This document shows, one piece after another, positions 1 to 64,000 of a DNA stretch of 64,000 nt. This DNA is from Pegea sp. RAD2-039. Its lineage: Eukaryota; Chordata; Thaliacea; Salpida; Salpidae. Position 1 is the stretch's first letter; every line of letters begins with the position of its first letter. The notes below the pieces were generated by a model. It made no database searches. It saw only the letters and a program-made list of their open reading frames with translations, and had not been told where the DNA came from. Location of the stretch: contig JAQGEQ010000345.1 of NCBI GenBank assembly GCA_034620365.1, forward strand, positions 186,001 through 250,000, given 5' to 3'. The position numbers and the translations under genes are program-made.

Positions 1-180
1 CAACGATAACAAGACCCAAACAGAATCAGAAATAAAATAAAGATGCATATACATATATCAGTGAATACACTGTACCCTAATACTAACACCAAAGCAAAGT
101 TTTTTTTTTACTTTTTAAATTAAAATAAATTAAGCAACAAACAGACATTAACACAAAACCATGGAGTAGCTCATGAAGAA

Positions 181-1068
181 TTAAGAGGAAGTTTTCTTCT
201 TCTCAAGATTTTCTTTTCGTCTTTTCTCTTCAGCGTTAGCAATTTGAGCCGTGGCACTCCTATTAGGGTCCTTTTGATGATGTTGAGCAGACTCTTTCTT
301 TGATCGACCTTAAAAAGTGAAATAAGAATAAATTACAGAAATAAATGACTTCTTATTTTGATTTAATGAATTCTATTGAACAAGTCAATTGGTAGACATT
401 TACTTAAGTATTATATAATCATAAATATAATAATTTATTTATTATATAATAACCTATAAGAGACTATACCGGAAAAAGATTAAGAATCATAATCAAAATA
501 ATAAATTTATATCATTTATTTAGAAAAAAAATTTATAAAATTGAATATTTAATGAGAAGAGACATATATTACAGATTATTAATTATAGGACTTACTTATT
601 AATAAATATTACCATTTATATTTTTAAAATTTAAATATTCATAGGTTTGATTCTAAGTATAAATTAATAGGGCAATCATAAGCTTTAAATACTTTTTATA
701 AATAAAAAATAATAAACCAAAATATAAAATTTATAAACCTATTTATATAAATTTATATTTATAATCACGAAAGTATGAACCAAACAGAAGTCCATTTAAA
801 TTAACTAATTATATATCTTTATATAAATATTTGCTAAGAAAATAATTAAACTATTGACTTATATAAATTGACCAACAATTTATATAAATATCAAACCTGG
901 TTAACAATTATATATATAAATTTAGATATATATAAAAGGGCACATGCAGCTAATTGTTCAAAATATAGAAGAAAACCAACCTTTTCCACCATGTCCAGTC
1001 AACTTATCTTGTTCATAATTGTAATGTTCATATTTATCTTCTGCAGAGCCTTGGGTAGAAGACATCAT
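181..1068 (-). CDS. NUPR1: NUPR1/p8-like nuclear protein, two coding exons
   Basis: Small basic, probably disordered nuclear protein of the NUPR1 (p8) family, known as stress-induced chromatin and transcription cofactors. Seen: exon 1 at 1068-981 (two tandem ATGs; the first is taken) and exon 2 at 308-181, joined in phase 1 across a GT-AG intron, giving 71 residues. The N-terminal half is acidic and Tyr-rich (EDKYEHYNYEQDKL). The junction makes the family hallmark GKGRSKKESAQHH, followed by DPNRSATAQIANAEEKRRKE and a Lys-rich tail that resembles a bipartite nuclear localisation signal. Length is close to the usual 75-85 residues. The donor (GTTGGT) is not the best consensus, but frame and motif continuity support it. 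It ends about 1.3 kb from FAU on the same strand. Identification rests on recalled family motifs, not a search. Confidence 0.82.
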
Positions 1069-1604
1069 AAAAAAGTTTTTATATAAAATGTTAAACCTGA
1101 TGAGTAAAATACAAGTTGTAGTAATCAATTACATCTCAAGAAATAGTTAGCTTTACAAGAAGTTTCACTTTTTTAAAGTTTATAAATCAAAACAAACTTA
1201 GCCTCAAGATTTTCATGAAATTTGAAGCACAATTTGGAAATATTACAAGTTATATATTAATATAAAATCTGACCTAAAACTGATAATTTATATTTTTTAC
1301 ATTAAAATACTTGTATAAATTTTTTAATATATTTTCAGCTTACCCAAGCAAAAGAGAAAGTATATAATTCTAAACTAATGCCTAGAATAACTTTTAAATT
1401 GTATAAAATATCTAAAAATTATTAAACCAAAACTTTCAACTCATCTTTCAAAAAACATAAAAAAATAAAAATTTATTTAAAATAATTTTATTAATTGCTG
1501 ACAGCTTACAATTCCAAATAGATCAGTAAACACAAGATGAATCTTATAGTGATTTACTAAATCAACGGATTGAAAAAGTAACCAGCCAATTTACAAGGAG
1601 TCAA
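1069..1604. other. Intergenic AT-rich spacer between NUPR1-like and FAU
   Basis: No coding frame on either strand. It should hold the NUPR1 promoter or 5' UTR and the FAU 3' UTR. A TTTATT (AATAAA on the minus strand) near 1486-1491 is a plausible FAU polyadenylation signal. Confidence 0.5.
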
Positions 1605-1994
1605 TTAAGAATTGGCATTGGGTCCACGTCTGCGTCCAAAGGTCTGGACCACATTAACAAATCTTCGGTTATATTGTTGTCGTCTGGCAGCACGACCAGT
1701 CTTCTTCTTTTTCTTTTCTTGGGCATCAACTTTTGGAGTTTGTCCCTTTACTTTACCAGCACGGGCCAAAGATCCATGGACTTTACCACCAGGAATAAGT
1801 CCAACAACATCAATGGTGGCCAAATCAGCAACACCAGCTGAAGAAAAAGTTTCTTCATCTTTTAAAACACGGCCATCTTTAACGAAGGCAACTTCTTTTG
1901 CTCCAAGTTTTCCTTTTAAGGAAGAGATGGTTTCTTCAGCTTCTACTGAGAAACTATGTAACTCGTTTGTAAGATTTTTCACAAAAATCTGCAT
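1605..1994 (-). CDS. FAU: FAU: ubiquitin-like FUBI fused to ribosomal protein S30 (eS30)
   Basis: Single-exon gene for a 129-residue precursor. Residues 1-70 are a ubiquitin-like domain starting MQIFVKN and ending IPGG, the site where FUBI is cleaved off. Residues 71-129 are eS30 of the 40S subunit: [19 protein letters not shown], a KKKKK run, [17 protein letters not shown] and the family ending GPNANS. The 59-residue S30 length is exactly as usual. The FUBI part is diverged from ubiquitin but has the expected hydrophobic pattern. Start chosen because MQIFV is the universal ubiquitin-like start. The upstream leader is short, with CCAAT-type sequence and a pyrimidine tract. The absence of introns is a little unusual for this gene. 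Confidence 0.97.
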
Positions 1995-2110
1995 TCTGAA
2001 CTGAATTAAATCTGCCTAACCAATCGACAAAAAGGCTACTGAGTATGATGTGCGTGCAGCCCTAGAAATAATTTCACATTGATTGGTTACATGCGAGTAC
2101 CATAAAATTA
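1995..2110 (-). promoter_or_regulatory. FAU promoter/leader with TOP-like start and CCAAT-type boxes
   Basis: Read on the minus strand, a CCTTTTTG tract with its first C near 2035 precedes the ATG by about 40 nt. This fits the 5' terminal oligopyrimidine (TOP) start of ribosomal protein mRNAs. ACCAATCA lies further upstream, near 2080. The transcription start is inferred, not shown. Confidence 0.4.
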
Positions 2111-3923
2111 TGACAAAATGGTCAACAAAAGAAACAAAATATTAAAAAGGCTTTTGTGCGGGAAATTATTATATTAATTAAATCAAAAGCTAAAAAAATA
2201 TTTAGTAATTAAATAGTAGTCAATAATTAATAAATTAGTCACTAATCATTCCGTTTTTAGTTTGTTTAGAAATTTTAGGACATTATAGTTAACAAAAGTT
2301 TTCAGAAACGAGTTTTACAGCTTAAATCATTTTAATTACAAATCTACTGGTAAAAATATTGTTTTATTTATGAGTAACATCTTAAAACTGATTTTCATAA
2401 AAATATTTGTAATTTAACATTTAAATTTAAAACTTTAAAACAATAATTTTACTATCATAGATGATAAGGTAAAAACCCTCTGATTGGAAATAAGTCGATG
2501 ATAAAATATTCACTTATCTACATCAAAGAAAGCAAGGTTATATATATATTCTGACTTATTTATGTAATTTGATAAATAAAGTGGCTTACATAAAATTCTA
2601 GAAAAAACTGTAGAAACCTTACTCTAGTTGAAATAAGAAACAAAGAACAAAACTAATTTTAAAATGTTTCGAAATAATAGTTTGTAATCAATATAGCAAA
2701 AATAAAGAGGAATTTCTAAAACAACCTTATACAAAGTTAGTGGGAATAAATCTAGACTTTATGTAAACACTAAATCTATAATAAAGTTTCAGCTGTCTAA
2801 TGTAAGAAAGAAGTTGTTATAAATACTTTTGCTGTGTATATAAAAGTATGAATCAAATTAGATTATTAAATGAAATTAGATTATTAAATGTATAATATTG
2901 ATTAGATGACGTATGACTTGCTTAAAATTAGTTTATTTATCAATTATCATAAAAACTTTGTTTATAATATTTACTCCACGTTAAAGAATTTATTAAAACT
3001 TTCATAGTAATTGCTTGTGCGAAATTATAAGAAATAAAAGAGTTTTATTCCAATTTAATTTGAACAATTTGCATTATTATAATTTTAGATAGATAATTAA
3101 ACTACTATCTAGCAGTTTCAAAATAAATTATTCTTTATTTTTGTAATAGTTGTCATAAAAATTTTCAAACGATAGGCAACTGAATACTATAAATCAAAAA
3201 ACTACTAGCATCACACAAATACAAGCAAATTAATATTTTATTTTAATATATAATCTATGTTTCAATTGAAAATCAGTTTTAAACTTGTAAAGTAGTTTTA
3301 CTTGATAATCAATTTTATAGATTAGTAGTTGACAAAAATGGTTATTTCATGAAGCAACTTTGTGATAATGCCGTTTTAGTTAGTAGATGAAGTCATCAAT
3401 TATTTTATTTAAAGTTCAACTAGATTTTCACAGTTTATAACAAGAAAATATTCTTTAAACAAAAAATCATAATTTTATTTAAAATAAAACTATAAATTTA
3501 TTTAATAGTTAAATTTGTCACATAACAAAGCATTTTGTTTTCATTTTAAGATAGCACATGAACTTTTTTATGTTGTTTATTTATAAAGAGCTGGTGTGAG
3601 TATACATATTTTTTTATTTTTAATAAAATTTGTATTTTTATAAAAGAGGTTATAATGTCTAATTCTTGTGGACAAAAAAGCGGTGTTTGAAAAAATAAGT
3701 CTTATTGATGGTAAATACTAATTTTTTACATTTATAGTGCCCAAAAGATCAAAATTTTATTCTGGAACTGAAATTTCTCAAATATTCACTCATTAAAATT
3801 CTCTACTTTTATAGAACAGCTGATAAATGAACACACTTTATTAATTAATTAAGTATTTTATTTTGAAGTCAAAGATTTTAAACCAAAGATGATAGCATCA
3901 TTTGATCTAAGAAGATCTTCTTG
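2111..3923. other. AT-rich intergenic region
   Basis: No supported gene. There is a short direct repeat of about 20 bases at 2855-2890 (AAATTAGATTATTAAATG-like, two copies). An AATAAA on the minus strand at 3835-3861 probably serves the Kazal gene to its right. Confidence 0.5.
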
Positions 3924-4258
3924 TTAACATTTGAGGTGACATTCGCCAATATAAGCAATCTTGACTCTTTCATGCAATGGAAGACTAAAACAAAAATATT
4001 TAAAATAAAAAAAGACAGTTTTTAGAGTTAACTTACGGGCAATTATGAACATGAAGTGCGCATTTGTTTGAATAGGTGTTTCCGTCACTTCCACAGACTG
4101 GTGCCCATTCTTGTGTACAAATCCTTGAAACAAATCTTTTGATTAAATCTTTTTGATAAATAGAGCTCTTACGTCGGACATCTAATCTTGTGAAGACGTA
4201 ATCCTTCAGATGATACGATCGCGACAATCAAAAGAGAAAAAATGAGAAAACTTTTCAT
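3924..4258 (-). CDS. Secreted single-domain Kazal-type protease inhibitor 1
   Basis: Three coding exons, 4258-4173, 4123-4037 and 3984-3924, separated by 49- and 52-nt GT-AG introns, encode 77 residues. The protein starts with a signal peptide ([18 protein letters not shown]) and carries one Kazal domain: [24 protein letters not shown], then HVHNC and YIGEC. The [11 protein letters not shown] core is diagnostic. The second residue after the second Cys, the P1 site that sets protease specificity in this family, is Gln. A secreted serine-protease inhibitor role is inferred from the family. The gene has the same exon phases (2 and 2) as its two neighbours, so the three arose by duplication. It shares the start context GATAAAAATG with them. 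Target protease unknown. Confidence 0.93.
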
Positions 4259-6189
4259 TTTTATCAAAAAATAGTTCTGTAATAGAATAATTATAAATTT
4301 TAAATAAATTTATTTAGAATATACCAAAAATCAGCTACTTGATAAAAACATTTACAAAAGTTTTGTTTGAAAAGAATCTGTTCATAGCTAATTACACAAA
4401 AAATCCCTTTTTAAAAATTCTTCAATCTGACTTATATATCCATCAACAAACTGTTCTTCTAATCTTCTTCAAATTGGTTTCCTTGTCAACAATGAGTCAT
4501 AGAAGAAACCTGTCAACTTTTTGTTTTATGCTTCACAACACTAGTTACTTCCTCAAACAAGTTGATAGCATAAAAAATCTCAATCCTGTTGTTCCTGTTT
4601 TTCCCCTAATTAATCGGAGAAATATTTCTCCTTTTTCATTTGTAACTTTTAAAATATTTGATATTTCAAAGTAATACTTCCTAACCACAGATTTATAAGC
4701 TTCTAGTATCTCCATCAATCAGAATCTATTGAAATTCATCAATCCCATTTTTAAATGGATCAAAAATATAAGATAGTCATTTATCAGATAAAAATATTAA
4801 AAAGTAAATAGTCATAAAGGAGTAAGTTTTTGTCCCCTTCTACATCCAAGATCTGTTTTCTTCGATCATTTATTTTTCATTCAAGGTTCTATCTTCGGTT
4901 CTATCATCGACTTAATTCAAAATTCTTAACTTTCTTTTTTGGATTATATCAACTTTTGGATTTAATTTGTTCATTCAACGCGTGGCTGTCAGTTACAAAA
5001 TCAACAGCTCTTATAGTAAATAAAAATCAAGTCTTATGAGCAAAAATGTAATTGGAAAGTCTTGTATATCACAATTTTGTTGTTAGATTGTATTATTAAA
5101 GATCAGTTATCCTTGGAATTTAAAACTTGCAAACATTTATTGTTAAATCAAATTTGAGTTGAAAAACGTTTTTAGTAAATAGTTTTTTTTTCAATTATTC
5201 TGTTAATTTTACATAAATTTTGCCAAATTTATTTTGTTTTAGAAAACCTGGCACAGTATCATAAACATTTTCATAAATATTTTTTAATGAAAACTAACAG
5301 ATCTAGCAGATGTGATATTAAAGTTCAAAGTTTAATCAGCTGTAATTACAGTCTAATAGTTCAGAAAAAAAATATTTTTGTTGTAACATGATTGCAATGA
5401 TTTTTAACAGAAAAATTAGACAAATGAGTAAGTAATTGACATATACTCCTTCATATACAAATTATTTTTACCCTTTCTCGTTAGTAATATTATAAAACAT
5501 GCAATAAATGTCTTTTATTTCTTTCTGACTCATATATTGTCTTAAAATATTTAATAAGATGTTTACCTAACTAAATAATAATTGTTTTTTTGCCAATTTA
5601 TACATTTTCTTTATTTGAATTCTTTTGTAATTTTAACTGTTATTCTTATGTCTTCGCTGTGTTCCGATTTTTCTACATTAATTATGTTGAGCTGCACCTT
5701 TTATTTGTATTAATTGTATTTGGACTTTTCTTATTTCTTTGCAATCAGTTGTGGTATTTGTACTTGAAGTCATACTGTTCTTAATTCGCCTTGAGCGCTG
5801 TATGAGTTGACATCTACAGTGAAATAAATTTTCTTATTTTAGGTAAAATATTCTTATTTTGTTCGAAAAAATTTAACATTTGTGTTGTTTATGAAAGAAT
5901 GTGTACTGATCAAAAATTTAAAATTTGAAATCTTTACGATACAGTAAAAAAAAAGGATTTAAATTAAGATTCTAGGAAGATCAAGATTATTTTAACTAAG
6001 CACAAAATATCTCAATCATAAGAGGATCTCTTCTTAATTTTACATTAAAGCTCCCTTATCATGAAAAAGCTAAAATCCTCAAACCAAAAACACAGTTGCA
6101 AGTATAATTGAGATTTTATTACTCGTTGTAATTATCGGAAAATTATTTTGAATTCGCCAAAGGTAAAATCTTCATATCCAAAAGCATCT
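4259..6189. other. AT-rich spacer between Kazal genes 1 and 2
   Basis: Holds the promoter of Kazal 1 and the 3' flank of Kazal 2. The hydrophobic open frames here (for example 4339-4674, 4830-5039 and 5590-5784) have the composition of chance AT-rich frames and no motif. I support no gene. Confidence 0.5.
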
Positions 6190-6572
6190 TTAGACTTTAG
6201 GTTTGATCCCACATCTTCCATAAGAAACAATCTTGACATGAGCACAAGGTGGGAGACTAAAACAAAATATAAAAAGTTAAAAATTACATAAAAAAATCAA
6301 GATGTGAATTTTGTGTAAACTTTACTGACGGGCAATTATGGATGGAAAGAAAACATTCGTTTGAATAAGTTTTTCCGTCACTTCCACAGACCGGTGAATA
6401 ATACAAAGGACAAAACCTAGAAATAATTGAAAGAAATAAAATTTCATTTTAAACGTGTTTACAAAAGTACTTTTTACCTTGGACAAATTTTCTTCTTGCT
6501 TAGACTTTTTGCATCAGATGATACAGACAAAGAGATGACCAAAAGTAGAGAAAAAATGAGAAAACTTTTCAT
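6190..6572 (-). CDS. Secreted single-domain Kazal-type protease inhibitor 2
   Basis: Paralogue of the gene at 3924-4258 with the same strand, exon number and intron phases. Exons 6572-6478, 6416-6330 and 6256-6190 encode 82 residues. The signal peptide [16 protein letters not shown] is nearly identical to Kazal 1. The Kazal core reads [24 protein letters not shown], then SIHNC and SYGRC. The P1 residue is Leu, against Gln in copy 1, and an extra Cys occurs in the loop PPCAHVK. The first intron is about 61 nt, the second about 73. A chymotrypsin- or elastase-like target would fit a Leu P1, but that is inference from the family. Confidence 0.93.
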
Positions 6573-7401
6573 TTTTATCATAAGATAATGAATTTTGCTA
6601 CAAAGAACATTTAATATTATTATAACATCTTTTTAAAATATACTGGAACATTTAGCAAAAATTTCTACATAATACTTATTAATAAAAAGTTACACAAACT
6701 CTCTACTAATCTATGATTTGTGATTTCGTATTCATTCTGCTTTAGGAAGCGAACAACTTTGACTTATATACTCACTAATGGTTTGTTTTGCTTTAAATGT
6801 TTTTTTCTAGTTATCTTCCTCAAGTTATTGAAGAACTGGATAAACTTGTTGTCTCATACAACATAAATCACTTTCTCAGACATGAAGTAAATAGATCTTC
6901 ATCTATAACTTCCTTATCTTTCTTTATTTTGTAAACAACTTACAATCTTGTTTTGATGAAAAAATGGTTTGAGGAATCACAAACGTGTTATGATTAATAA
7001 TACTCAAAAATAAGGAAGCTATGAAATTGATTAAAAACTCAAAATGTTATTTGTTAAAAAAACTTGGGAGGAAGACACAAACGAAACCACTTTAGTTGCT
7101 GCGCATGTGACCCACCGTTTGAGAGGAAGTAAAGTTGTTATTCCAGAAACTGTCAAAAACAATTTTTCATTGATATATAAGTTCTCTAAAATTTAATTTT
7201 TTATTCTGATAATGAATATTTCTAAAAGATATAGTAGTTTTGAATGTAAGCTATTAAATATCTATTTACTTAAATTAGATCTGTAATAAGTTAAGTTTAT
7301 TATTTAATCGTGATTTAGAAACTTTTTAAAGCTGCTCTACTTGTTTCTTAGCTTTAAATCAAACTGCTTGTTAGACTTTAAGTTAAATACTTTTGATAAA
7401 A
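6573..7401. other. Divergent intergenic region of Kazal genes 2 and 3
   Basis: These 830 bases separate the minus-strand Kazal 2 from the plus-strand Kazal 3, so they carry both promoters. No open frame of note. A GC-richer patch lies near 7081-7150 without a recognised feature. Confidence 0.5.
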
Positions 7402-7753
7402 ATGAAATATTTCACATTCTTTGCTCTACTTTGTCTCGTGTTGTTTTCACAAAACGGAGCTGCAATTTGTCGTCGAGGTTGCATAAGGTAAGTTACTTAT
7501 CTTAAATGTCTGTAATCTATTTTTTATAATTTCACAGTCGCTGTCCAGTTTACTTCAGAGATGCCAGTGTGTGTGGGACAGATGGTAACACTTATAGCAG
7601 TCCGTGTGCATTAAGAAATCATAATTGCTGGTAATTATAAACTTTACATAAACAATTCACTTTTGACCCTTTTATTCGAGCAGTTTCCCTCCGAAACCAG
7701 TGAAAATAGCATATGAAGGTCACTGCCGTAAAAACCCTGGTAAAGGATGCTAG
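7402..7753 (+). CDS. Secreted single-domain Kazal-type protease inhibitor 3
   Basis: Exons 7402-7487, 7538-7630 and 7684-7753 with short GT-AG introns in the same phases as the two minus-strand copies encode 82 residues. Signal peptide MKYFTFFALLCLVLFSQNG, then RCPVYFRDASVCGTDGNTYS, SSPCALRNHNCC and AYEGHCRKNPGKGC. Nine residues separate the second and third Cys instead of the usual seven, and there are extra Cys residues near both ends (GCIS, NCC, final C), so disulphide pairing may differ. P1 would be Val. The stop codon overlaps an AATAAA (TAGAATAAA), so the true poly(A) signal is probably this one or the AATAAA near 7876. Opposite orientation to the other two. Confidence 0.9.
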
Positions 7754-10700
7754 AATAAAAATGTTTAAGAATTCAATTCAAACTTTGGTTTCTGTGAATA
7801 TTTAAAGTAATTTGAAATATTTCTGCTTCGTCTTTTAAGTGTTAACCGTGTTAAAAATGAAATGTTTATAATCAATAAATAGTAAACAAAAGTTTTTAAG
7901 AGCTATTTGAACTATTTTATGTACAGTTTTTACCTAATAAAATATGTTATTTACTATAGTTTATTTGATTTTACTTAGATTTGATTAGAGTTCATTATTT
8001 GATTAAGATATAAAATAACTTGAGTTTGAAAATTATATTAAAAATGATATCTAAAATAAAAACTAACTTAATAAAGTTACAGCTACTGATAAAAATATTT
8101 ACTGATATACAAAGATTAAAATAAAACACAAGATTTTGCTGTAAATTTAACTGGTGCTGTGGAAGTATTTTTGATAAAAGTACAATTTTATCGATATTAA
8201 TAACCTCTAAGTTATATTTTTTAATGAACACGATAATAAATAATGTGAACACAAAGTTTGTTAGTAAGAGAAAGTAGGAAATAGTTTTAACTTGAGAAAT
8301 AAGATTTAGAAAATATGATAATTTCCTTAACAAGTAAGAACTTTATCAAAAAGTTTAATGGAATTTAGAAACATTGGAATGAAGTTTCTAGTTGAAAATA
8401 AAGAAATCTTAAGTGTTTGTTAGAAATCTACAGTTTGATAACTTTTATAATTTCTGAATTGGTGGCTGATACTTAAAAACTAAATCTTTAATAAATCAAA
8501 TTTACAAACATATTTTAGAGAAATAACTTTAAAAAGTTGTATAATTCAACTCACATATTTGATCAAATAAAAAGTATTTTCAATCAACATTAATAAAACA
8601 GACTTTAAAGATGTCTTTTTAGGAACAACTGATAGTAATGACAACAACTGATCTGTCTATCTTTATTAGTTTTGAAGAATTTGGTAACTTAAAATATTTC
8701 AATAAATTTGGCAGGTTTTTATACACTTCAGTTTTTAGTAACAAGGTTAATCATAGATATGCTAATAACACTCAAATCACTCTTCATAATAAAGGTTGCA
8801 AGTAAAATGTTCTGACAAATCTGAGTTGTGATTATTTTTTTACGAAAAGCTCACAAGTAAGGTCGTAAAAGTTGTTCAGCGGTTTTTTGCAGTTTCGTTT
8901 TGCAATTTTTTGAGACTTGAGAAATTCAGTAATTTTCAAAATGTATTGAAACATTTGTTATATATTGTTTAGTTTATATCTGTGTTGTATGATTATCTTT
9001 TGAGTGATAGCAAAATATTTGAAAATCGAAACTCATAATGTCAACAAAGTTAATAATAATCTAGATCTATGAAATAAATGTTAAATATGAAACGCATCTT
9101 AAAGACTTGGTTTCTTTAAGAAGTTTCTACTTTAAATTTGATGAGTTATTCCAGTTTAAAATTCAACGATCTAGTTAGTTGAAGTAAACAACTTGTAGCA
9201 ACTTGCAATTTCAAGCAATCACTAAAAGCTCATGTAAATAAATCTTCAGTTAGGACTTAATATAAGATTAGATGCAATTTACACTAAAAAAATCCTTTTA
9301 CAAACTTCTAAGGACCTAAATTTTATAATATTTTAATTGATCACTAAGCCAGTAGAGTAATTAAACTATTCTCTCAACCGCGGCTTTCAGCGATTATTTT
9401 AAGAGTTGAAAAAGACCATTTTCGTCAATGTGTTATAAATTTTCAATGAAGAAAAATTTGATTATATCGCAGAGTCAATCATAACCTGTCATTTTGTTAT
9501 TGGCACACAATAGTAAGGACAAAGTTGGGATTAGTAGCTAAGAAAACATCTCTTGACGATAATTAAAAAGTGCAAAGTAGTTAAGAAATAAAGATCTAGC
9601 TTTCATATAATTGGTAGGACTCATATAAGATGTGACATGCCTATTTTCTTATGCAAAGATAAGCTCACTATTAAATCCTTGTAATATCGACACTATTTGT
9701 TGACCTCGTTATATTTTTTAAATTATTAATAGCTTCTCTCATCCTAATTTCTTTAAAGATCACATTTAAAGATTCTGTATGTCTTCAGTGATTCATCTTT
9801 TAAAATTAACTTAGTTAATAACCTTATCAATACCCAGTCCACTAATAGCTCTTTTATAAGGTCCAGAATATTCTTCCCAGCTCTATCCTTATAGCAGATT
9901 CTGTCATCTCTATCACAACTATACTGAAGGAGTATGACTTGAGTAATTAGTTGTTAATGGGCTTTTTATGGCGCTAATTTCTTTACTTATTTTCTTATTT
10001 ATTGTTTTCTTAACTTTATTATTACTTGCATAAGTTTACGATTGCAATTTTCTGTACACTGTAGATGTTAAACTGTGGTACTTGTAACTGTTCTTAAAGT
10101 CTCCATTTTTGGCTCATTTCTAAAATGTTTTAAAAACAAGCAAATTACAAAAATAAAAATTCAATCTTTTATTTTAATAGTGAAATGAGTTAAAACAAAT
10201 ACATTGAATTTTTTCAATTTCTTTATTTTGGTGATGACTTGGTAATATTTGTTGAATCATTAGTTCAGGCGTAATAAATGCTTCAAATAATTTTTTAATC
10301 TTATTACAAATATTGAATTATTTATCGGAAGAAAAAATGGTAAAAAACAATTGCTAATATGGCATTTATATTTTACCATGTGCAAAGAAAACATCATGTT
10401 GTCCCAGTATTATATTATGTTCTCATTAAAATAACTTCGTACTTGGTAAGTACAGCTTATTGATGGGATACAAAGCATTTTCCAACCCTAGTAAACCATA
10501 AAGACAAGATCTTTGGCTTATTTACAACTTGATGGTTGAGTTGAAGCGTGGTATAGGTGTGATGAGTCTTTCCCTTTTAATAAAGTTGTTTGTAAATCTT
10601 TGGAAGATAGACGCAACTTTTTAATCTTAATCGAGATTGTTAGGAATTAAACCAGTTTTGAGCTAAGACGAGTAAAATAGTGAAAATGGATTTTGGAGTC

Positions 10701-11543
10701 GAGTTGTAGAGAAAAAGCATTCTAATTTGAAAGTGACTAATCTTTTAATAGATTACTTCTCCATTCATTTAGATACACCCTTATAATTTTTAATAAAATA
10801 ATTAGAACATAAAAATCAATATTCTGATGACCTAAATGTCAAACACCCCAAGCTGCTCCAGATTCAAACATTTTGCACAAGTAACCACTGCTTTGACATA
10901 AATTAGAACTTCTTTAGTTTGTACTTCTGATGTTCGCTTGTAGTCCCATCTCAAAGACTTTATTTAATTTTAACTCAGGCTTGTTTGCTGTTTTTATTTA
11001 AACTAATGGCTGAGAAATGGGAGGTTAAGGTAACTTGCAAAAGTAGATTCTTGCTGCTCTAACTCAAGATTTCTGTTCAAATCCTTCTGAGTAGTTGTTA
11101 CTTTATCATTGTATCAGGTGACTTGCTGTTAACTAGAAGCAGCTGAGTTGGCAGCACTCCCCGAAAATAGTCAGTTGAGAATCTACGAGGTTCGTAAAGT
11201 TATTGGAAGACTCTTTTACCCAATGATTTATGAGATTACTCTTTCTAGAGTAGCTTGAATGATACAAAAAAAGATGCTACTTGTAGAAGGAAAGTTGTTC
11301 TGAATTCAAAGTTGAGACTGAAAACATCTTAGATAGAAAGACATTAAAATCGATGGGGAAGTTTTTGTGAGAAGTTTTGGAAAGAGAAACTTGAAAAAAG
11401 CTGTAAGGTTGGGTTGTAAGTGAGAGGGCGAGACAATTCTGAATGACAACACCAAGAACTCATAAAGTTGGAATAATCGTCAGTTTGGTTTATTGTAAAA
11501 ACTTTGACAACAAATCCTCTGATGAAATCAGAAACAAAAAAAA
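7754..11543. other. Long intergenic region, no gene seen
   Basis: About 3.8 kb with no open frame beyond a hydrophobic chance frame at 7995-8333 (minus). The stretch 10440-11500 is less AT-rich than its surroundings and may be old decayed sequence, but I recognise nothing in it. TTTATT at 11489-11494 is a plausible poly(A) signal for RPS21. Confidence 0.45.
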
Positions 11544-12251
11544 TCAGTTAGCTGATTTAGCTGGCTTGTAAACCTTGTTGAAAGTTCTGTAAAGATAAAA
11601 ACTTTAATCAAGAAAATGAATATAAATTGTTAATAAAGAAATTTAAAATCTTTAATAAAAATTAGAGATCATAAAAATGAGAGTTGAAAATGTTATGAAA
11701 TATATCTCAGACTGTCAGAAGTCAATTTATTTAGTTTTTGAATCTTACATCGAGAAAGAAGCATCAATTACAAAGATGAGGAGACTTACTTCGCCAAGAT
11801 GCCATCTTTTATAGCTAAACGGTTCATTGAATCATCTGATTCTCCCATCTTTCTGATATCTCCACAAATAGTGTATGCTTTTGAGGTGGTAAGAGCACGA
11901 CCATTTTCATCAACATCAATGATGGCAATCTACAATTAAAAAGATCAATTTCAAGGTTGGAAGTTGTCTTCTAATTACCTCTGCCACAAAGTTACTACTA
12001 TTGGTTGAGGAGTATTTACAAGTTAAGCTGCTAAATCTACTCATTTAATTATCACATAAGATTTGAACTACTTATAAATAAACACAAAAGTTTTTTGCCA
12101 CATCACTATCTTTATTAATGGCATCTACTATTAGTAATTTTGATGGGTTTACCTGGACAGATGCATGATCTTTAGCACCAATGATACGACCACTGGATGA
12201 GCATTTTCTAGGGATGTACAAATCAACAATTTCTCCTGCGTCGTTTTGCAT
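11544..12251 (-). CDS. RPS21: 40S ribosomal protein S21 (eS21)
   Basis: Three coding exons, 12251-12153, 11929-11790 and 11586-11544, encode 93 residues. The start [20 protein letters not shown] and the motifs [27 protein letters not shown] and [11 protein letters not shown] are classic eS21. Other animals end soon after the last motif (typically KNF). Here the final exon adds [13 protein letters not shown], about 10 extra residues, a small basic C-terminal extension. A non-coding first exon ends at 12980; it joins at 12262 through a 5' UTR intron of about 717 nt. The protein is a component of the small subunit head region. Start and splice phases all agree. Confidence 0.96.
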
Positions 12252-12261
12252 TATGAAGATA

Positions 12262-13030
12262 TCTAAAACAAAACAATCATAGAGATGAAAATGACATCAA
12301 CAGTTTATTAAATATAAGAATATAAACATAACTTAAGATTAAAATACTTTGAAATCAAATTATACTTTCATAATAAATTCAAATATTATCTCAGAAAGTA
12401 AATAAATAAATTGAACATAATTTTAAAAAATATTAATCATGAAATTATTAATAAGTTTTATTTAAATATATATAAATATTCAAAAATGATTTGATAGCAA
12501 AATTTTGTATAAAACACAATCAAAAATTATTCATGAAAAAGTTTAATACCATAGACTCAACTTCAAATAAATTTGATCATTTAATCATAAACTTCATTTG
12601 CTTTTAAACTAAATAAATAATCAAATTTTATCAGCAGAAATTTCAAACTTTAAATTTATATAACTATTGAAATAAAAATCAAATAAATAAACCAAGACAG
12701 CATTAAAATATTAAATATATTAATATCAAACACAGCATTTTGAATAACTTTATAAAGCCAAAACTTTTAATATAGCTAATTATAAAAATAAATATCAGAT
12801 ACAGAAAATTAAGAAATTTTAAATACAAATATATAAAGAAATCATGGGAAAAACTAAAATTATCACAGAAAATTTAACTGAAATATAAATATTACCCTAA
12901 AATAAAAAATAACTAAACACATAAAATCGATAAACTGTATTCAACAGAAATTAATTATCGATAAAATAAAATAACTTACAATGTGACTTCTCGATTAAAG
13001 ATATCTCTGTAACGTAGTTAGTCAAAAGGG
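12262..13030 (-). promoter_or_regulatory. RPS21 non-coding first exon, 5' UTR intron and TOP-like start
   Basis: Non-coding exon at about 13030-12981 (donor GTAAGT at 12979), then an AT-rich intron to the acceptor at 12264-12263. The exon appears to begin with CCCTTTTG at 13030, a TOP-like start comparable with the CCTTTTTG at the FAU leader. The start site is inferred. I searched the RPS21 introns by eye for snoRNA boxes and found none convincing. Confidence 0.5.
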
Positions 13031-15128
13031 CTGATAGTAGATTTCTATCCAAAATTTATCTACAGTCAATAAAAACACTATAAACTAAAACAGCCAAAAT
13101 AGCCTAAAGAAATTATATGAAGTAATTATAGAAAATCTTTGATTAAAATTAGGCATAGAAGAGCTGTATTTACTAAAAAATATCATTTAAATGAAAGTAA
13201 AAACTAAAAGTTGTAAGATTTTATGATTAACTTTAGGATTATAATGAAAGTTCGACACTTAGAAAAAATGAATGATCTGCAAATATCTATTGAAACTATA
13301 ATAAATAATTCTATCTTCAATACGAATAAAAAAAGTAAATAACATAGTAGTAAGGAAAGAAAATTATAAATTATTTCTGTAAAGAAAATTATTATTTTAT
13401 TCTTACTGTAAAAATTATTTTTAACTACTAGAAAACTAAAAAATAACCATTTATACTATTTAAACTGTTGTTATAAAATAAATGTAAATTAATGCTAAAT
13501 AATACGTTATAAATAATTTTCTATAATTCTGTGAAAATGTGATAACATTTAAGAAATGCAGTTCTCAGTGAACAGAAAAAATTTCAAGTAATAACTTGCA
13601 ATAAAAAAGTATAATTATTTCATATGGTACAGAAAGATTGGAATCATTAACATCAAAGAGAAGTACAGCGAAAAGGTAGAAGACCTTTTTAAGAGGTTTA
13701 AAGTAAGTTACTGCTGCTAGCTCAACAATTCTTAAGTTTTACTATTATAAGATAACTATATAATAAATAAATAAATAAATATGAAAATACGGCTTTCACA
13801 CGAAGCCATGACGGAGTTTTGTTGTCTAAAGGTTTTTACAGGTCAACGCCCGAAAATCATGATTAAAACTTTTCTGAAACTTCAAACAAAAAATTTTAAG
13901 GATTTTGCATTAGTGTAAACTTTCAAACTAAATATATAAGTTTATACAAATTGTGTAATACATTTAAAAAATAACATAGAAGGTTTATGCTTCAAAGGTT
14001 AATAATATTAGTAGTCTTAATAATAGTAATAGTTATAGTTAACAAAAACTAAAGTTATAACAAAAAATAAAAAGACAGTTTTATTCAATTGACCGTAAAC
14101 CCATTTCATACTTACTATTTATAAGACTAATTATAAGACAGTAAAACTAATTTTATTTATCGTGATCAGTTATTAACTAATAATCGTATCAAGTCATCTT
14201 TTATTTAAAAAATTTGTTTGGCTTTTTATAGAGTATCAAATACTCTAACAATTCTAAAAGTTTTATTTTATTCATACTTTAAGAAATTAGCTTTTTTGTG
14301 TTTTCGATTGTAAAACGATTTCGTTTAACTAAAAAAATAAAGGTAGCATAGCAATTATTAAAGAGAAAACATAAGCTATTTAGTTTATCTATTCTTTCAT
14401 TATACAGACATCAAACTCATGAATCTTTATATTTATATTTGTGTCTTCAAATATGTTTTCATTATTTTTATTTGTTGAGTTTTTGTTATAAACCTAATTA
14501 AATAAGACAATGATGGAATAAATTTGTTTTAACTCATTTTATATATAAATATTAAATAATATAGTCTTAAATTTTGATTTATCAACATATCACACAAACT
14601 TAAATACTTTTTAAGAAGCTTGATAAATTTTTTGCTATTAAACTGAAATTCTCCTTGCTTAGAAATGTATATGGTGAGATATCACCAAAAGAAAAAAAGG
14701 TTTGAAGAAAAAATTACATTTAGAAAAAACAACTTTTTTCCACTCTTGTATAAAAGCATTTTCACCTTTATGCTAATAATTCTCTGAACAAAATTTTATG
14801 CAGTAATTAAATGATCTCATTTTAAAATTTACTTTAATATGAAATATGATTGGCTGATAAAAAATAGTGAGTTACTTTATTTATTGAAATAAATAAAAAT
14901 TTTTACAAAAATATATTTTTGTCAACAATAAATTTCTTAATTAAAGTATTTAAGTAAAGAAAGACTCGTTTCTAAATCAACCAATTACTGCATCAGATTT
15001 ATTGAGTGTTTATTTCAAAAGCTGTTTAGCAAGTTTTTAACCATATTTGTTATTTGAACGAGTAAAATACTTAACTATAAAGTTTCAATTTTATATCACT
15101 ATTTAAAGGTATTGAAATTATATAAATT
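13031..15128. other. AT-rich intergenic region with a tailed repeat-like patch
   Basis: No gene. A TAAA/AAAT microsatellite at 13761-13780 adjoins a GC-richer block with a hairpin GGCTT...AAGCC (13791-13807), listed separately as a possible short interspersed element. The rest is simple AT-rich DNA. Confidence 0.45.
13761..13865 (-). repeat. Possible SINE-like or LINE-tail insertion
   Basis: Seen: a tetranucleotide tail of the (TAAA)n kind at 13761-13780 directly beside a compact GC-richer block, containing a 5-bp stem hairpin at 13791-13807 and the string GGTCAACGCCCG at 13841-13852. A block like this with a microsatellite at one end is typical of short retroelements read on the minus strand. 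No second copy is present in this window, so identity is unproven. Confidence 0.25.
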
Positions 15129-16645
15129 ATGCTTGGGTGTATTATTCATTGCTATTTTGGAAGCTGTTCAAAACAAAATAAGAATGATGAAAATGTACCT
15201 CTTAAAGTTTTAAGATCAGTAAAATGCATCGAAAAGCCGAGAAGTTATAACAGCTCCTTTATTCATTCAGAAAATAAATCTATCTGCATTGAACCTCCAG
15301 GTTTGTAAAAAAAAAGTTAAATAGAAAAATTTATGAATGAATAATTTTTGGGTCGCTGGTTTTGATACAAAGTATGAAAATTGGATTTTGTGCTAAAGGA
15401 TATTTTTAATAATTTATCAATAGTTAACATATATTGTTATCTTTATAATTACCTTCTCATGTCTCAATTTTTTTGTAAGACTTCTTGAACATTTTCAAAT
15501 TTTCAGCTGGGGCACTAAAGTTCATTTCAATCTGGGATTACAATGCAAAGACACTGGATCATCTATCTTTTAAGAAACATGAACGTCTATATGTTTATCC
15601 ATTGTAAGTTTGATTTTTACATATCTATCAACTCCTGGTCACCTTTGAAATCACTTCAAACATTGAATTGAACAAAATCTCTCTGAACTTTTAACTTTCT
15701 CTGAACAAACCATTGAATTTGTAGAGATAAGAACTATTACTTGGCTAGGTCATCGATAACTGGTCAAACAGGACTTATTCCAAGACCTTACGTCATACCA
15801 AGCACAGAATACGAAGGGTAAAAACAATAATGACATCATATTACGGTCATGTGACATTTTATGCTACTAGATGGTTACGAGATAGAATTACTCGAAAAAA
15901 TTGTGAGTTTGAGCTACATCAGAGACATCCTGGAAGCTTTATGATCCGAGAAAGCGAACGGATGCAAGGTGAGAAAGATCTTCCTGATCTAATCCGGATC
16001 TAATTTGTTTATCTCAGGTACATATGTCTTGTCAGTAAGAGATAAAGTTAAGAGAACAAGAAAAACTGTTAAACATTATCGAATATCACATTCTGACCAA
16101 AATGGGTTTTCTATTAATGGACAAGCAAGTTTCAGGAACTTGCCTGAGTTGATTGAATATTACAGAAGTAAGAAGATCAAATCAACTTCAATTAAAAAAA
16201 CTGAGTAATAAGAATAAGAAATATTTTAGCAAAAGTTTAAATATATAAAGTTTAAACTGATACAACCTTTAATATTTGTACATTTTACAGAATTTGATGA
16301 TGAACTTTGCTGCCAGCTCAGTAAGCATCAAGAAGATGAAGATAAAATCATCATTTCAGAAGATCGACATGATTTATGGGAAGCAGATTTAGAATTGGTT
16401 GAAACGACCAAAGATTTACATGAATCTTTAAGTAGGTCATTCAAACATTTGAAAAACACATACAGCATGTAATATGCAAATTAAGTTCTAATGTCAACAA
16501 AATCTTACCAATAGCAAACCATGAAGAGATGAAAGACGAACAAATTGAAAAGATCAACTTCCTGTGCTGCCAGTTCTTTCGAAGCTCTCGAACTAAACTT
16601 TCAAAAGTGGCTCATTCTTCATCAACCGACCAATCATCAGCATAA
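15129..16645 (+). CDS. SLA: Src-like adaptor protein (SH3-SH2, no kinase domain), SLAP family
   Basis: Seven coding exons (15129-15300, 15507-15603, 15725-15817, 15871-15968, 16018-16167, 16291-16431, 16515-16645), all GT-AG and in frame, encode 293 residues. Residues about 60-114 are an SH3 domain (ISIWDYNAKTLDHLSFKK, GQTGLIPRPYV). Residues about 122-213 are an SH2 domain with GSFMIRESE (phosphotyrosine-binding Arg147), VKHYRI and LCCQL. After SH2 there is a DLWEADLELVE stretch resembling the Src SH2-kinase linker, then an 80-residue tail with no kinase. This layout and the words GSFMIRESE and ELCC match vertebrate SLAP, which damps receptor and Src-type signalling by competing for phosphotyrosine sites. 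Unlike SLAP the N-terminus is MLGCIIHCYFGSC: no Gly2 for myristoylation, but several Cys that could be palmitoylated. Poly(A) signal AATAAA at 16821. Confidence 0.9.
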
Positions 16646-19600
16646 ACTCCCTGTATTGTACACAAATAGAAAATACTTTTACTATTGCTGAAATATATAA
16701 TTTTTTTCACTTTATAATCTAATCAACTCACAATTTTTGTAAATTATTTTCAATTGTTTGATTCAGTTAAATGTTTAATATTATTGTGTGTAAAAATTTA
16801 CAAATTTTATTTGGTTGATTAATAAAGTACCTTAAATAAAACTAATGTAAACTATTTATCAATATGAGTAATTGTGTATATTGTGTATGCTCATTCTTTT
16901 TTCTTTAATATTGTTGGACGATTAAGTAGATAACAAAGATAGAAAAAAATTTATGTGAAAAGTTTTATGACATACAACAACCTCATCACTTCCGGTGTAT
17001 ACAACAGACACTTAAAATGTTGAACTGATGATTTAAAATGTTTAAATTTTATGAAATGAAAATACAAATACTTTTTTATGTGAACAATATTTTACATTCA
17101 CTTTTTCACGATCATTAGAGCATATTTAGGAGCACATCAATAATTTAGATCACAGTTTAACGAAAATGTTTGACTATTCAGTTAGATTTAATGTCGAAAT
17201 ACTTATTATCTTGTTTAAAAGATAATCATAAGATAATGTATAAACTACTCTTTTTAACAAAACTGATTTTCTGACAGTTTGAAGCCTTAAGTTTTACCAA
17301 GAATCATATAGATTATAAAGCAGCACGAGTTTAGAGAATAGTGTGGTCGTATATGGTCGTACCATAAAACGTAATTTTACTTGATAACATCAGCTAAACT
17401 TACTAAATGTTGAAAAGCGCGTTCAAAAATAAAACACTTTAAAAGTTTAAACTTTTACAACAATCAAATGCTTCATGCACTTTAAGCCGTTTCAAAATCA
17501 ATGTAATTTTAGATCGTTTTATTTGAATTGTGATTTGAAACAATTAAGTCACTTTGAAAACTAAGATTTAGCTTTTTTTCTAGGTTTTGAAAAAGCTTAA
17601 GTTATGATATATATAAAATCTTAACTTGTTTTAAAAAGATTACTTTTAGAGTACAAATCATTACATAGGCGATGCAAAACTTAATTTGAGTTGAAACCTC
17701 ATAACTATTAAGACATAAATTTTCCTTCTTATACCCTTACACGGCATGTTATCTAAAAAAAATATTTTGTATAAAGTTGAATGAGTTCTTTTTTACTGTT
17801 TTAATATAAAGAAAATATAAAACAATTATATTTTTGGAATGATCACTACATTTTTTAAGACAAAAATACAAACTTTCCAAATTACAATCAACTTTTTTAA
17901 GTTAGAAATTAATAACGTATACATAATATATTGACATAAAACAGTATAAACTAATATTGAATTTAGTTTTACACTTTTCATTTAGTAGTTTCTTACATCT
18001 AAACTTCAAAGTAAATTTGTGTCAACTTGAATACTGAAGCTTAAATTTTCTTTGTTTTTCTTACAACAAATAGAAACTCGTGTTAAAGTGTCTATTGCAA
18101 TTACATCATTACCATAAAAGTAGTTTTTGCTATAAGATGAGATTTTTACTTTGAATCGATATTATGAAATTAAACAATTTTTTGTAATAGTTGTTCGAAT
18201 TTTTCTAATTTCATTGTTTGAATTTCTAAAAAATGTTCCAATATTAAATATTTATCGTTAAAGCTATGTTTACAAAGTTTGTTGTTTTTGTTGTTTATTA
18301 TTCGCCGTTAAAATTATTTATTATATTTTAACATCAATTTGATAAATTATTATTTATATACATCTAATTTTATATTATATATATATTTGGTTATAGCTAT
18401 GTGATCTTATTATAATTTTAAAACATTATTTTGAACTTTTAAGTTGAATTTAAATTAACTTTATCTGCTTTTTGGTTCATTTTCTAATAAACAGTTTGTT
18501 TAGGAGTGAATTGATTTTATTATGTTAAAAAACTGTCTACATAGTGTAATTTATTTGTAGTCTTATATTGAGTCTTGACAACTGCAAACATAAATTTAAA
18601 GTTTTTTTCTTTTATCCTTTAAAACTTATTTTCTTAAGATCTCTGTCTATATATCTTTAGTTGCATTGTTTAAATGCTTAAAATACTTTTTTATTCTTTA
18701 TAATTTTTAGCTTCTACAGCTGTTAATGTTTTTGTTTAAAGTTTAAGAAAAGTTTTCATTTTGCTATTTATTACTTCTTGTTTTATTTATATCTTTAAAT
18801 AGAGATATTTTATTATTTTTTTTATCTGATTTATCTTAAAATATTCATGAATTTTCCCTTTTGCTTATATTAGTAATAAGTTTTTATAAATTTAAAAATT
18901 TATTTTATTTATGCTTTAAATGGTTTTTAGAGTTTAAAATAATTTTTAATAAACTTTTTTATACTCATATTTTAATCAAATATTTTCAACCATTGTATAA
19001 AACTAAAACAATTTAAAAATTGTTATTATAATACTTTTATAATAAGTGTTTCTTTTGCAAGTTCTTAAAGTAATTTAAATTTATATGCTTTAAAACTTAC
19101 TTTCAAATAGACTTCAAATATTTTTTGTGTAAATATTTTTGATTAATTATATTCTATAGCTATCATGAAAGAAAGTAGAAATAACTTTTGAAGTTGTCAT
19201 GAAAGTTATTTAGTTATTCTATTTGACAATACTTATGAAAAGGTATTTGATTTTATGAAATGTAAATAAGTCATTAATTTGTTAGTTTAATTTGTGTAAA
19301 TGTTTGAGTGGTTTCACTGAGTGAAGATTATATAGCAGACTTCTTTTTATAAATAATTGATAGAAGTTAATTATTTACTTTATGTGATGAGAAAATAACT
19401 CCACCTATTTTTTTTCTCAGCAATATTTCTATAAACCTTTGGTCTAACTATTAGTGTAAAGAGATGTAAATATTAAATGATCTTCTTTTAATCAACCTTC
19501 TGAAGATTTCTTTAATTAAAAAGGCCTTGTTATTTCAATATAGTTTTATTTTATTAGAACTTGAAATAGTTATGTATCAAACTTTTTATTTATATTATTT

Positions 19601-20179
19601 ATTTTATACAAACATTTTACTTTTAAAAAGTTATTTTATATTTAAATCTGAAAAAATATTTTTTAAACTATTTTATTTTAACTTAAGAAATGACCACATT
19701 TATAATATTTAGTTCTTATTCATGACAATAAAAGTCATTCATTTCATACAATATCATTTCATAATGAATTTTAGAATAAGAATATTGTATGCGATAATTT
19801 TTTTTTAACCTAATTTTTAATATTATTTAATCAAATTTTATTTAAGCTGATTCATTTAAATTATTTTACCATTATATATACTTAACATAAATTAACTTTA
19901 GATAATATTAAGTAAACTTTAGGTTATTTTCATGTAGGTTTTGTGTTGTTTATAAATGTTGTAAAGGTGAATTATTTAGTTAATCACAACATCGTTAAGT
20001 TGATTGCACAAAAACAAGTGATTAATAGATGTAGTGTAACTACAGATCTATATTTAAGAAATATTTTTCTATGAAATTTTATGTTTTTTAGATATGTTGA
20101 ATACTTATAAGTTGTAGTTGTAATTGTTTGTCTTTTTGATTGTTATTTAATACATTTTTATACTTTAAATAATACACTC
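16646..20179. other. Extremely AT-rich gene-free region
   Basis: About 3.5 kb. The first 200 bases hold the SLA-like 3' UTR and poly(A) signal. The part from about 17700 to 20000 is dominated by T/A runs and ATTT/TTTA words; open frames such as 19527-19712 are low-complexity hydrophobic chance frames. No RNA gene recognised. Confidence 0.5.
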
Positions 20180-21771
20180 ATGGAAAAAGCTAACCAAAAA
20201 ACAGTACTTATAACTGGTGAGTTGTTAATAAACAAGGATATAAACTGATTAAACTCTAAAATAACTTTTACAGGTTGTGATGTGCCTGGAACTTATGGTT
20301 ATGAGCTCTCTCTACTTCTAGATAAACAAGGATACAATGTTTTTGCTGGTTGTACTGACAGTAATACTCTTGGGGCAAGATCACTGGCATCTAGAGGCTC
20401 AGAAAGTTTAGCAATTCTTCAAATTGATGTAACAAGTGAAGAAAATGTCAGTGAAGCTGTTGAAATGATAGAAGATACAGTTGGAGATGAAGGTAGTTAA
20501 ATATTGTTCAAAATATTTACTATTCTCTTCAAAGTTTGCTTTTTCTCAACTAAATCTCATTTATTTAACGGATGTTTGCCTCTTAAAGTAGTTATTTAAA
20601 AAAATTTACCTTCAGTCTATGAATCATCAACAAAAGTTGATTTGTTAATCTCTACAACTTCATAGAAATCCTTTTCAAACAGATTTTATTGTAAAAAAGA
20701 GTTGTGGCATCTAAAATCGACTCTCGCGTCATCTATGACGTCATTTTCACAGGTGTCTGGGCTGTAGTAAATTGCTCAGAGACTTACGTCATTGCTGAAG
20801 TTGATTGGTGTTCGACGCAAGACTTCCAAAACGTCATCAACGTCAACTTGATGGGGACTGTTCGCGTCACCAAAGCGCTTCTACCTCTGGTCCAGAAGTC
20901 ACGTGGAAGAATCATTAATCTGAGCAGCTCATCAGGTTCATCTTCGTTTTTTGCTCATCAGACATTTCATCAATTCTATTTATAGGTCTTCTATCGCGCG
21001 CGGGACAGAGCGCTTATTCAGCGAGTAAATTCGCGATCGAAGCGTTTAGTGATTCATTGAGGCAAGAGATGCACAAGTGGGGAGTATTTGTGTCTGTGGT
21101 TGAACCTCTCTTCCTCCCAGGTAACTTACAAAGTCACTTTCTCCTAACTCAAAAACTAAATCGATGAGAAACATCCCGTATGTAGAAAGAGGGATATTTT
21201 GATGATCTGTAGGTGATCTTTGGAAGACTTCTCAACCTCCTCTCTTCTTTTTATTTCAGATGCAGAAGAAGCTTTGTCAAGTTCAGCAACCGCTCAAGTT
21301 CTCAGCCGCATCCCGGAGGATAAAAGAAAAGTCTACGGAGGAGATTACTTCGGATCCTACATCCAATCTGCTCTTAAAGACATCGGAGCAAGTGATGAGA
21401 GCGCTAAGCTCCCAAAATCTCTCGAATTATCTGATCGAGGATACCACACTTGGAAAAAAGAAGAAGCTCCAATTAATCTCCGAAAAAGATCTTCGACTCT
21501 TCCTCAGAAGACCTCATACAAGTCTAACGAAGTCGGGACACTAACCCGGGCCGGAGGTAGCAAACTCAGTCGGACCAATCGAGTGCTTCACGCTTTAATG
21601 GACGCTGTGACGTCATCAACACCTAAAGTGCGATATTTTGTCGGGTCCGCTTATGAACAAGTTGTCATCTGCTGTGGTAGAAGTTTCCCGACCGCTTTCG
21701 TGGACACTTATATGACCTATGGAGCAATTTCTAATGTTGTGCCTCAACGCGTCAAAGAAAAATTTGATTAG
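20180..21771 (+). CDS. BDH1/SDR9C-like short-chain dehydrogenase with altered cofactor motifs
   Basis: Five exons (20180-20216, 20274-20492, 20753-20935, 20986-21120, 21260-21771) encode 361 residues of the SDR9C group (3-hydroxybutyrate dehydrogenase BDH1, retinol and 17-beta-hydroxysteroid dehydrogenases). Seen: Rossmann start VLITGCD, DVTSEENV, NVNLMGTVRVTKALLPL, GRIINLSS (catalytic Ser at 143-146), YSASK (Tyr157, Lys161), AFSDSLRQEM and a BDH1-like tail ALMDAVTSSTPKVRY. Odd: the Gly-rich loop reads TGCDVPGTYG, two residues longer than TGCDSGFG. The normally invariant NNAG is NCSE (92-95). The VEPG motif has become VEPLFLPG. The catalytic Ser/Tyr/Lys remain, so it may be an active enzyme with changed cofactor binding, or a dehydrogenase-like protein with a new role. 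Exons 3-5 are richer in CpG than the surrounding DNA. Confidence 0.88.
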
Positions 21772-23419
21772 AAGCCCTGACCACTTGATATTCACCGTCC
21801 ACTAACCACAGACAACTGGACCAGCTCAATCTTTGTCCAGTTTAAAAATTTTTTGAATAATATTTTTCGTCGATTGAAATAATTGAAATTATCAAAAAGT
21901 TTTATTTATTTGGTTATTTCCTTAGAAGTACTAACACTAAGCATCAACTTATTTGAGGCCAGCTTCTTTGTGCAATAATTTTAATATATATACGAGAATT
22001 GCAGTCAGTTGGTTGAAAATTTGAAGTACTCGCCATAAAGCGTTTCGTTTACATCAACTCTCTTACAACAAGTTTTATAAAACTTTCAGTTTTTTTTTGC
22101 GTTTTATGAAAGTTTATTTCGTTTACAAAACTGTTTGTTTTTCAAGCATGTCTGTTTTGATTTCATTCCATTATCGTTTCACGTTTTTCAATTTTAAAAT
22201 GTTTTTTTTTGTTGAATCGTTTAAATCTTGCAAAACCATTTCCATTTTCAGAATCTTCCATTAGATAGTGATTTGCATCAAAGATATTTTCTTATCATCA
22301 TCACACTAGTTAATTTCATGTTTTTTAGGCATTAATAAAACTTCATCATCTTCAAACACTAACTGTTGATCTTCATAAAAAGTTTTTTTTTATTTTGGTG
22401 AAATTAGTTTCAGTATCAAATATAAGTTTCATAAAATTGAAAAAAAGTTAAAAATCTTAAAAATTTGAAAACTAAATAAATTACTTTTTAATACTCAGCA
22501 AAAATATCAGAAAAATTCTTTCAAAAAATACCAATAATTAAAATCAAGTTAATCAAGAGAGTTTTTAGTAAAGTTTAGAAATGTTCAAACTATTTACTTT
22601 TGATTTCTTTTATCAATTTACATCAGAAACAGGAAACTTGAAAAAAACTTCAGTTCAATTTTCAATACTTCAACCACTAAATAAATCTTTAAAAATAATA
22701 CTTTCAATAAAAGAGTTTTGATTCTAATTTAATGAAATGATTATTTGAGCTGTTTATAAAAACTTAAAATCAATGAAGCAGATTTCGTAAGTTGTTAAAA
22801 ACCTTCAATTTTTTATAAAATATAAATTTACTTCAAACTGCAGAATCAGCTGAAATTTATTTTATGATGTGTGATAAAGTAAAGGAAATACTCTTTTCTT
22901 AAAACAACAACAAAAAATTAAACATTTTTTTAATTATCTCGACTAAACTACAACATTAAAGCTCGGTATTCAACTTTTTACCGAATATTTTATAAAATTT
23001 AGTTTCCTGATAATTAATATTAGATATAGATGAAATAATTTCTCAAAAAAATGTTGTTATGAAAAGAAATGTTTTAAATAAGAAAAATGTTTCAACAGAA
23101 AAGTGGTGAATGTTTCAATATCAACATAAATTTTTACGTTTGTAAGCAACAATTATATGATGAAATATATATATATAAATACTAAATTCAATCTGAGCCT
23201 TTTACTTTTAGTATATTCATTTGAAAAAGTCAAATAACAATTGAATATGTTTTATTATTAAAATGCCAAAATAAAATAATGACTTAACCAGATTAATAAT
23301 AATAATAACCAATCAGGAAATAACGTAGTAATAATTAATTGCTTGAAAATACCATCTTTTATTTTAAGTAGCTTATGCAATATCATATTTTAAAGATGTA
23401 TTTACAATCAATTAATTTA
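21772..23419. other. AT-rich intergenic region
   Basis: No supported gene. The 3' UTR of the dehydrogenase lies at the start. T-rich and A-rich runs make up most of the rest. Confidence 0.5.
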
Positions 23420-23930
23420 TAGTTTGTCCAAATCAATGAATAAACTGGATGCCTCCACAAAGAAACCTGTCATATGGGCTTCTGTGGTCGGTGATTCCGA
23501 TTCCGACAAAAATGCTTGCAAGTACAGAAGACATCAATACTATTAAATCACAATTTACTGACATCGTTAAAGATTCAATTTTAAAATTTACACCTTTTTA
23601 TGGCATTAAGAAAAACCCACATTTGCCAAAAATATTTAAGGAATTTACATCGTTTGAAAAACCTTCTGTACAAGCAAACTAAAGCAGACCCTTCCATCAA
23701 ATTTCTGTACAAAGATCTTTGTATAGTTTACAAGAATTACAATTCTAATTACTACTTAGGAAGAGAAAGTGCAGTCTTACCCTTAAGTAAGATTTTGGCC
23801 TTATAAATCACAAGCTTACGGCAAGATCTCAAATACTTCCCCTACTTGATAACAGCGACCAGCTTGTGATAAAACCTGAGAATAAATCTGAATTGCTAAA
23901 CAATCAATTTACTAGCGTTTGACAAAATCA
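23420..23930 (+). mobile_element. Non-LTR retrotransposon remnant, joined ORF1 and ORF2 pieces
   Basis: The 5' part (about 23420-23530) matches, nearly base for base, the ORF1 segment of the element at 50.7 kb, encoding LDASTKKPVIWASVVGDSDSD. It then jumps to reverse-transcriptase ORF2 pieces in shifting frames: FTDIVKDSILKFTPF, then the neighbourhood of KADPSIKFLYKDL, then LLDNSDQLVIKPENKSELL near 23840-23915, which is the N-terminal part of the RT region in CR1/L2-type elements. Frameshifts and stops show it is dead. The missing middle indicates an internal deletion. Confidence 0.75.
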
Positions 23931-24803
23931 TCTCTTTCTCTTTGTACGTTTTGTTGCAGAAGAAGAATAGTGGCAGTAGATGATGTCAGTATGGCAGTAG
24001 ATGTTCAAACACACTGTAGAAATTGGTCTATGAACTAGCAGCTCAGAATTTCGCTCACAGAGTTTAAGGAACTTTATATTAAACAAAATTAAACGTTTGC
24101 TTTTTTGAAAGTTGAACAGCTATAAGAAAATTATATCTAAGCCTTTGTCTCGCCCAATAAACCTTCAAGTTAGTTTAAAAAGTGTCAAACCTTTGATTTG
24201 TTAACCAAAGTCATACTCAGTGAATAAGGAAGGTTAGAGGATTTATTTATGTAAATAGAATCTTTTAAAATCTGCTAAAGATAAAAACTGAAATGACCAA
24301 AACAACAAACTTTGGTTTTAGAACATTTTATTTACAATTAAAGTAAAAATAGTCAGAAACATTTACTCAGTTGAAATGATTAAAAGAAGCTTTAAACACA
24401 CTCAAAAGAGAAATTATTTTTACAATAATTTAATAAAACATTCTTTTTATCCAATTTTTGCAATTTATCTTGTTGGTAACCTAAAAAAACATAAAAATCA
24501 TATAATTATGATAAAAACATAAATTATCTTATACAAAAAAATTAAATCTATTAACTACTTGTAATATTACTACATCTATTTCTACGCAACCATCAAATCT
24601 TTTAATTAACTTAAATAGTTAGAAAATTAAAAAAGTATCATAGCAATTTTTTTAGGAAAGTAACAATAAATGAACCATCAAATAACTTATCTTACTGCGC
24701 CAGTCACCTTATAGTAAATAAATTGAAAAGTTTAATCGATGCTAAGACAAGAATAAGTCTAAAAAAATATAACTTTTTACTCACTGATTTTAGCTGAGAC
24801 TGG
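23931..24803. other. Intergenic region left of the secreted-protein cluster
   Basis: No gene seen. Part of the first 200 bases could be further decayed retroelement sequence. The remainder is AT-rich and includes the 3' flank of the first cluster gene. Confidence 0.45.
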
Positions 24804-25457
24804 TTAACAAGTTGTTGGGACAGAGTAGCAGTGATGTGGGACAGAATAGCAATGGTGTGGGACAGAGTAGCAGTGGTGTGGGACGGAGTAGCAATGGTGT
24901 GGGACAGAATAGGTACGGTGGATACGGTGGACACGGTGAATACGATGAACTGGACGGCAATGATGATATCCACATCCTAAGGTGTAGTAGTGGTGTGGGA
25001 CCTTGGCACAATATCCACGGAACTTTGGTGGAGCACCTAGAACCAAGGTTTAAACTTTGTTCAAATTTTCAAAATTCTTTGATTAAAAATAATCAAACTT
25101 ACATGAAGTGTAACTAGTGGAACACTTTGGAACACTTGGAGTATAACAGCTAGTTGATGGAGCAACAGATGGAGCAGCACATGGTGAGTAGCAGCTGGTT
25201 GAAGAGACTGGAGTTGTACATGGTGAGTAGCAGCTGGTTGGTGAGGCTGGGGCAGCAGTAGTTGAGCAAGATGGGTTGAAACTGGTGGCCACATTTGGGG
25301 TTGAACATGTAGTTGGGGTTGCTGGAGTGAAGATAGCGTCACATGGGTCAGAAGTGGTTGAGCTACCACCACTACCAGTACCGGTACCACTACCAGAAGA
25401 AGTAGCTGCAGCAAAGCCGACAATAGCGAAGAAGACAATCCACTTTTGGAAGTTCAT
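24804..25457 (-). CDS. Secreted Ser/Thr/Pro/Cys-rich protein, cluster member 1
   Basis: First of seven paralogues. Exons 25457-25103 and 25036-24804, joined in phase 1 (T|GT, a Cys codon) over a 66-nt intron, encode 195 residues. Exon 1 gives the signal peptide MNFQKWIVFFAIVGFAAA, a Ser/Gly linker, the block SDPCDAIFTPATPTTCSTP, and repeats of the type TSCYSPC. Exon 2 gives PKFRGYCAKVPHHYY, LGCGYHHCR, HR-V/I-HR repeats and four SVPHHCY heptads of 21 bp. I recognise no known family. Secretion is clear from the signal peptide. The Tyr, His and Cys content suggests a cross-linked or metal-binding structural or adhesive material, which is inference. Confidence 0.85.
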
Positions 25458-25523
25458 TTTTATTCGTAGATGTTTGAATCAAATCAAATTTTAACTGAAT
25501 GATAATTTGCTTTATGTTATGAG

Positions 25524-25531
25524 CTTTTATA
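25524..25531 (-). promoter_or_regulatory. TATA box of cluster member 1
   Basis: TATAAAAG on the minus strand, 67 bases upstream of the ATG, at the same distance as in the other members. The leader between (ATTCAGTTAAAATTTGATTT, then CGAATAAAAATG) is shared with members 6 and 7. Confidence 0.7.
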
Positions 25532-27045
25532 CATTTGACATCAAAACAAAGCACCTACTCCAAGCAACCTTTAATCTTTATATTTTTGAAGTTATGACAA
25601 TACAGTCTGTTTACCTAATAGAAAAGTTTTGATAGACAATTACTAGACACCAAGGGTGACTTATTTTAAATATTGGTAAACTTGTACAACCCACCTTAAT
25701 TAAAGTGCTTACATTATCATTAGATGCAAGTGGTTTTATTTGTTTTTTAGAAGAATACTTCCAATAAATTTAATATTCTTTATCATCTCGCTATTTCTCA
25801 AAGACGTTTAATTAGTTCTAACTTATAAACAAAGTTATTTTTTGATAAATGTATAACCTGCGGAATGTTTATTTTTGTCTAATTTATTTTTAGTAATCAT
25901 CAGGTTTGAAAATAAATTTTAATTTGTTAATAAATTAATATAAATTTTTATTCAGTTTTTTATTCTAACTATAATTTTCTTCTAAAATTATTCAAATTCG
26001 TTTGAAGCTGTTTAAACCTCTTAAGAGCTTCGTAAGTATTGATATTAAACAATTTTTATATCTTCAGTCTTAAGCCAATCTAAAAATACAAATAGAATCT
26101 TTTAGTGTTTCTACAATCTATTTTTCTGAGTTCTGTATATTTTATATTAAAAATAGATTATTTTATCTCTTTGTGAATAATTTTTCTATAAAGGAAAAAC
26201 AACTTTAATAGATTTAGTTCTTAATAATATATTCATCTAAATGACACAATAATAATTCCAATATTGATAATAATAAGTAGATTAGTAAATCTACAGGATC
26301 ATTTCTAATTTAAATAGTATAAAACTTGTATAAAACATTAAAGCCCTTATTAAAACTGATAAAATAACTTACTATTTAACTTATATTATCAAATTATACA
26401 AGCATTAAAAGCTTTTTTTATTTAAAATAGAAAATACTATTTACCAAAATTATTAATAAAATTAGTCTACAAAATTGGATTTTGATTCAAAGTATAGTTT
26501 GTCATTTTATAAAGTATAAAAAATGTCATCTATCAAATTAGAAATTTTCAATTGTCATCTAGCAATTGTCACAAGTATGATTGATTAGTGACATTTGAAG
26601 TATTGTGACAAATCCTAAATGTTAAAGTTATTACTAAAAAACAGATCAGATGAATCGACGAAGTATTTAAAATAACTTCTTTTGATATTCAAAAGAAGCT
26701 ACAAGTACTGAAGTTCAAATTCACTGGCTGATTGGTTGTTGATGTAAAAGTTTATGTTAAATGGCTTTGAATAAACTTTTAAAAATATTTGAATGATTAA
26801 TTGTTATGAAATTAGCAAAGAAAAGAAAAAAATAAAAGCTAATTAGTAAACACAACTAAAACGAAAATGTTGAAATGTTAACAGCTCATCAAAATGCTTT
26901 TGAAACTGTTTGTGAATTTTAAACATTTAAAGGTAATCACTTTTGACTATCAAAACTTATTTAATAGTTTTGATTGATTTGATTCTCTTAAAACCAAATG
27001 ACAATTAAAATGTCAAAATTTTGTTTGTTTTGTTTTGAAATCAAG
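25532..27045. other. AT-rich region between divergent cluster members 1 and 2
   Basis: Shared upstream region of a minus- and a plus-strand family member. There are short repeated words (TGTCATCTA, 26523-26571) but no open frame of note. Confidence 0.45.
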
Positions 27046-27053
27046 TATAAAAG
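27046..27053 (+). promoter_or_regulatory. TATA box of broken cluster member 2
   Basis: TATAAAAG 70 bases before the old start codon. The promoter looks intact although the gene is not. Confidence 0.6.
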
Positions 27054-27115
27054 CTTACATCATTCACCAATTATCATTATTTACACATTTGATTTGATTC
27101 AAGTATTAGGAAAAA

Positions 27116-27700
27116 ATGAAATTTCGATAGTGGATTGTCTTCGTCACTATTGTCAGCTTCGCTGCTTTTACTTCTGTGAGTGTTAATTCTTCTGGCTCTG
27201 GTCCTGGTAGTGGATCTGGTAGTGGTGAATCTTCAACAAAACCCATGTGACGCTATCTTCACTCCAGCAACCCCAACTACATGCTCAACCCCAAATGTGG
27301 CCACCAGTTTCAACCCATCTTACCCAACTACTGCTGCCCCAACCTCATCAACCAGCTGCTACTCACCATGTGCTACTCCATCAACTAGCTGTTATACTCC
27401 AAGTGTTCCAAAGTGTTCCACTAGTTACACTTCATGTAAGTTTGATTATTTTAATCAAAGAATTTTGAAAATTTGAACAAAGTTTAAACCTTGGTTCTAG
27501 GTGCTCCACCAAAGTTTCGTGGATATTGTGCCAAGGTCCCACACCACTACTACAAATTAGGATGTGGATATAATCATTGTCGTCCAGTTCATCGTGTCCA
27601 CCGTGTCCAACGCAATTACTCAGTCCCACATAACTGTCCCAAAAACCTGCTACCCTGCTCTAACAGCTTGTTTACTATGGGTGAGTACCCATATCTCTGA
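27116..27700 (+). pseudogene. Cluster member 2, broken secreted-protein gene
   Basis: Same two-exon plan (27116-27435, 27501-27700). The signal peptide is diverged and interrupted: MKFR, then an in-frame TAG where the family has Lys (QKW), then WIVFVTIVSFAAFTS. After a Gly/Ser run a further frameshift separates the start from the otherwise intact block NPCDAIFTPATPTTCSTP and the CYSPC repeats. The splice sites and second exon remain (PKFRGYCAKVPHHYYKLGCG, then PVHRVHRVQRNYSVPHNC), but the C-terminal heptads have decayed. Very close to member 7 in exon 1. A dead copy unless it starts elsewhere or is recoded. Confidence 0.8.
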
Positions 27701-28639
27701 ATGGATCTGTATTTTGGAATTTATTTGTTTCAAAACATATTCTAACTATCTTGAGTTCATTCCAAAAACTACATCTGAATTTTTAAACTTTTTTATGGCC
27801 GAATCTTTGAAATTATTGATTTAATTTAATTTATTAAAACACGTTGGATTACTGAAAGTTGCAAGAAAGAAATTTAGAATTGTAATTCTCATGTTGTTTA
27901 TTCATGAATTAGAGATTCATTAAACTTTTATCAGTCTATTTACGTCAAATTTAAAGTTTAAAATTTTGTTTTTGAAATAAAATTGGAAGCAAAACTAATT
28001 ATTTCACAAATAAATTTTTTAATTATAGTCTGAGTTTTGTTACATTTTTAAGGTAAACTTCATATATAAAAGTTTGAAGAAACTAATAAATCTTTTCATA
28101 TTCTTTCTTTAAAAGAATTTCTCTAAATTAAAATCAGTTAAAAACTGTTTTTTTTTATAAAAATAAACTTCAAAATGGCTTCGTTTAGTTAATTGATTTC
28201 CTATAGCTGCTAAAAACTGTTTGTAAAAAATATCCTAAGAAACCAGAGTGGTCTTTATATCAAAAATTAAAAAAGTAAATCTTTTTATGACGTTTTATTT
28301 TACGTTACAACAACAAATTACATTCGAAAGTTTAGAGTAAAATAAGTAATGATGGAAAAAATCAGATGAACAATTTCACAGATTTTAATCCCTGAATTTG
28401 TATTTGTTGAAGATAATTTGATATTCTGAAAAAAAAATCAGAAAAAATCAAGTTTACGTAATAACTAATCAGCGGAAAGCTTAGGTATCCTTAAATAGTC
28501 AAATATTTCTACGACTTTAATCTAAAATAAAAATAGGAAAGCATGAATTAAAAGTTACAAAATTAATGAATGCAAATTTGAAAAATAAAAATTCAGCAAA
28601 ATTATTGACGATTGTATATATTACCAAATCAAAAGCTGT
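27701..28639. other. Spacer between convergent members 2 and 3
   Basis: AT-rich with no gene. Holds both 3' flanks. Confidence 0.5.
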
Positions 28640-29125
28640 TTAGCAAGTAGTTGGTGGAGTGTAACAACCATGGTGTGGGGTGGAGAAGCAGTGATGGAAT
28701 GGGAAGGAGAAACAGTTACGGAAATGATGGAATCCACATCCAAACTTGTAGTGATGACTTGGGACCTTGGCACAATATCCAGTTTGATGACCTAAAATTT
28801 GAAAAAATACAAATCATATCAAAGAGATCTTCACTTCATTAAAGGTCTTTGAAGTTAATCTTACTTGGAACACAAGATGGAGAATAACAACTGCTGCTTG
28901 ATGGAGCTGGTGAGTGTGGACTGAAAGTTGGAGCAGCAGTAGTTGGGTAAGATGGTTCGAAGCTGGTAGCCATGCTTGGGGCTGAACGGTAGAGGTTGGT
29001 GCACTGAAGATAGCATCACAAGTTGGATCAGAAGTGACGGTACTGGAACCACCGCTTGAAGAAGAAGAAGTAGCTGCAGCAAAGCCGACGATAGCGAAGA
29101 AGACAATCCACTTTTGGAAGTTCAT
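28640..29125 (-). pseudogene. Cluster member 3, secreted-protein gene with a one-base deletion
   Basis: Exons 29125-28865 and 28791-28640. Nearly the same as member 6 (39676-40171). The signal peptide MNFQKWIVFFAIVGFAAA is perfect. In the block corresponding to SAPTSTVSAPSMATS, one A is missing compared with member 6 (plus-strand CTGAACGG at about 28982 against CTGAAACGG). This throws exon 1 out of frame and would make a different, stop-terminated tail. Exon 2 on its own is intact (GYCAKVPSHHYKFGCG). Because only one base is lost, this is either a very young pseudogene, a polymorphism or an assembly error. Confidence 0.75.
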
Positions 29126-29193
29126 TTTTATTCGTAGTTGTTTACTTGATTTGATTCAAATATTGAAACATAATGATATGGCTGTAATGAAGT

Positions 29194-29202
29194 CTTTATA
29201 TA
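29194..29202 (-). promoter_or_regulatory. TATA box of cluster member 3
   Basis: TATATAAAG on the minus strand, 69 bases upstream of the ATG. Confidence 0.65.
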
Positions 29203-29864
29203 TAAATCAATAAAACCACTAAATAAACAAATTTCTCGGAATATGATCTACAAACTTTTCATCCTAGAAATACTAGTCTGGGAGTAAAAACAACAAGTTT
29301 TTTTATTTTTTATTTAAGTATTGTGTTGTATTCTTAAAAAAGCAATTTGATTTGGTTACAGGCGATATTTAATTAAATTAATAAAATTCTATCTTTAAAA
29401 TATTTTTGAAATGTTAAAAATCTGACGTTTTGATTTCTTTTCAAAAACTAGGAAAACTTATAGACTCTCTCCAATAAAAATATAACATTGAATATTTTTA
29501 ATTTTGGTACAAAACTATTTATTTGTTATACAATCATCTATATATAAGATAGTAGTTTTCGAATAAAACAAATATGTCTGGTTTCAGAATTGGTTTTGAT
29601 ACTGGGTATCCTGGCTCAAATCTTTCATAGCTAATCAACTACACCAAGCATAGAAAGTTTTTTTTTATAGAGAAATTGTAACATAGTCATTGAAAACGAA
29701 CAACTACAGAAATAAAATACTTTTAAGTTGGCGTACATACTTCTTAACAATAAATATCAACATCATCAGATGTTTATTACTTCTTAACTGATTTGCATTT
29801 TTAATTTTATTCTATTGTAGCAAGTTTAATAAAGTAAATTATTTTCTACATTCATTATTCAGTA
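29203..29864. other. AT-rich spacer
   Basis: No gene or repeat recognised. Confidence 0.45.
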
Positions 29865-30045
29865 ATTATTCACTATTATATCGTTTGGGGAGTACTAAAT
29901 TATCTATGCTGACTACTTGTTACATCTTTATTTTTTTTTATTTTCAACTTAATTATATATAACAGGTAAAATATGTGAGAATGTGTGTTGGCTTTTTTGA
30001 GGAATCTCTCTTCGCGTTTATTGTAATGAATAAATAAAATTTTTC
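29865..30045 (+). mobile_element. 3' tail of the local non-LTR retrotransposon family
   Basis: The segment GTGAGAATGTGTGTTGGC at 29973-29990, the following CTCTTCGCGTTTATTGTAATGAATAAATAAAA (given here as two joined words: 30008-30022 and 30023-30040) and weaker upstream similarity match the ends of the elements at 52.4 kb and 57.8 kb. Only the last 180 bases or so remain, as expected for a 5'-truncated insertion. It lies inside the secreted-protein cluster. Confidence 0.65.
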
Positions 30046-31609
30046 TTATGCTTTTAAATGTAATGTTTACAAAAAATAATAACTTTAATAGTCAAACAAT
30101 CAAACTAAAAAGAGAAGAAAAGAAAATGAAATTGTTCTGATGACAGATATGTGCCGAAAAACTAATAAAATTAATAAAGTCAAAATGGTGTGATTATATA
30201 AGATACATATCAACTGCTTATTATAAAAATGTTGAAAATGACTTTATTGTGATTCACTTTACGGATTTATTTTGTAGGAAAAAATAATACTAAAGCTTTT
30301 GTTGCTGATATCACTTGATAAATTTATCTATTTTACGATAAAAACCGATTTTAATGAATACTTCAAAGCTTATTTAAACTATACTTGTGAAACTTTTAAC
30401 AAATTTATTAATTATTGTTTCATTAAAATATAAGTAATTTATCTAATCAAGAAAATAATTCAATTAACAATTTTTTGAAAATACTTTGATACACTAAAAT
30501 ATTTATTGAGTTATTTTGATATAAAACTGTTGATGTATTTAAAGTACTTTCATAGTTTTTTAGTTTATAGCTTTTATACAGTAGGTAGTCTGATTTTTAA
30601 TTGACTAAAATATTTATTGAGTTATTTTGTTATAAAAAAGTGTGTTCCGTACATTAAGTTTTTCTGTAATGATATAAAACAAATTTTATAAGATATCTTA
30701 TCAGGAATGAAGACATACTCAGAGAGTTTAATTTAATCTGTAAAATTTTATATTTGACAAAAACTTTATTTTATTAACCATGATTTATTTGTTTCACTAA
30801 AGTAGACTCAGTAACGGAGATTTTTGGTTTGATGGTGGAAATAAAAGTCATATATTATTTATTCGGTTATTTAATAAGTATTTATTTACAGAAATTAGTT
30901 AATCAAGAATTATTATCAAATGAAATGATTTCATTTGGCGATGCAAAAACTCAATCTCATCAAACTTAATATAATTTAAAACCTAGAACCACAGAAAATA
31001 TATTTGATATTTCAAGGTTTTAGACAAAAGATGAATAAATTTGAGCCAACAAACTTAAATAAGAATCTGAAAAATATTCAAAGTAATTTTCTTATAAATA
31101 AATTTATTCTTTTTTGTATCATAACCCCTACCCATCGGCAAATAGTGCCACTGTCTTGTAGTTGCTTCAAGAGAAACAAAGTCAATGAGAGGAAATTTAT
31201 AACTGTTGGTCTTGAAGTCACTTTCACGTACCATTATTTCGTGATACTGAGCATAAAACATGAAGAGGATACAATTCTCTCTTTAATATTATCAAACCTT
31301 ACGTGCAAACATGAAGAAAGTATGAGTGTCCTTTCATCTACTGTTAAGGCATACAAAGCTCAACTTAAATAATTTAAATCAATTGATTAAAAAAAGTTTT
31401 TGACAGCTAGTAAAAGAATGAATTTAACTTTAAAATGATATTTAATGTGCGAACATTGTATGAACTGTTTGTATTCCTTTAACCTACATATAAGTATCAA
31501 AGAAAACTAAATGTTAAATTTAAATTCAAACATCAAGTTCAATGCAGAAATAGAATCTCAATTATCAGCAGCATGAAAGTTTGTTTTATTTCTTATTTGC
31601 AATTAATTA
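30046..31609. other. AT-rich spacer with no supported gene
   Basis: Overlapping frames at 31004-31372 (plus) and 31055-31261 (minus) look slightly less random than their surroundings but have no motif, splice structure or family match. I do not call them. Confidence 0.4.
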
Positions 31610-31817
31610 TAAATTCGACCTCAAACAAACACCGCGGATTTTATTCAAAACTATTAAACACTTGAAACCAAAGTTTCAAAAAGTTGGAATATACAAACTA
31701 GAATTATTCAACTATAAAAACAAACAATAAAACAAGAATTGACAAACAAGTATTCAATTATCAAGTGTGTATATGTATATATAACAAATTATTGTTTGCT
31801 TAACAAACTAATATCAG

Positions 31818-31826
31818 TATATAAAG
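31818..31826 (+). promoter_or_regulatory. TATA box of cluster member 4
   Basis: TATATAAAG followed by GGAACTTG, 67 bases before the ATG, identical in position and sequence to member 5. Confidence 0.75.
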
Positions 31827-31884
31827 GGAACTTGCCTGACGAAAATTATCGCATTTTATTATTTGAATAGAATAGTAAGCAACA

Positions 31885-32499
31885 ATGAACTTCCAAAAGT
31901 GGATTGTCTTCTTCGCCATTGTAGGCTATGCTGCAGCCAGCTGCTCTAGTGTTCCAGATACTTGCTATGAACCATCAACTTGTACTTCAAGCTATGTACC
32001 AGCTTCATGTGCCCCAGTAACAACTTGCGCTGTCCCAACATCTTCATGCACCGTCCCAGCTTCTTCATACTGTGCCCCAACAACTACTAGCAGCTGCTCC
32101 CCATCATGCTACACTCCATCAACTTGCTCATCCAGTTATAGTCCATCATGTTGCGCTCCAGTCCGTACTTGTGCCCCAGTCCGCACTTGCGCCCCAGTTC
32201 GCACTTGCGCCCCAGTTCGCACTTGTGCCCCAGTTCGCACTTGCGCCCCAACTACCTGCTATGCTCCATGTAAGTTTTCTTTTTTAATAAAAGATTGAAT
32301 CATCTATTTAAGATTAATTACTTTTGACAATCTCTATCTAGGTGTTCCAAAATTCCGTGGATATTGTGCCAAGGTTCCAAGCCACTACTACAAATTAGGA
32401 TGTGGAAGTCGTCATTATCGTCGTGTCCACCGTGTCCGTCGTATCCACCGTACCTACTCAGTCCCACATCAATGCTACACCATCCCACATTGTTGTTGA
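31885..32499 (+). CDS. Secreted Cys-rich protein with APVRTC repeats, cluster member 4
   Basis: Exons 31885-32269 and 32342-32499, phase 1 junction, 180 residues. The signal peptide MNFQKWIVFFAIVGYAAA matches the other members. The mature exon-1 part is quite different: many Cys in CxPSTCSSSY-like units followed by five tandem APVRTC hexapeptides and APTTCYAPC. Exon 2 is the conserved module PKFRGYCAKVPSHYYKLGCG, then RRVHRVRRIHRTYSVPHQCY and CC at the end. The strongly patterned Cys suggests a disulphide-linked, keratin-associated-protein-like material; that is an analogy, not homology. A 3' UTR intron seems present (donor after the stop near 32527, acceptor near 32709), with AATAAA near 32858. 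Confidence 0.88.
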
Positions 32500-32890
32500 G
32501 CAGCTACAGAAGAGTTAGGAGTTAAGTAAGTTTCATTTTTTCTATTTGAGGTCCGCTGCAGCGTAATTTTATAAAAAAATAATCAACAACTTTTGTAATT
32601 AAGATATTTAAATATGAGAGATTTGAACTTTGACTCAATTTATTTAATATTAGTTAATCGCTTACTTAACTTCTAAGATCAATTTTTAAATAATAAGTTT
32701 TCATTTACAGATTGGTTAACATTCTCTAATGAGCAGATCTTCAAGTATCCAACGATTTGTTTCCAGTCAATCTTTTGATGTCTTCATTTTGTATTTGACT
32801 TGAATTACAAAATTGTTTTTCTTGACTCTTTCTTGTTATTACGAATGTGATCAAAAATAAATCCTAATGTGAATCAAATTTACCTTTAAG

Positions 32891-34271
32891 TTATTTATTA
32901 AGCCCAGAGCTTGAAGATTTTTTTTTATACTTTCTTGATTTTTAAAACATTGAATATTAACTGAAATCTCAGAGTTTAGATACTGATTTATGTAAGTCTT
33001 ATATGGCTAAATACTTGTAATTTATTATGAACATTCAGCAAATGTTTACTAATAATTTTGTATAGAATATATTTAAGCAAACGTGAATGAAGTATACTTT
33101 CAATAAAGCAGAGATAGAAAGGATATAGTGTATCATCTGAGTTTTTATCAAAGCTAGAGCTTTGAGATGAATTTAAACTCAGAAATAATAAATCAAATTA
33201 AACCATAATTACAAGATGATTTCGAGTCACCGAAAATTTCTGCTAAAAAAATCCGAAATGTTTTTCTTGTGTCTTTAATTGTAATCTAAAAGTTATTACT
33301 TTTCAAGGGTTTTATTTTAGTACTTATTACTACTTTAAATATTTTTTCATTTCTTTTACTTTACTGTCATCTTTTACTATTATGCTTATATTTATTTTAG
33401 ATTTTAACACTTAAAATTTTATTTTTTATTGTTTTTTTCCTCTTATTTTAACTTTTTCATCATAATTTTTTCAATTTTAGATAAAGATACATTTTAATTT
33501 ATCTTCGTCCATCTAATGAGTAATCTAAACGAATAAATTCTTTTAATCAGTTTATTTGATAAATTCGTTTATTATCAAGTGATGTTTTGTCACTTACAGT
33601 CTTTTATTTTTTATAATTGATGATGTTATGATACGACTTTGGCTCAGAAGTCAGTTTTGTAAACCAACATTTGATAATTCCTTTTCTGAATTCATCATTT
33701 TAAAAAATTTTTCTTGTTTCGGTTTCATCATCTTTTTTGCGACAAAAAGTTCTTTACGAAACGCTCTTCAATTTAAAAAGCTTTCGTTTAAGAGCTACCT
33801 AGTATAAGAATAAACTGTGGAGTATATAGATAAAGATGATCGTCTCTTAGACCCACTAACTGACTAGCCATTTTCTATGAAAGACTTTAAATCAATTCAC
33901 AAACTGAAATAAGTGTTCTGATCATATTTTTGAAAATGTCTTTTGAACATTAAAAATAATTTTATATATAAACGCTAATTAATTTAATTATTAAAAACTG
34001 AATAAAATATTTTCATGATAATATTTATTTGATTCTTTTATTTCTTATCAATCAAATTTAAATAGAATTGAGTTTTTGATGAAAAATAAACAATCTAATC
34101 ATATTTCTGATAGATTGAAACGATACTGTCACTTATTCTTAGTAAACTGCTTATATAAGTCCAAACTAAAATGAAGTATTTGCTTATTTACTTGCACTGC
34201 TGCAGATAGTAAATCAAACCGCTTTTAAAGTGGACTTAATACAAAATTACTCCAGAGAACTAAAAGTAAAA
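32891..34271. other. AT-rich spacer
   Basis: No gene seen on either strand. Confidence 0.5.
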
Positions 34272-34652
34272 ATGTCTCAAAGACCACCGCTCAGTATAAA
34301 TGATGTAGAAATGGGAACACAGCGAAGATATTAAAGAGCTTAGAATTAAAAAACTGCAAAAAGAGAAAATGAAGAAAATAATACCAAACATATCGCTTGT
34401 CAACAAAATGACTCAAATTACACTTTTATAATTTAATTATTCTAAAATGAGAATTTTCTGTAGTGGTGGAGTCATCATGAAGATACAAGCCGTGGTTACC
34501 TTATTGAAAAAGCTAAAGACCATTGGAGAGATATTGAAGTTTTTCATTTAATTAATCTTGAACAACAAAACTCAGAGAAAATAGAAAATATTACAGTTTT
34601 TAAAGAAATCATTAAAGTTAAAACTGAAGTTACAAAACGTATAAATAATTAA
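34272..34652 (+). pseudogene. Probable broken two-exon gene of unknown family
   Basis: The ATG at 34272 begins MSQRPPLSINDVE, then the frame is lost by what looks like one extra base, after which a frame reads WEHSEDIKELRIKKLQKEK. A good acceptor (TTTTCTGTAG) at 34463 opens an exon reading WWSHHEDTSRGYLIEKAKDH and then WRDIEVFHLINLEQQ, to the stop at 34650-34652. The composition (Trp, His, charged residues) is protein-like and unlike the surrounding random frames. No family recognised. It could be a pseudogene, or a real gene whose exons I have not resolved. Confidence 0.4.
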
Positions 34653-36844
34653 TAATAATACAAAGTCAGAATAAAAGCGTCTGTATTATAAGGACTCAAT
34701 ATTACGCTTTTAGAGAAGGTCTTTGTGTAAATAAAAGGTTATACCACATCTAACCTTTCTTAGTAAACGATCTTTGAACGGATTCTAGCTTAAAATTATA
34801 TTTTATAGGGTGAGAACTCCTAAAATAAGAGTTGAATTTTAACTATAGACAAAAGTATGTGGGTAAAATTTCAACAGTGTTCAGATATTTATATTCTTAA
34901 AGAATTTGCTAGTTTGATGTATAAAATCTGAACTAATTATGATCAGATAGTTTACCTAGGGAACCTATTATAGGTGATGGAAGATGAAAGTCTTTAATGG
35001 CAGGACATTAATAAATTTTGCTGATTCTCAAATAGAATTCCGATAATACTGCGTTAGAATGAGAAAGTTTATTAATTGAAAGATTTGTATATCGCTAGCT
35101 TGAGTTGTCTAAATTACAGCCATAGGTTGTGTGAAGTATCTTACTTATCTAAAATTCGAGAAGCAACAGTTTGTTCGTATTATTTGTTCGAAATTAGAAA
35201 AACGTAATTAGAAAATTTAATTCTTGTTTATTATTTTAAAAGAAACTAATATTTACTTCGTTGCGAGAAAACAAAATAATATCTTTTTCACAAATAATAC
35301 TTTGTATGAGGAAAAGAGTATGTCACATCTAAGGAAAGCTTTTGTGATAAATGATTTTTGAACGGATTCAAACCTTGTAACATCTTTTTTAAGGTGAAGA
35401 CTGCATACAAAAGAGTATAATTAACATTTAAATCTAATAATCACAATTATCATTTTGTATATATTACAAAGAGTTTTTAAATTAAGTAATTTTTAATTTC
35501 AAAATTTAAGTTATTTTGGTGATGAATAAAACTTTGAAGCAAATGATTAAATTATGCTTAGATATGATGCCCTTATACAATAGTAAAAACTAATTTTTTT
35601 TCATCAGTAAAACTTTTGACTAGAAATTCTACTTATAAACCAAGTTTGCATCAAAGGTTAGAAACTTTCTATGTCATTACATAAGCATGCTTATTTCTAG
35701 TTTTTTTTTAGGTGTTAACTCTTCTAAAGGTAATTATTAATTTACAGAATATTACGAGCTAGAAGTTGAAATCATTTTTAGATAAAAATAAGCTTTTTAC
35801 TGTCACTAGCACTATTTTAATTCTATGACTTTTTCGTATAATATACTGCTCTAGATGAAAATACAAAAGTATATTGAACGAAATGAGAACTTTTATTTTA
35901 AACTAGGATTATCTCAAACATTTAAACGGTTTTAAAAACTTTTTTAATTTATAAAGATATTCTGAAAGTTTTTTTTTGGAATTTGAAAACTATTTTTGAA
36001 TGTTTGAAATTAATTTCTGCCTTTTCTCTTATGTTTTTCAATGGATTAAAAACAAAAATCTCGTTTTAAGTAAATATATTTCAGTTTCAGGTTAAAAAAT
36101 AATCTTTAGTTTAATAAGTTTATCTAAACTTGTAATCAAAAACTACAAATTATATGTTTTGTATTTTTTATTAATATCTTTTCACAAATTTATATTATCC
36201 TTTACCAAATTAAGTTTGTTGAAACAAATAATATGTTTAAACTGAAAAATTCTTTGTAAATCTGCTGGGATATTTGTAAACCAACTTGCAGACCAGAAAC
36301 CATTTACTTTTTATCACAGTATATCTCGCTTCTTCAGATTTCATTCAAACCTTGTAGCCAGGAAAAATTTAAATTAATAGAATTTACTTTGACTTGGCAA
36401 ACATTTTCAAACAAATATTATCTCAAACTCTTAAAAGATTTAATAAGACACACATCCGATAGAACCTGAAATCGATACATTACAGATTTCCTTCCTTTAC
36501 GAGACCAAATGCAAGTGACTTCTTTGAAGTAACTGTTCTACGAAAAACTAATAAAAATTGAATCTACTGTCATGAGAAATAAAAAAAAATAAATTTTGTT
36601 AATTTAGCAGCTTAAATAGTTTGTTTGATAAAAAAGAATTTATTTATTTCTTTATTTGTAAAGATTTCATAACTTGATTTTTCTTTAAAGTTTATAAACA
36701 TTCATTGTAAAGTCGAGCTTTAAAACATAAAAAGACTTGAGTTATAATGTTTAATTTTAACAATTAAATAAAAAATAGCAGCAAAAACCTGTAATATCAA
36801 TTTACTTTACAGTTTGTTTAATAGAAAACTATAACCTGTAAAAT
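34653..36844. other. AT-rich spacer with a diverged internal duplication
   Basis: Two related blocks, about 34730-34850 and 35306-35430, share ATACCACATCTAA/ATGTCACATCTAA, a GATCTTTGAACGGATTC-like word and a following AAGGTGA/GGGTGAGA. They may be decayed copies of one repeat. No gene. Confidence 0.35.
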
Positions 36845-37023
36845 CAACTCAAACAAACACCGCGGTTTTATTGTAAACTATATAACACTCGAAAACAAAG
36901 TTTCAAAAAAATGAAATATACAACTTCAAAACTATTCAAATACAAAAACAAACAAGTATTCAATTATCAAGTGTGTATATGTATATATAACAAATTATTG
37001 TTTGCTTAACAAACTAATATCAG

Positions 37024-37032
37024 TATATAAAG
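37024..37032 (+). promoter_or_regulatory. TATA box of cluster member 5
   Basis: TATATAAAG 67 bases before the ATG, in sequence nearly identical to member 4. Confidence 0.75.
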
Positions 37033-37090
37033 GGAACTTGTCTGACGAAAATTATCGCATTTTATTATTTGAATAGAATAGTAAGCAACA

Positions 37091-37687
37091 ATGAACTTCC
37101 AAAAGTGGATTGTCTTCTTCGCCATTGTAGGCTATGCTGCAGCCAGCTGCTCTAGCGTTCCAGATACTTGCTATGAACCATCAACTTGTACTTCAAGCTA
37201 TGTACCAGCTTCATGTGCCCCAGTAACAACTTGCGCTGTCCCAACATCTTCATGCACCGTCCCAGCTTCTTCATACTGTGCCCCAACAACTACAAGCAGC
37301 TGCTCCCCATCATGCTACACTCCATCAACTTGCTCATCCAGTTATAGTCCATCATGTTGCGCTCCAGTCCGTACTTGCGCCCCAGTCCGCACTTGCGCCC
37401 CAGTTCGCACTTGTGCCCCAGTTCGCACTTGCGCCCCAACTACCTGCTATGCTCCATGTAAGTTTTCTTTTTTAATAAAAGATTGAATCATCTATTTAAG
37501 ATTAATTAATTTTGACAATCTCTATCTAGGTGTTCCAAAATTCCGTGGATATTGTGCCAAGGTTCCAAGCCACTACTACAAATTAGGATGTGGAAGTCGT
37601 CATTATCGTCGTGTTCATCGTGTCCGTCGTATCCACCGTACCTACTCAGTCCCACATCAATGCTACACCATCCCACATTGTTGTTGA
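37091..37687 (+). CDS. Secreted Cys-rich protein with APVRTC repeats, cluster member 5
   Basis: Exons 37091-37457 and 37530-37687 encode 174 residues. Protein is the same as member 4 except for having four APVRTC hexapeptides where member 4 has five (an 18-bp length difference). Nucleotide changes are otherwise almost all silent, which points to a recent duplication, gene conversion or protein-level constraint. Signal peptide, Cys-patterned middle and conserved basic His/Tyr second exon as described for member 4. The 3' UTR terminal exon starts near 37990; AATAAA near 38152. Confidence 0.88.
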
Positions 37688-38180
37688 GCAGCTACAGAAG
37701 AGTTAGGAGTTAAGTAAGTTTCAACTTCTTTGATTCTAGATTTGTTGTTCATTTTCAGCAATTTAAACTTTAGTTAAAAAAGCAAAAAGTTTTGGAAATC
37801 AACAGATGTTTTTGAAAGCAATTATTTTGAAATTTTATTTTTAGTTTCTGACTTTATATTATCAAAAAACTAATTAGAATTTGTTCTCAATCACAGATGT
37901 TTAATTTAGGATCAAATATAGTTTTAAATGAAGAGTATTTATTTCTGATTCGATTTAAACATTTTGATTAAACGAATTACTTATTTAGGTTGATGATCAT
38001 TCTCTAATGACCAGATCTTCAAGAATCCAACGATTTGTTTCCAGTCATTCAATCTTCTGATCTTTGACTTTGATCTCTTCATTTTGTATTTGACTTGAAT
38101 TACAAAATTGTTTTTCTTGACTGTTTCTTGTTATTACGAATGTGATCAAAAATAAATCCTAATGTGAATCAAATTTAATT

Positions 38181-39675
38181 GCAAGTTTTTTATTCCTGAG
38201 TCTTTAGAGTTTTTCAGAAAAGTTTAACTTTCTAAAAAAGTTAAAACTAAAATATTTACTATAATGTCTGAATTGATTAGTGATTTAAATATAAACTATT
38301 ATATATATAATTAATATAGATTAAATTATAAATATAAATAAAAGTTTTAACATTTTACACATTATTATCGTAATAACAAAAGGAGCGACTGAAAAAGTTA
38401 AAAGAAAAAAAAAGTAAAGTAAAATCAGAATGATCTGATAAACTTATCTTCTTTTAAGTAATTTTATTATAGTTTTTAAGTATCTAAATTTGAAATTATC
38501 TCAAACTAAATCTTGTTAAATTTTTGTGTTTAAGAGTTTTTTAAACTTCGCTTTTCAGCCATCAGTAACCTAATTCGAATATAAAACTTTTTTATGAAGT
38601 ATGATAAGTAGAAAAGAAGAAAATATTTTCTAAAGAATTAATTATACCCTATCAGAAATATTTTTTACCTCATTATACCTTTATTTAACTAAATGTAAAA
38701 TTTACTGGTATTTTGTTTATAAACTGCAGAGTTATATTAACTGTATTTAAGTTATTACCTTCTAAAACATATACTTTTAATTTTGTTCTAAACATAATTT
38801 TGCTTGAGAAGGTGTTGTCAAATTTTTATGTTAATTATTTGTGACTAAGTCACCTTGTCTTGCATATATGTATTATTTTGGTTGGTTTAAGTTCTCTCAA
38901 AATATTTCAAACAGCAAATCAAGTTTTTAGTTTCTTTATTCAATTTATTCGTGATAAACATGAAATTAATTACTTTGGCGAAACAGTTTACTTATCCTTT
39001 ACTTTCCAGTTAAACCATTTGAATACTAGAAAACAAATTCATTGAAAAGTTGTAAATTTAATCCTCGTTAATTTAGCATTTTATCTCTGTTTCAATATTC
39101 ATTCTACAAAAAAAACGATTTTGTTATAAGTTAAAAACGTAAAAAATATTTCTGAAATGTCTTTTACAAACGTAAACTATTCAAACATTCATTAACCAAC
39201 AAGAAAAAATTAATTCTATGCAAAAAACTTTAAGCAATTTAGATCTAACTAACAAACAACATATCAATAACCTCACTAAAAGTAATTTACTTTTGCAAGA
39301 ACTAAACAGCTTATAAATTACTTTACTTGGTTTATTAAAAAATAGATTTACAATTATGTATTTTAAAACTTAATATTAGAAACTATTACAAATATTATTA
39401 TATTACTATTACTATTAAAACTATATAATAATATTGATTAATGTAAATTGAAACTACAGAAATATAACCAAGAACCTTGAGTATAAAATACGACCCAAGA
39501 ACATCTTGAAAACATCAAAAGCTTTTAATAAAGAGAAATAATTTTAATATTTCAATTCATACAATCGACTAGTTTCTCTAAAAGCTGATATTCACTTGGC
39601 TTAATGAACAAACTATCAAAAACGTAAATAAGATTAATTCAAAAAGTTGAAAAACACAAACCTGAATGAAGCTGT
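38181..39675. other. AT-rich spacer between members 5 and 6
   Basis: No supported gene. A 46-codon frame ending near 39316 (QQEKINSMQKTLSNL...) has a coiled-coil look but no start, splice or family support. Confidence 0.4.
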
Positions 39676-40171
39676 TTAGCAAGTAGTTGGTGGAGTGTAA
39701 CAACCGTGGTGTGGGGTGGAGAAGCAGTGATGGAATGGGAAGGAGAAGCAGTTACGGAAATGATGGAATCCACATCCAAACTTGTAGTGATGACTTGGGA
39801 CCTTGGCACAATATCCAGTTTGATGACCTAAAATTTGAAAAAATACAAATAATATCAAAGAGATCTTCACTTCATTAAATGTCTCTGAAGTTAATCTTAC
39901 TTGGAACACAAGATGGAGAATAACAACTGCTGCTTGATGGAGCTGGTGAGTGTGGACTGAAAGTTGGAGCAGCAGTAGTTGGGTAAGATGGTTCGAAGCT
40001 GGTAGCCATGCTTGGGGCTGAAACGGTAGAGGTTGGTGCAGAGAAGAAAGCATCACATGGGTCAGCAGAGACGGAACCGGAACCAGAACCGGAACCAGAA
40101 CCACTTCCAGAAGAAGTAGCAGCAGCAAAGCCGACAATAGCGAAGAAGACGATCCACTTTTGGAAGTTCAT
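39676..40171 (-). CDS. Secreted Ser/Gly/Pro-rich protein, cluster member 6
   Basis: Exons 40171-39901 and 39827-39676 encode 140 residues, the shortest intact member. Signal peptide MNFQKWIVFFAIVGFAAA, a (SG)n run, DPCDAFFSAPTSTVSAPSM, a Pro/Ser-rich stretch and CYSPSCVPS. Exon 2 (SHQTGYCAKVPSHHYKFGCG, then FHHFRNCFSFPFHHC and CYTPPTTC) keeps the GYCAKVP core but replaces the basic HRVHR repeats and Tyr of other members with Phe-rich sequence, so this pair (members 3 and 6) forms a separate subgroup. It is the functional sister of the broken member 3. Confidence 0.87.
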
Positions 40172-40239
40172 TTTTATTCGTAGAAGTTTGAATCAAGTCA
40201 AATTTTAACTGAATGATGATAACTGGTAAGTTACCTGAT

Positions 40240-40247
40240 CTTTTATA
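40240..40247 (-). promoter_or_regulatory. TATA box of cluster member 6
   Basis: TATAAAAG on the minus strand, 69 bases upstream of the ATG. Confidence 0.65.
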
Positions 40248-41206
40248 AGTTTAACTACAACACTATGTAAACATTAGTCGTTCAAATAATTTGCTATTTA
40301 TAAAACTTGTAATCACAAAATACTATCAAAAAACTATTAAGTTGAAATAATGATACAAAATAAACACAGCAATTAGTTCTTTTATACAGGTAACCTCAAT
40401 TAATTAGCATTTATTTACTTTTTAAATTATTCTCACAATAAAAAAGTGGTGTTTGCATCACTAAGTCTTCATGTTCAAATGAATAATTCTGTGATTAATA
40501 GTTTTGTTTCTAATCATCACTAACTATTACAACCAAAACTAAGATTTATTATTTTCGTTTTCATTAATTATTTACTATATTAAGTAAAATAAAATTACAA
40601 AATTCTTTTTATAATTTGATTTTCTTTCTTCGTTTGATTTTTTTAGTTTACAATTAATCAGTTCAAAAGAATAATTCTTTCCCTATCTTGTAGCAAGTAG
40701 TTTCTATAACTTATACTTTTCGTTTTATTTAAAATTAAATATCAGAAATTAGAAATAAAATGTTAGATAAAAGATTAATCTGAATATTTGGTATCAAAAT
40801 TTTAATAACTTTATAATTTCCTAATGCTAAATAATATCCATATTTGTTTGATTAAAAAATCGTCAAAAACAAACTTGTAGATCTCAAAATCTCTCATAAA
40901 ATTCCACATTGTTAACATTGTAACAGTTTGAACTAATAATCATCAAACATAGATAGTTTCAGACAAAAAAATAAATTTTCATCATAAACAGATTGTTAAA
41001 TGAAAATGTGGTTCTATTTAAAACAACATTTATTTGATTTTAATTGTACTTCATTTCAAGTATGTCAATTAACTTACCTCAACTGCAGAAACTCACTACA
41101 GATAAACATTAACTTATCAAGATGATTGACAGAAGTTATAATAATAATTATTGATGAGTTTTTAATGTATCACAATATTAATGTTTATTTTACAGAGAAA
41201 CTTATC
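40248..41206. other. Shared upstream region of divergent members 6 and 7
   Basis: About 1 kb of AT-rich DNA between two divergently transcribed family members. It must contain regulatory sites for both, but I can point only to the two TATA boxes. Confidence 0.45.
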
Positions 41207-41215
41207 TATATAAAG
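41207..41215 (+). promoter_or_regulatory. TATA box of cluster member 7
   Basis: TATATAAAG 73 bases upstream of the ATG; the leader that follows (ATCATTCAATTAGTATTTGA) is close to that of member 1. Confidence 0.65.
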
Positions 41216-41279
41216 CAAATTTTAAACTCAGTTATCATTCAATTAGTATTTGACTTGATTCAAACATCTACGAATAAAA

Positions 41280-41860
41280 ATGAACTTCCAAAAGTGGATC
41301 GTCTTCTTCGCTATTGTCGGCTTTGCTGCAGCTACTAGTATGAGTGGTTCTGGTGGATCTGGTAGTGGTGGTAGCTCAACCACTTCTGACCCATGTGACG
41401 CTATCTTCACTCCAGCAACCCCAACTACATGCTCAACCCCAAATATGGCCACCAGTTTCAACCCATCTTACCCAACTACTGCTGCCCCAGCCTCACCAAC
41501 CAGCTGCTACTCACCATGTGTTGCTCCATCAACTAGCTGTTATACTCCAAGTGTTCCAAAGTGTTCCACTAGTTACACTTCATGTAAGTTTGATTATTTT
41601 AATCAAAGAATTTTGAGAATTTGAACAAAGTTTAAACCTTAATTCTAGGTGCTCCACCAAAGTTCCGTGGATATTGTGCCAAGGTCCCACACCACTACTA
41701 CAAATTAGGATGTGGATATCATCATTGTCGTCGTGTTCATCGTGTCCACCGTGTCCACCGTATCCACCGTACCTACTCTGTCCCACATCATTGCTACTCC
41801 GTCCCACACCACTGCTACTCTGTCCCACAAACCTGTTACTCTGTCCCAAAGACTTGCTAA
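41280..41860 (+). CDS. Secreted Ser/Thr/Pro/Cys-rich protein, cluster member 7
   Basis: Exons 41280-41583 and 41649-41860 encode 171 residues. Closest to members 1 and 2. Signal peptide MNFQKWIVFFAIVGFAAA, Gly/Ser linker, SDPCDAIFTPATPTTCSTP, TSCYSPC and TSCYTPSVPKCSTSYTSC. Exon 2 has PKFRGYCAKVPHHYYKLGCG, HHCRRVHRVHRVHRIHRTY and four heptads (SVPHHCY, SVPHHCY, SVPQTCY, SVPKTC). The alternating His/Arg/Val tract and Tyr/Cys heptads would suit metal or oxidative cross-linking, which is inference. The 65-nt intron sits at the same codon as in every other member. Confidence 0.88.
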
Positions 41861-43968
41861 ACAGTTAAAGTTAAGCTCAGTAAGTTCCTGTTGTTGTTGT
41901 TATTATTATTATTTGTTTTTTGGTAATTATTTATTGATGAGAAGATTTTTAATCTTCAATTATTTAAATAATTTTACAAACAAATTTTCTAAATGTTTAA
42001 TTAATAAAAAGTTGTTATTTTTTTTAGAATGATAAAACAAGTTATCGATTACAATGATTCATCGCTTCTCGATTCTTGTTAAAAATGTTTGTGGCTCACA
42101 AATGCAAACTATCAATTTTTTGAACTTCTTACTTTAATCAGAAATAAAATGTGATCTTAATACTACTCTTACTGATTTTTAAGAGTCTGTACAAAGCAGT
42201 GAGAAATCGAGAAAAGGAAATTATTAGGCTTGTTTCATATCAACTTGTGATATGAGATTAATAAAGTAAAATAATTTTTAAATAAAGATCCTTACAAAAC
42301 TGAAAACGAAAAATTAATTTCAAATTTATGTTTATTTAAACTAATTTCATGATTGTATTAAATTTATATTCAGATCAGTTTGTTAACATAGATCTTGAAT
42401 ACTTTAGCTAGCTCTTGATTAATCAAATTATTTTTGGATAGAGTTAGATGAAACATACCAGAAAACCACTCTTTTTTGCAAGTCGAGTAAATTTTAAGCA
42501 TAAATAGGATCTAAAAACTTATCAACTCAGTTTCTTGGCACAAATTCAATTGAAAATGGATTGTTATGTTATACTAACAAAAGAAACTTTTTGCTTTATA
42601 AACCTGGTAAGAAATTTTCAAGCAAAAGTTTTTAATTTTATATCATGATCTACTTTAGCTTGTTAGTAAATACTTTTATGTTGATATTTGAGTTTAAAAA
42701 GTTTGTAAATTTCGAAGTATTTATTCATCTTTGTTATATTTGTTTTGTGATTTATTATACTTTCAAGCAACAAAAATACTTTAAGATAAAAAGTTTTCAA
42801 ATCGCTTTCTAGAAATATTTGGAAAACTTCACTTCTAAATCAGAAACATTTTAGGATAAATACCGATAAATTTGTATTTTATTCTAAAACTTATGACGTC
42901 TTTAGTATAATTGGACAAGATGATAGTAGATTATTTTACTGTTTATGTAAAAGTGTCTTGGAGTTTCGTGTGGAGGCATTACGAATTTGTTATATACAAC
43001 AACAAGAAGTAGGACTTCTACATCATCATTAGTCGTTCGAATTATTTTTCCTTATGACTTAAACATCTTATAACTTTTACTTATAAATAAAAACAAAATA
43101 AATACTGATAAATGAAAATCCCAAATTACTCTTTATTTCCTTCTGATGAGGAATTAAAACTAAAATTAATAATGAAAGTTAAATAAATAAATACAAAGAT
43201 AACTTTTTATTGGCTAAAAATGTTTTACAAACAAGATTAGAAGATTCATCTTGAAATTTTGTGGTTTCAATTCACCAGTATCTTTCAGAAAAGTAAATTT
43301 TAGATTTAGAATATTTGTTTTTTTCTGAATCTACAAAATATACTTAAATCTATTCGTTGAAATTCTTCAAAACTATTATAATGTTATTGAAGAGTTATAC
43401 AAAAAGTTTATGACAGTTATGGAGTATTTCATTATTTACAAAATATAAGAAATAAGAAATAAAAGATTATTTTTGTATTTTTGAAAATAGCAATTAATTA
43501 AAGATTTTTAAAAATCTCATAAAGATCTTTACGTTTTTCATAAAATGGTTTTTAGGTTCCACAGAACTTAATCATTTTTGTTATTTAATTGATGCTTTAA
43601 AGACAAATATAAGAAAATATTTATTAAGATGTATTTATAAAAAAATTTAATTTTAAAAGAAAGTTTTCAAGTTTATTAAATATTGAGTTTTGAAGAATTT
43701 AAAAAATAAATTTGTTTTTTAGACTTTATGATCTGAAATATCAAAAGCTACAAAAGATTTAGTCTCAAATGTTATAAGTTAGAAATAAGAAACCAAAAAA
43801 TTTGATAATTTACTCTCTAAAATAAAAGAAATAAAAAAATAAAAATATTTAATAAAATTAAAGTTTATTAAAAACAAAAAAGTTTATATTTAAAGAAGAA
43901 AATCAAAACTTCAAAAAACTAAATAATACAGTAAAGAAGAAACTACAAAAAAGTGAAATAAAAACACA
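41861..43968. other. AT-rich spacer
   Basis: About 2.1 kb with no supported gene. One near-CRE word (TGACGTCT) lies at 42895. Confidence 0.5.
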
Positions 43969-46014
43969 TCAATCAGCAACAACATTTTTCTTCCGTTTAA
44001 ACTTCCGCAGTCTTTCATATTTGATTGTTTCCGACTCTAAGAGACTCAACTCTTGAATTCTCTGTTGAAAAGATGAAGATGAGGCAACTAAGGGGTCAGT
44101 GTAGTGATGCTTGATCTTGTTGCCATGGCTACCAAGATCGCTGTTGTTCTTTATTAACTTGCGGTTTCTAAGCAAATAAAAAGCATCAGATGCTGATGAA
44201 GAGATGGTCACCAACTTTATGGACGAATTGGACATTTTGGACTCTGTACGGCTGGATGAAGTGGTCGGTATTTTGTTGGTTGACATCTTAGCAAGGGAAG
44301 TATGTAATCCGTCCCCGTTGACTAGAAGGCGGTTATCTATCGCTGTATTGAATTGAATTACAAAAAAGCTTTTTATCGAAAATGGCCCCAAAATTTACGT
44401 TTTTGATAAAAAGGATCGATCTTTGTCGGTGAAGATCCTCTGCTGCTCCTTCCTCCAGATGTTGACCACATCGCGCGTTGAGGAAGAAAACTTGATATAC
44501 GGATCGTAGAGGGAGTTACAGGATCAGATGGGACTCGACAGAGCTGTTCTTTGCGATCTTGAGAAGCTGGAAGATATGGATGAATAGATGAAGATCATTT
44601 TAAAGATCTCTTACTCTTCTCAGATACTTGTAATAATGTCATGGGGACAAAAGAAGATTTTTCAACGTCACTGTAACAAAGATCATTAGAAGAAGATCAC
44701 GAAACCGATGACGTCACTTACTTCTTCTTCTTCTTCCGTCGCTGATGTCCTAAAAAGAAAACTGAAGATTAAAAAAAAGATCAGAAAGAAGTCAGAGTTA
44801 CTTTTGGTGACGTCATCAAAGAGCGGATGATCTTTGACGGAGGAGGAGCTTCGAACTGCCATCGGAGAACAACTGAAAAAGAAAATCAAAATTACCAAAA
44901 TACAAAAACGATTTTCTCCTCACTCAGAATTGTCGATTCGAAACGTGCTTAGTGACGTCATCACTAATTTGTCACCATCGTCGCTAATCGCGTCACGTGA
45001 CTGCGTCAAATCGCTGACGTCACTATCAAAATTACTTAGCTTCATTTTACAATCGATGACGTCATCACAGCGTGCGTCATCGTTTGCTGATTTCGCAAAA
45101 GTCTCGCTTCTGATGTCACATGACGAATCTCCGACGCGATTCGTCTTTAAAGATCGAATCACAAAAGACTCGACTGGTCGAGGATTTCTCAAAGATCGCT
45201 CCTCAACTTCCGGTTTTCGTTTTCGGCTTTTTTTCAAAACTTTTTGCTTCCGAAAAACCCCCGGTGATGACGTCATCACTTCTTCACTACCGTCGATGAC
45301 GTCATCATCGATGCGAACCAAATCGAACACGAGTGTGTTCCGCCGACCCTTTAATCGCGAGACAAGCATCTTCAACTCGCGTGACGTCATCGTGGCGCGA
45401 CGTTTCGTCTTCCGGGAATTCCCTCGTTTTGCAAAAGTCGAAGTGAGCGCGGGAGGCTCGATGGTGACGTCACGTGATTGTTGTTGTTGCTTAGCAACAA
45501 CTTCACGAACGTTGACGACTGTTGGAAGTTTCGTTGAGTTTGTAAAAGAGTGGAAAAGATCTGGTTGAGAGGTTGGGAAGAAGATCTCAGATTTGTGATC
45601 ATCAAGGATCGGAGATGAGATCGGAGTTGATGGGGGAGTCTTCTTCATCCAGTCTGTGACGTCACAACCGCTAAAAATACGACTCAAATCTGCATCTAAT
45701 TCAGTCTTCAGTGATAATCGATCAAGATGTGACGTCATGATGACGTCAGTGAGTGACTCGAGCGGTTGGTCGTCCATGTGGACGGTGGGCAAGATAATTG
45801 GGCGACAAGTGGTGCCCCGTGATGACGTCATCGACTTCTCGTCGTTTTGCTTAACTTCTTTTTGTGATGACGTAATCGTTTGTGAGGCTTCGATTTGCGG
45901 CGATGACGTCATGTTTTTGTGGTTGCCATGGTGATAGGACAGGTAGATGGGCACGTTAGTGAGGTTGGGCAGATATTTTGAGGTCAGATTATTTTTCAAT
46001 TCTAATTTATTCAT
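43969..46014 (-). CDS. Large disordered protein, unrecognised; coding DNA packed with TGACGTCA
   Basis: Six exons (46014-44924, 44872-44802, 44749-44722, 44670-44615, 44566-44399, 44342-43969) with introns of only 48-56 nt and consistent phases encode 595 residues. I chose MNKLELKNN as the start, just below a 19-bp tandem repeat; the frame opens a few codons further upstream without an ATG. The protein is rich in Ser, Thr, Lys and Arg with no domain I recognise. It contains basic stretches (KTKRRATMTSRELK, RKQKVLKKSRKRK, RHQRRKKKK) suggesting nuclear entry, a DPFYQK motif, and a charged, probably helical C-terminus (SFQQRIQELSLLESETIKY, then ERLRKFKRKK). The minus-strand GC content is well above its neighbours. 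A nuclear or cytoskeletal scaffold is possible, but function is unknown. Confidence 0.75.
44709..45911. promoter_or_regulatory. Dense field of CRE/ATF palindromes (TGACGTCA)
   Basis: By eye, 14 perfect TGACGTCA sites start at 44709, 44808, 44953, 45015, 45057, 45268, 45297, 45382, 45465, 45657, 45730, 45741, 45823 and 45904. Four are within the 12-bp palindrome GATGACGTCATC. TGACGTCA is the canonical bZIP (CREB/ATF) binding site. I found only three more in the rest of the window (20736, 21608, 54594). One lies in an intron and the others in exons 1 and 2 of the gene at 43969-46014. Binding is inferred from the motif only. Confidence 0.6.
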
Positions 46015-46020
46015 TTTTGA

Positions 46021-46110
46021 TTCAAAAGATTTCTGATCTTTCAAAAGATTTCTGATCTTTCAAAAGATTTCTGATCTTTCAAAAGATTTCTGATCTTTCA
46101 AAAGATTTCA
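46021..46110. repeat. 19-bp tandem repeat just upstream of a start codon
   Basis: The unit TTCAAAAGATTTCTGATCT is repeated four times without change (46021-46096) and then partly (46097-46110). The array begins only 7 bases upstream of the chosen ATG (46014-46012), so it occupies the 5' leader or proximal promoter of that gene. As 19 is not divisible by 3 the array cannot extend the coding frame. Confidence 0.95.
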
Positions 46111-47547
46111 AAAAAATCTAATTTGCGGAAATTATTTCGACTTTTTATTTAATAAGAAAAAGATTCAGAAAAAAACTACTTTCTGTAAAAACGTTCTTTT
46201 TAATTTACAAAATCCTTCTCATAAACTCTCAAACACTTTTTCAGCTTTCTAGTAACCAAATATTCAACAATTTCAACTAAATAGAAAATTATCAGAAATA
46301 TAAACGGACTACTTTAACAAATTGAAAAGAATTTCAATTTCATCTGACAACTTTAAAGTTAAAAACATCATTATCAACTTGAATTGAGAGATTTAAAGAA
46401 AAAAATGATAAGATAAGCCAAAGATTTGATAGTAGGACATGTTAAACTACTCAATTAAACAAAGAATTGAATAAACATTTCAATATTTCGTAACTTCAAT
46501 GATTAATATGTTTTTTAAATATATTTTTGATGCTGTAAATTATTTTCAATGACAGTTTTACAATCATCTTGTTTAATATTGAAGAAAAATTAATTTGTAG
46601 AAATGAAAAAACGGATTATATGAGGTTGAAAACCAAACAAATTGAAGAAAACACCAATTTATCAAATGACAAGAGATATTTACACTTAGTGTTAAAGGTA
46701 CAAAGGGTTAAAAAAAACATAAATCTTTTCATTTTATTACATTAGTCAACCACAAGATATCGTGGTTTAATTAGATGAGAAAAAAGTTGGAATAAAAGAT
46801 TATATAAATTCCTTTGTAGCAATAAATTGTCAAATCAAATTTATCTAAAAAAAGTCTGAAGAAATTAAATTTGGTTGCTAATAGCAAACAAAAGCTGAGA
46901 TTAAACGATTTTCTTTACTAATTGTTGATTTTCTGGACTTAATCTTATTCAATGACAATTGGATTAAACGATTTAATGTTTTTTTTGAATTGTATAAAAA
47001 TTTTGATGAATTGTTAAAATTGGATTTAAAAAGAAAGGAAAAAAGTTTGAATTTTTTTGAAACATTTTCAATTTAACGAAATTAAAATAAAATTTAATTA
47101 AAATTTAGAAGATTTAAATTTCAAACTTTAAAAGATCAAATAAATCTTGTAAAACATCTGAACATGACTTCATGTTTCAAGTTAATTATTATCAATTTCT
47201 ATATTCAAGTTAAAAAAGTTCTTTTAGGAAATAAACAGCTTTGAAAATAGCAACAAATTTCTCTTATCAACTCTCTACTGTCATCTAGCGGCGACAAAAT
47301 TTTTTTTAGAAGATATTTTTGAGATCATCAATTATTTTTCGATTAATTTTGAAATAATTAAAAGCAACTTACAAATCTTTGTTGTTTGAAACACTTCTTT
47401 CATCATTTATTACACATAATGGCACTATAAAAAATAAATTATCAAAAACTCGTCAAATAAACCATAAATTATTTTCTAATTAACTTATCATTAAGACTTT
47501 TGACAAATTCAAACAGATTTATTGATGAAAATATTTACAGAATCACA
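46111..47547. other. AT-rich intergenic region
   Basis: Upstream region of the TGACGTCA-rich gene and 3' flank of the gene to its right. No supported feature. Confidence 0.5.
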
Positions 47548-49887
47548 TCATTTACTTAATTGTTTATTTCTTTGTTTTTCGTTTAATTTCCGATGATATA
47601 ATTGCTGGCGAATAATTGCTGATGAATTTGACGTTTGATTCAGTATACCACTATTTACTGTTTGTTGAATAGTTTGGTTTGATAGATGTAAGAGGTTTTG
47701 TTGAGGTGATTGTTGCTTGATGCAGTAAGCTCTATTAATTGAAGGTTTTTCTCTCCAAGAAGTTTTTGATTTTTGTTTTGATGTAAAAGTGGTGTTTTTG
47801 CTGAGAAAATCAGAAGATGGATTCTGATTGGTTGATGAAGTCACGCTCTGATGACGCCAACCTATAGAAGGAAGTCTTAATAAAGAATTCTTAAGAATCT
47901 TACTTACTTAAAGGTTTTTGTAACTCAGAGGCTTGAAAGACATTCGTTAAATTTCTAGCACTGGAACTCATCTTTATCTTTTCTTCTTCTTTTTTTCGTT
48001 GATCAGAACTCTTCACTTCAATTTTTTTGGGTTTTTCAGATCCTTTCTTTGGCTTGGGTTTCATCAAACTTGTCTCCTCAGCTAAAGAAGCAGATCTAGA
48101 AGCAACTGAGGTTTGTTTTCATTTCTGAAATTTGAAGGTTTTGAAAAGTTGATGAATGAATTTGTTTCAAAGTTTTTCTAAAAAACACTTTTAACAAAAA
48201 TTAAATTTAAACTTTTATCTTTTACAAATAAATAATTTAAGTTTTAAATCTTTAAAAGTTTGTTAAAAACCATTAATTTTAAAGAAACTTTTTTAGAAGA
48301 ACAAACTTCAAAGATAAAGAAAGATTTTTGGATCTGTTTAGATGAGAAGAGAAAGTGAACTTTTCAAGTTTCTTCTGAAAGTTTGAAGTAAATCGAAGTT
48401 TGTGTTTCAAAACCACTTGACAAGGATTCTTCTGTAAATATCAACTCAATTACCATCAGAATTATCAATTTATTAGTCACTAATAATTCCAACAAACATT
48501 TTCTAAATCAATTTTAATCTCACTTTAATTATTTCATTTGTTTCAAGAATTATCAAAAATATTGAAATTAGAAAACTACATCAGCCTTTGATTAAAGTTT
48601 TTTTAAATAATTCCTAACAAGTATTTATATAATTTCTATTATAATTAGGAATTGATCAATTAATTTATAAAAAATTATTATATAAACTGATATATCTAAT
48701 ATCTATTTAACTACTAAACCAATCAATTATTTAAAAAAAAGGTTTTATATAAAACAATAATGTCATTAAACCGGTTTACAGTTAATAATTCATAATTTAT
48801 TAATCAAAATATGATAATATTGAAAAATTTATGTTAATTATGACATTTTTTACTTACTTTACTTGATTTGTTTTGATTCAGTTTTCTAAGCAATGGAATA
48901 AAGAAAGACAAATGCTTCGAAAGTCTGAAGATAAAAAAGAAAATAAGATTCTGTATTTCTAAAGTACCAGATTAAAACTAAAGTTCAATTTATATGATTA
49001 GTAACTTAAATTTCAAATTTTATAAATCATAAACTTTAATGATAAGTAGAAATATATTTAATTCAATGTAGAAAACTTTCTTCTTCTTTTTTTAACAATT
49101 AAAAATTTAAACAAACTTTTGTTCAAAAACTTTTAAAGATTTATTTTCAGATGCAACAATTCCAGCAATAAATTTCTTCTTTAAAATCTCTCTTTCTGTT
49201 AAAGAAGATATTTTTTAAGGCTAACGACTATTACTTTATAATTATCATTCAAAGGATTAATATAAGAAGTTACTTAATTAATATATATTTATATGAGTTA
49301 TGATAGAATAATTAAATACTTTTAGAAAAACTATACTAAAAAATTATTAGATAACAAAATCTGGATATAATTTGTTTTAAATAAAATAAAATTATAAGTT
49401 TAATATAGAAGAAATATTCTAATAATGCTTCTTAACAAGAATTATTTCAAGTAAAAATAATAATTAATTCTGACTTGAATGTGTTTGAATTGAAGAACGG
49501 AATTTACCAAAAGCTGAATTTTTTATATCTTTTAGTTTAATTTTACTGTTTGTTCCATATATTTGCTGTTGAAAAAAAGAAAATTTTAGTCATAAATAGA
49601 GAAACATATTTCTTTATATATAAAATAAATTTCCTGATAAAATTTTTATATAAGAATAAGACAAAGAATTTAAAATCTGCGATATTCTTTTTATTTAAAA
49701 TTAATGAACTTTATCAATAAATTTAATAAAAACAAGATTTTAGTATTAAACAAATTAGCTTTTTAATAAACTTTATGATTATATTTATTTTAGAAAATTA
49801 AGAAATAAGATGTTTAATTATATAAAAACTTAGATAAGAAAAATCACTTTTAAATCATTCTACCTGAACTCCATTTTTCTTATTCAT
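47548..49887 (-). CDS. Probable basic low-complexity protein, four exons, unrecognised
   Basis: Two exons are well supported: 48105-47908 and 47861-47548, joined in phase 1, reading EETSLMKPKPKKGSEKPKK, EVKSSDQRKKEEEKIKMSSS, QASELQKPLSWRHQSVTSS and a Gln/Asn/Ser-rich tail ending RKLNEKQRNKQLSK. Two upstream exons are likely but weaker: 49887-49864 (MNKKNGVQ, the only ATG start found) and 49565-49508 (QIYGTNSKIKLKDIKNSAF), which join the third in frame. The acceptor chosen for the third exon (CTCAG at 48110-48106) lacks a good pyrimidine tract; the alternative at 48095 breaks this frame. Total 197 residues in this model. Lys-rich and probably disordered. Family unknown. Confidence 0.5.
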
Positions 49888-50690
49888 AATACAAAAAGGA
49901 ACAAATTCATTTTCTTTGTTTTTTTATCAATTGACAAAAAATAATTTTTCTATATTTTCTTAAAAAAGATAAATAAAACAATATAAATGAAAGTAATAAA
50001 TAAAATTTTTTAATTATTAATTCAATTACTGCAAGTATAAGAAATATTTAAAAAACTGGCAATAAATTTGTTAAAAATATTTTTAAAGTCTTGTACAATT
50101 ATCATAAACTAGTTTTGTAAATAAAAATTAAAAGAATTATTTACGAAAGTATTAAGTTCATGTTTAAATTTCATAACAAAGAATTTATTTTTTGAAGTTG
50201 CAATTTTGTTTGGTTAAGAATTTAACTTTTCAAGATAAACAATTGCTACGCCCCATAACTTAATGTATGTAGCATCCACTATAGTTGCAAGCATGCACTA
50301 ACGTTTCTATGGGAACAATTTTGGCGTTTTCAGTGTAGGGAAGTAAATTGAAATCTTTAAAATTATGCTTTGGTAAAAAATGGTGTTAGTAAAATATGGG
50401 TTTTAAAAAATACTAGTTTTATCTGCTATGGTCTAACTCTTACGCTATAGAAAACAATTTAAAAAATCTTAATATTAATATAAAAATTAAAAACTTTTTC
50501 TACAGCTTTTATACTTTATTCTATTTTAATAAGATTTTCGGGTTATAGGTTATATTCTATTGAATAAGACTAATAAGCTACAATAAAGTTGTTTTTACTA
50601 AGTTATTACTTGTAATAAAAAATTCTATTCAGATAGGAAATCGATTTAAGCTTGCTTGGTTTTGTTACACTAAAAATTCTTGGTAAACAA
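49888..50690. other. Intergenic region left of the retrotransposon
   Basis: AT-rich with a GC-richer patch near 50250-50340 that could be the old 5' end or flank of the adjoining element. No gene. Confidence 0.4.
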
Positions 50691-52495
50691 TTTCGGTTGA
50701 CGTTCCTACCTATGAAAGTGAAAACTACGCTGGACTCGAGTAGAAGTAGCAAGAACTACACTCTAGATGAGATGCAATTGCCTATCGTGCAACAAAATTT
50801 TCTCCCGTGAAAATTCGGCAAAGAATTGTAATAAATGTCTTTCCTGTTTTAATCTCGCATGTAGTGATGTGAACGAAAAAAATTAGGAAATATTTGGTAT
50901 GATAACCAACCAGATGAAATAAATGGGGTTTAAATGGTTCTATATTAAATGTAATTCAAACCTGTTATCCAACGTCAGCCAATCTATATTCGCTAAATTG
51001 ATCAAATTTAAATCTGAAATTGGCAACGATGTTGTCAAAATTAACAAGAAAATTTCTAGTTTGTATAAATTAATGGACGAACTGAATGCCTCTACAAAAA
51101 ACCAGCCACATGGGCCTCGGTAGTCGGTGATTTCGATTCCGACAAAAATGCTAAAATGCAGCTTCTCGCCAAGAAGGTTACCGACACGCACAAAAAACTT
51201 ACTCTGGACCGTGAGGACAGAGAAAACAATGTCATCATCTTTAATGTCACTGAGACTGATACAGATTATGACAGTAAGTTTTTTTAATCATATGTGCTCT
51301 AAAGGACTTGATTTCGTAGACGTTCCAAAGGTATCAATGACTAGACTTGGAGCAAAAAGCTCAGATCATCAAAAACCGTTGAAAGTGTCCTTTCAGGAAA
51401 ATTGGAACAAACGCAAGTTTCTTGCCAAGCTATATAAGCTAAAGCTTGACAAAAATTTCGAGCGCATTAGAATAGTACATGATATGTGTGAAGATGATCG
51501 CTTAGAAAATAAGCGTTTTCTAAAAGAAGCGTATAACCGAAATCAGAAGGAACAACCACTGATTTCAAATATAAAGTTCGAGGTCCACCATGGGCCTTGA
51601 GAATTGTCAATTTTTTTTCAAAAAACAGAAGTAGCAAATAACCACTGGACCCACATCTTCTTTTTTCACATTCTCTCCGCACACTTTTGTGAATACCATC
51701 CTTCCAGCCCAAGATATCAGTTCACAGAAGCCCATCATCAAATCTCACAAACATCCAAAAGGCAATTCTCCTATTACATTAGGTATGTTTGTAAACACGC
51801 GGTCAATTATCAACAAAAATTTTCGATTGAGAAATCTCTCTTTGTATTTATCACTGAAACTTAGTTGAAGACGTTGTATTCCTTCTAGTCGATGGTAATA
51901 ATTTTGTGTTTTACTTTTTTAAACATCGCTGGCACCCAAGATTTCCAGAATTCTGATCGATGCCATTAATTGTCTATAATTAAACACGTCTTAACTATTA
52001 TTTTTAAAGTTATCCACAGATTAGTTAACCTTTAAACCGATATTATTTTTCCATTAGTCCTTCCCTCAAGTTATACCAACTCAGACGACACACATTACAT
52101 CTTAATAAGCCCATATCATTTGCTAATTTTTTCTCAAACCGTACAATTAGTACATGGAACCAGTTGCCATCAGACATTGTCATGTCAGAATCACTCACGT
52201 TGTTCAAGCAGAAGTTGAACTGTTATAATATTGCCACAATTGTCATTTCTAAACGGTGATTTTTTTCACTTTTTATATTATTGGATTTATATATAATTCA
52301 CTCTTATATTGTAGGAAGACTACTGAATTATCACGTGTCTTATCTTTTTCTTTTTATGTTTGTATTCTAGTTATATATAGTTATATGTAGTAAGTATATA
52401 TAATGTAATCTATGAGAATGTATGTTAGCGAGAGGTACTCTTTTCAGGCACCTTTCACGTTTATTGTAATAAAAAATACCTTTTATTAAAATGTT
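50691..52495 (+). mobile_element. Internally deleted CR1/L2-type non-LTR retrotransposon
   Basis: ORF1 starts at 50767 with a zinc-knuckle (MRCNCLSCNKIFSREN, then NCNKCLSCFNLACSDV: C-x-C-x2-C ... C-x2-C-x2-C-x4-C), as in the PHD-like N-termini of CR1-group ORF1 proteins. After two stops the same frame runs on (KFKSEIGNDVVKINKKISSL), then shifts by one base near 51090 into KKVTDTHKKLTLDREDRENN, VIIFNVTETDTDYDSKFF and RLENKRFLKEAYNRNQKE, ending at 51598. The first residues of ORF2 (NTRSIINK) appear near 51790. Then most of ORF2 is missing and the sequence resumes at its C-terminus (QLRRHTLHLNKPISFANFF, SNRTISTWNQLPSDIVMSES) near 52070-52240, followed by the family 3' UTR and an A-rich tail. It is inactive. 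Confidence 0.8.
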
Positions 52496-53082
52496 GCACC
52501 CAAAACCAAATGAAAATTTTGTTTTTAACTTATTTAAAAAAAATAAAGTTAGTTAAACGCAGCTTAACGTATTAGGAATAAATTTATATCATTTAAATTC
52601 GGTTAAATTAAGTAATCAAGTAGTTTTACTAACTAAATAAAATTACAATTTTTTTTTCATCAATCTTTAATTGTAGTTTCTCTAGACTGAAAAAAAAAAC
52701 TCTTTAAAGAATCGTTTAATGAAAAGGATTTATAAAAATCCAGTTTCACTTTCAGTTGACTTTCAAGCTTTTCTTTATTTTTTATTAGCAAAAAAGGTTG
52801 TTTCGAATCATTACAAACTTATAAAAATTCAATCAAATTGCGATGCATCAGTTGCAAATATATGTCTAACATATATAACCAAACATAAAATGATTTATTT
52901 TGATTTTTTGTATTTAGAAAATAAGATAACGTCTAATAATTTCAAAAAAAAAACAGCATTCTGTAGTATTATAACTTATTCAAAGTTTTGTAAAATATAC
53001 TTTGAGAAATGTAAATTTTGAGTCAATATCAAAGCTTTGCCTAAAGTATTCATAAAAATGTGAATTGTAATAAATAAATTAA
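52496..53082. other. AT-rich spacer
   Basis: The plus-strand open frame 52719-53021 (100 codons) has no motif and AT-driven composition, so I do not call it. This is the 3' flank of the tetraspan gene. Confidence 0.45.
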
Positions 53083-55305
53083 TCATTCATGATACTGAGG
53101 AGGCGGAATTGATGGAATAGATAAAGGTCTTCCAGGGTACGGTGGTGGAGGATCACTGTCAGATCTTTCCAATAGAGTAGGGACAAGTTGAGGTAGACCT
53201 AAAACGTAAATGTCCATTTTAGCTATAAAAGTCAATCTTTCAATCCGCTGACTTACCACTAAATCTATTACTTGCGTTAAAATACATCAACTCTGTCGAC
53301 TAAAAAGAAATATTTCTGTTTGAAAAGTGATTTAAATATTTAGCTTCTTACCTGGTTACCAGAGCAACAACCACACTCAGGTAATAAGAAACAGCAGTAT
53401 GTAGTAGAAATGATTGATAATAACAGAGAAGAAAAAGCCGTCAGACAAGCACCTCCTGTTAGTAACTTATATGCAATATAATTCTGAAATTTCATATTGA
53501 AATATGTTAATTTAAGCAATAAAAGACTTAATTGTATAAAAAAAAACGTGTATAAATAAAAGATGTTTAAATTTATTGAAAAAATTTACCTAGAAGCTTT
53601 TAGTAAAAGTACCGTTATAAATAGATGTAATTTACTTTAAATAGTAACTGTAATTACATCAACATATTATGCAAGAAACTATTCAGTTGACATTTAGATA
53701 TATATTAAAATTTGCTATCAATATATAGATAATTTGGTTGAAATTATTGATTTTTAAATTAACAAATAGTTTTGCTGAAAAGTCACGTGTGCGATCTATT
53801 GTTTAGTCGTCTATTAGTAACTATAAACAATGTGCTTATATCGGAAGATATAGATGAATAATGAATGTTAACAACTTTGTATAGAAATATAAATACACAA
53901 AAATTTAAAAATAATATACATTGATTTGAAAAAACTATCCAAATTTTTCAGTTTTATTCAAATTTTAAAAAGTAATAAAAATTATTTATCAGCACAGATG
54001 GTATTCAAAAATCGTGAGAAATTATTTAGTATTTCTTTAAAATTTTAACCTTAAATTTCATTTTATGCTTCTAACTAAAGCTGATGATATTAATGATTTC
54101 TTTGCTATCATAAAATTGACTTAGAAATCGTAAAATGACAATCATATGCAATAAAAACTGATGATAAGTAATAGCTTAGTAATGATGACATCAAAAATTA
54201 CTTAAGCGTCAAAATTATTATTTCATTATCAGTTTTCCATTAATATTAATGAATAACTAAATAGTAATATTTGAAATTAACTCATAAATAAAACAGTACT
54301 TACATGACCGTAATACACAACGGTGAAGAAACCTTCTATGATAAACAATGAAAAAGATACAATCGCACAGAACATGGATATCACTAAACAGTTTCGAACC
54401 TTATTTAAATTCAAGTCAAAAAAATAAGGAATTTTCTGCAAACTTTTTTCAATTTACTTTTCTGAAGGTGAAACACCCTGAAGTTGGCAGGTCTATCGCT
54501 CTACTCGTCATGATGATCTGTAAATCCGGAATCGGGTTTCAATATGCGTCAAAAGTCGATACAATTAGTTTGTATAGAAGAGTTGACGTCATTATTAAAT
54601 CGCGATAAGTGACGTGATACTTTGGGTTACTACAGAAACGTTATGAATGAAGCAGAATAACAACATTCATAAGGAAGTAAATTTCAAAAAAAGGAAAAGG
54701 ACATTTTAGTTCATTTACTATATCAACTTCTAACAGTTTAACTAAGAAGCAAATCTTCAGTAAACCAATTTGAAAGATTAATTAATTTTCTTACAACAGA
54801 TACTTACAACAAACGGACCCCAGATTTGCTCTCCAATTAATGGGACATAAAGTCTGCTGTTGTGAGCATTGTTCAGAATTGCAAAAGTAGCTATACCCAG
54901 TGTGAAAGCGAAACATTCCATATAAGCTATTGCTTTCTAGAATTGAATAAATTTAGTCAAATCAAAAGAACAAAGCTCGTTATTGTGTCTCTTAAATTAA
55001 AAACAGACTAAGCAATAATTATGCTATTGTATTATAAGCTAAAAATATAGAACAGTTATTGTTAGAACTAGTAACAAAGTTTATCAGTAAAACGGTCACT
55101 TAATAGTCTAAAAACATAATAAAAATTACTTCATAGGTTAGTAATTAAAAAAGTAAATAGCTCAAGAAAGTTTTTGATAAAAAATTTAAAAATGAATTGT
55201 TGATTTAAACAAAGAAATAAACTAATTTTGTATTTAGAGGTTTATAACTTTGGTACCAACCCCAATATTCTGAATCATTCTTCGCTTATTTTCAAGTCTC
55301 TCCAT
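53083..55305 (-). CDS. Small multi-pass membrane protein (MS4A/tetraspan-like) with PPxY tail
   Basis: Six coding exons (55305-55261, 54936-54808, 54399-54304, 53483-53352, 53299-53257, 53198-53083) encode 186 residues. Hydrophobic segments lie at about 20-36, 55-85 (long enough for two passes or one plus a loop) and 101-125. A motif LIGEQIWGPFVV before the second segment resembles the PIWG motif of MS4A/CD20-like proteins. The segment after the last helix is Cys-rich (PECGCCSGNQ). The cytoplasmic tail is Pro-rich and has PPPPY (165-169), a PPxY ligand for WW-domain proteins such as Nedd4-type ubiquitin ligases. The donor of exon 1 is GTTGGT, a weak form. The splice acceptor just before the ATG suggests a non-coding upstream exon. 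Membrane-organising role by analogy only. Confidence 0.78.
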
Positions 55306-57285
55306 TTGGCTTCTAGTTAAATGAGATAAAAAGTTTATCCTGACTAAATCAAAATACTTGATCTAAATTACTCAAAATAAACCTCTAACTTATAAAAAAG
55401 TTCTTATTAAACAGCTAACATTCTGTAGAAATAATTAAACAATTTTTTTAATCTGATAAAGTTTGTTTTATAACACAGATACAAACTCACATAATAAAAT
55501 AGCTCCAATGCATTTCCATTGTCTTTGTTTTGCTTTAGTAAATAGACTATAGTTGATTAAAATCAAATAATTGATGTTGAACAAAACTTTAAAATATTTG
55601 ATCTCAGTCTTGATAAGCATTCATGTGGGCTGTTTTCTCTAACTAATTTACAAACAAACTAAATTCTCTTTCTGACAAATATCTTTGACGTTGAAGTCAA
55701 TTTCTCAAATGCAACTAAAGAGAAACTACCTTTATTATTCTATGCAATAAATACAAAAGTGCGTGAGTTATAACTTCAACGATTATTCATACAATTTTAA
55801 TACAATTTGTATCAAACTTTTTAAAATAACATAATTAAAAATAAAAATTATTTGTGTAGAAATAAACAAACGAGTTTTAAATTAAATGAAATAAGCAAAA
55901 TTTTTAACAAATAACTTGCCTCTTTAAAACTTAATAATCTTTAATAATAATATAATTATAGTATAATAATAATACATTCATTTAAGAAAATTTCTATAAA
56001 ATTAAAACTTCTATAAGCTCGAAGTAAAATGAAGAAATCAAATTTAAAAACATGATTATAAGGCTTTTAAAAATGTTGAAATGATGATTAAACACTATAT
56101 TAAGTTAGATCATACAAATATTGTAAATTTTAAAATCACCATAACTAAGTATATTGCGATGACAAGTTCATTAGCAGCACGATATACTAGCCTTCTTCCG
56201 GTATTCATATTCACGTCATAATTTTGTTGCTTTTGAAAAGACTAACAGTGAGTTTTAAAAGTACAATCTAAAAGTTTACTAAAGTTTGATTACTTGAAAA
56301 TAATCATTAAATAATAAGTAAACTATAAACTGTACGATATATGCTTTTAAAATTTCGATCAAGAGGCGTTTTATTTATACCCACATTTTCATCACTTTAT
56401 AAGTTTCAAAGTCACGTATATACTTCGTGACTTAACTCGCTTATTACAATAATATTTAATATTATTTATATCTGCAGTTAGAACACTCAAAATCAGGCCT
56501 AATATATTTCATATACTGTCTTTTAAACTTTACCAGAACAAAATTAGACTTTCTACAGCTTGTAACTACATTTTGTAAAAGAACAAGAAAAAACTTCTAA
56601 TAAATAAAATTAAAAAAAATCTTAGATTTTAAACATCAACCAGTTTTTAGGGTAGCTTACAAAGTTCATACAGTTCAATAACTTTACTATAAAATACTTT
56701 TAAAAGACAAAGTCTTCCTTTGTCAGGATCAAAACTTTTCAGTAAGATAAGTAAGACTTGACTTTTTTGGCTTATGAGTTTTACAGAAACATTTTATTGA
56801 AATATAAATATGATTTCAATGAAGCTCATAATTTTCCATATCAAACGTTTCGTTAGTTGTTTAATATCATCTAAAAAAACGTTTCAAATAAGAGCATTTG
56901 AATTAAGACTTGGATGGCAAAAATAAAATGAATTGAAATTAAAATTTAGTCTCATAAATATTTCCTTTCACACTACATAATGACAATACGATTGAAGCTA
57001 GTGGCTCAAAAACCTTTAGAAGTTTTTTTTAATATTTCTAAGTCGGTAAACCAAAAAGTAGATTTAAATCTTTCTACTTTTATAAAAACATAAAAAAATC
57101 TTATTTGAATAAACTTCACTTATTTCCATAATGATTTAAAACAAATAAAGAATCAAAAAAGCAATTGTATACAAAGAAACAAGATACAAGCATGATTTAT
57201 CTTAATTAATCTTAAATTACTGCTGGCAAGATTTCCATTTTAGTAATAAACGTAAGAAATTGGATACCTAACAGCATGCTTCCTT
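55306..57285. other. AT-rich upstream region of the tetraspan gene
   Basis: Probably contains its non-coding first exon. A short minus-strand frame at about 56206-56139 (MNTGRRLVYRAANELVIAIY) with a possible donor could be an alternative first exon, but I could not join it in frame to the next exon. Confidence 0.35.
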
Positions 57286-57835
57286 ATTTTTAAAATTATC
57301 CATAATTTAGTTGGCCTTCAGTTTGATGATTTCTTTTCTATTAGTCCTTCCCTCAAGTTATACCAACTCAGACGACACACATTACATCTTAATAAGTCTA
57401 TATCACCTGCTACATTAATCAGATTAATTTTTTTCTCAATCCGCACAATTAGTACATGGAACCAGCTGCCATCAGACATTGTCATGTCAGAATCACTCAC
57501 GTTGTTCAAGCAGAAGTTGAACTGTTATAATATTGCCAACATTTTCATTTCTAAACTGTGGAATTTTCCTTTTTTTTAATATTACTATAATTCTAGGTAA
57601 TTGTTCACTGTTATCTGCTGTGAGGACTACCGAAATACTAGTGAGAAAAGATTTATTTTAATTAGATAATAAATTTGATTTGTTAGGAGTTTTAAGTTTT
57701 TTGTCTTACGTCTTTTTTTCTATATTTCTTACTTAATAGATGTTATTTGTGAGAATGTGTGTCAGCGGGAGGTGCTCTCTTCTGGCACCCTCCTTCGCAT
57801 TTATTATAATAAATAAAATATTAATGTTTAAAATT
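57286..57835 (+). mobile_element. 3' fragment of the same non-LTR retrotransposon family
   Basis: Starts near 57286 and matches the element at 50.7 kb from the ORF2 C-terminus onward: TTAGTCCTTCCCTCAAGTTA at 57339-57358 and RTISTWNQLPSDIVMSES near 57443-57500, with a small insertion relative to the other copy. Ends with the shared 3' UTR (GAGAATGTGTGTCAGCGGGA at 57752-57771) and TATAATAAATAAAAT. A 5'-truncated insertion. Confidence 0.8.
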
Positions 57836-59243
57836 TCTATTTAGTCACAAACCAACAATTGCGGATAGCTTACTAGTACCTAAAATCTTATTTCAGTTTT
57901 GTTTTGTATGCCAGTGGTAAAAGGCTAGACGGATTTTTTTGTTTTTTGCAAATTATGTATGAAAGTTTCTCAAGATTATTTCTTAATCATAAATAAAGCC
58001 GTGAAAACTCAGGAAATATATAAGTTTCTTGAAAAGTTCTTTTAATGGAATAGAATCACAACTTCTCAGAAACAATTTTCAATTTAAAAAGAAGAAAGAA
58101 GCTGTTCCAGGAAGCGAGTCTGTTCCAAAGTAAAGAAATAACTTAAAGTCAAATTATGCATTTGAAAATATTTTTAAAGTGATCTGAAATATATTTTTAA
58201 AATATAAAATAATCAACGATTTGGAAACTATTCAAATAAAAGCGAAATGGAAGTACGATTCAGATTACAGGAATGAGTGTAGAGTAGAAATTCGATATTC
58301 AACAAGCTAATATTGGTGAGTTGTTACTTGAAGGTAAATTAGATGATAGCAACAACTGCTGATAGTATTTCGGTTGCTACTATCACTGATTAATCATTAA
58401 AACAATAATTACTTTTCATCATTAAGTAAAGAGCATGTAAATAAGGTTGTAGCAAACTGTGTAACAATTTTTTAAATGAAATGTTCTCAAGATGCTAGAT
58501 ATTCCATGGATTAAACTATTTACACTTGAAGAACATTTATCAAATCTTCAAGTATCCAAGCTGACATCAAGAAATGTTCAATTTACTTATAAGGCGAAGA
58601 AACACAACTGATCATCACTGGTTCGAGAACGAACTATACGCTTTTATGGATTATTTTTTTCTGTCCTTCTAATAGTAGAGGCAAAGTAGCTTTTAAATCT
58701 ACTGAAATTAATAAAATTTAAATTAGTACAGACTGTTTAAATTTTTGGAGCCATTTAAAGGACATATTGAACAGAAAATTAGTCCAGAATCTAACTTTGG
58801 CCTGTAAGAAGTACTCAATTCAGGTTTAATCTTCATCAATATAAGATTTGTTCATTACTACTTGTAATGTTTACTAATTTGTGAGAGTTGATGAGAATTA
58901 ATTTGCACCGATCTAATCACACATTTTTAAAGTCGTTTTTATTCGTTGTTAGCATGCAGTGGTAAGCTTTCCTAAAAATGATAACAAGTCACTTTTCAAA
59001 TGAAAATCATTGAACAAAATGTCAATACAAATCTTAGTACCGAAAATAAATCAACAGCCGCTTTATTTGAAGACATCACAATTTATTAATATTTAACTAA
59101 CAATAGAGGCACACAGCTAAAAATTCAGAAAATTCACATTTGTAATCTCCCATAATAATTTATGGGGAAATATTTTCCGGGCTTCACATCAAACGAAATT
59201 ATTAAAATCTTCTAAACAGGGACACTGGTAATCAATTAAAGGT
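57836..59243. other. AT-rich spacer
   Basis: No gene recognised. It is the 3' flank of the LRR1-like gene. Confidence 0.45.
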
Positions 59244-60419
59244 TCATTCTAGATTTAGCTGGCTTATTTCTCGTTGATAACAGCGCTTTGAGCAACTTTT
59301 TATACAAATATTGAAAGTAGTTGGAATAAAGTTTTGAACTTCTATTTTTCTTAAGACTTCAACTGCAGGTGGTAATACTCTGTCTCCACAAAAGCATACG
59401 TCAGCTTTATGGTATTGCTTCAATATCACCAATATTAGAGGTATTTTGTTCTTCAAATGTGATATTTTCATCACCTTATTGAAAGTCATATTATAAAAAG
59501 ATGGTATGTCCTCAAACTTATTAATTTGATTATTAATATTTGGATCAAATGGATTTCCTCTCACGTGACACTTCAGATTCGGTATTCTCAAGATACTAGA
59601 AGGGAGAGAAGAGAGTTGGTTTCGAGTTAAACACATCTTCATCACTAATCTAAGTCTTCCAATATTTCCAGGAAGCTCACTAAGTTGGTTATTACAAACA
59701 GAAAGAAAAGTTAACTTTGTTAAGTTGCAAATATTCCTTGGAAGTTCTGTTAACAAGTTCCGGGAAAGATTTAAATAATCCAAGGTTAAAGTCAATCGAT
59801 TCTCCGAGCTAAAGATCATTTCTGGGATGTACTTGATTCGATTTCCTGTAAGTTCTAAAGTTTGAAGATTTGTAAAATAAACAATTTGTCGAGGGATTTC
59901 TTCCAAGTTTCTATTTTTTAAACTTAGAAAGGTAATATTATTGTAGTGGTGTGGTAGAATATCAACTGGAGGTAAATGAAGGTATCGCTCCGAAAAAATT
60001 GAAAGAGGCGTTTCTAATGAATCATGCATTTGTACCTTTGCTCTTAATTCAGGGTTTTTATAGAATATATGTAAGACACTGTCGTCAAATATGGAGGTAA
60101 AATTAGAGAAATCATTTGCTAGTGGTAAAACAATTCGAGCAGGAACAAAACAATATTCCCCTTCATCATCTTCCATAAAATAAAATTGATTATTACAATT
60201 TTTAAGAAGAAGATGTCCACTAAAGAGGTCTCCTCTATCAGTTCTTTCAACGACCAAAGCGCCAGCCAACACTTGGAAAATTTTTACACGCCAACTTATA
60301 TGATCTTCCTGCACTGTAGCAACCACCAATAGTCTTTCAGTGTCCGAAACGGTTAACAATAAGATCTTAGAACTCAATACATTTCCATTAGACATCCGCG
60401 TTTCTGTGTCTAAAATCAT
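59244..60419 (-). CDS. LRR1: LRR1-like leucine-rich repeat protein (CUL2 ligase receptor family)
   Basis: One uninterrupted exon of 391 codons. Residues about 1-150 form a diverged N-terminal domain. Residues about 165-290 are five or so leucine-rich repeats of the LxxLxLxxNxLxxLP type (TNLQTLELTGNRIKYIP, LDYLNLSRNLLTELP, LTFLSVCNNQLSELP). The C-terminal part, HLKNKIPLILVILKQYHKAD followed by VCFCGDRVLPPA and CIKSCSKRCY, matches the layout of LRR1 (PPIL5): a basic IP element, a CxCG pair and a final Cys pair. LRR1 is the substrate receptor of the CUL2 ubiquitin ligase that unloads the CMG helicase at replication termination in animals. The lack of introns contrasts with its neighbours and may reflect retrocopying. 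Start ATG at 60419; a second ATG 8 codons later is also possible. Confidence 0.8.
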   Translation of the reverse strand: MILDTETRMSNGNVLSSKILLLTVSDTERLLVVATVQEDHISWRVKIFQVLAGALVVERTDRGDLFSGHLLLKNCNNQFYFMEDDEGEYCFVPARIVLPLANDFSNFTSIFDDSVLHIFYKNPELRAKVQMHDSLETPLSIFSERYLHLPPVDILPHHYNNITFLSLKNRNLEEIPRQIVYFTNLQTLELTGNRIKYIPEMIFSSENRLTLTLDYLNLSRNLLTELPRNICNLTKLTFLSVCNNQLSELPGNIGRLRLVMKMCLTRNQLSSLPSSILRIPNLKCHVRGNPFDPNINNQINKFEDIPSFYNMTFNKVMKISHLKNKIPLILVILKQYHKADVCFCGDRVLPPAVEVLRKIEVQNFIPTTFNICIKSCSKRCYQREISQLNLE

Positions 60420-63400
60420 TTCAGTTTTTATTTTTGTCTGTTGTTCAGAAAAAAAATGTTATTTTAAAAGTTGAAGTTTGATATTAAGTTAAAATCACAT
60501 CTTTAAGTAAACATTTAAAATTCTTATTTAACTTAAACTGTTTTAAAAGATCCAATTGTATAGAATTAATAGATAAAAAAGATTTCAATAAATTTTCAGT
60601 AATACATAAAGACAAATAAATCAGCTGAAAGTATTTTATAATTAATAACTTCAAAATGTTTGATGAAAATCTCACTGAGAAAAACATTGTGTTGAAAGCA
60701 TAAGACGCTTTTAATTTCTATAGAGACAATATGTTACAAGATCAAGGAAGCTAATGAGTTGAATTTGCTTCAGATCTTTTCCTATTAAACTGTTTTAAAT
60801 GATAAGTTAAAGTTTTGTACTACTATTTCAACTTTAACTGAAAGATATTGCTTAAAAAACTGTATTTCAAACATTTAAAGATTCAGACAGAAACAAAATT
60901 GGCTAAATATTGCAACGACAATTGTTCGAGATACAAACACAGTTTAAATGTAACGTTTTAGTATATACATTTTACAAATAAAAGCTTTATCTGAGTAAGC
61001 TGAGACCCAGTTATCAATAACAATAAAAAATCAATATAAAAGCCATTAAAGTTTTCTAAAACTTGTTCAGCACGTTTTACCAATGATACTATTTGCAACA
61101 TTTAGTAATAAAATGATCGGTTAAAAAAAGTACATGTAGAAAATTGTATATGAAATTGACCAAAAATAATACTACTTCTAACAAACATTATTACAGAATT
61201 AAAACTTTAGTAGCCAATGGGGTGTTAGTAATTCTCTATATTTAAACATAATTATTCAAAGAGCTTAGTAGCTCCTACATCAATGAACAAAGACAATTTC
61301 AAAGCAAGAAATTATTTACTGAGAACACAACGCTTCTAAATAACTTAAGTTGTTAGCACTAAGTTAGATAATACGATAATATAAGAGATGTTGATACTCG
61401 ATAACTTCTTACAATCTCAAAAAGAATTGAGCTAAGATTTATATAATTCTCTTACTTCCAAAATTTGACAAGTAAAATTCAGATTAGTTTTCCCCAGAAA
61501 AGCATACAAAGTGATTAATAGTTTACAAGTTCTAACGTAAGCGGGGAAATATTCTACCTTAACTCAATTCAAATACAACACAAATACTACCAAATATAAC
61601 CTTTTGAAATAGAGACAAAATCAAGTCAACACATTTTGATTTTTAGTTTATTTTATTGAATAATTGATATTTTTAAATATGTGTTTCAACTATGATCAAA
61701 TATAAGGATAGCTTTATTAAAGTCTTAAATGCTCAAACTTTGTTTACCAGAATTAAGCATTTTAAACATTTACATATATAATATAATAGCAACTATAAAA
61801 TATGCATGATAATCTAGTTACATTTGATTTATACTTAGCTTAGCTAGTATGACTTTTTAAGATAAATTGTTTTTAAGTTATTAAAGTTAGCAGATGAAAG
61901 GCCAAGGAAAGAGGTTCTTACTTTATTCTTACGATTCACAGATGCAGTATTTTCAAAAAAAGTATAAACATATGATTGAAGATAGAACCAAAAGTAGAAA
62001 CCAAACTTTTATAGAGTGACAAATTCCTGATATGCAGTCTTCGAAAGAAGAAGCTTTTGCAAAGAGTCTGTTGCTTTTTTTAAACTATCATAACTTGGGT
62101 TTTATTCTTTTCACACAGAAGTTAAAGTTTCTGCAAAACATATTTAACCTATGAAAGTTATTTTTTGTAGAATTATCAAAACTGACTTAATAAGTATCTC
62201 TTTTTTTATGTTACAGAACAAGTATGATACCTGTAAGTATTTAACAATTAGATGAAACTTTAGTTAAGTCACTTGTAGCGATAAGAAGTCTCAAATTAAA
62301 GTGTTCACAACTGAACTTTTTAGAATTTATAAAATTAGCTTGCTTGAGAGACTTTTTGTAAGATAAGTGAACTATAAAAGTCGTTTGAATATGCTGCTTA
62401 TAGAAACTGATCTTTACTCTGATATTAATCAAACAAAAGTTTTTATTAAGACCATGAATCTAGTGATGATGATTGTTAAAAGAGAACTATCCAATAGTCG
62501 AATCTTCTTTTCTATATCAGGTCTTTTACAATAAATATAGAAAGCAAGATCAACCAATGAAGCAACATTAAATTAGTTATCATCATTAGTATAGAGCTAC
62601 CAGCATTATAATTTCTTCCACTATTATCCTTTAAACAGAAAAATCGGTTTCTGCGATCTCCAACAAGTTGAACTATTCGAAATATTTCTCTATTTACACC
62701 AAATTGTAGTCTTCTTAATAATATTCAAAAACTTCTTCTAGCCTTCTTATATGTTCTCTCTGGACAAAAAGAACTACTAAGGCTCATTACCATCAGCATT
62801 CATCATCAGAATCTGGTATTTAACCGAACAGCTGATTATCGTCTGTAGATTTATTTCAAAAATCATTTCATAATGTGTCTTAAAATCTGAAAAAAATCTT
62901 GAATGTTTAGTTTCAAAGTTTCAACTGATAATTTCTTAAAGTATATAATTAAATTTCTCAACTAGTAAACATAATTTCGGCAAAATTTAAAACGTTTTTT
63001 AAACACAATAAAGATATAAGAATATAAACAAACTTTCTTCTATACATAAATAAATATTTTAAAACTCTTTAAAAATTGACAGTAAGTACTGAAGTCTAAG
63101 TAGTCATGTTTACAAAGATTAAATTGTCCCAAGTTTTAAATAACCAATAAGTTCTGAATTTTAACTACTAAAATAAAGAAAAAAATTATCAAATTCAATC
63201 TCAATAAGTCAATACAAGCTCAATAATTTACTACAAGACTTTTAGATCTGAAAAAATAGCCAGATATTCTTGCTTCTCGATTAAACAGAAATTCCAGACA
63301 TTTGAACTTTTGTATAAAAGTTACATTTTACAATACAAAGAAAAGCTAATTGAAATAGAATATTAACTTCGTGTATTTTTCAATGAAGATTATCTTACTT

Positions 63401-63896
63401 TCCTCATCAATATTGTTAGATTTCCCAGTGGTAGAAGAATGTCAACATGTTTTGCAAATTTAAAAATAATATTCCAAGCAATTGAAACAGGCTTTTACCA
63501 AAACCAGTAAGTCGAGGTAAAAGAGAAGTATAATCAAAGTTGCTCTTCGAAACTGGATCAGAGTGAAGATCTTAAAAGTTGGTTTAAGGGTGGTTATCTT
63601 TCTTCTTAGTCGACAAAATAGATACATAATGTACCTAGAAAGTTTCTTTGGCTTGTGGAAAAGCAGAGTAGGAACACTGGACAGAGTATTTCAGGGTCGA
63701 TAAATGTCTTTAATGATGATTTTCAAAGTTTTTAAGAAAAAATACATCATCATCAACAAATTTAAATTCTAACTTTTATATGTTTTCTATATCTTTGATG
63801 TAAATCTGGCATTTGAAAAACTAAATCTAGTTTTACATAAGTTCTTAATCTGAACTACACAAAAAATATACTAATAATTGATTTGCTAAAATTAAA
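60420..63896. other. Gene-poor AT-rich region
   Basis: About 3.5 kb with only short chance frames (60484-60687, 62241-62432). No RNA gene, repeat family or coding exon that I can support. The LRR1-like promoter must lie at its left end. Confidence 0.45.
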
Positions 63897-64000
63897 ATGT
63901 TTTATAATATCATTACTTTTTACCAACTCCGGGTAAGTTGTTAATGGTTTTTTCTATCTTAACTTCAAAGATTACTTTCAGATCGCAATCTCCCATATGT
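63897..64000 (+). CDS. Possible first two exons of a gene leaving the window
   Basis: An ATG at 63897 opens MFYNIITFYQLR, followed by a strong donor (CGG|GTAAGT at 63933). A pyrimidine-containing acceptor (TTACTTTCAG) at 63980 gives a 48-nt intron, the typical size here, and the next exon reads IAISHM to the window edge. Only 18 codons are visible, so chance cannot be ruled out and no family can be named. Confidence 0.3.

What the first reader, a model, noticed from the sequence alone, without database searches (positions are those of the whole stretch)
24804..41860. Seven-member cluster of an unrecognised secreted protein family
Seven genes over 17 kb share the signal peptide MNFQKWIVFFAIVG(F/Y)AAA, an intron at the same Cys codon, and a second exon built on GYCAKVPxHYYKLGCG with His/Arg and Tyr/Cys repeats. 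I know no family with this design. The secreted, Cys/Tyr/His/Ser-rich and repeat-based make-up resembles structural, adhesive or egg-covering materials. This is the best candidate in the window for a previously undescribed system.
Basis: partly seen in the sequence, partly recalled or inferred. Interest (0 to 1): 0.88.

Follow-up and report, generated by a model that had tools for sequence, protein, structure and literature searches.

The report
Undescribed tunicate secreted repeat-protein family
A tunicate's genome carries a family of small secreted proteins, rich in cysteine, tyrosine and histidine and built on one shared 14-residue module, that matches no described protein family searched here and is probably a building material of the animal's surface or glue.

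Summary
Seven loci lie at 24804-41860: five are intact (g1, g4, g5, g6, g7) and two are broken (g2: stop at codon 5; g3: one-base frameshift). All seven share one phase-1 intron site; the split codon is Cys in five, Ser in two. The cluster is only part of the family: searches of the same genome gave ten more loci on four other contigs, 17 in all, 14 with intact two-exon models. The 14 share the core YCAKVPxH[YH]Yx[LF]G[CL]; 14 of 14 have a TATA box 67-78 bases before the ATG and 13 of 14 a donor-like site just after the stop. The host is a tunicate: cellulose-synthase/GH6 gene and Ciona-type spliced-leader arrays. Nine proteins scanned reach no Pfam cut-off, no PDB sequence matches, and three unnamed metagenome-type proteins are the only relatives found. 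Best reading: a lineage-restricted family of secreted proteins cross-linked outside the cell into a material. Tissue and function are unshown, and no tunicate proteome could be searched.

The parts
24804..25457 (-). g1: intact gene, 195 aa; exon 1 25457-25103, intron 25102-25037, exon 2 25036-24804; CYSVPHH-type 7-aa repeats and a VHR/IHR run
27116..27690 (+). g2: pseudogene of the g1/g7 type; TAG at codon 5, frameshift in exon 1, different end (end coordinate approximate); exon 1 27116-27435, intron 27436-27500, exon 2 from 27501
28640..29125 (-). g3: g6-type copy with one base fewer than g6 in exon 1 (frameshift); exon 1 29125-28865, intron 28864-28792, exon 2 28791-28640 open in its own frame; broken or a sequencing error
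31885..32499 (+). g4: intact gene, 180 aa; exon 1 31885-32269, intron 32270-32341, exon 2 32342-32499; CAPVRT 6-aa repeats, 24 Cys in the mature part
37091..37687 (+). g5: intact gene, 174 aa; tandem copy of g4 with one repeat fewer; exon 1 37091-37457, intron 37458-37529, exon 2 37530-37687; 8 synonymous and 0 nonsynonymous codon differences from g4 over 174 codons
39676..40171 (-). g6: intact gene, 140 aa; exon 1 40171-39901, intron 39900-39828, exon 2 39827-39676; split codon is Ser; no VHR run
41280..41860 (+). g7: intact gene, 171 aa; exon 1 41280-41583, intron 41584-41648, exon 2 41649-41860; VHR and CYSVPxx repeats
24816..24912 (-). 21-base tandem array = 7-aa repeat CYSVPHH in g1 exon 2
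32151..32250 (+). 18-base tandem array = 6-aa repeat CAPVRT in g4 exon 1 (matching array in g5 at 37357-37438)
41773..41848 (+). 21-base tandem array in g7 exon 2
31610..32535 (+). tandem-duplicated segment carrying g4 (92.8% identical to 36839-37723, which carries g5)

Best explanation
A lineage-restricted tunicate gene family encoding small secreted proteins (mature about 11-19 kDa) that are cross-linked outside the cell into a surface or adhesive material. SHOWN from sequence: a conserved N-terminus with the form of a signal peptide; a first exon that diverges between subfamilies and is rich in Ser/Thr/Pro/Gly in most; a conserved phase-1 intron; a second exon with the core YCAKVPxH[YH]Yx[LF]G[CL] and, in most subfamilies, short Cys/Tyr/His repeats that vary in copy number; a TATA box at a similar distance in every intact gene. 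INFERRED: strong expression in one specialised secretory cell type; Cys (intermolecular disulfides), Tyr (di-Tyr or DOPA) and His (metal coordination) join the chains, while the Ser/Thr/Pro/Gly part is an extended, possibly O-glycosylated spacer. Which material it is (tunic or cuticle, larval adhesive, egg envelope, mucus) is not determined.
For: Seventeen loci on five contigs, 14 intact; core in 11 of 11 distinct proteins tested. Purifying selection in the recent pair g4/g5: 8 synonymous, 0 nonsynonymous codon differences of 174; g1/g7 dN 0.059, dS 0.154. TATA at -78 to -67 in 14 of 14 (background 5.9% per 25 bases) and GTRAGT within 45 bases after the stop in 13 of 14 (background 2.3%). Mature composition of four of the five intact window genes (g5 not in the call): Ser 15-22%, Cys 7-15%, Tyr 4-8%, His 4-9%, Pro 12-13%. 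Mature Cys count 4 to 24 and odd in several (9, 13, 17, 5), no N-glycosylation sequon in 11 of 11: unlike a fixed disulfide fold. Three unnamed proteins from other sequence sets resemble exon 1 of three subfamilies with the frame kept. Tunicate host. A review of ascidian bioadhesion reports sulfhydryl-containing proteins in adhesive granules of some species (PMC4275875, passages); many Oikopleura house proteins lack known domains and almost a third arose by duplication (PMC3390340, abstract and parts 1-3 of 7).
Against: No transcript, protein or tissue evidence. The C34 and C258 subfamilies are Cys-poor (4-6 Cys) and slightly acidic (pI 5.9-6.2), so Cys cross-linking cannot be the whole story for all members. 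The same PMC4275875 passage says that DOPA-forming enzymes could not be localised to ascidian adhesive organs and that phenol tanning was considered unlikely, which counts against the DOPA step if the material is a larval glue. Selection evidence is not uniform: C28_453/340 has 3 synonymous and 4 nonsynonymous codon differences, the C21 pair 1 and 1. Several subfamilies are near-identical copies, so the 14 genes are about seven independent cases.
Confidence: 0.6

Rival explanations
1. Secreted host-defence peptides or their precursors: a cationic Cys/His-rich C-terminal part released against microbes, as in several ascidian antimicrobial peptides.
For: Duplicated small secreted genes; g1, g4, g7, C28_453 and C21_1347 are cationic (charge +7.6 to +13.7 at pH 7). 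Ascidian tunic proteomics reports antimicrobial peptides (PMC7401272, passages), and Cys-rich ascidian peptides have been purified (PMC7024374, search listing only).
Against: g6 is neutral and C34 and C258 members slightly acidic; the core is conserved while Cys number and spacing vary (gaps listed), unlike defensin-type folds; the rusticalin Cys spacing was found in 0 of 10 distinct sequences.
Confidence: 0.14
2. Metal-handling proteins: His/Cys repeats bind copper, zinc, iron or vanadium in secretory granules or blood.
For: VHR/HH and CYSVPHH repeats in the g1/g7 type; ascidians form DOPA and TOPA in blood cells that bind metal ions and vanadium (PMC4275875, passage).
Against: His-rich repeats are not universal (no VHR run in g6; C34 lacks such repeats); no conserved metal-site spacing was seen outside the core.
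Confidence: 0.1
3. Diverged members of an already characterised tunicate family (tunic, adhesive papilla or vitelline-coat protein) that the libraries available here do not hold.
For: No tunicate proteome was searchable; the protein search returned only unnamed ENA/lgn entries.
Against: No Pfam cut-off reached by any of the 9 distinct proteins scanned, nothing in PDB at E<=1; motif GYCAKVP in 0 papers.
Confidence: 0.22
4. Not functional: satellite-like or decaying duplicates.
For: 3 of 17 loci are broken.
Against: 14 intact two-exon models, only synonymous changes in g4/g5, the same TATA and splice architecture across five contigs, frame-keeping relatives elsewhere.
Confidence: 0.03

Closest known systems
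Oikosins, house proteins of Oikopleura dioica (PMC3390340)
   Same: Secreted tunicate proteins, many without known domains or relatives, some in duplicated paralog groups
   Different: Oikosins are an assemblage defined by isolation from the house, not one sequence family; 59 of 80 begin M(K/R)(I/L/F), which 0 of 10 distinct sequences here do; this host carries the Ciona-type spliced leader (its identity and its difference from the Oikopleura leader are recalled)
Rusticalin and relatives (PMC6339383, passages)
   Same: Small secreted ascidian protein with Cys-rich repeats
   Different: Its Cys spacing was found in 0 of 10 distinct sequences here, and no peptidase domain by Pfam
Pfam PF21827 New_glue
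   Same: Weak match over signal peptide and Ser/Thr-rich part in C34, C258 and g6 (3 of 8 aligned members, best E 0.0087)
   Different: 11.2-16.2 bits against a cut-off of 31; no match to the exon-2 core
High-sulfur keratin-associated proteins and the His-rich mussel foot protein mfp-4 (both recalled, not tested)
   Same: Short Cys- or His-rich tandem repeats in cross-linked materials
   Different: Resemblance of composition only; keratin-associated proteins have no signal peptide (recalled)
Brachionus mate-recognition MMR-B (PMC3495898, passages), considered while the host was unknown
   Same: Signal peptide plus repeats in multi-copy secreted genes
   Different: Repeats of 261 bp; primer site absent from this genome at up to 3 mismatches; host is not a rotifer

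Membership tests
Oikosins (tunicate house proteins) | Isolated from the pre-house rudiment / expressed in oikoplastic epithelium | not testable with these tools
   No expression or protein data; definition from PMC3390340
Oikosins (tunicate house proteins) | N-terminal M(K/R)(I/L/F), seen in 59 of 80 oikosins (frequent, not universal) | tested here: not met
   0 of 10 distinct sequences
Oikosins (tunicate house proteins) | Host is an appendicularian | tested here: inconclusive
   Ciona-type spliced leader present 272 times against 0 in the control argues against Oikopleura (leader identities recalled); class not settled
Rusticalin-like proteins | Cys spacing Cx6Cx6-7Cx8Cx7CC | tested here: not met
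   0 of 10 distinct sequences, strict or loose
PF21827 New_glue | Score above the curated cut-off of 31 bits | tested here: not met
   g6 11.2, C34_122 16.2, C258 15.6 bits; 3 of 8 members match weakly
Any Pfam-A family | Score above a curated cut-off | tested here: not met
   9 distinct proteins scanned at E<=1; best matches Serglycin 17.8 of 30 bits, New_glue 16.2 of 31, HCMV_UL116 14.3 of 30, Cementoin 10.8 of 27
Family defined here | Core YCAKVPxH[YH]Yx[LF]G[CL] in exon 2 after a phase-1 intron, signal peptide with W-I-[VI] | tested here: met
   14 intact loci; core pattern in 11 of 11 distinct proteins

The most novel reading that the evidence does not exclude
A tunicate-specific extracellular building block: one 14-residue Tyr/Cys/His module, combined with fast-evolving 3-, 6-, 7- and 8-residue repeats, that polymerises through disulfide, tyrosine and histidine-metal cross-links to make a previously unknown component of the tunic, larval glue or egg coat.
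Probability: 0.25. Interest if true: 0.65.

Novelty: new member of a known kind. Interest (0 to 1): 0.45.

Why it matters
[quoted passage not shown] A compact, sequence-defined family with intact genes, similar promoters and measurable repeat variation gives a direct target for in situ hybridisation and proteomics, and possibly a new design for wet-setting protein materials.

Tried and rejected
Host identity. Rotifer (Brachionus) was considered from genome size and GC (PMC11954553, passages) and rejected: mmr-b primer site absent at up to 3 mismatches. Arthropod and nematode were rejected by no match for the cuticle families PF00379 and PF01484 while homeodomains gave 71 matches; the 14 control genomes rang for none of these three families, so the two negatives are moderate evidence. 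COX1 gave none, so no mitochondrial contig was found. Tunicate accepted (Hox12/Hox13-like pair, named from recalled sequences and compared with PMC7337526, passages). The GH6 match that began this is weak by itself (27.5 bits, cut-off 27).

Database routes that led nowhere: viral contigs (13 stretches, none confirmed; 26, none); genome contigs, which hold prokaryotes (17, none); g4 against 5.77 billion proteins, none of 3120 candidates; PDB. Paper searches for rotifer adhesives (none) and egg material, ascidian adhesive and tunic proteins gave background only. Of the 29 matches, four were dropped: three on C293 (an 887-aa ORF whose APIRSQ repeats lack Cys) and C257:218154-218246 minus, the antisense of the g4 repeat. 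An 8-mer comparison of upstream regions listed no word shared by more than two of seven subfamilies.
Full report
OBSERVATION. The start motif ATGAAYTTYCARAARTGG occurs without mismatch at six places between 25440 and 41297 (a seventh match, at 16593 with two mismatches, lies outside the cluster). With g2, whose start is degenerate, seven loci were modelled. g1 (25457-24804, 195 aa), g4 (31885-32499, 180 aa), g5 (37091-37687, 174 aa), g6 (40171-39676, 140 aa) and g7 (41280-41860, 171 aa) are intact. g2 (from 27116) has TAG as its fifth codon and a frameshift; g3 (29125-28640) has one base fewer than g6 in a T run and so shifts frame in exon 1, while its exon 2 is open. All seven have one GT-AG intron of 65-73 bases at the same place after a phase-1 break; the broken codon is TGT (Cys) in g1, g2, g4, g5, g7 and AGT (Ser) in g3, g6. 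tblastn of four of the proteins over the window and 6 kb on each side found no other member (repeated with eight proteins, 78 matches, all in the window; one minus-strand stretch over the g4 repeat is its antisense).

DUPLICATION. The loci form three types: g1/g2/g7, g3/g6 and g4/g5. g4 and g5 sit in tandem segments 92.8% identical; g3/g6 are 92.7% and g1/g7 86.5% identical over their aligned DNA. g4 and g5 differ by 8 synonymous and 0 nonsynonymous codons of 174, plus one 18-base repeat unit; g1/g7 give dN 0.059 and dS 0.154. This is what selection on protein sequence leaves. Other recent pairs are less telling: C28_453/340 3 synonymous and 4 nonsynonymous, the C21 pair 1 and 1.

THE FAMILY IS LARGER. 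A short hybrid query had found 13 exon matches, all in this cluster. The full g4 protein at E<=1 gave 29 matches: 14 on C257 (13 exon matches in this cluster and one antisense), 6 on C28, 4 on C34, 2 on C21, and 3 low-complexity ones on C293 that were rejected. A C28 exon-2 query gave 19 matches: 7 in the window (one per locus), 4 on C28, 4 on C21, 3 on C34 and 1 on C258. Reading the fetched DNA gives 10 more loci: C28 four (one with TAG in the core and no exon 1 found by tblastn), C21 two, C34 three, C258 one. Thus 17 loci, 14 intact; since only the best candidates are scored by that tool, 17 is a lower bound. All 14 intact genes have a phase-1 intron, with a Cys codon at the break except in g6 (Ser). 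The core YCAKVPxH[YH]Yx[LF]G[CL] is in 11 of 11 distinct proteins tested and can be read in the other three intact copies. Around it each subfamily has its own short repeats: HYCAKAPT (8 aa) and GCYxxP in C21/C28, CYSVPHH (7 aa) and VHR (3 aa) in g1/g7, CAPVRT (6 aa) in g4/g5. In a tree of 11 proteins, C34+C258 separate from the rest and C21+C28 group together; 2 of 8 inner branches are well supported, 5 are open, and long branches make finer order unsafe.

GENE ARCHITECTURE. Every intact gene has TATAWA 67-78 bases before the ATG (14 of 14; a random 25-base stretch of the window holds one in 5.9%), and 13 of 14 have GTRAGT within 45 bases after the stop (2.3% per random 45-base stretch; g6 is the exception). 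These are about seven independent subfamilies, not 14 independent events. Inference: a TATA-driven promoter of a specialised secretory cell, and an intron in the 3' untranslated part.

WHOSE GENOME. The window lies in a 105.7-Mb assembly of 387 contigs. Contig C14 holds a cellulose-synthase glycosyltransferase exon (PF13632 5.8e-17, PF03552 1.1e-7) followed on the same strand, less than 2 kb on, by a glycosyl-hydrolase-6 exon (E 1.2e-4, 27.5 bits, just over the cut-off of 27), with transmembrane-like exons between (by eye): the joined GT2-GH6 arrangement described for tunicate CesA (PMC7464555, passages). The 16-base Ciona spliced leader (recalled) occurs 272 times against 0 for its reversed control; the listed copies on C4 lie about 199 bases apart. 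Two posterior Hox-like homeodomains lie 22 kb apart, as Hox12 and Hox13 share a scaffold in Corella (PMC7337526, passages). I take it as a tunicate, probably not Oikopleura-like; ascidian or thaliacean is left open.

WHAT IS KNOWN. Nine distinct proteins were scanned against Pfam at E<=1 and none reaches a cut-off; the best are Serglycin (17.8 of 30 bits, g6), New_glue (16.2 of 31, C34_122; also C258 and g6), HCMV_UL116 (14.3 of 30, C258) and Cementoin (10.8 of 27, g4). PDB profile searches at E<=1 found none. Against 5.77 billion proteins, g7 found one, g4 none, an eight-sequence profile three (only the 8000 best candidates scored): P0001, P0002 and P0003, unnamed, from ENA and 'lgn' contigs, resembling exon 1 of the g7, C28 and C34 types; P0001 and P0002 end in extra residues of the kind an unspliced reading would give (by eye). 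They show that the family exists in other sequence sets, not in which animal. The motif GYCAKVP is in 0 of 5.39 million papers (a single spelling).

HOW IT MOST LIKELY WORKS. The N-terminus reads as a signal peptide (no predictor was run; the mature part is taken from residue 19). The mature chains have no N-glycosylation sequon in 11 of 11 and 4 to 24 Cys, with odd numbers in several, and Cys spacings that change from one subfamily to the next except the 11-residue gap inside the core (the C258 form has Leu for the second Cys). That argues against one conserved disulfide fold, as of a defensin, and for intermolecular bonding. With Tyr 4-11% and His 4-9% and variable short repeats, the simplest reading is a secreted material whose chains are joined after release. 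Ascidian adhesive granules contain sulfhydryl proteins in some species, while DOPA-forming enzymes were not localised there (PMC4275875, passages), which favours disulfides over DOPA if this is a glue. Tunicate houses contain many domain-less and duplicated proteins (PMC3390340), so tunic, adhesive and egg coat are all open. The Cys-poor, slightly acidic C34/C258 members may be a different component of the same material, or show that the core has another job.

VERDICT. The finding is right in kind, wrong in detail (five intact genes, not seven; one Ser type; ten more loci elsewhere). It is an undescribed, probably lineage-restricted family of a kind known from animals that build extracellular materials. 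Function remains inference.

Noticed in passing
G000:C4:1135044-1142217: Tandem array of the Ciona-type spliced leader (identity recalled), spacing about 199 bases; 272 exact copies genome-wide.
   Followed up: partly
G000:C14 about 72138-74718 (L033, L032): Tunicate-type cellulose synthase gene with joined GT2 and GH6 parts.
   Followed up: partly
L058 2982-6875; L057 3480-6671; L056 3355-6431: Paralogs outside the window lie as close inverted pairs 2-3 kb apart (C21, C34, C28), which may favour gene conversion or be assembly duplicates.
   Followed up: no
window 44920-46109: A 379-aa minus-strand open frame begins inside a perfect 19-base repeat (46021-46109, 4.7 copies, 100%); GC rises locally to 0.43.
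   Followed up: no
window 1605-2015, 12072-12296, 15993-16208, 20695-20985, 59244-60458: Neighbours: ubiquitin-like/RPS30 fusion, RPS21, SH2 protein, short-chain dehydrogenase, leucine-rich-repeat protein.
   Followed up: partly
window 51069-51721, 52029-52259, 57256-57579: Repeated open-frame fragments that look like pieces of LINE-type transposons (by eye, not tested).
   Followed up: no
window 43969-44394 minus: 141-aa open frame with a sub-threshold match to DUF5537 (E 0.00027, 21.1 against 28.4 bits).
   Followed up: no
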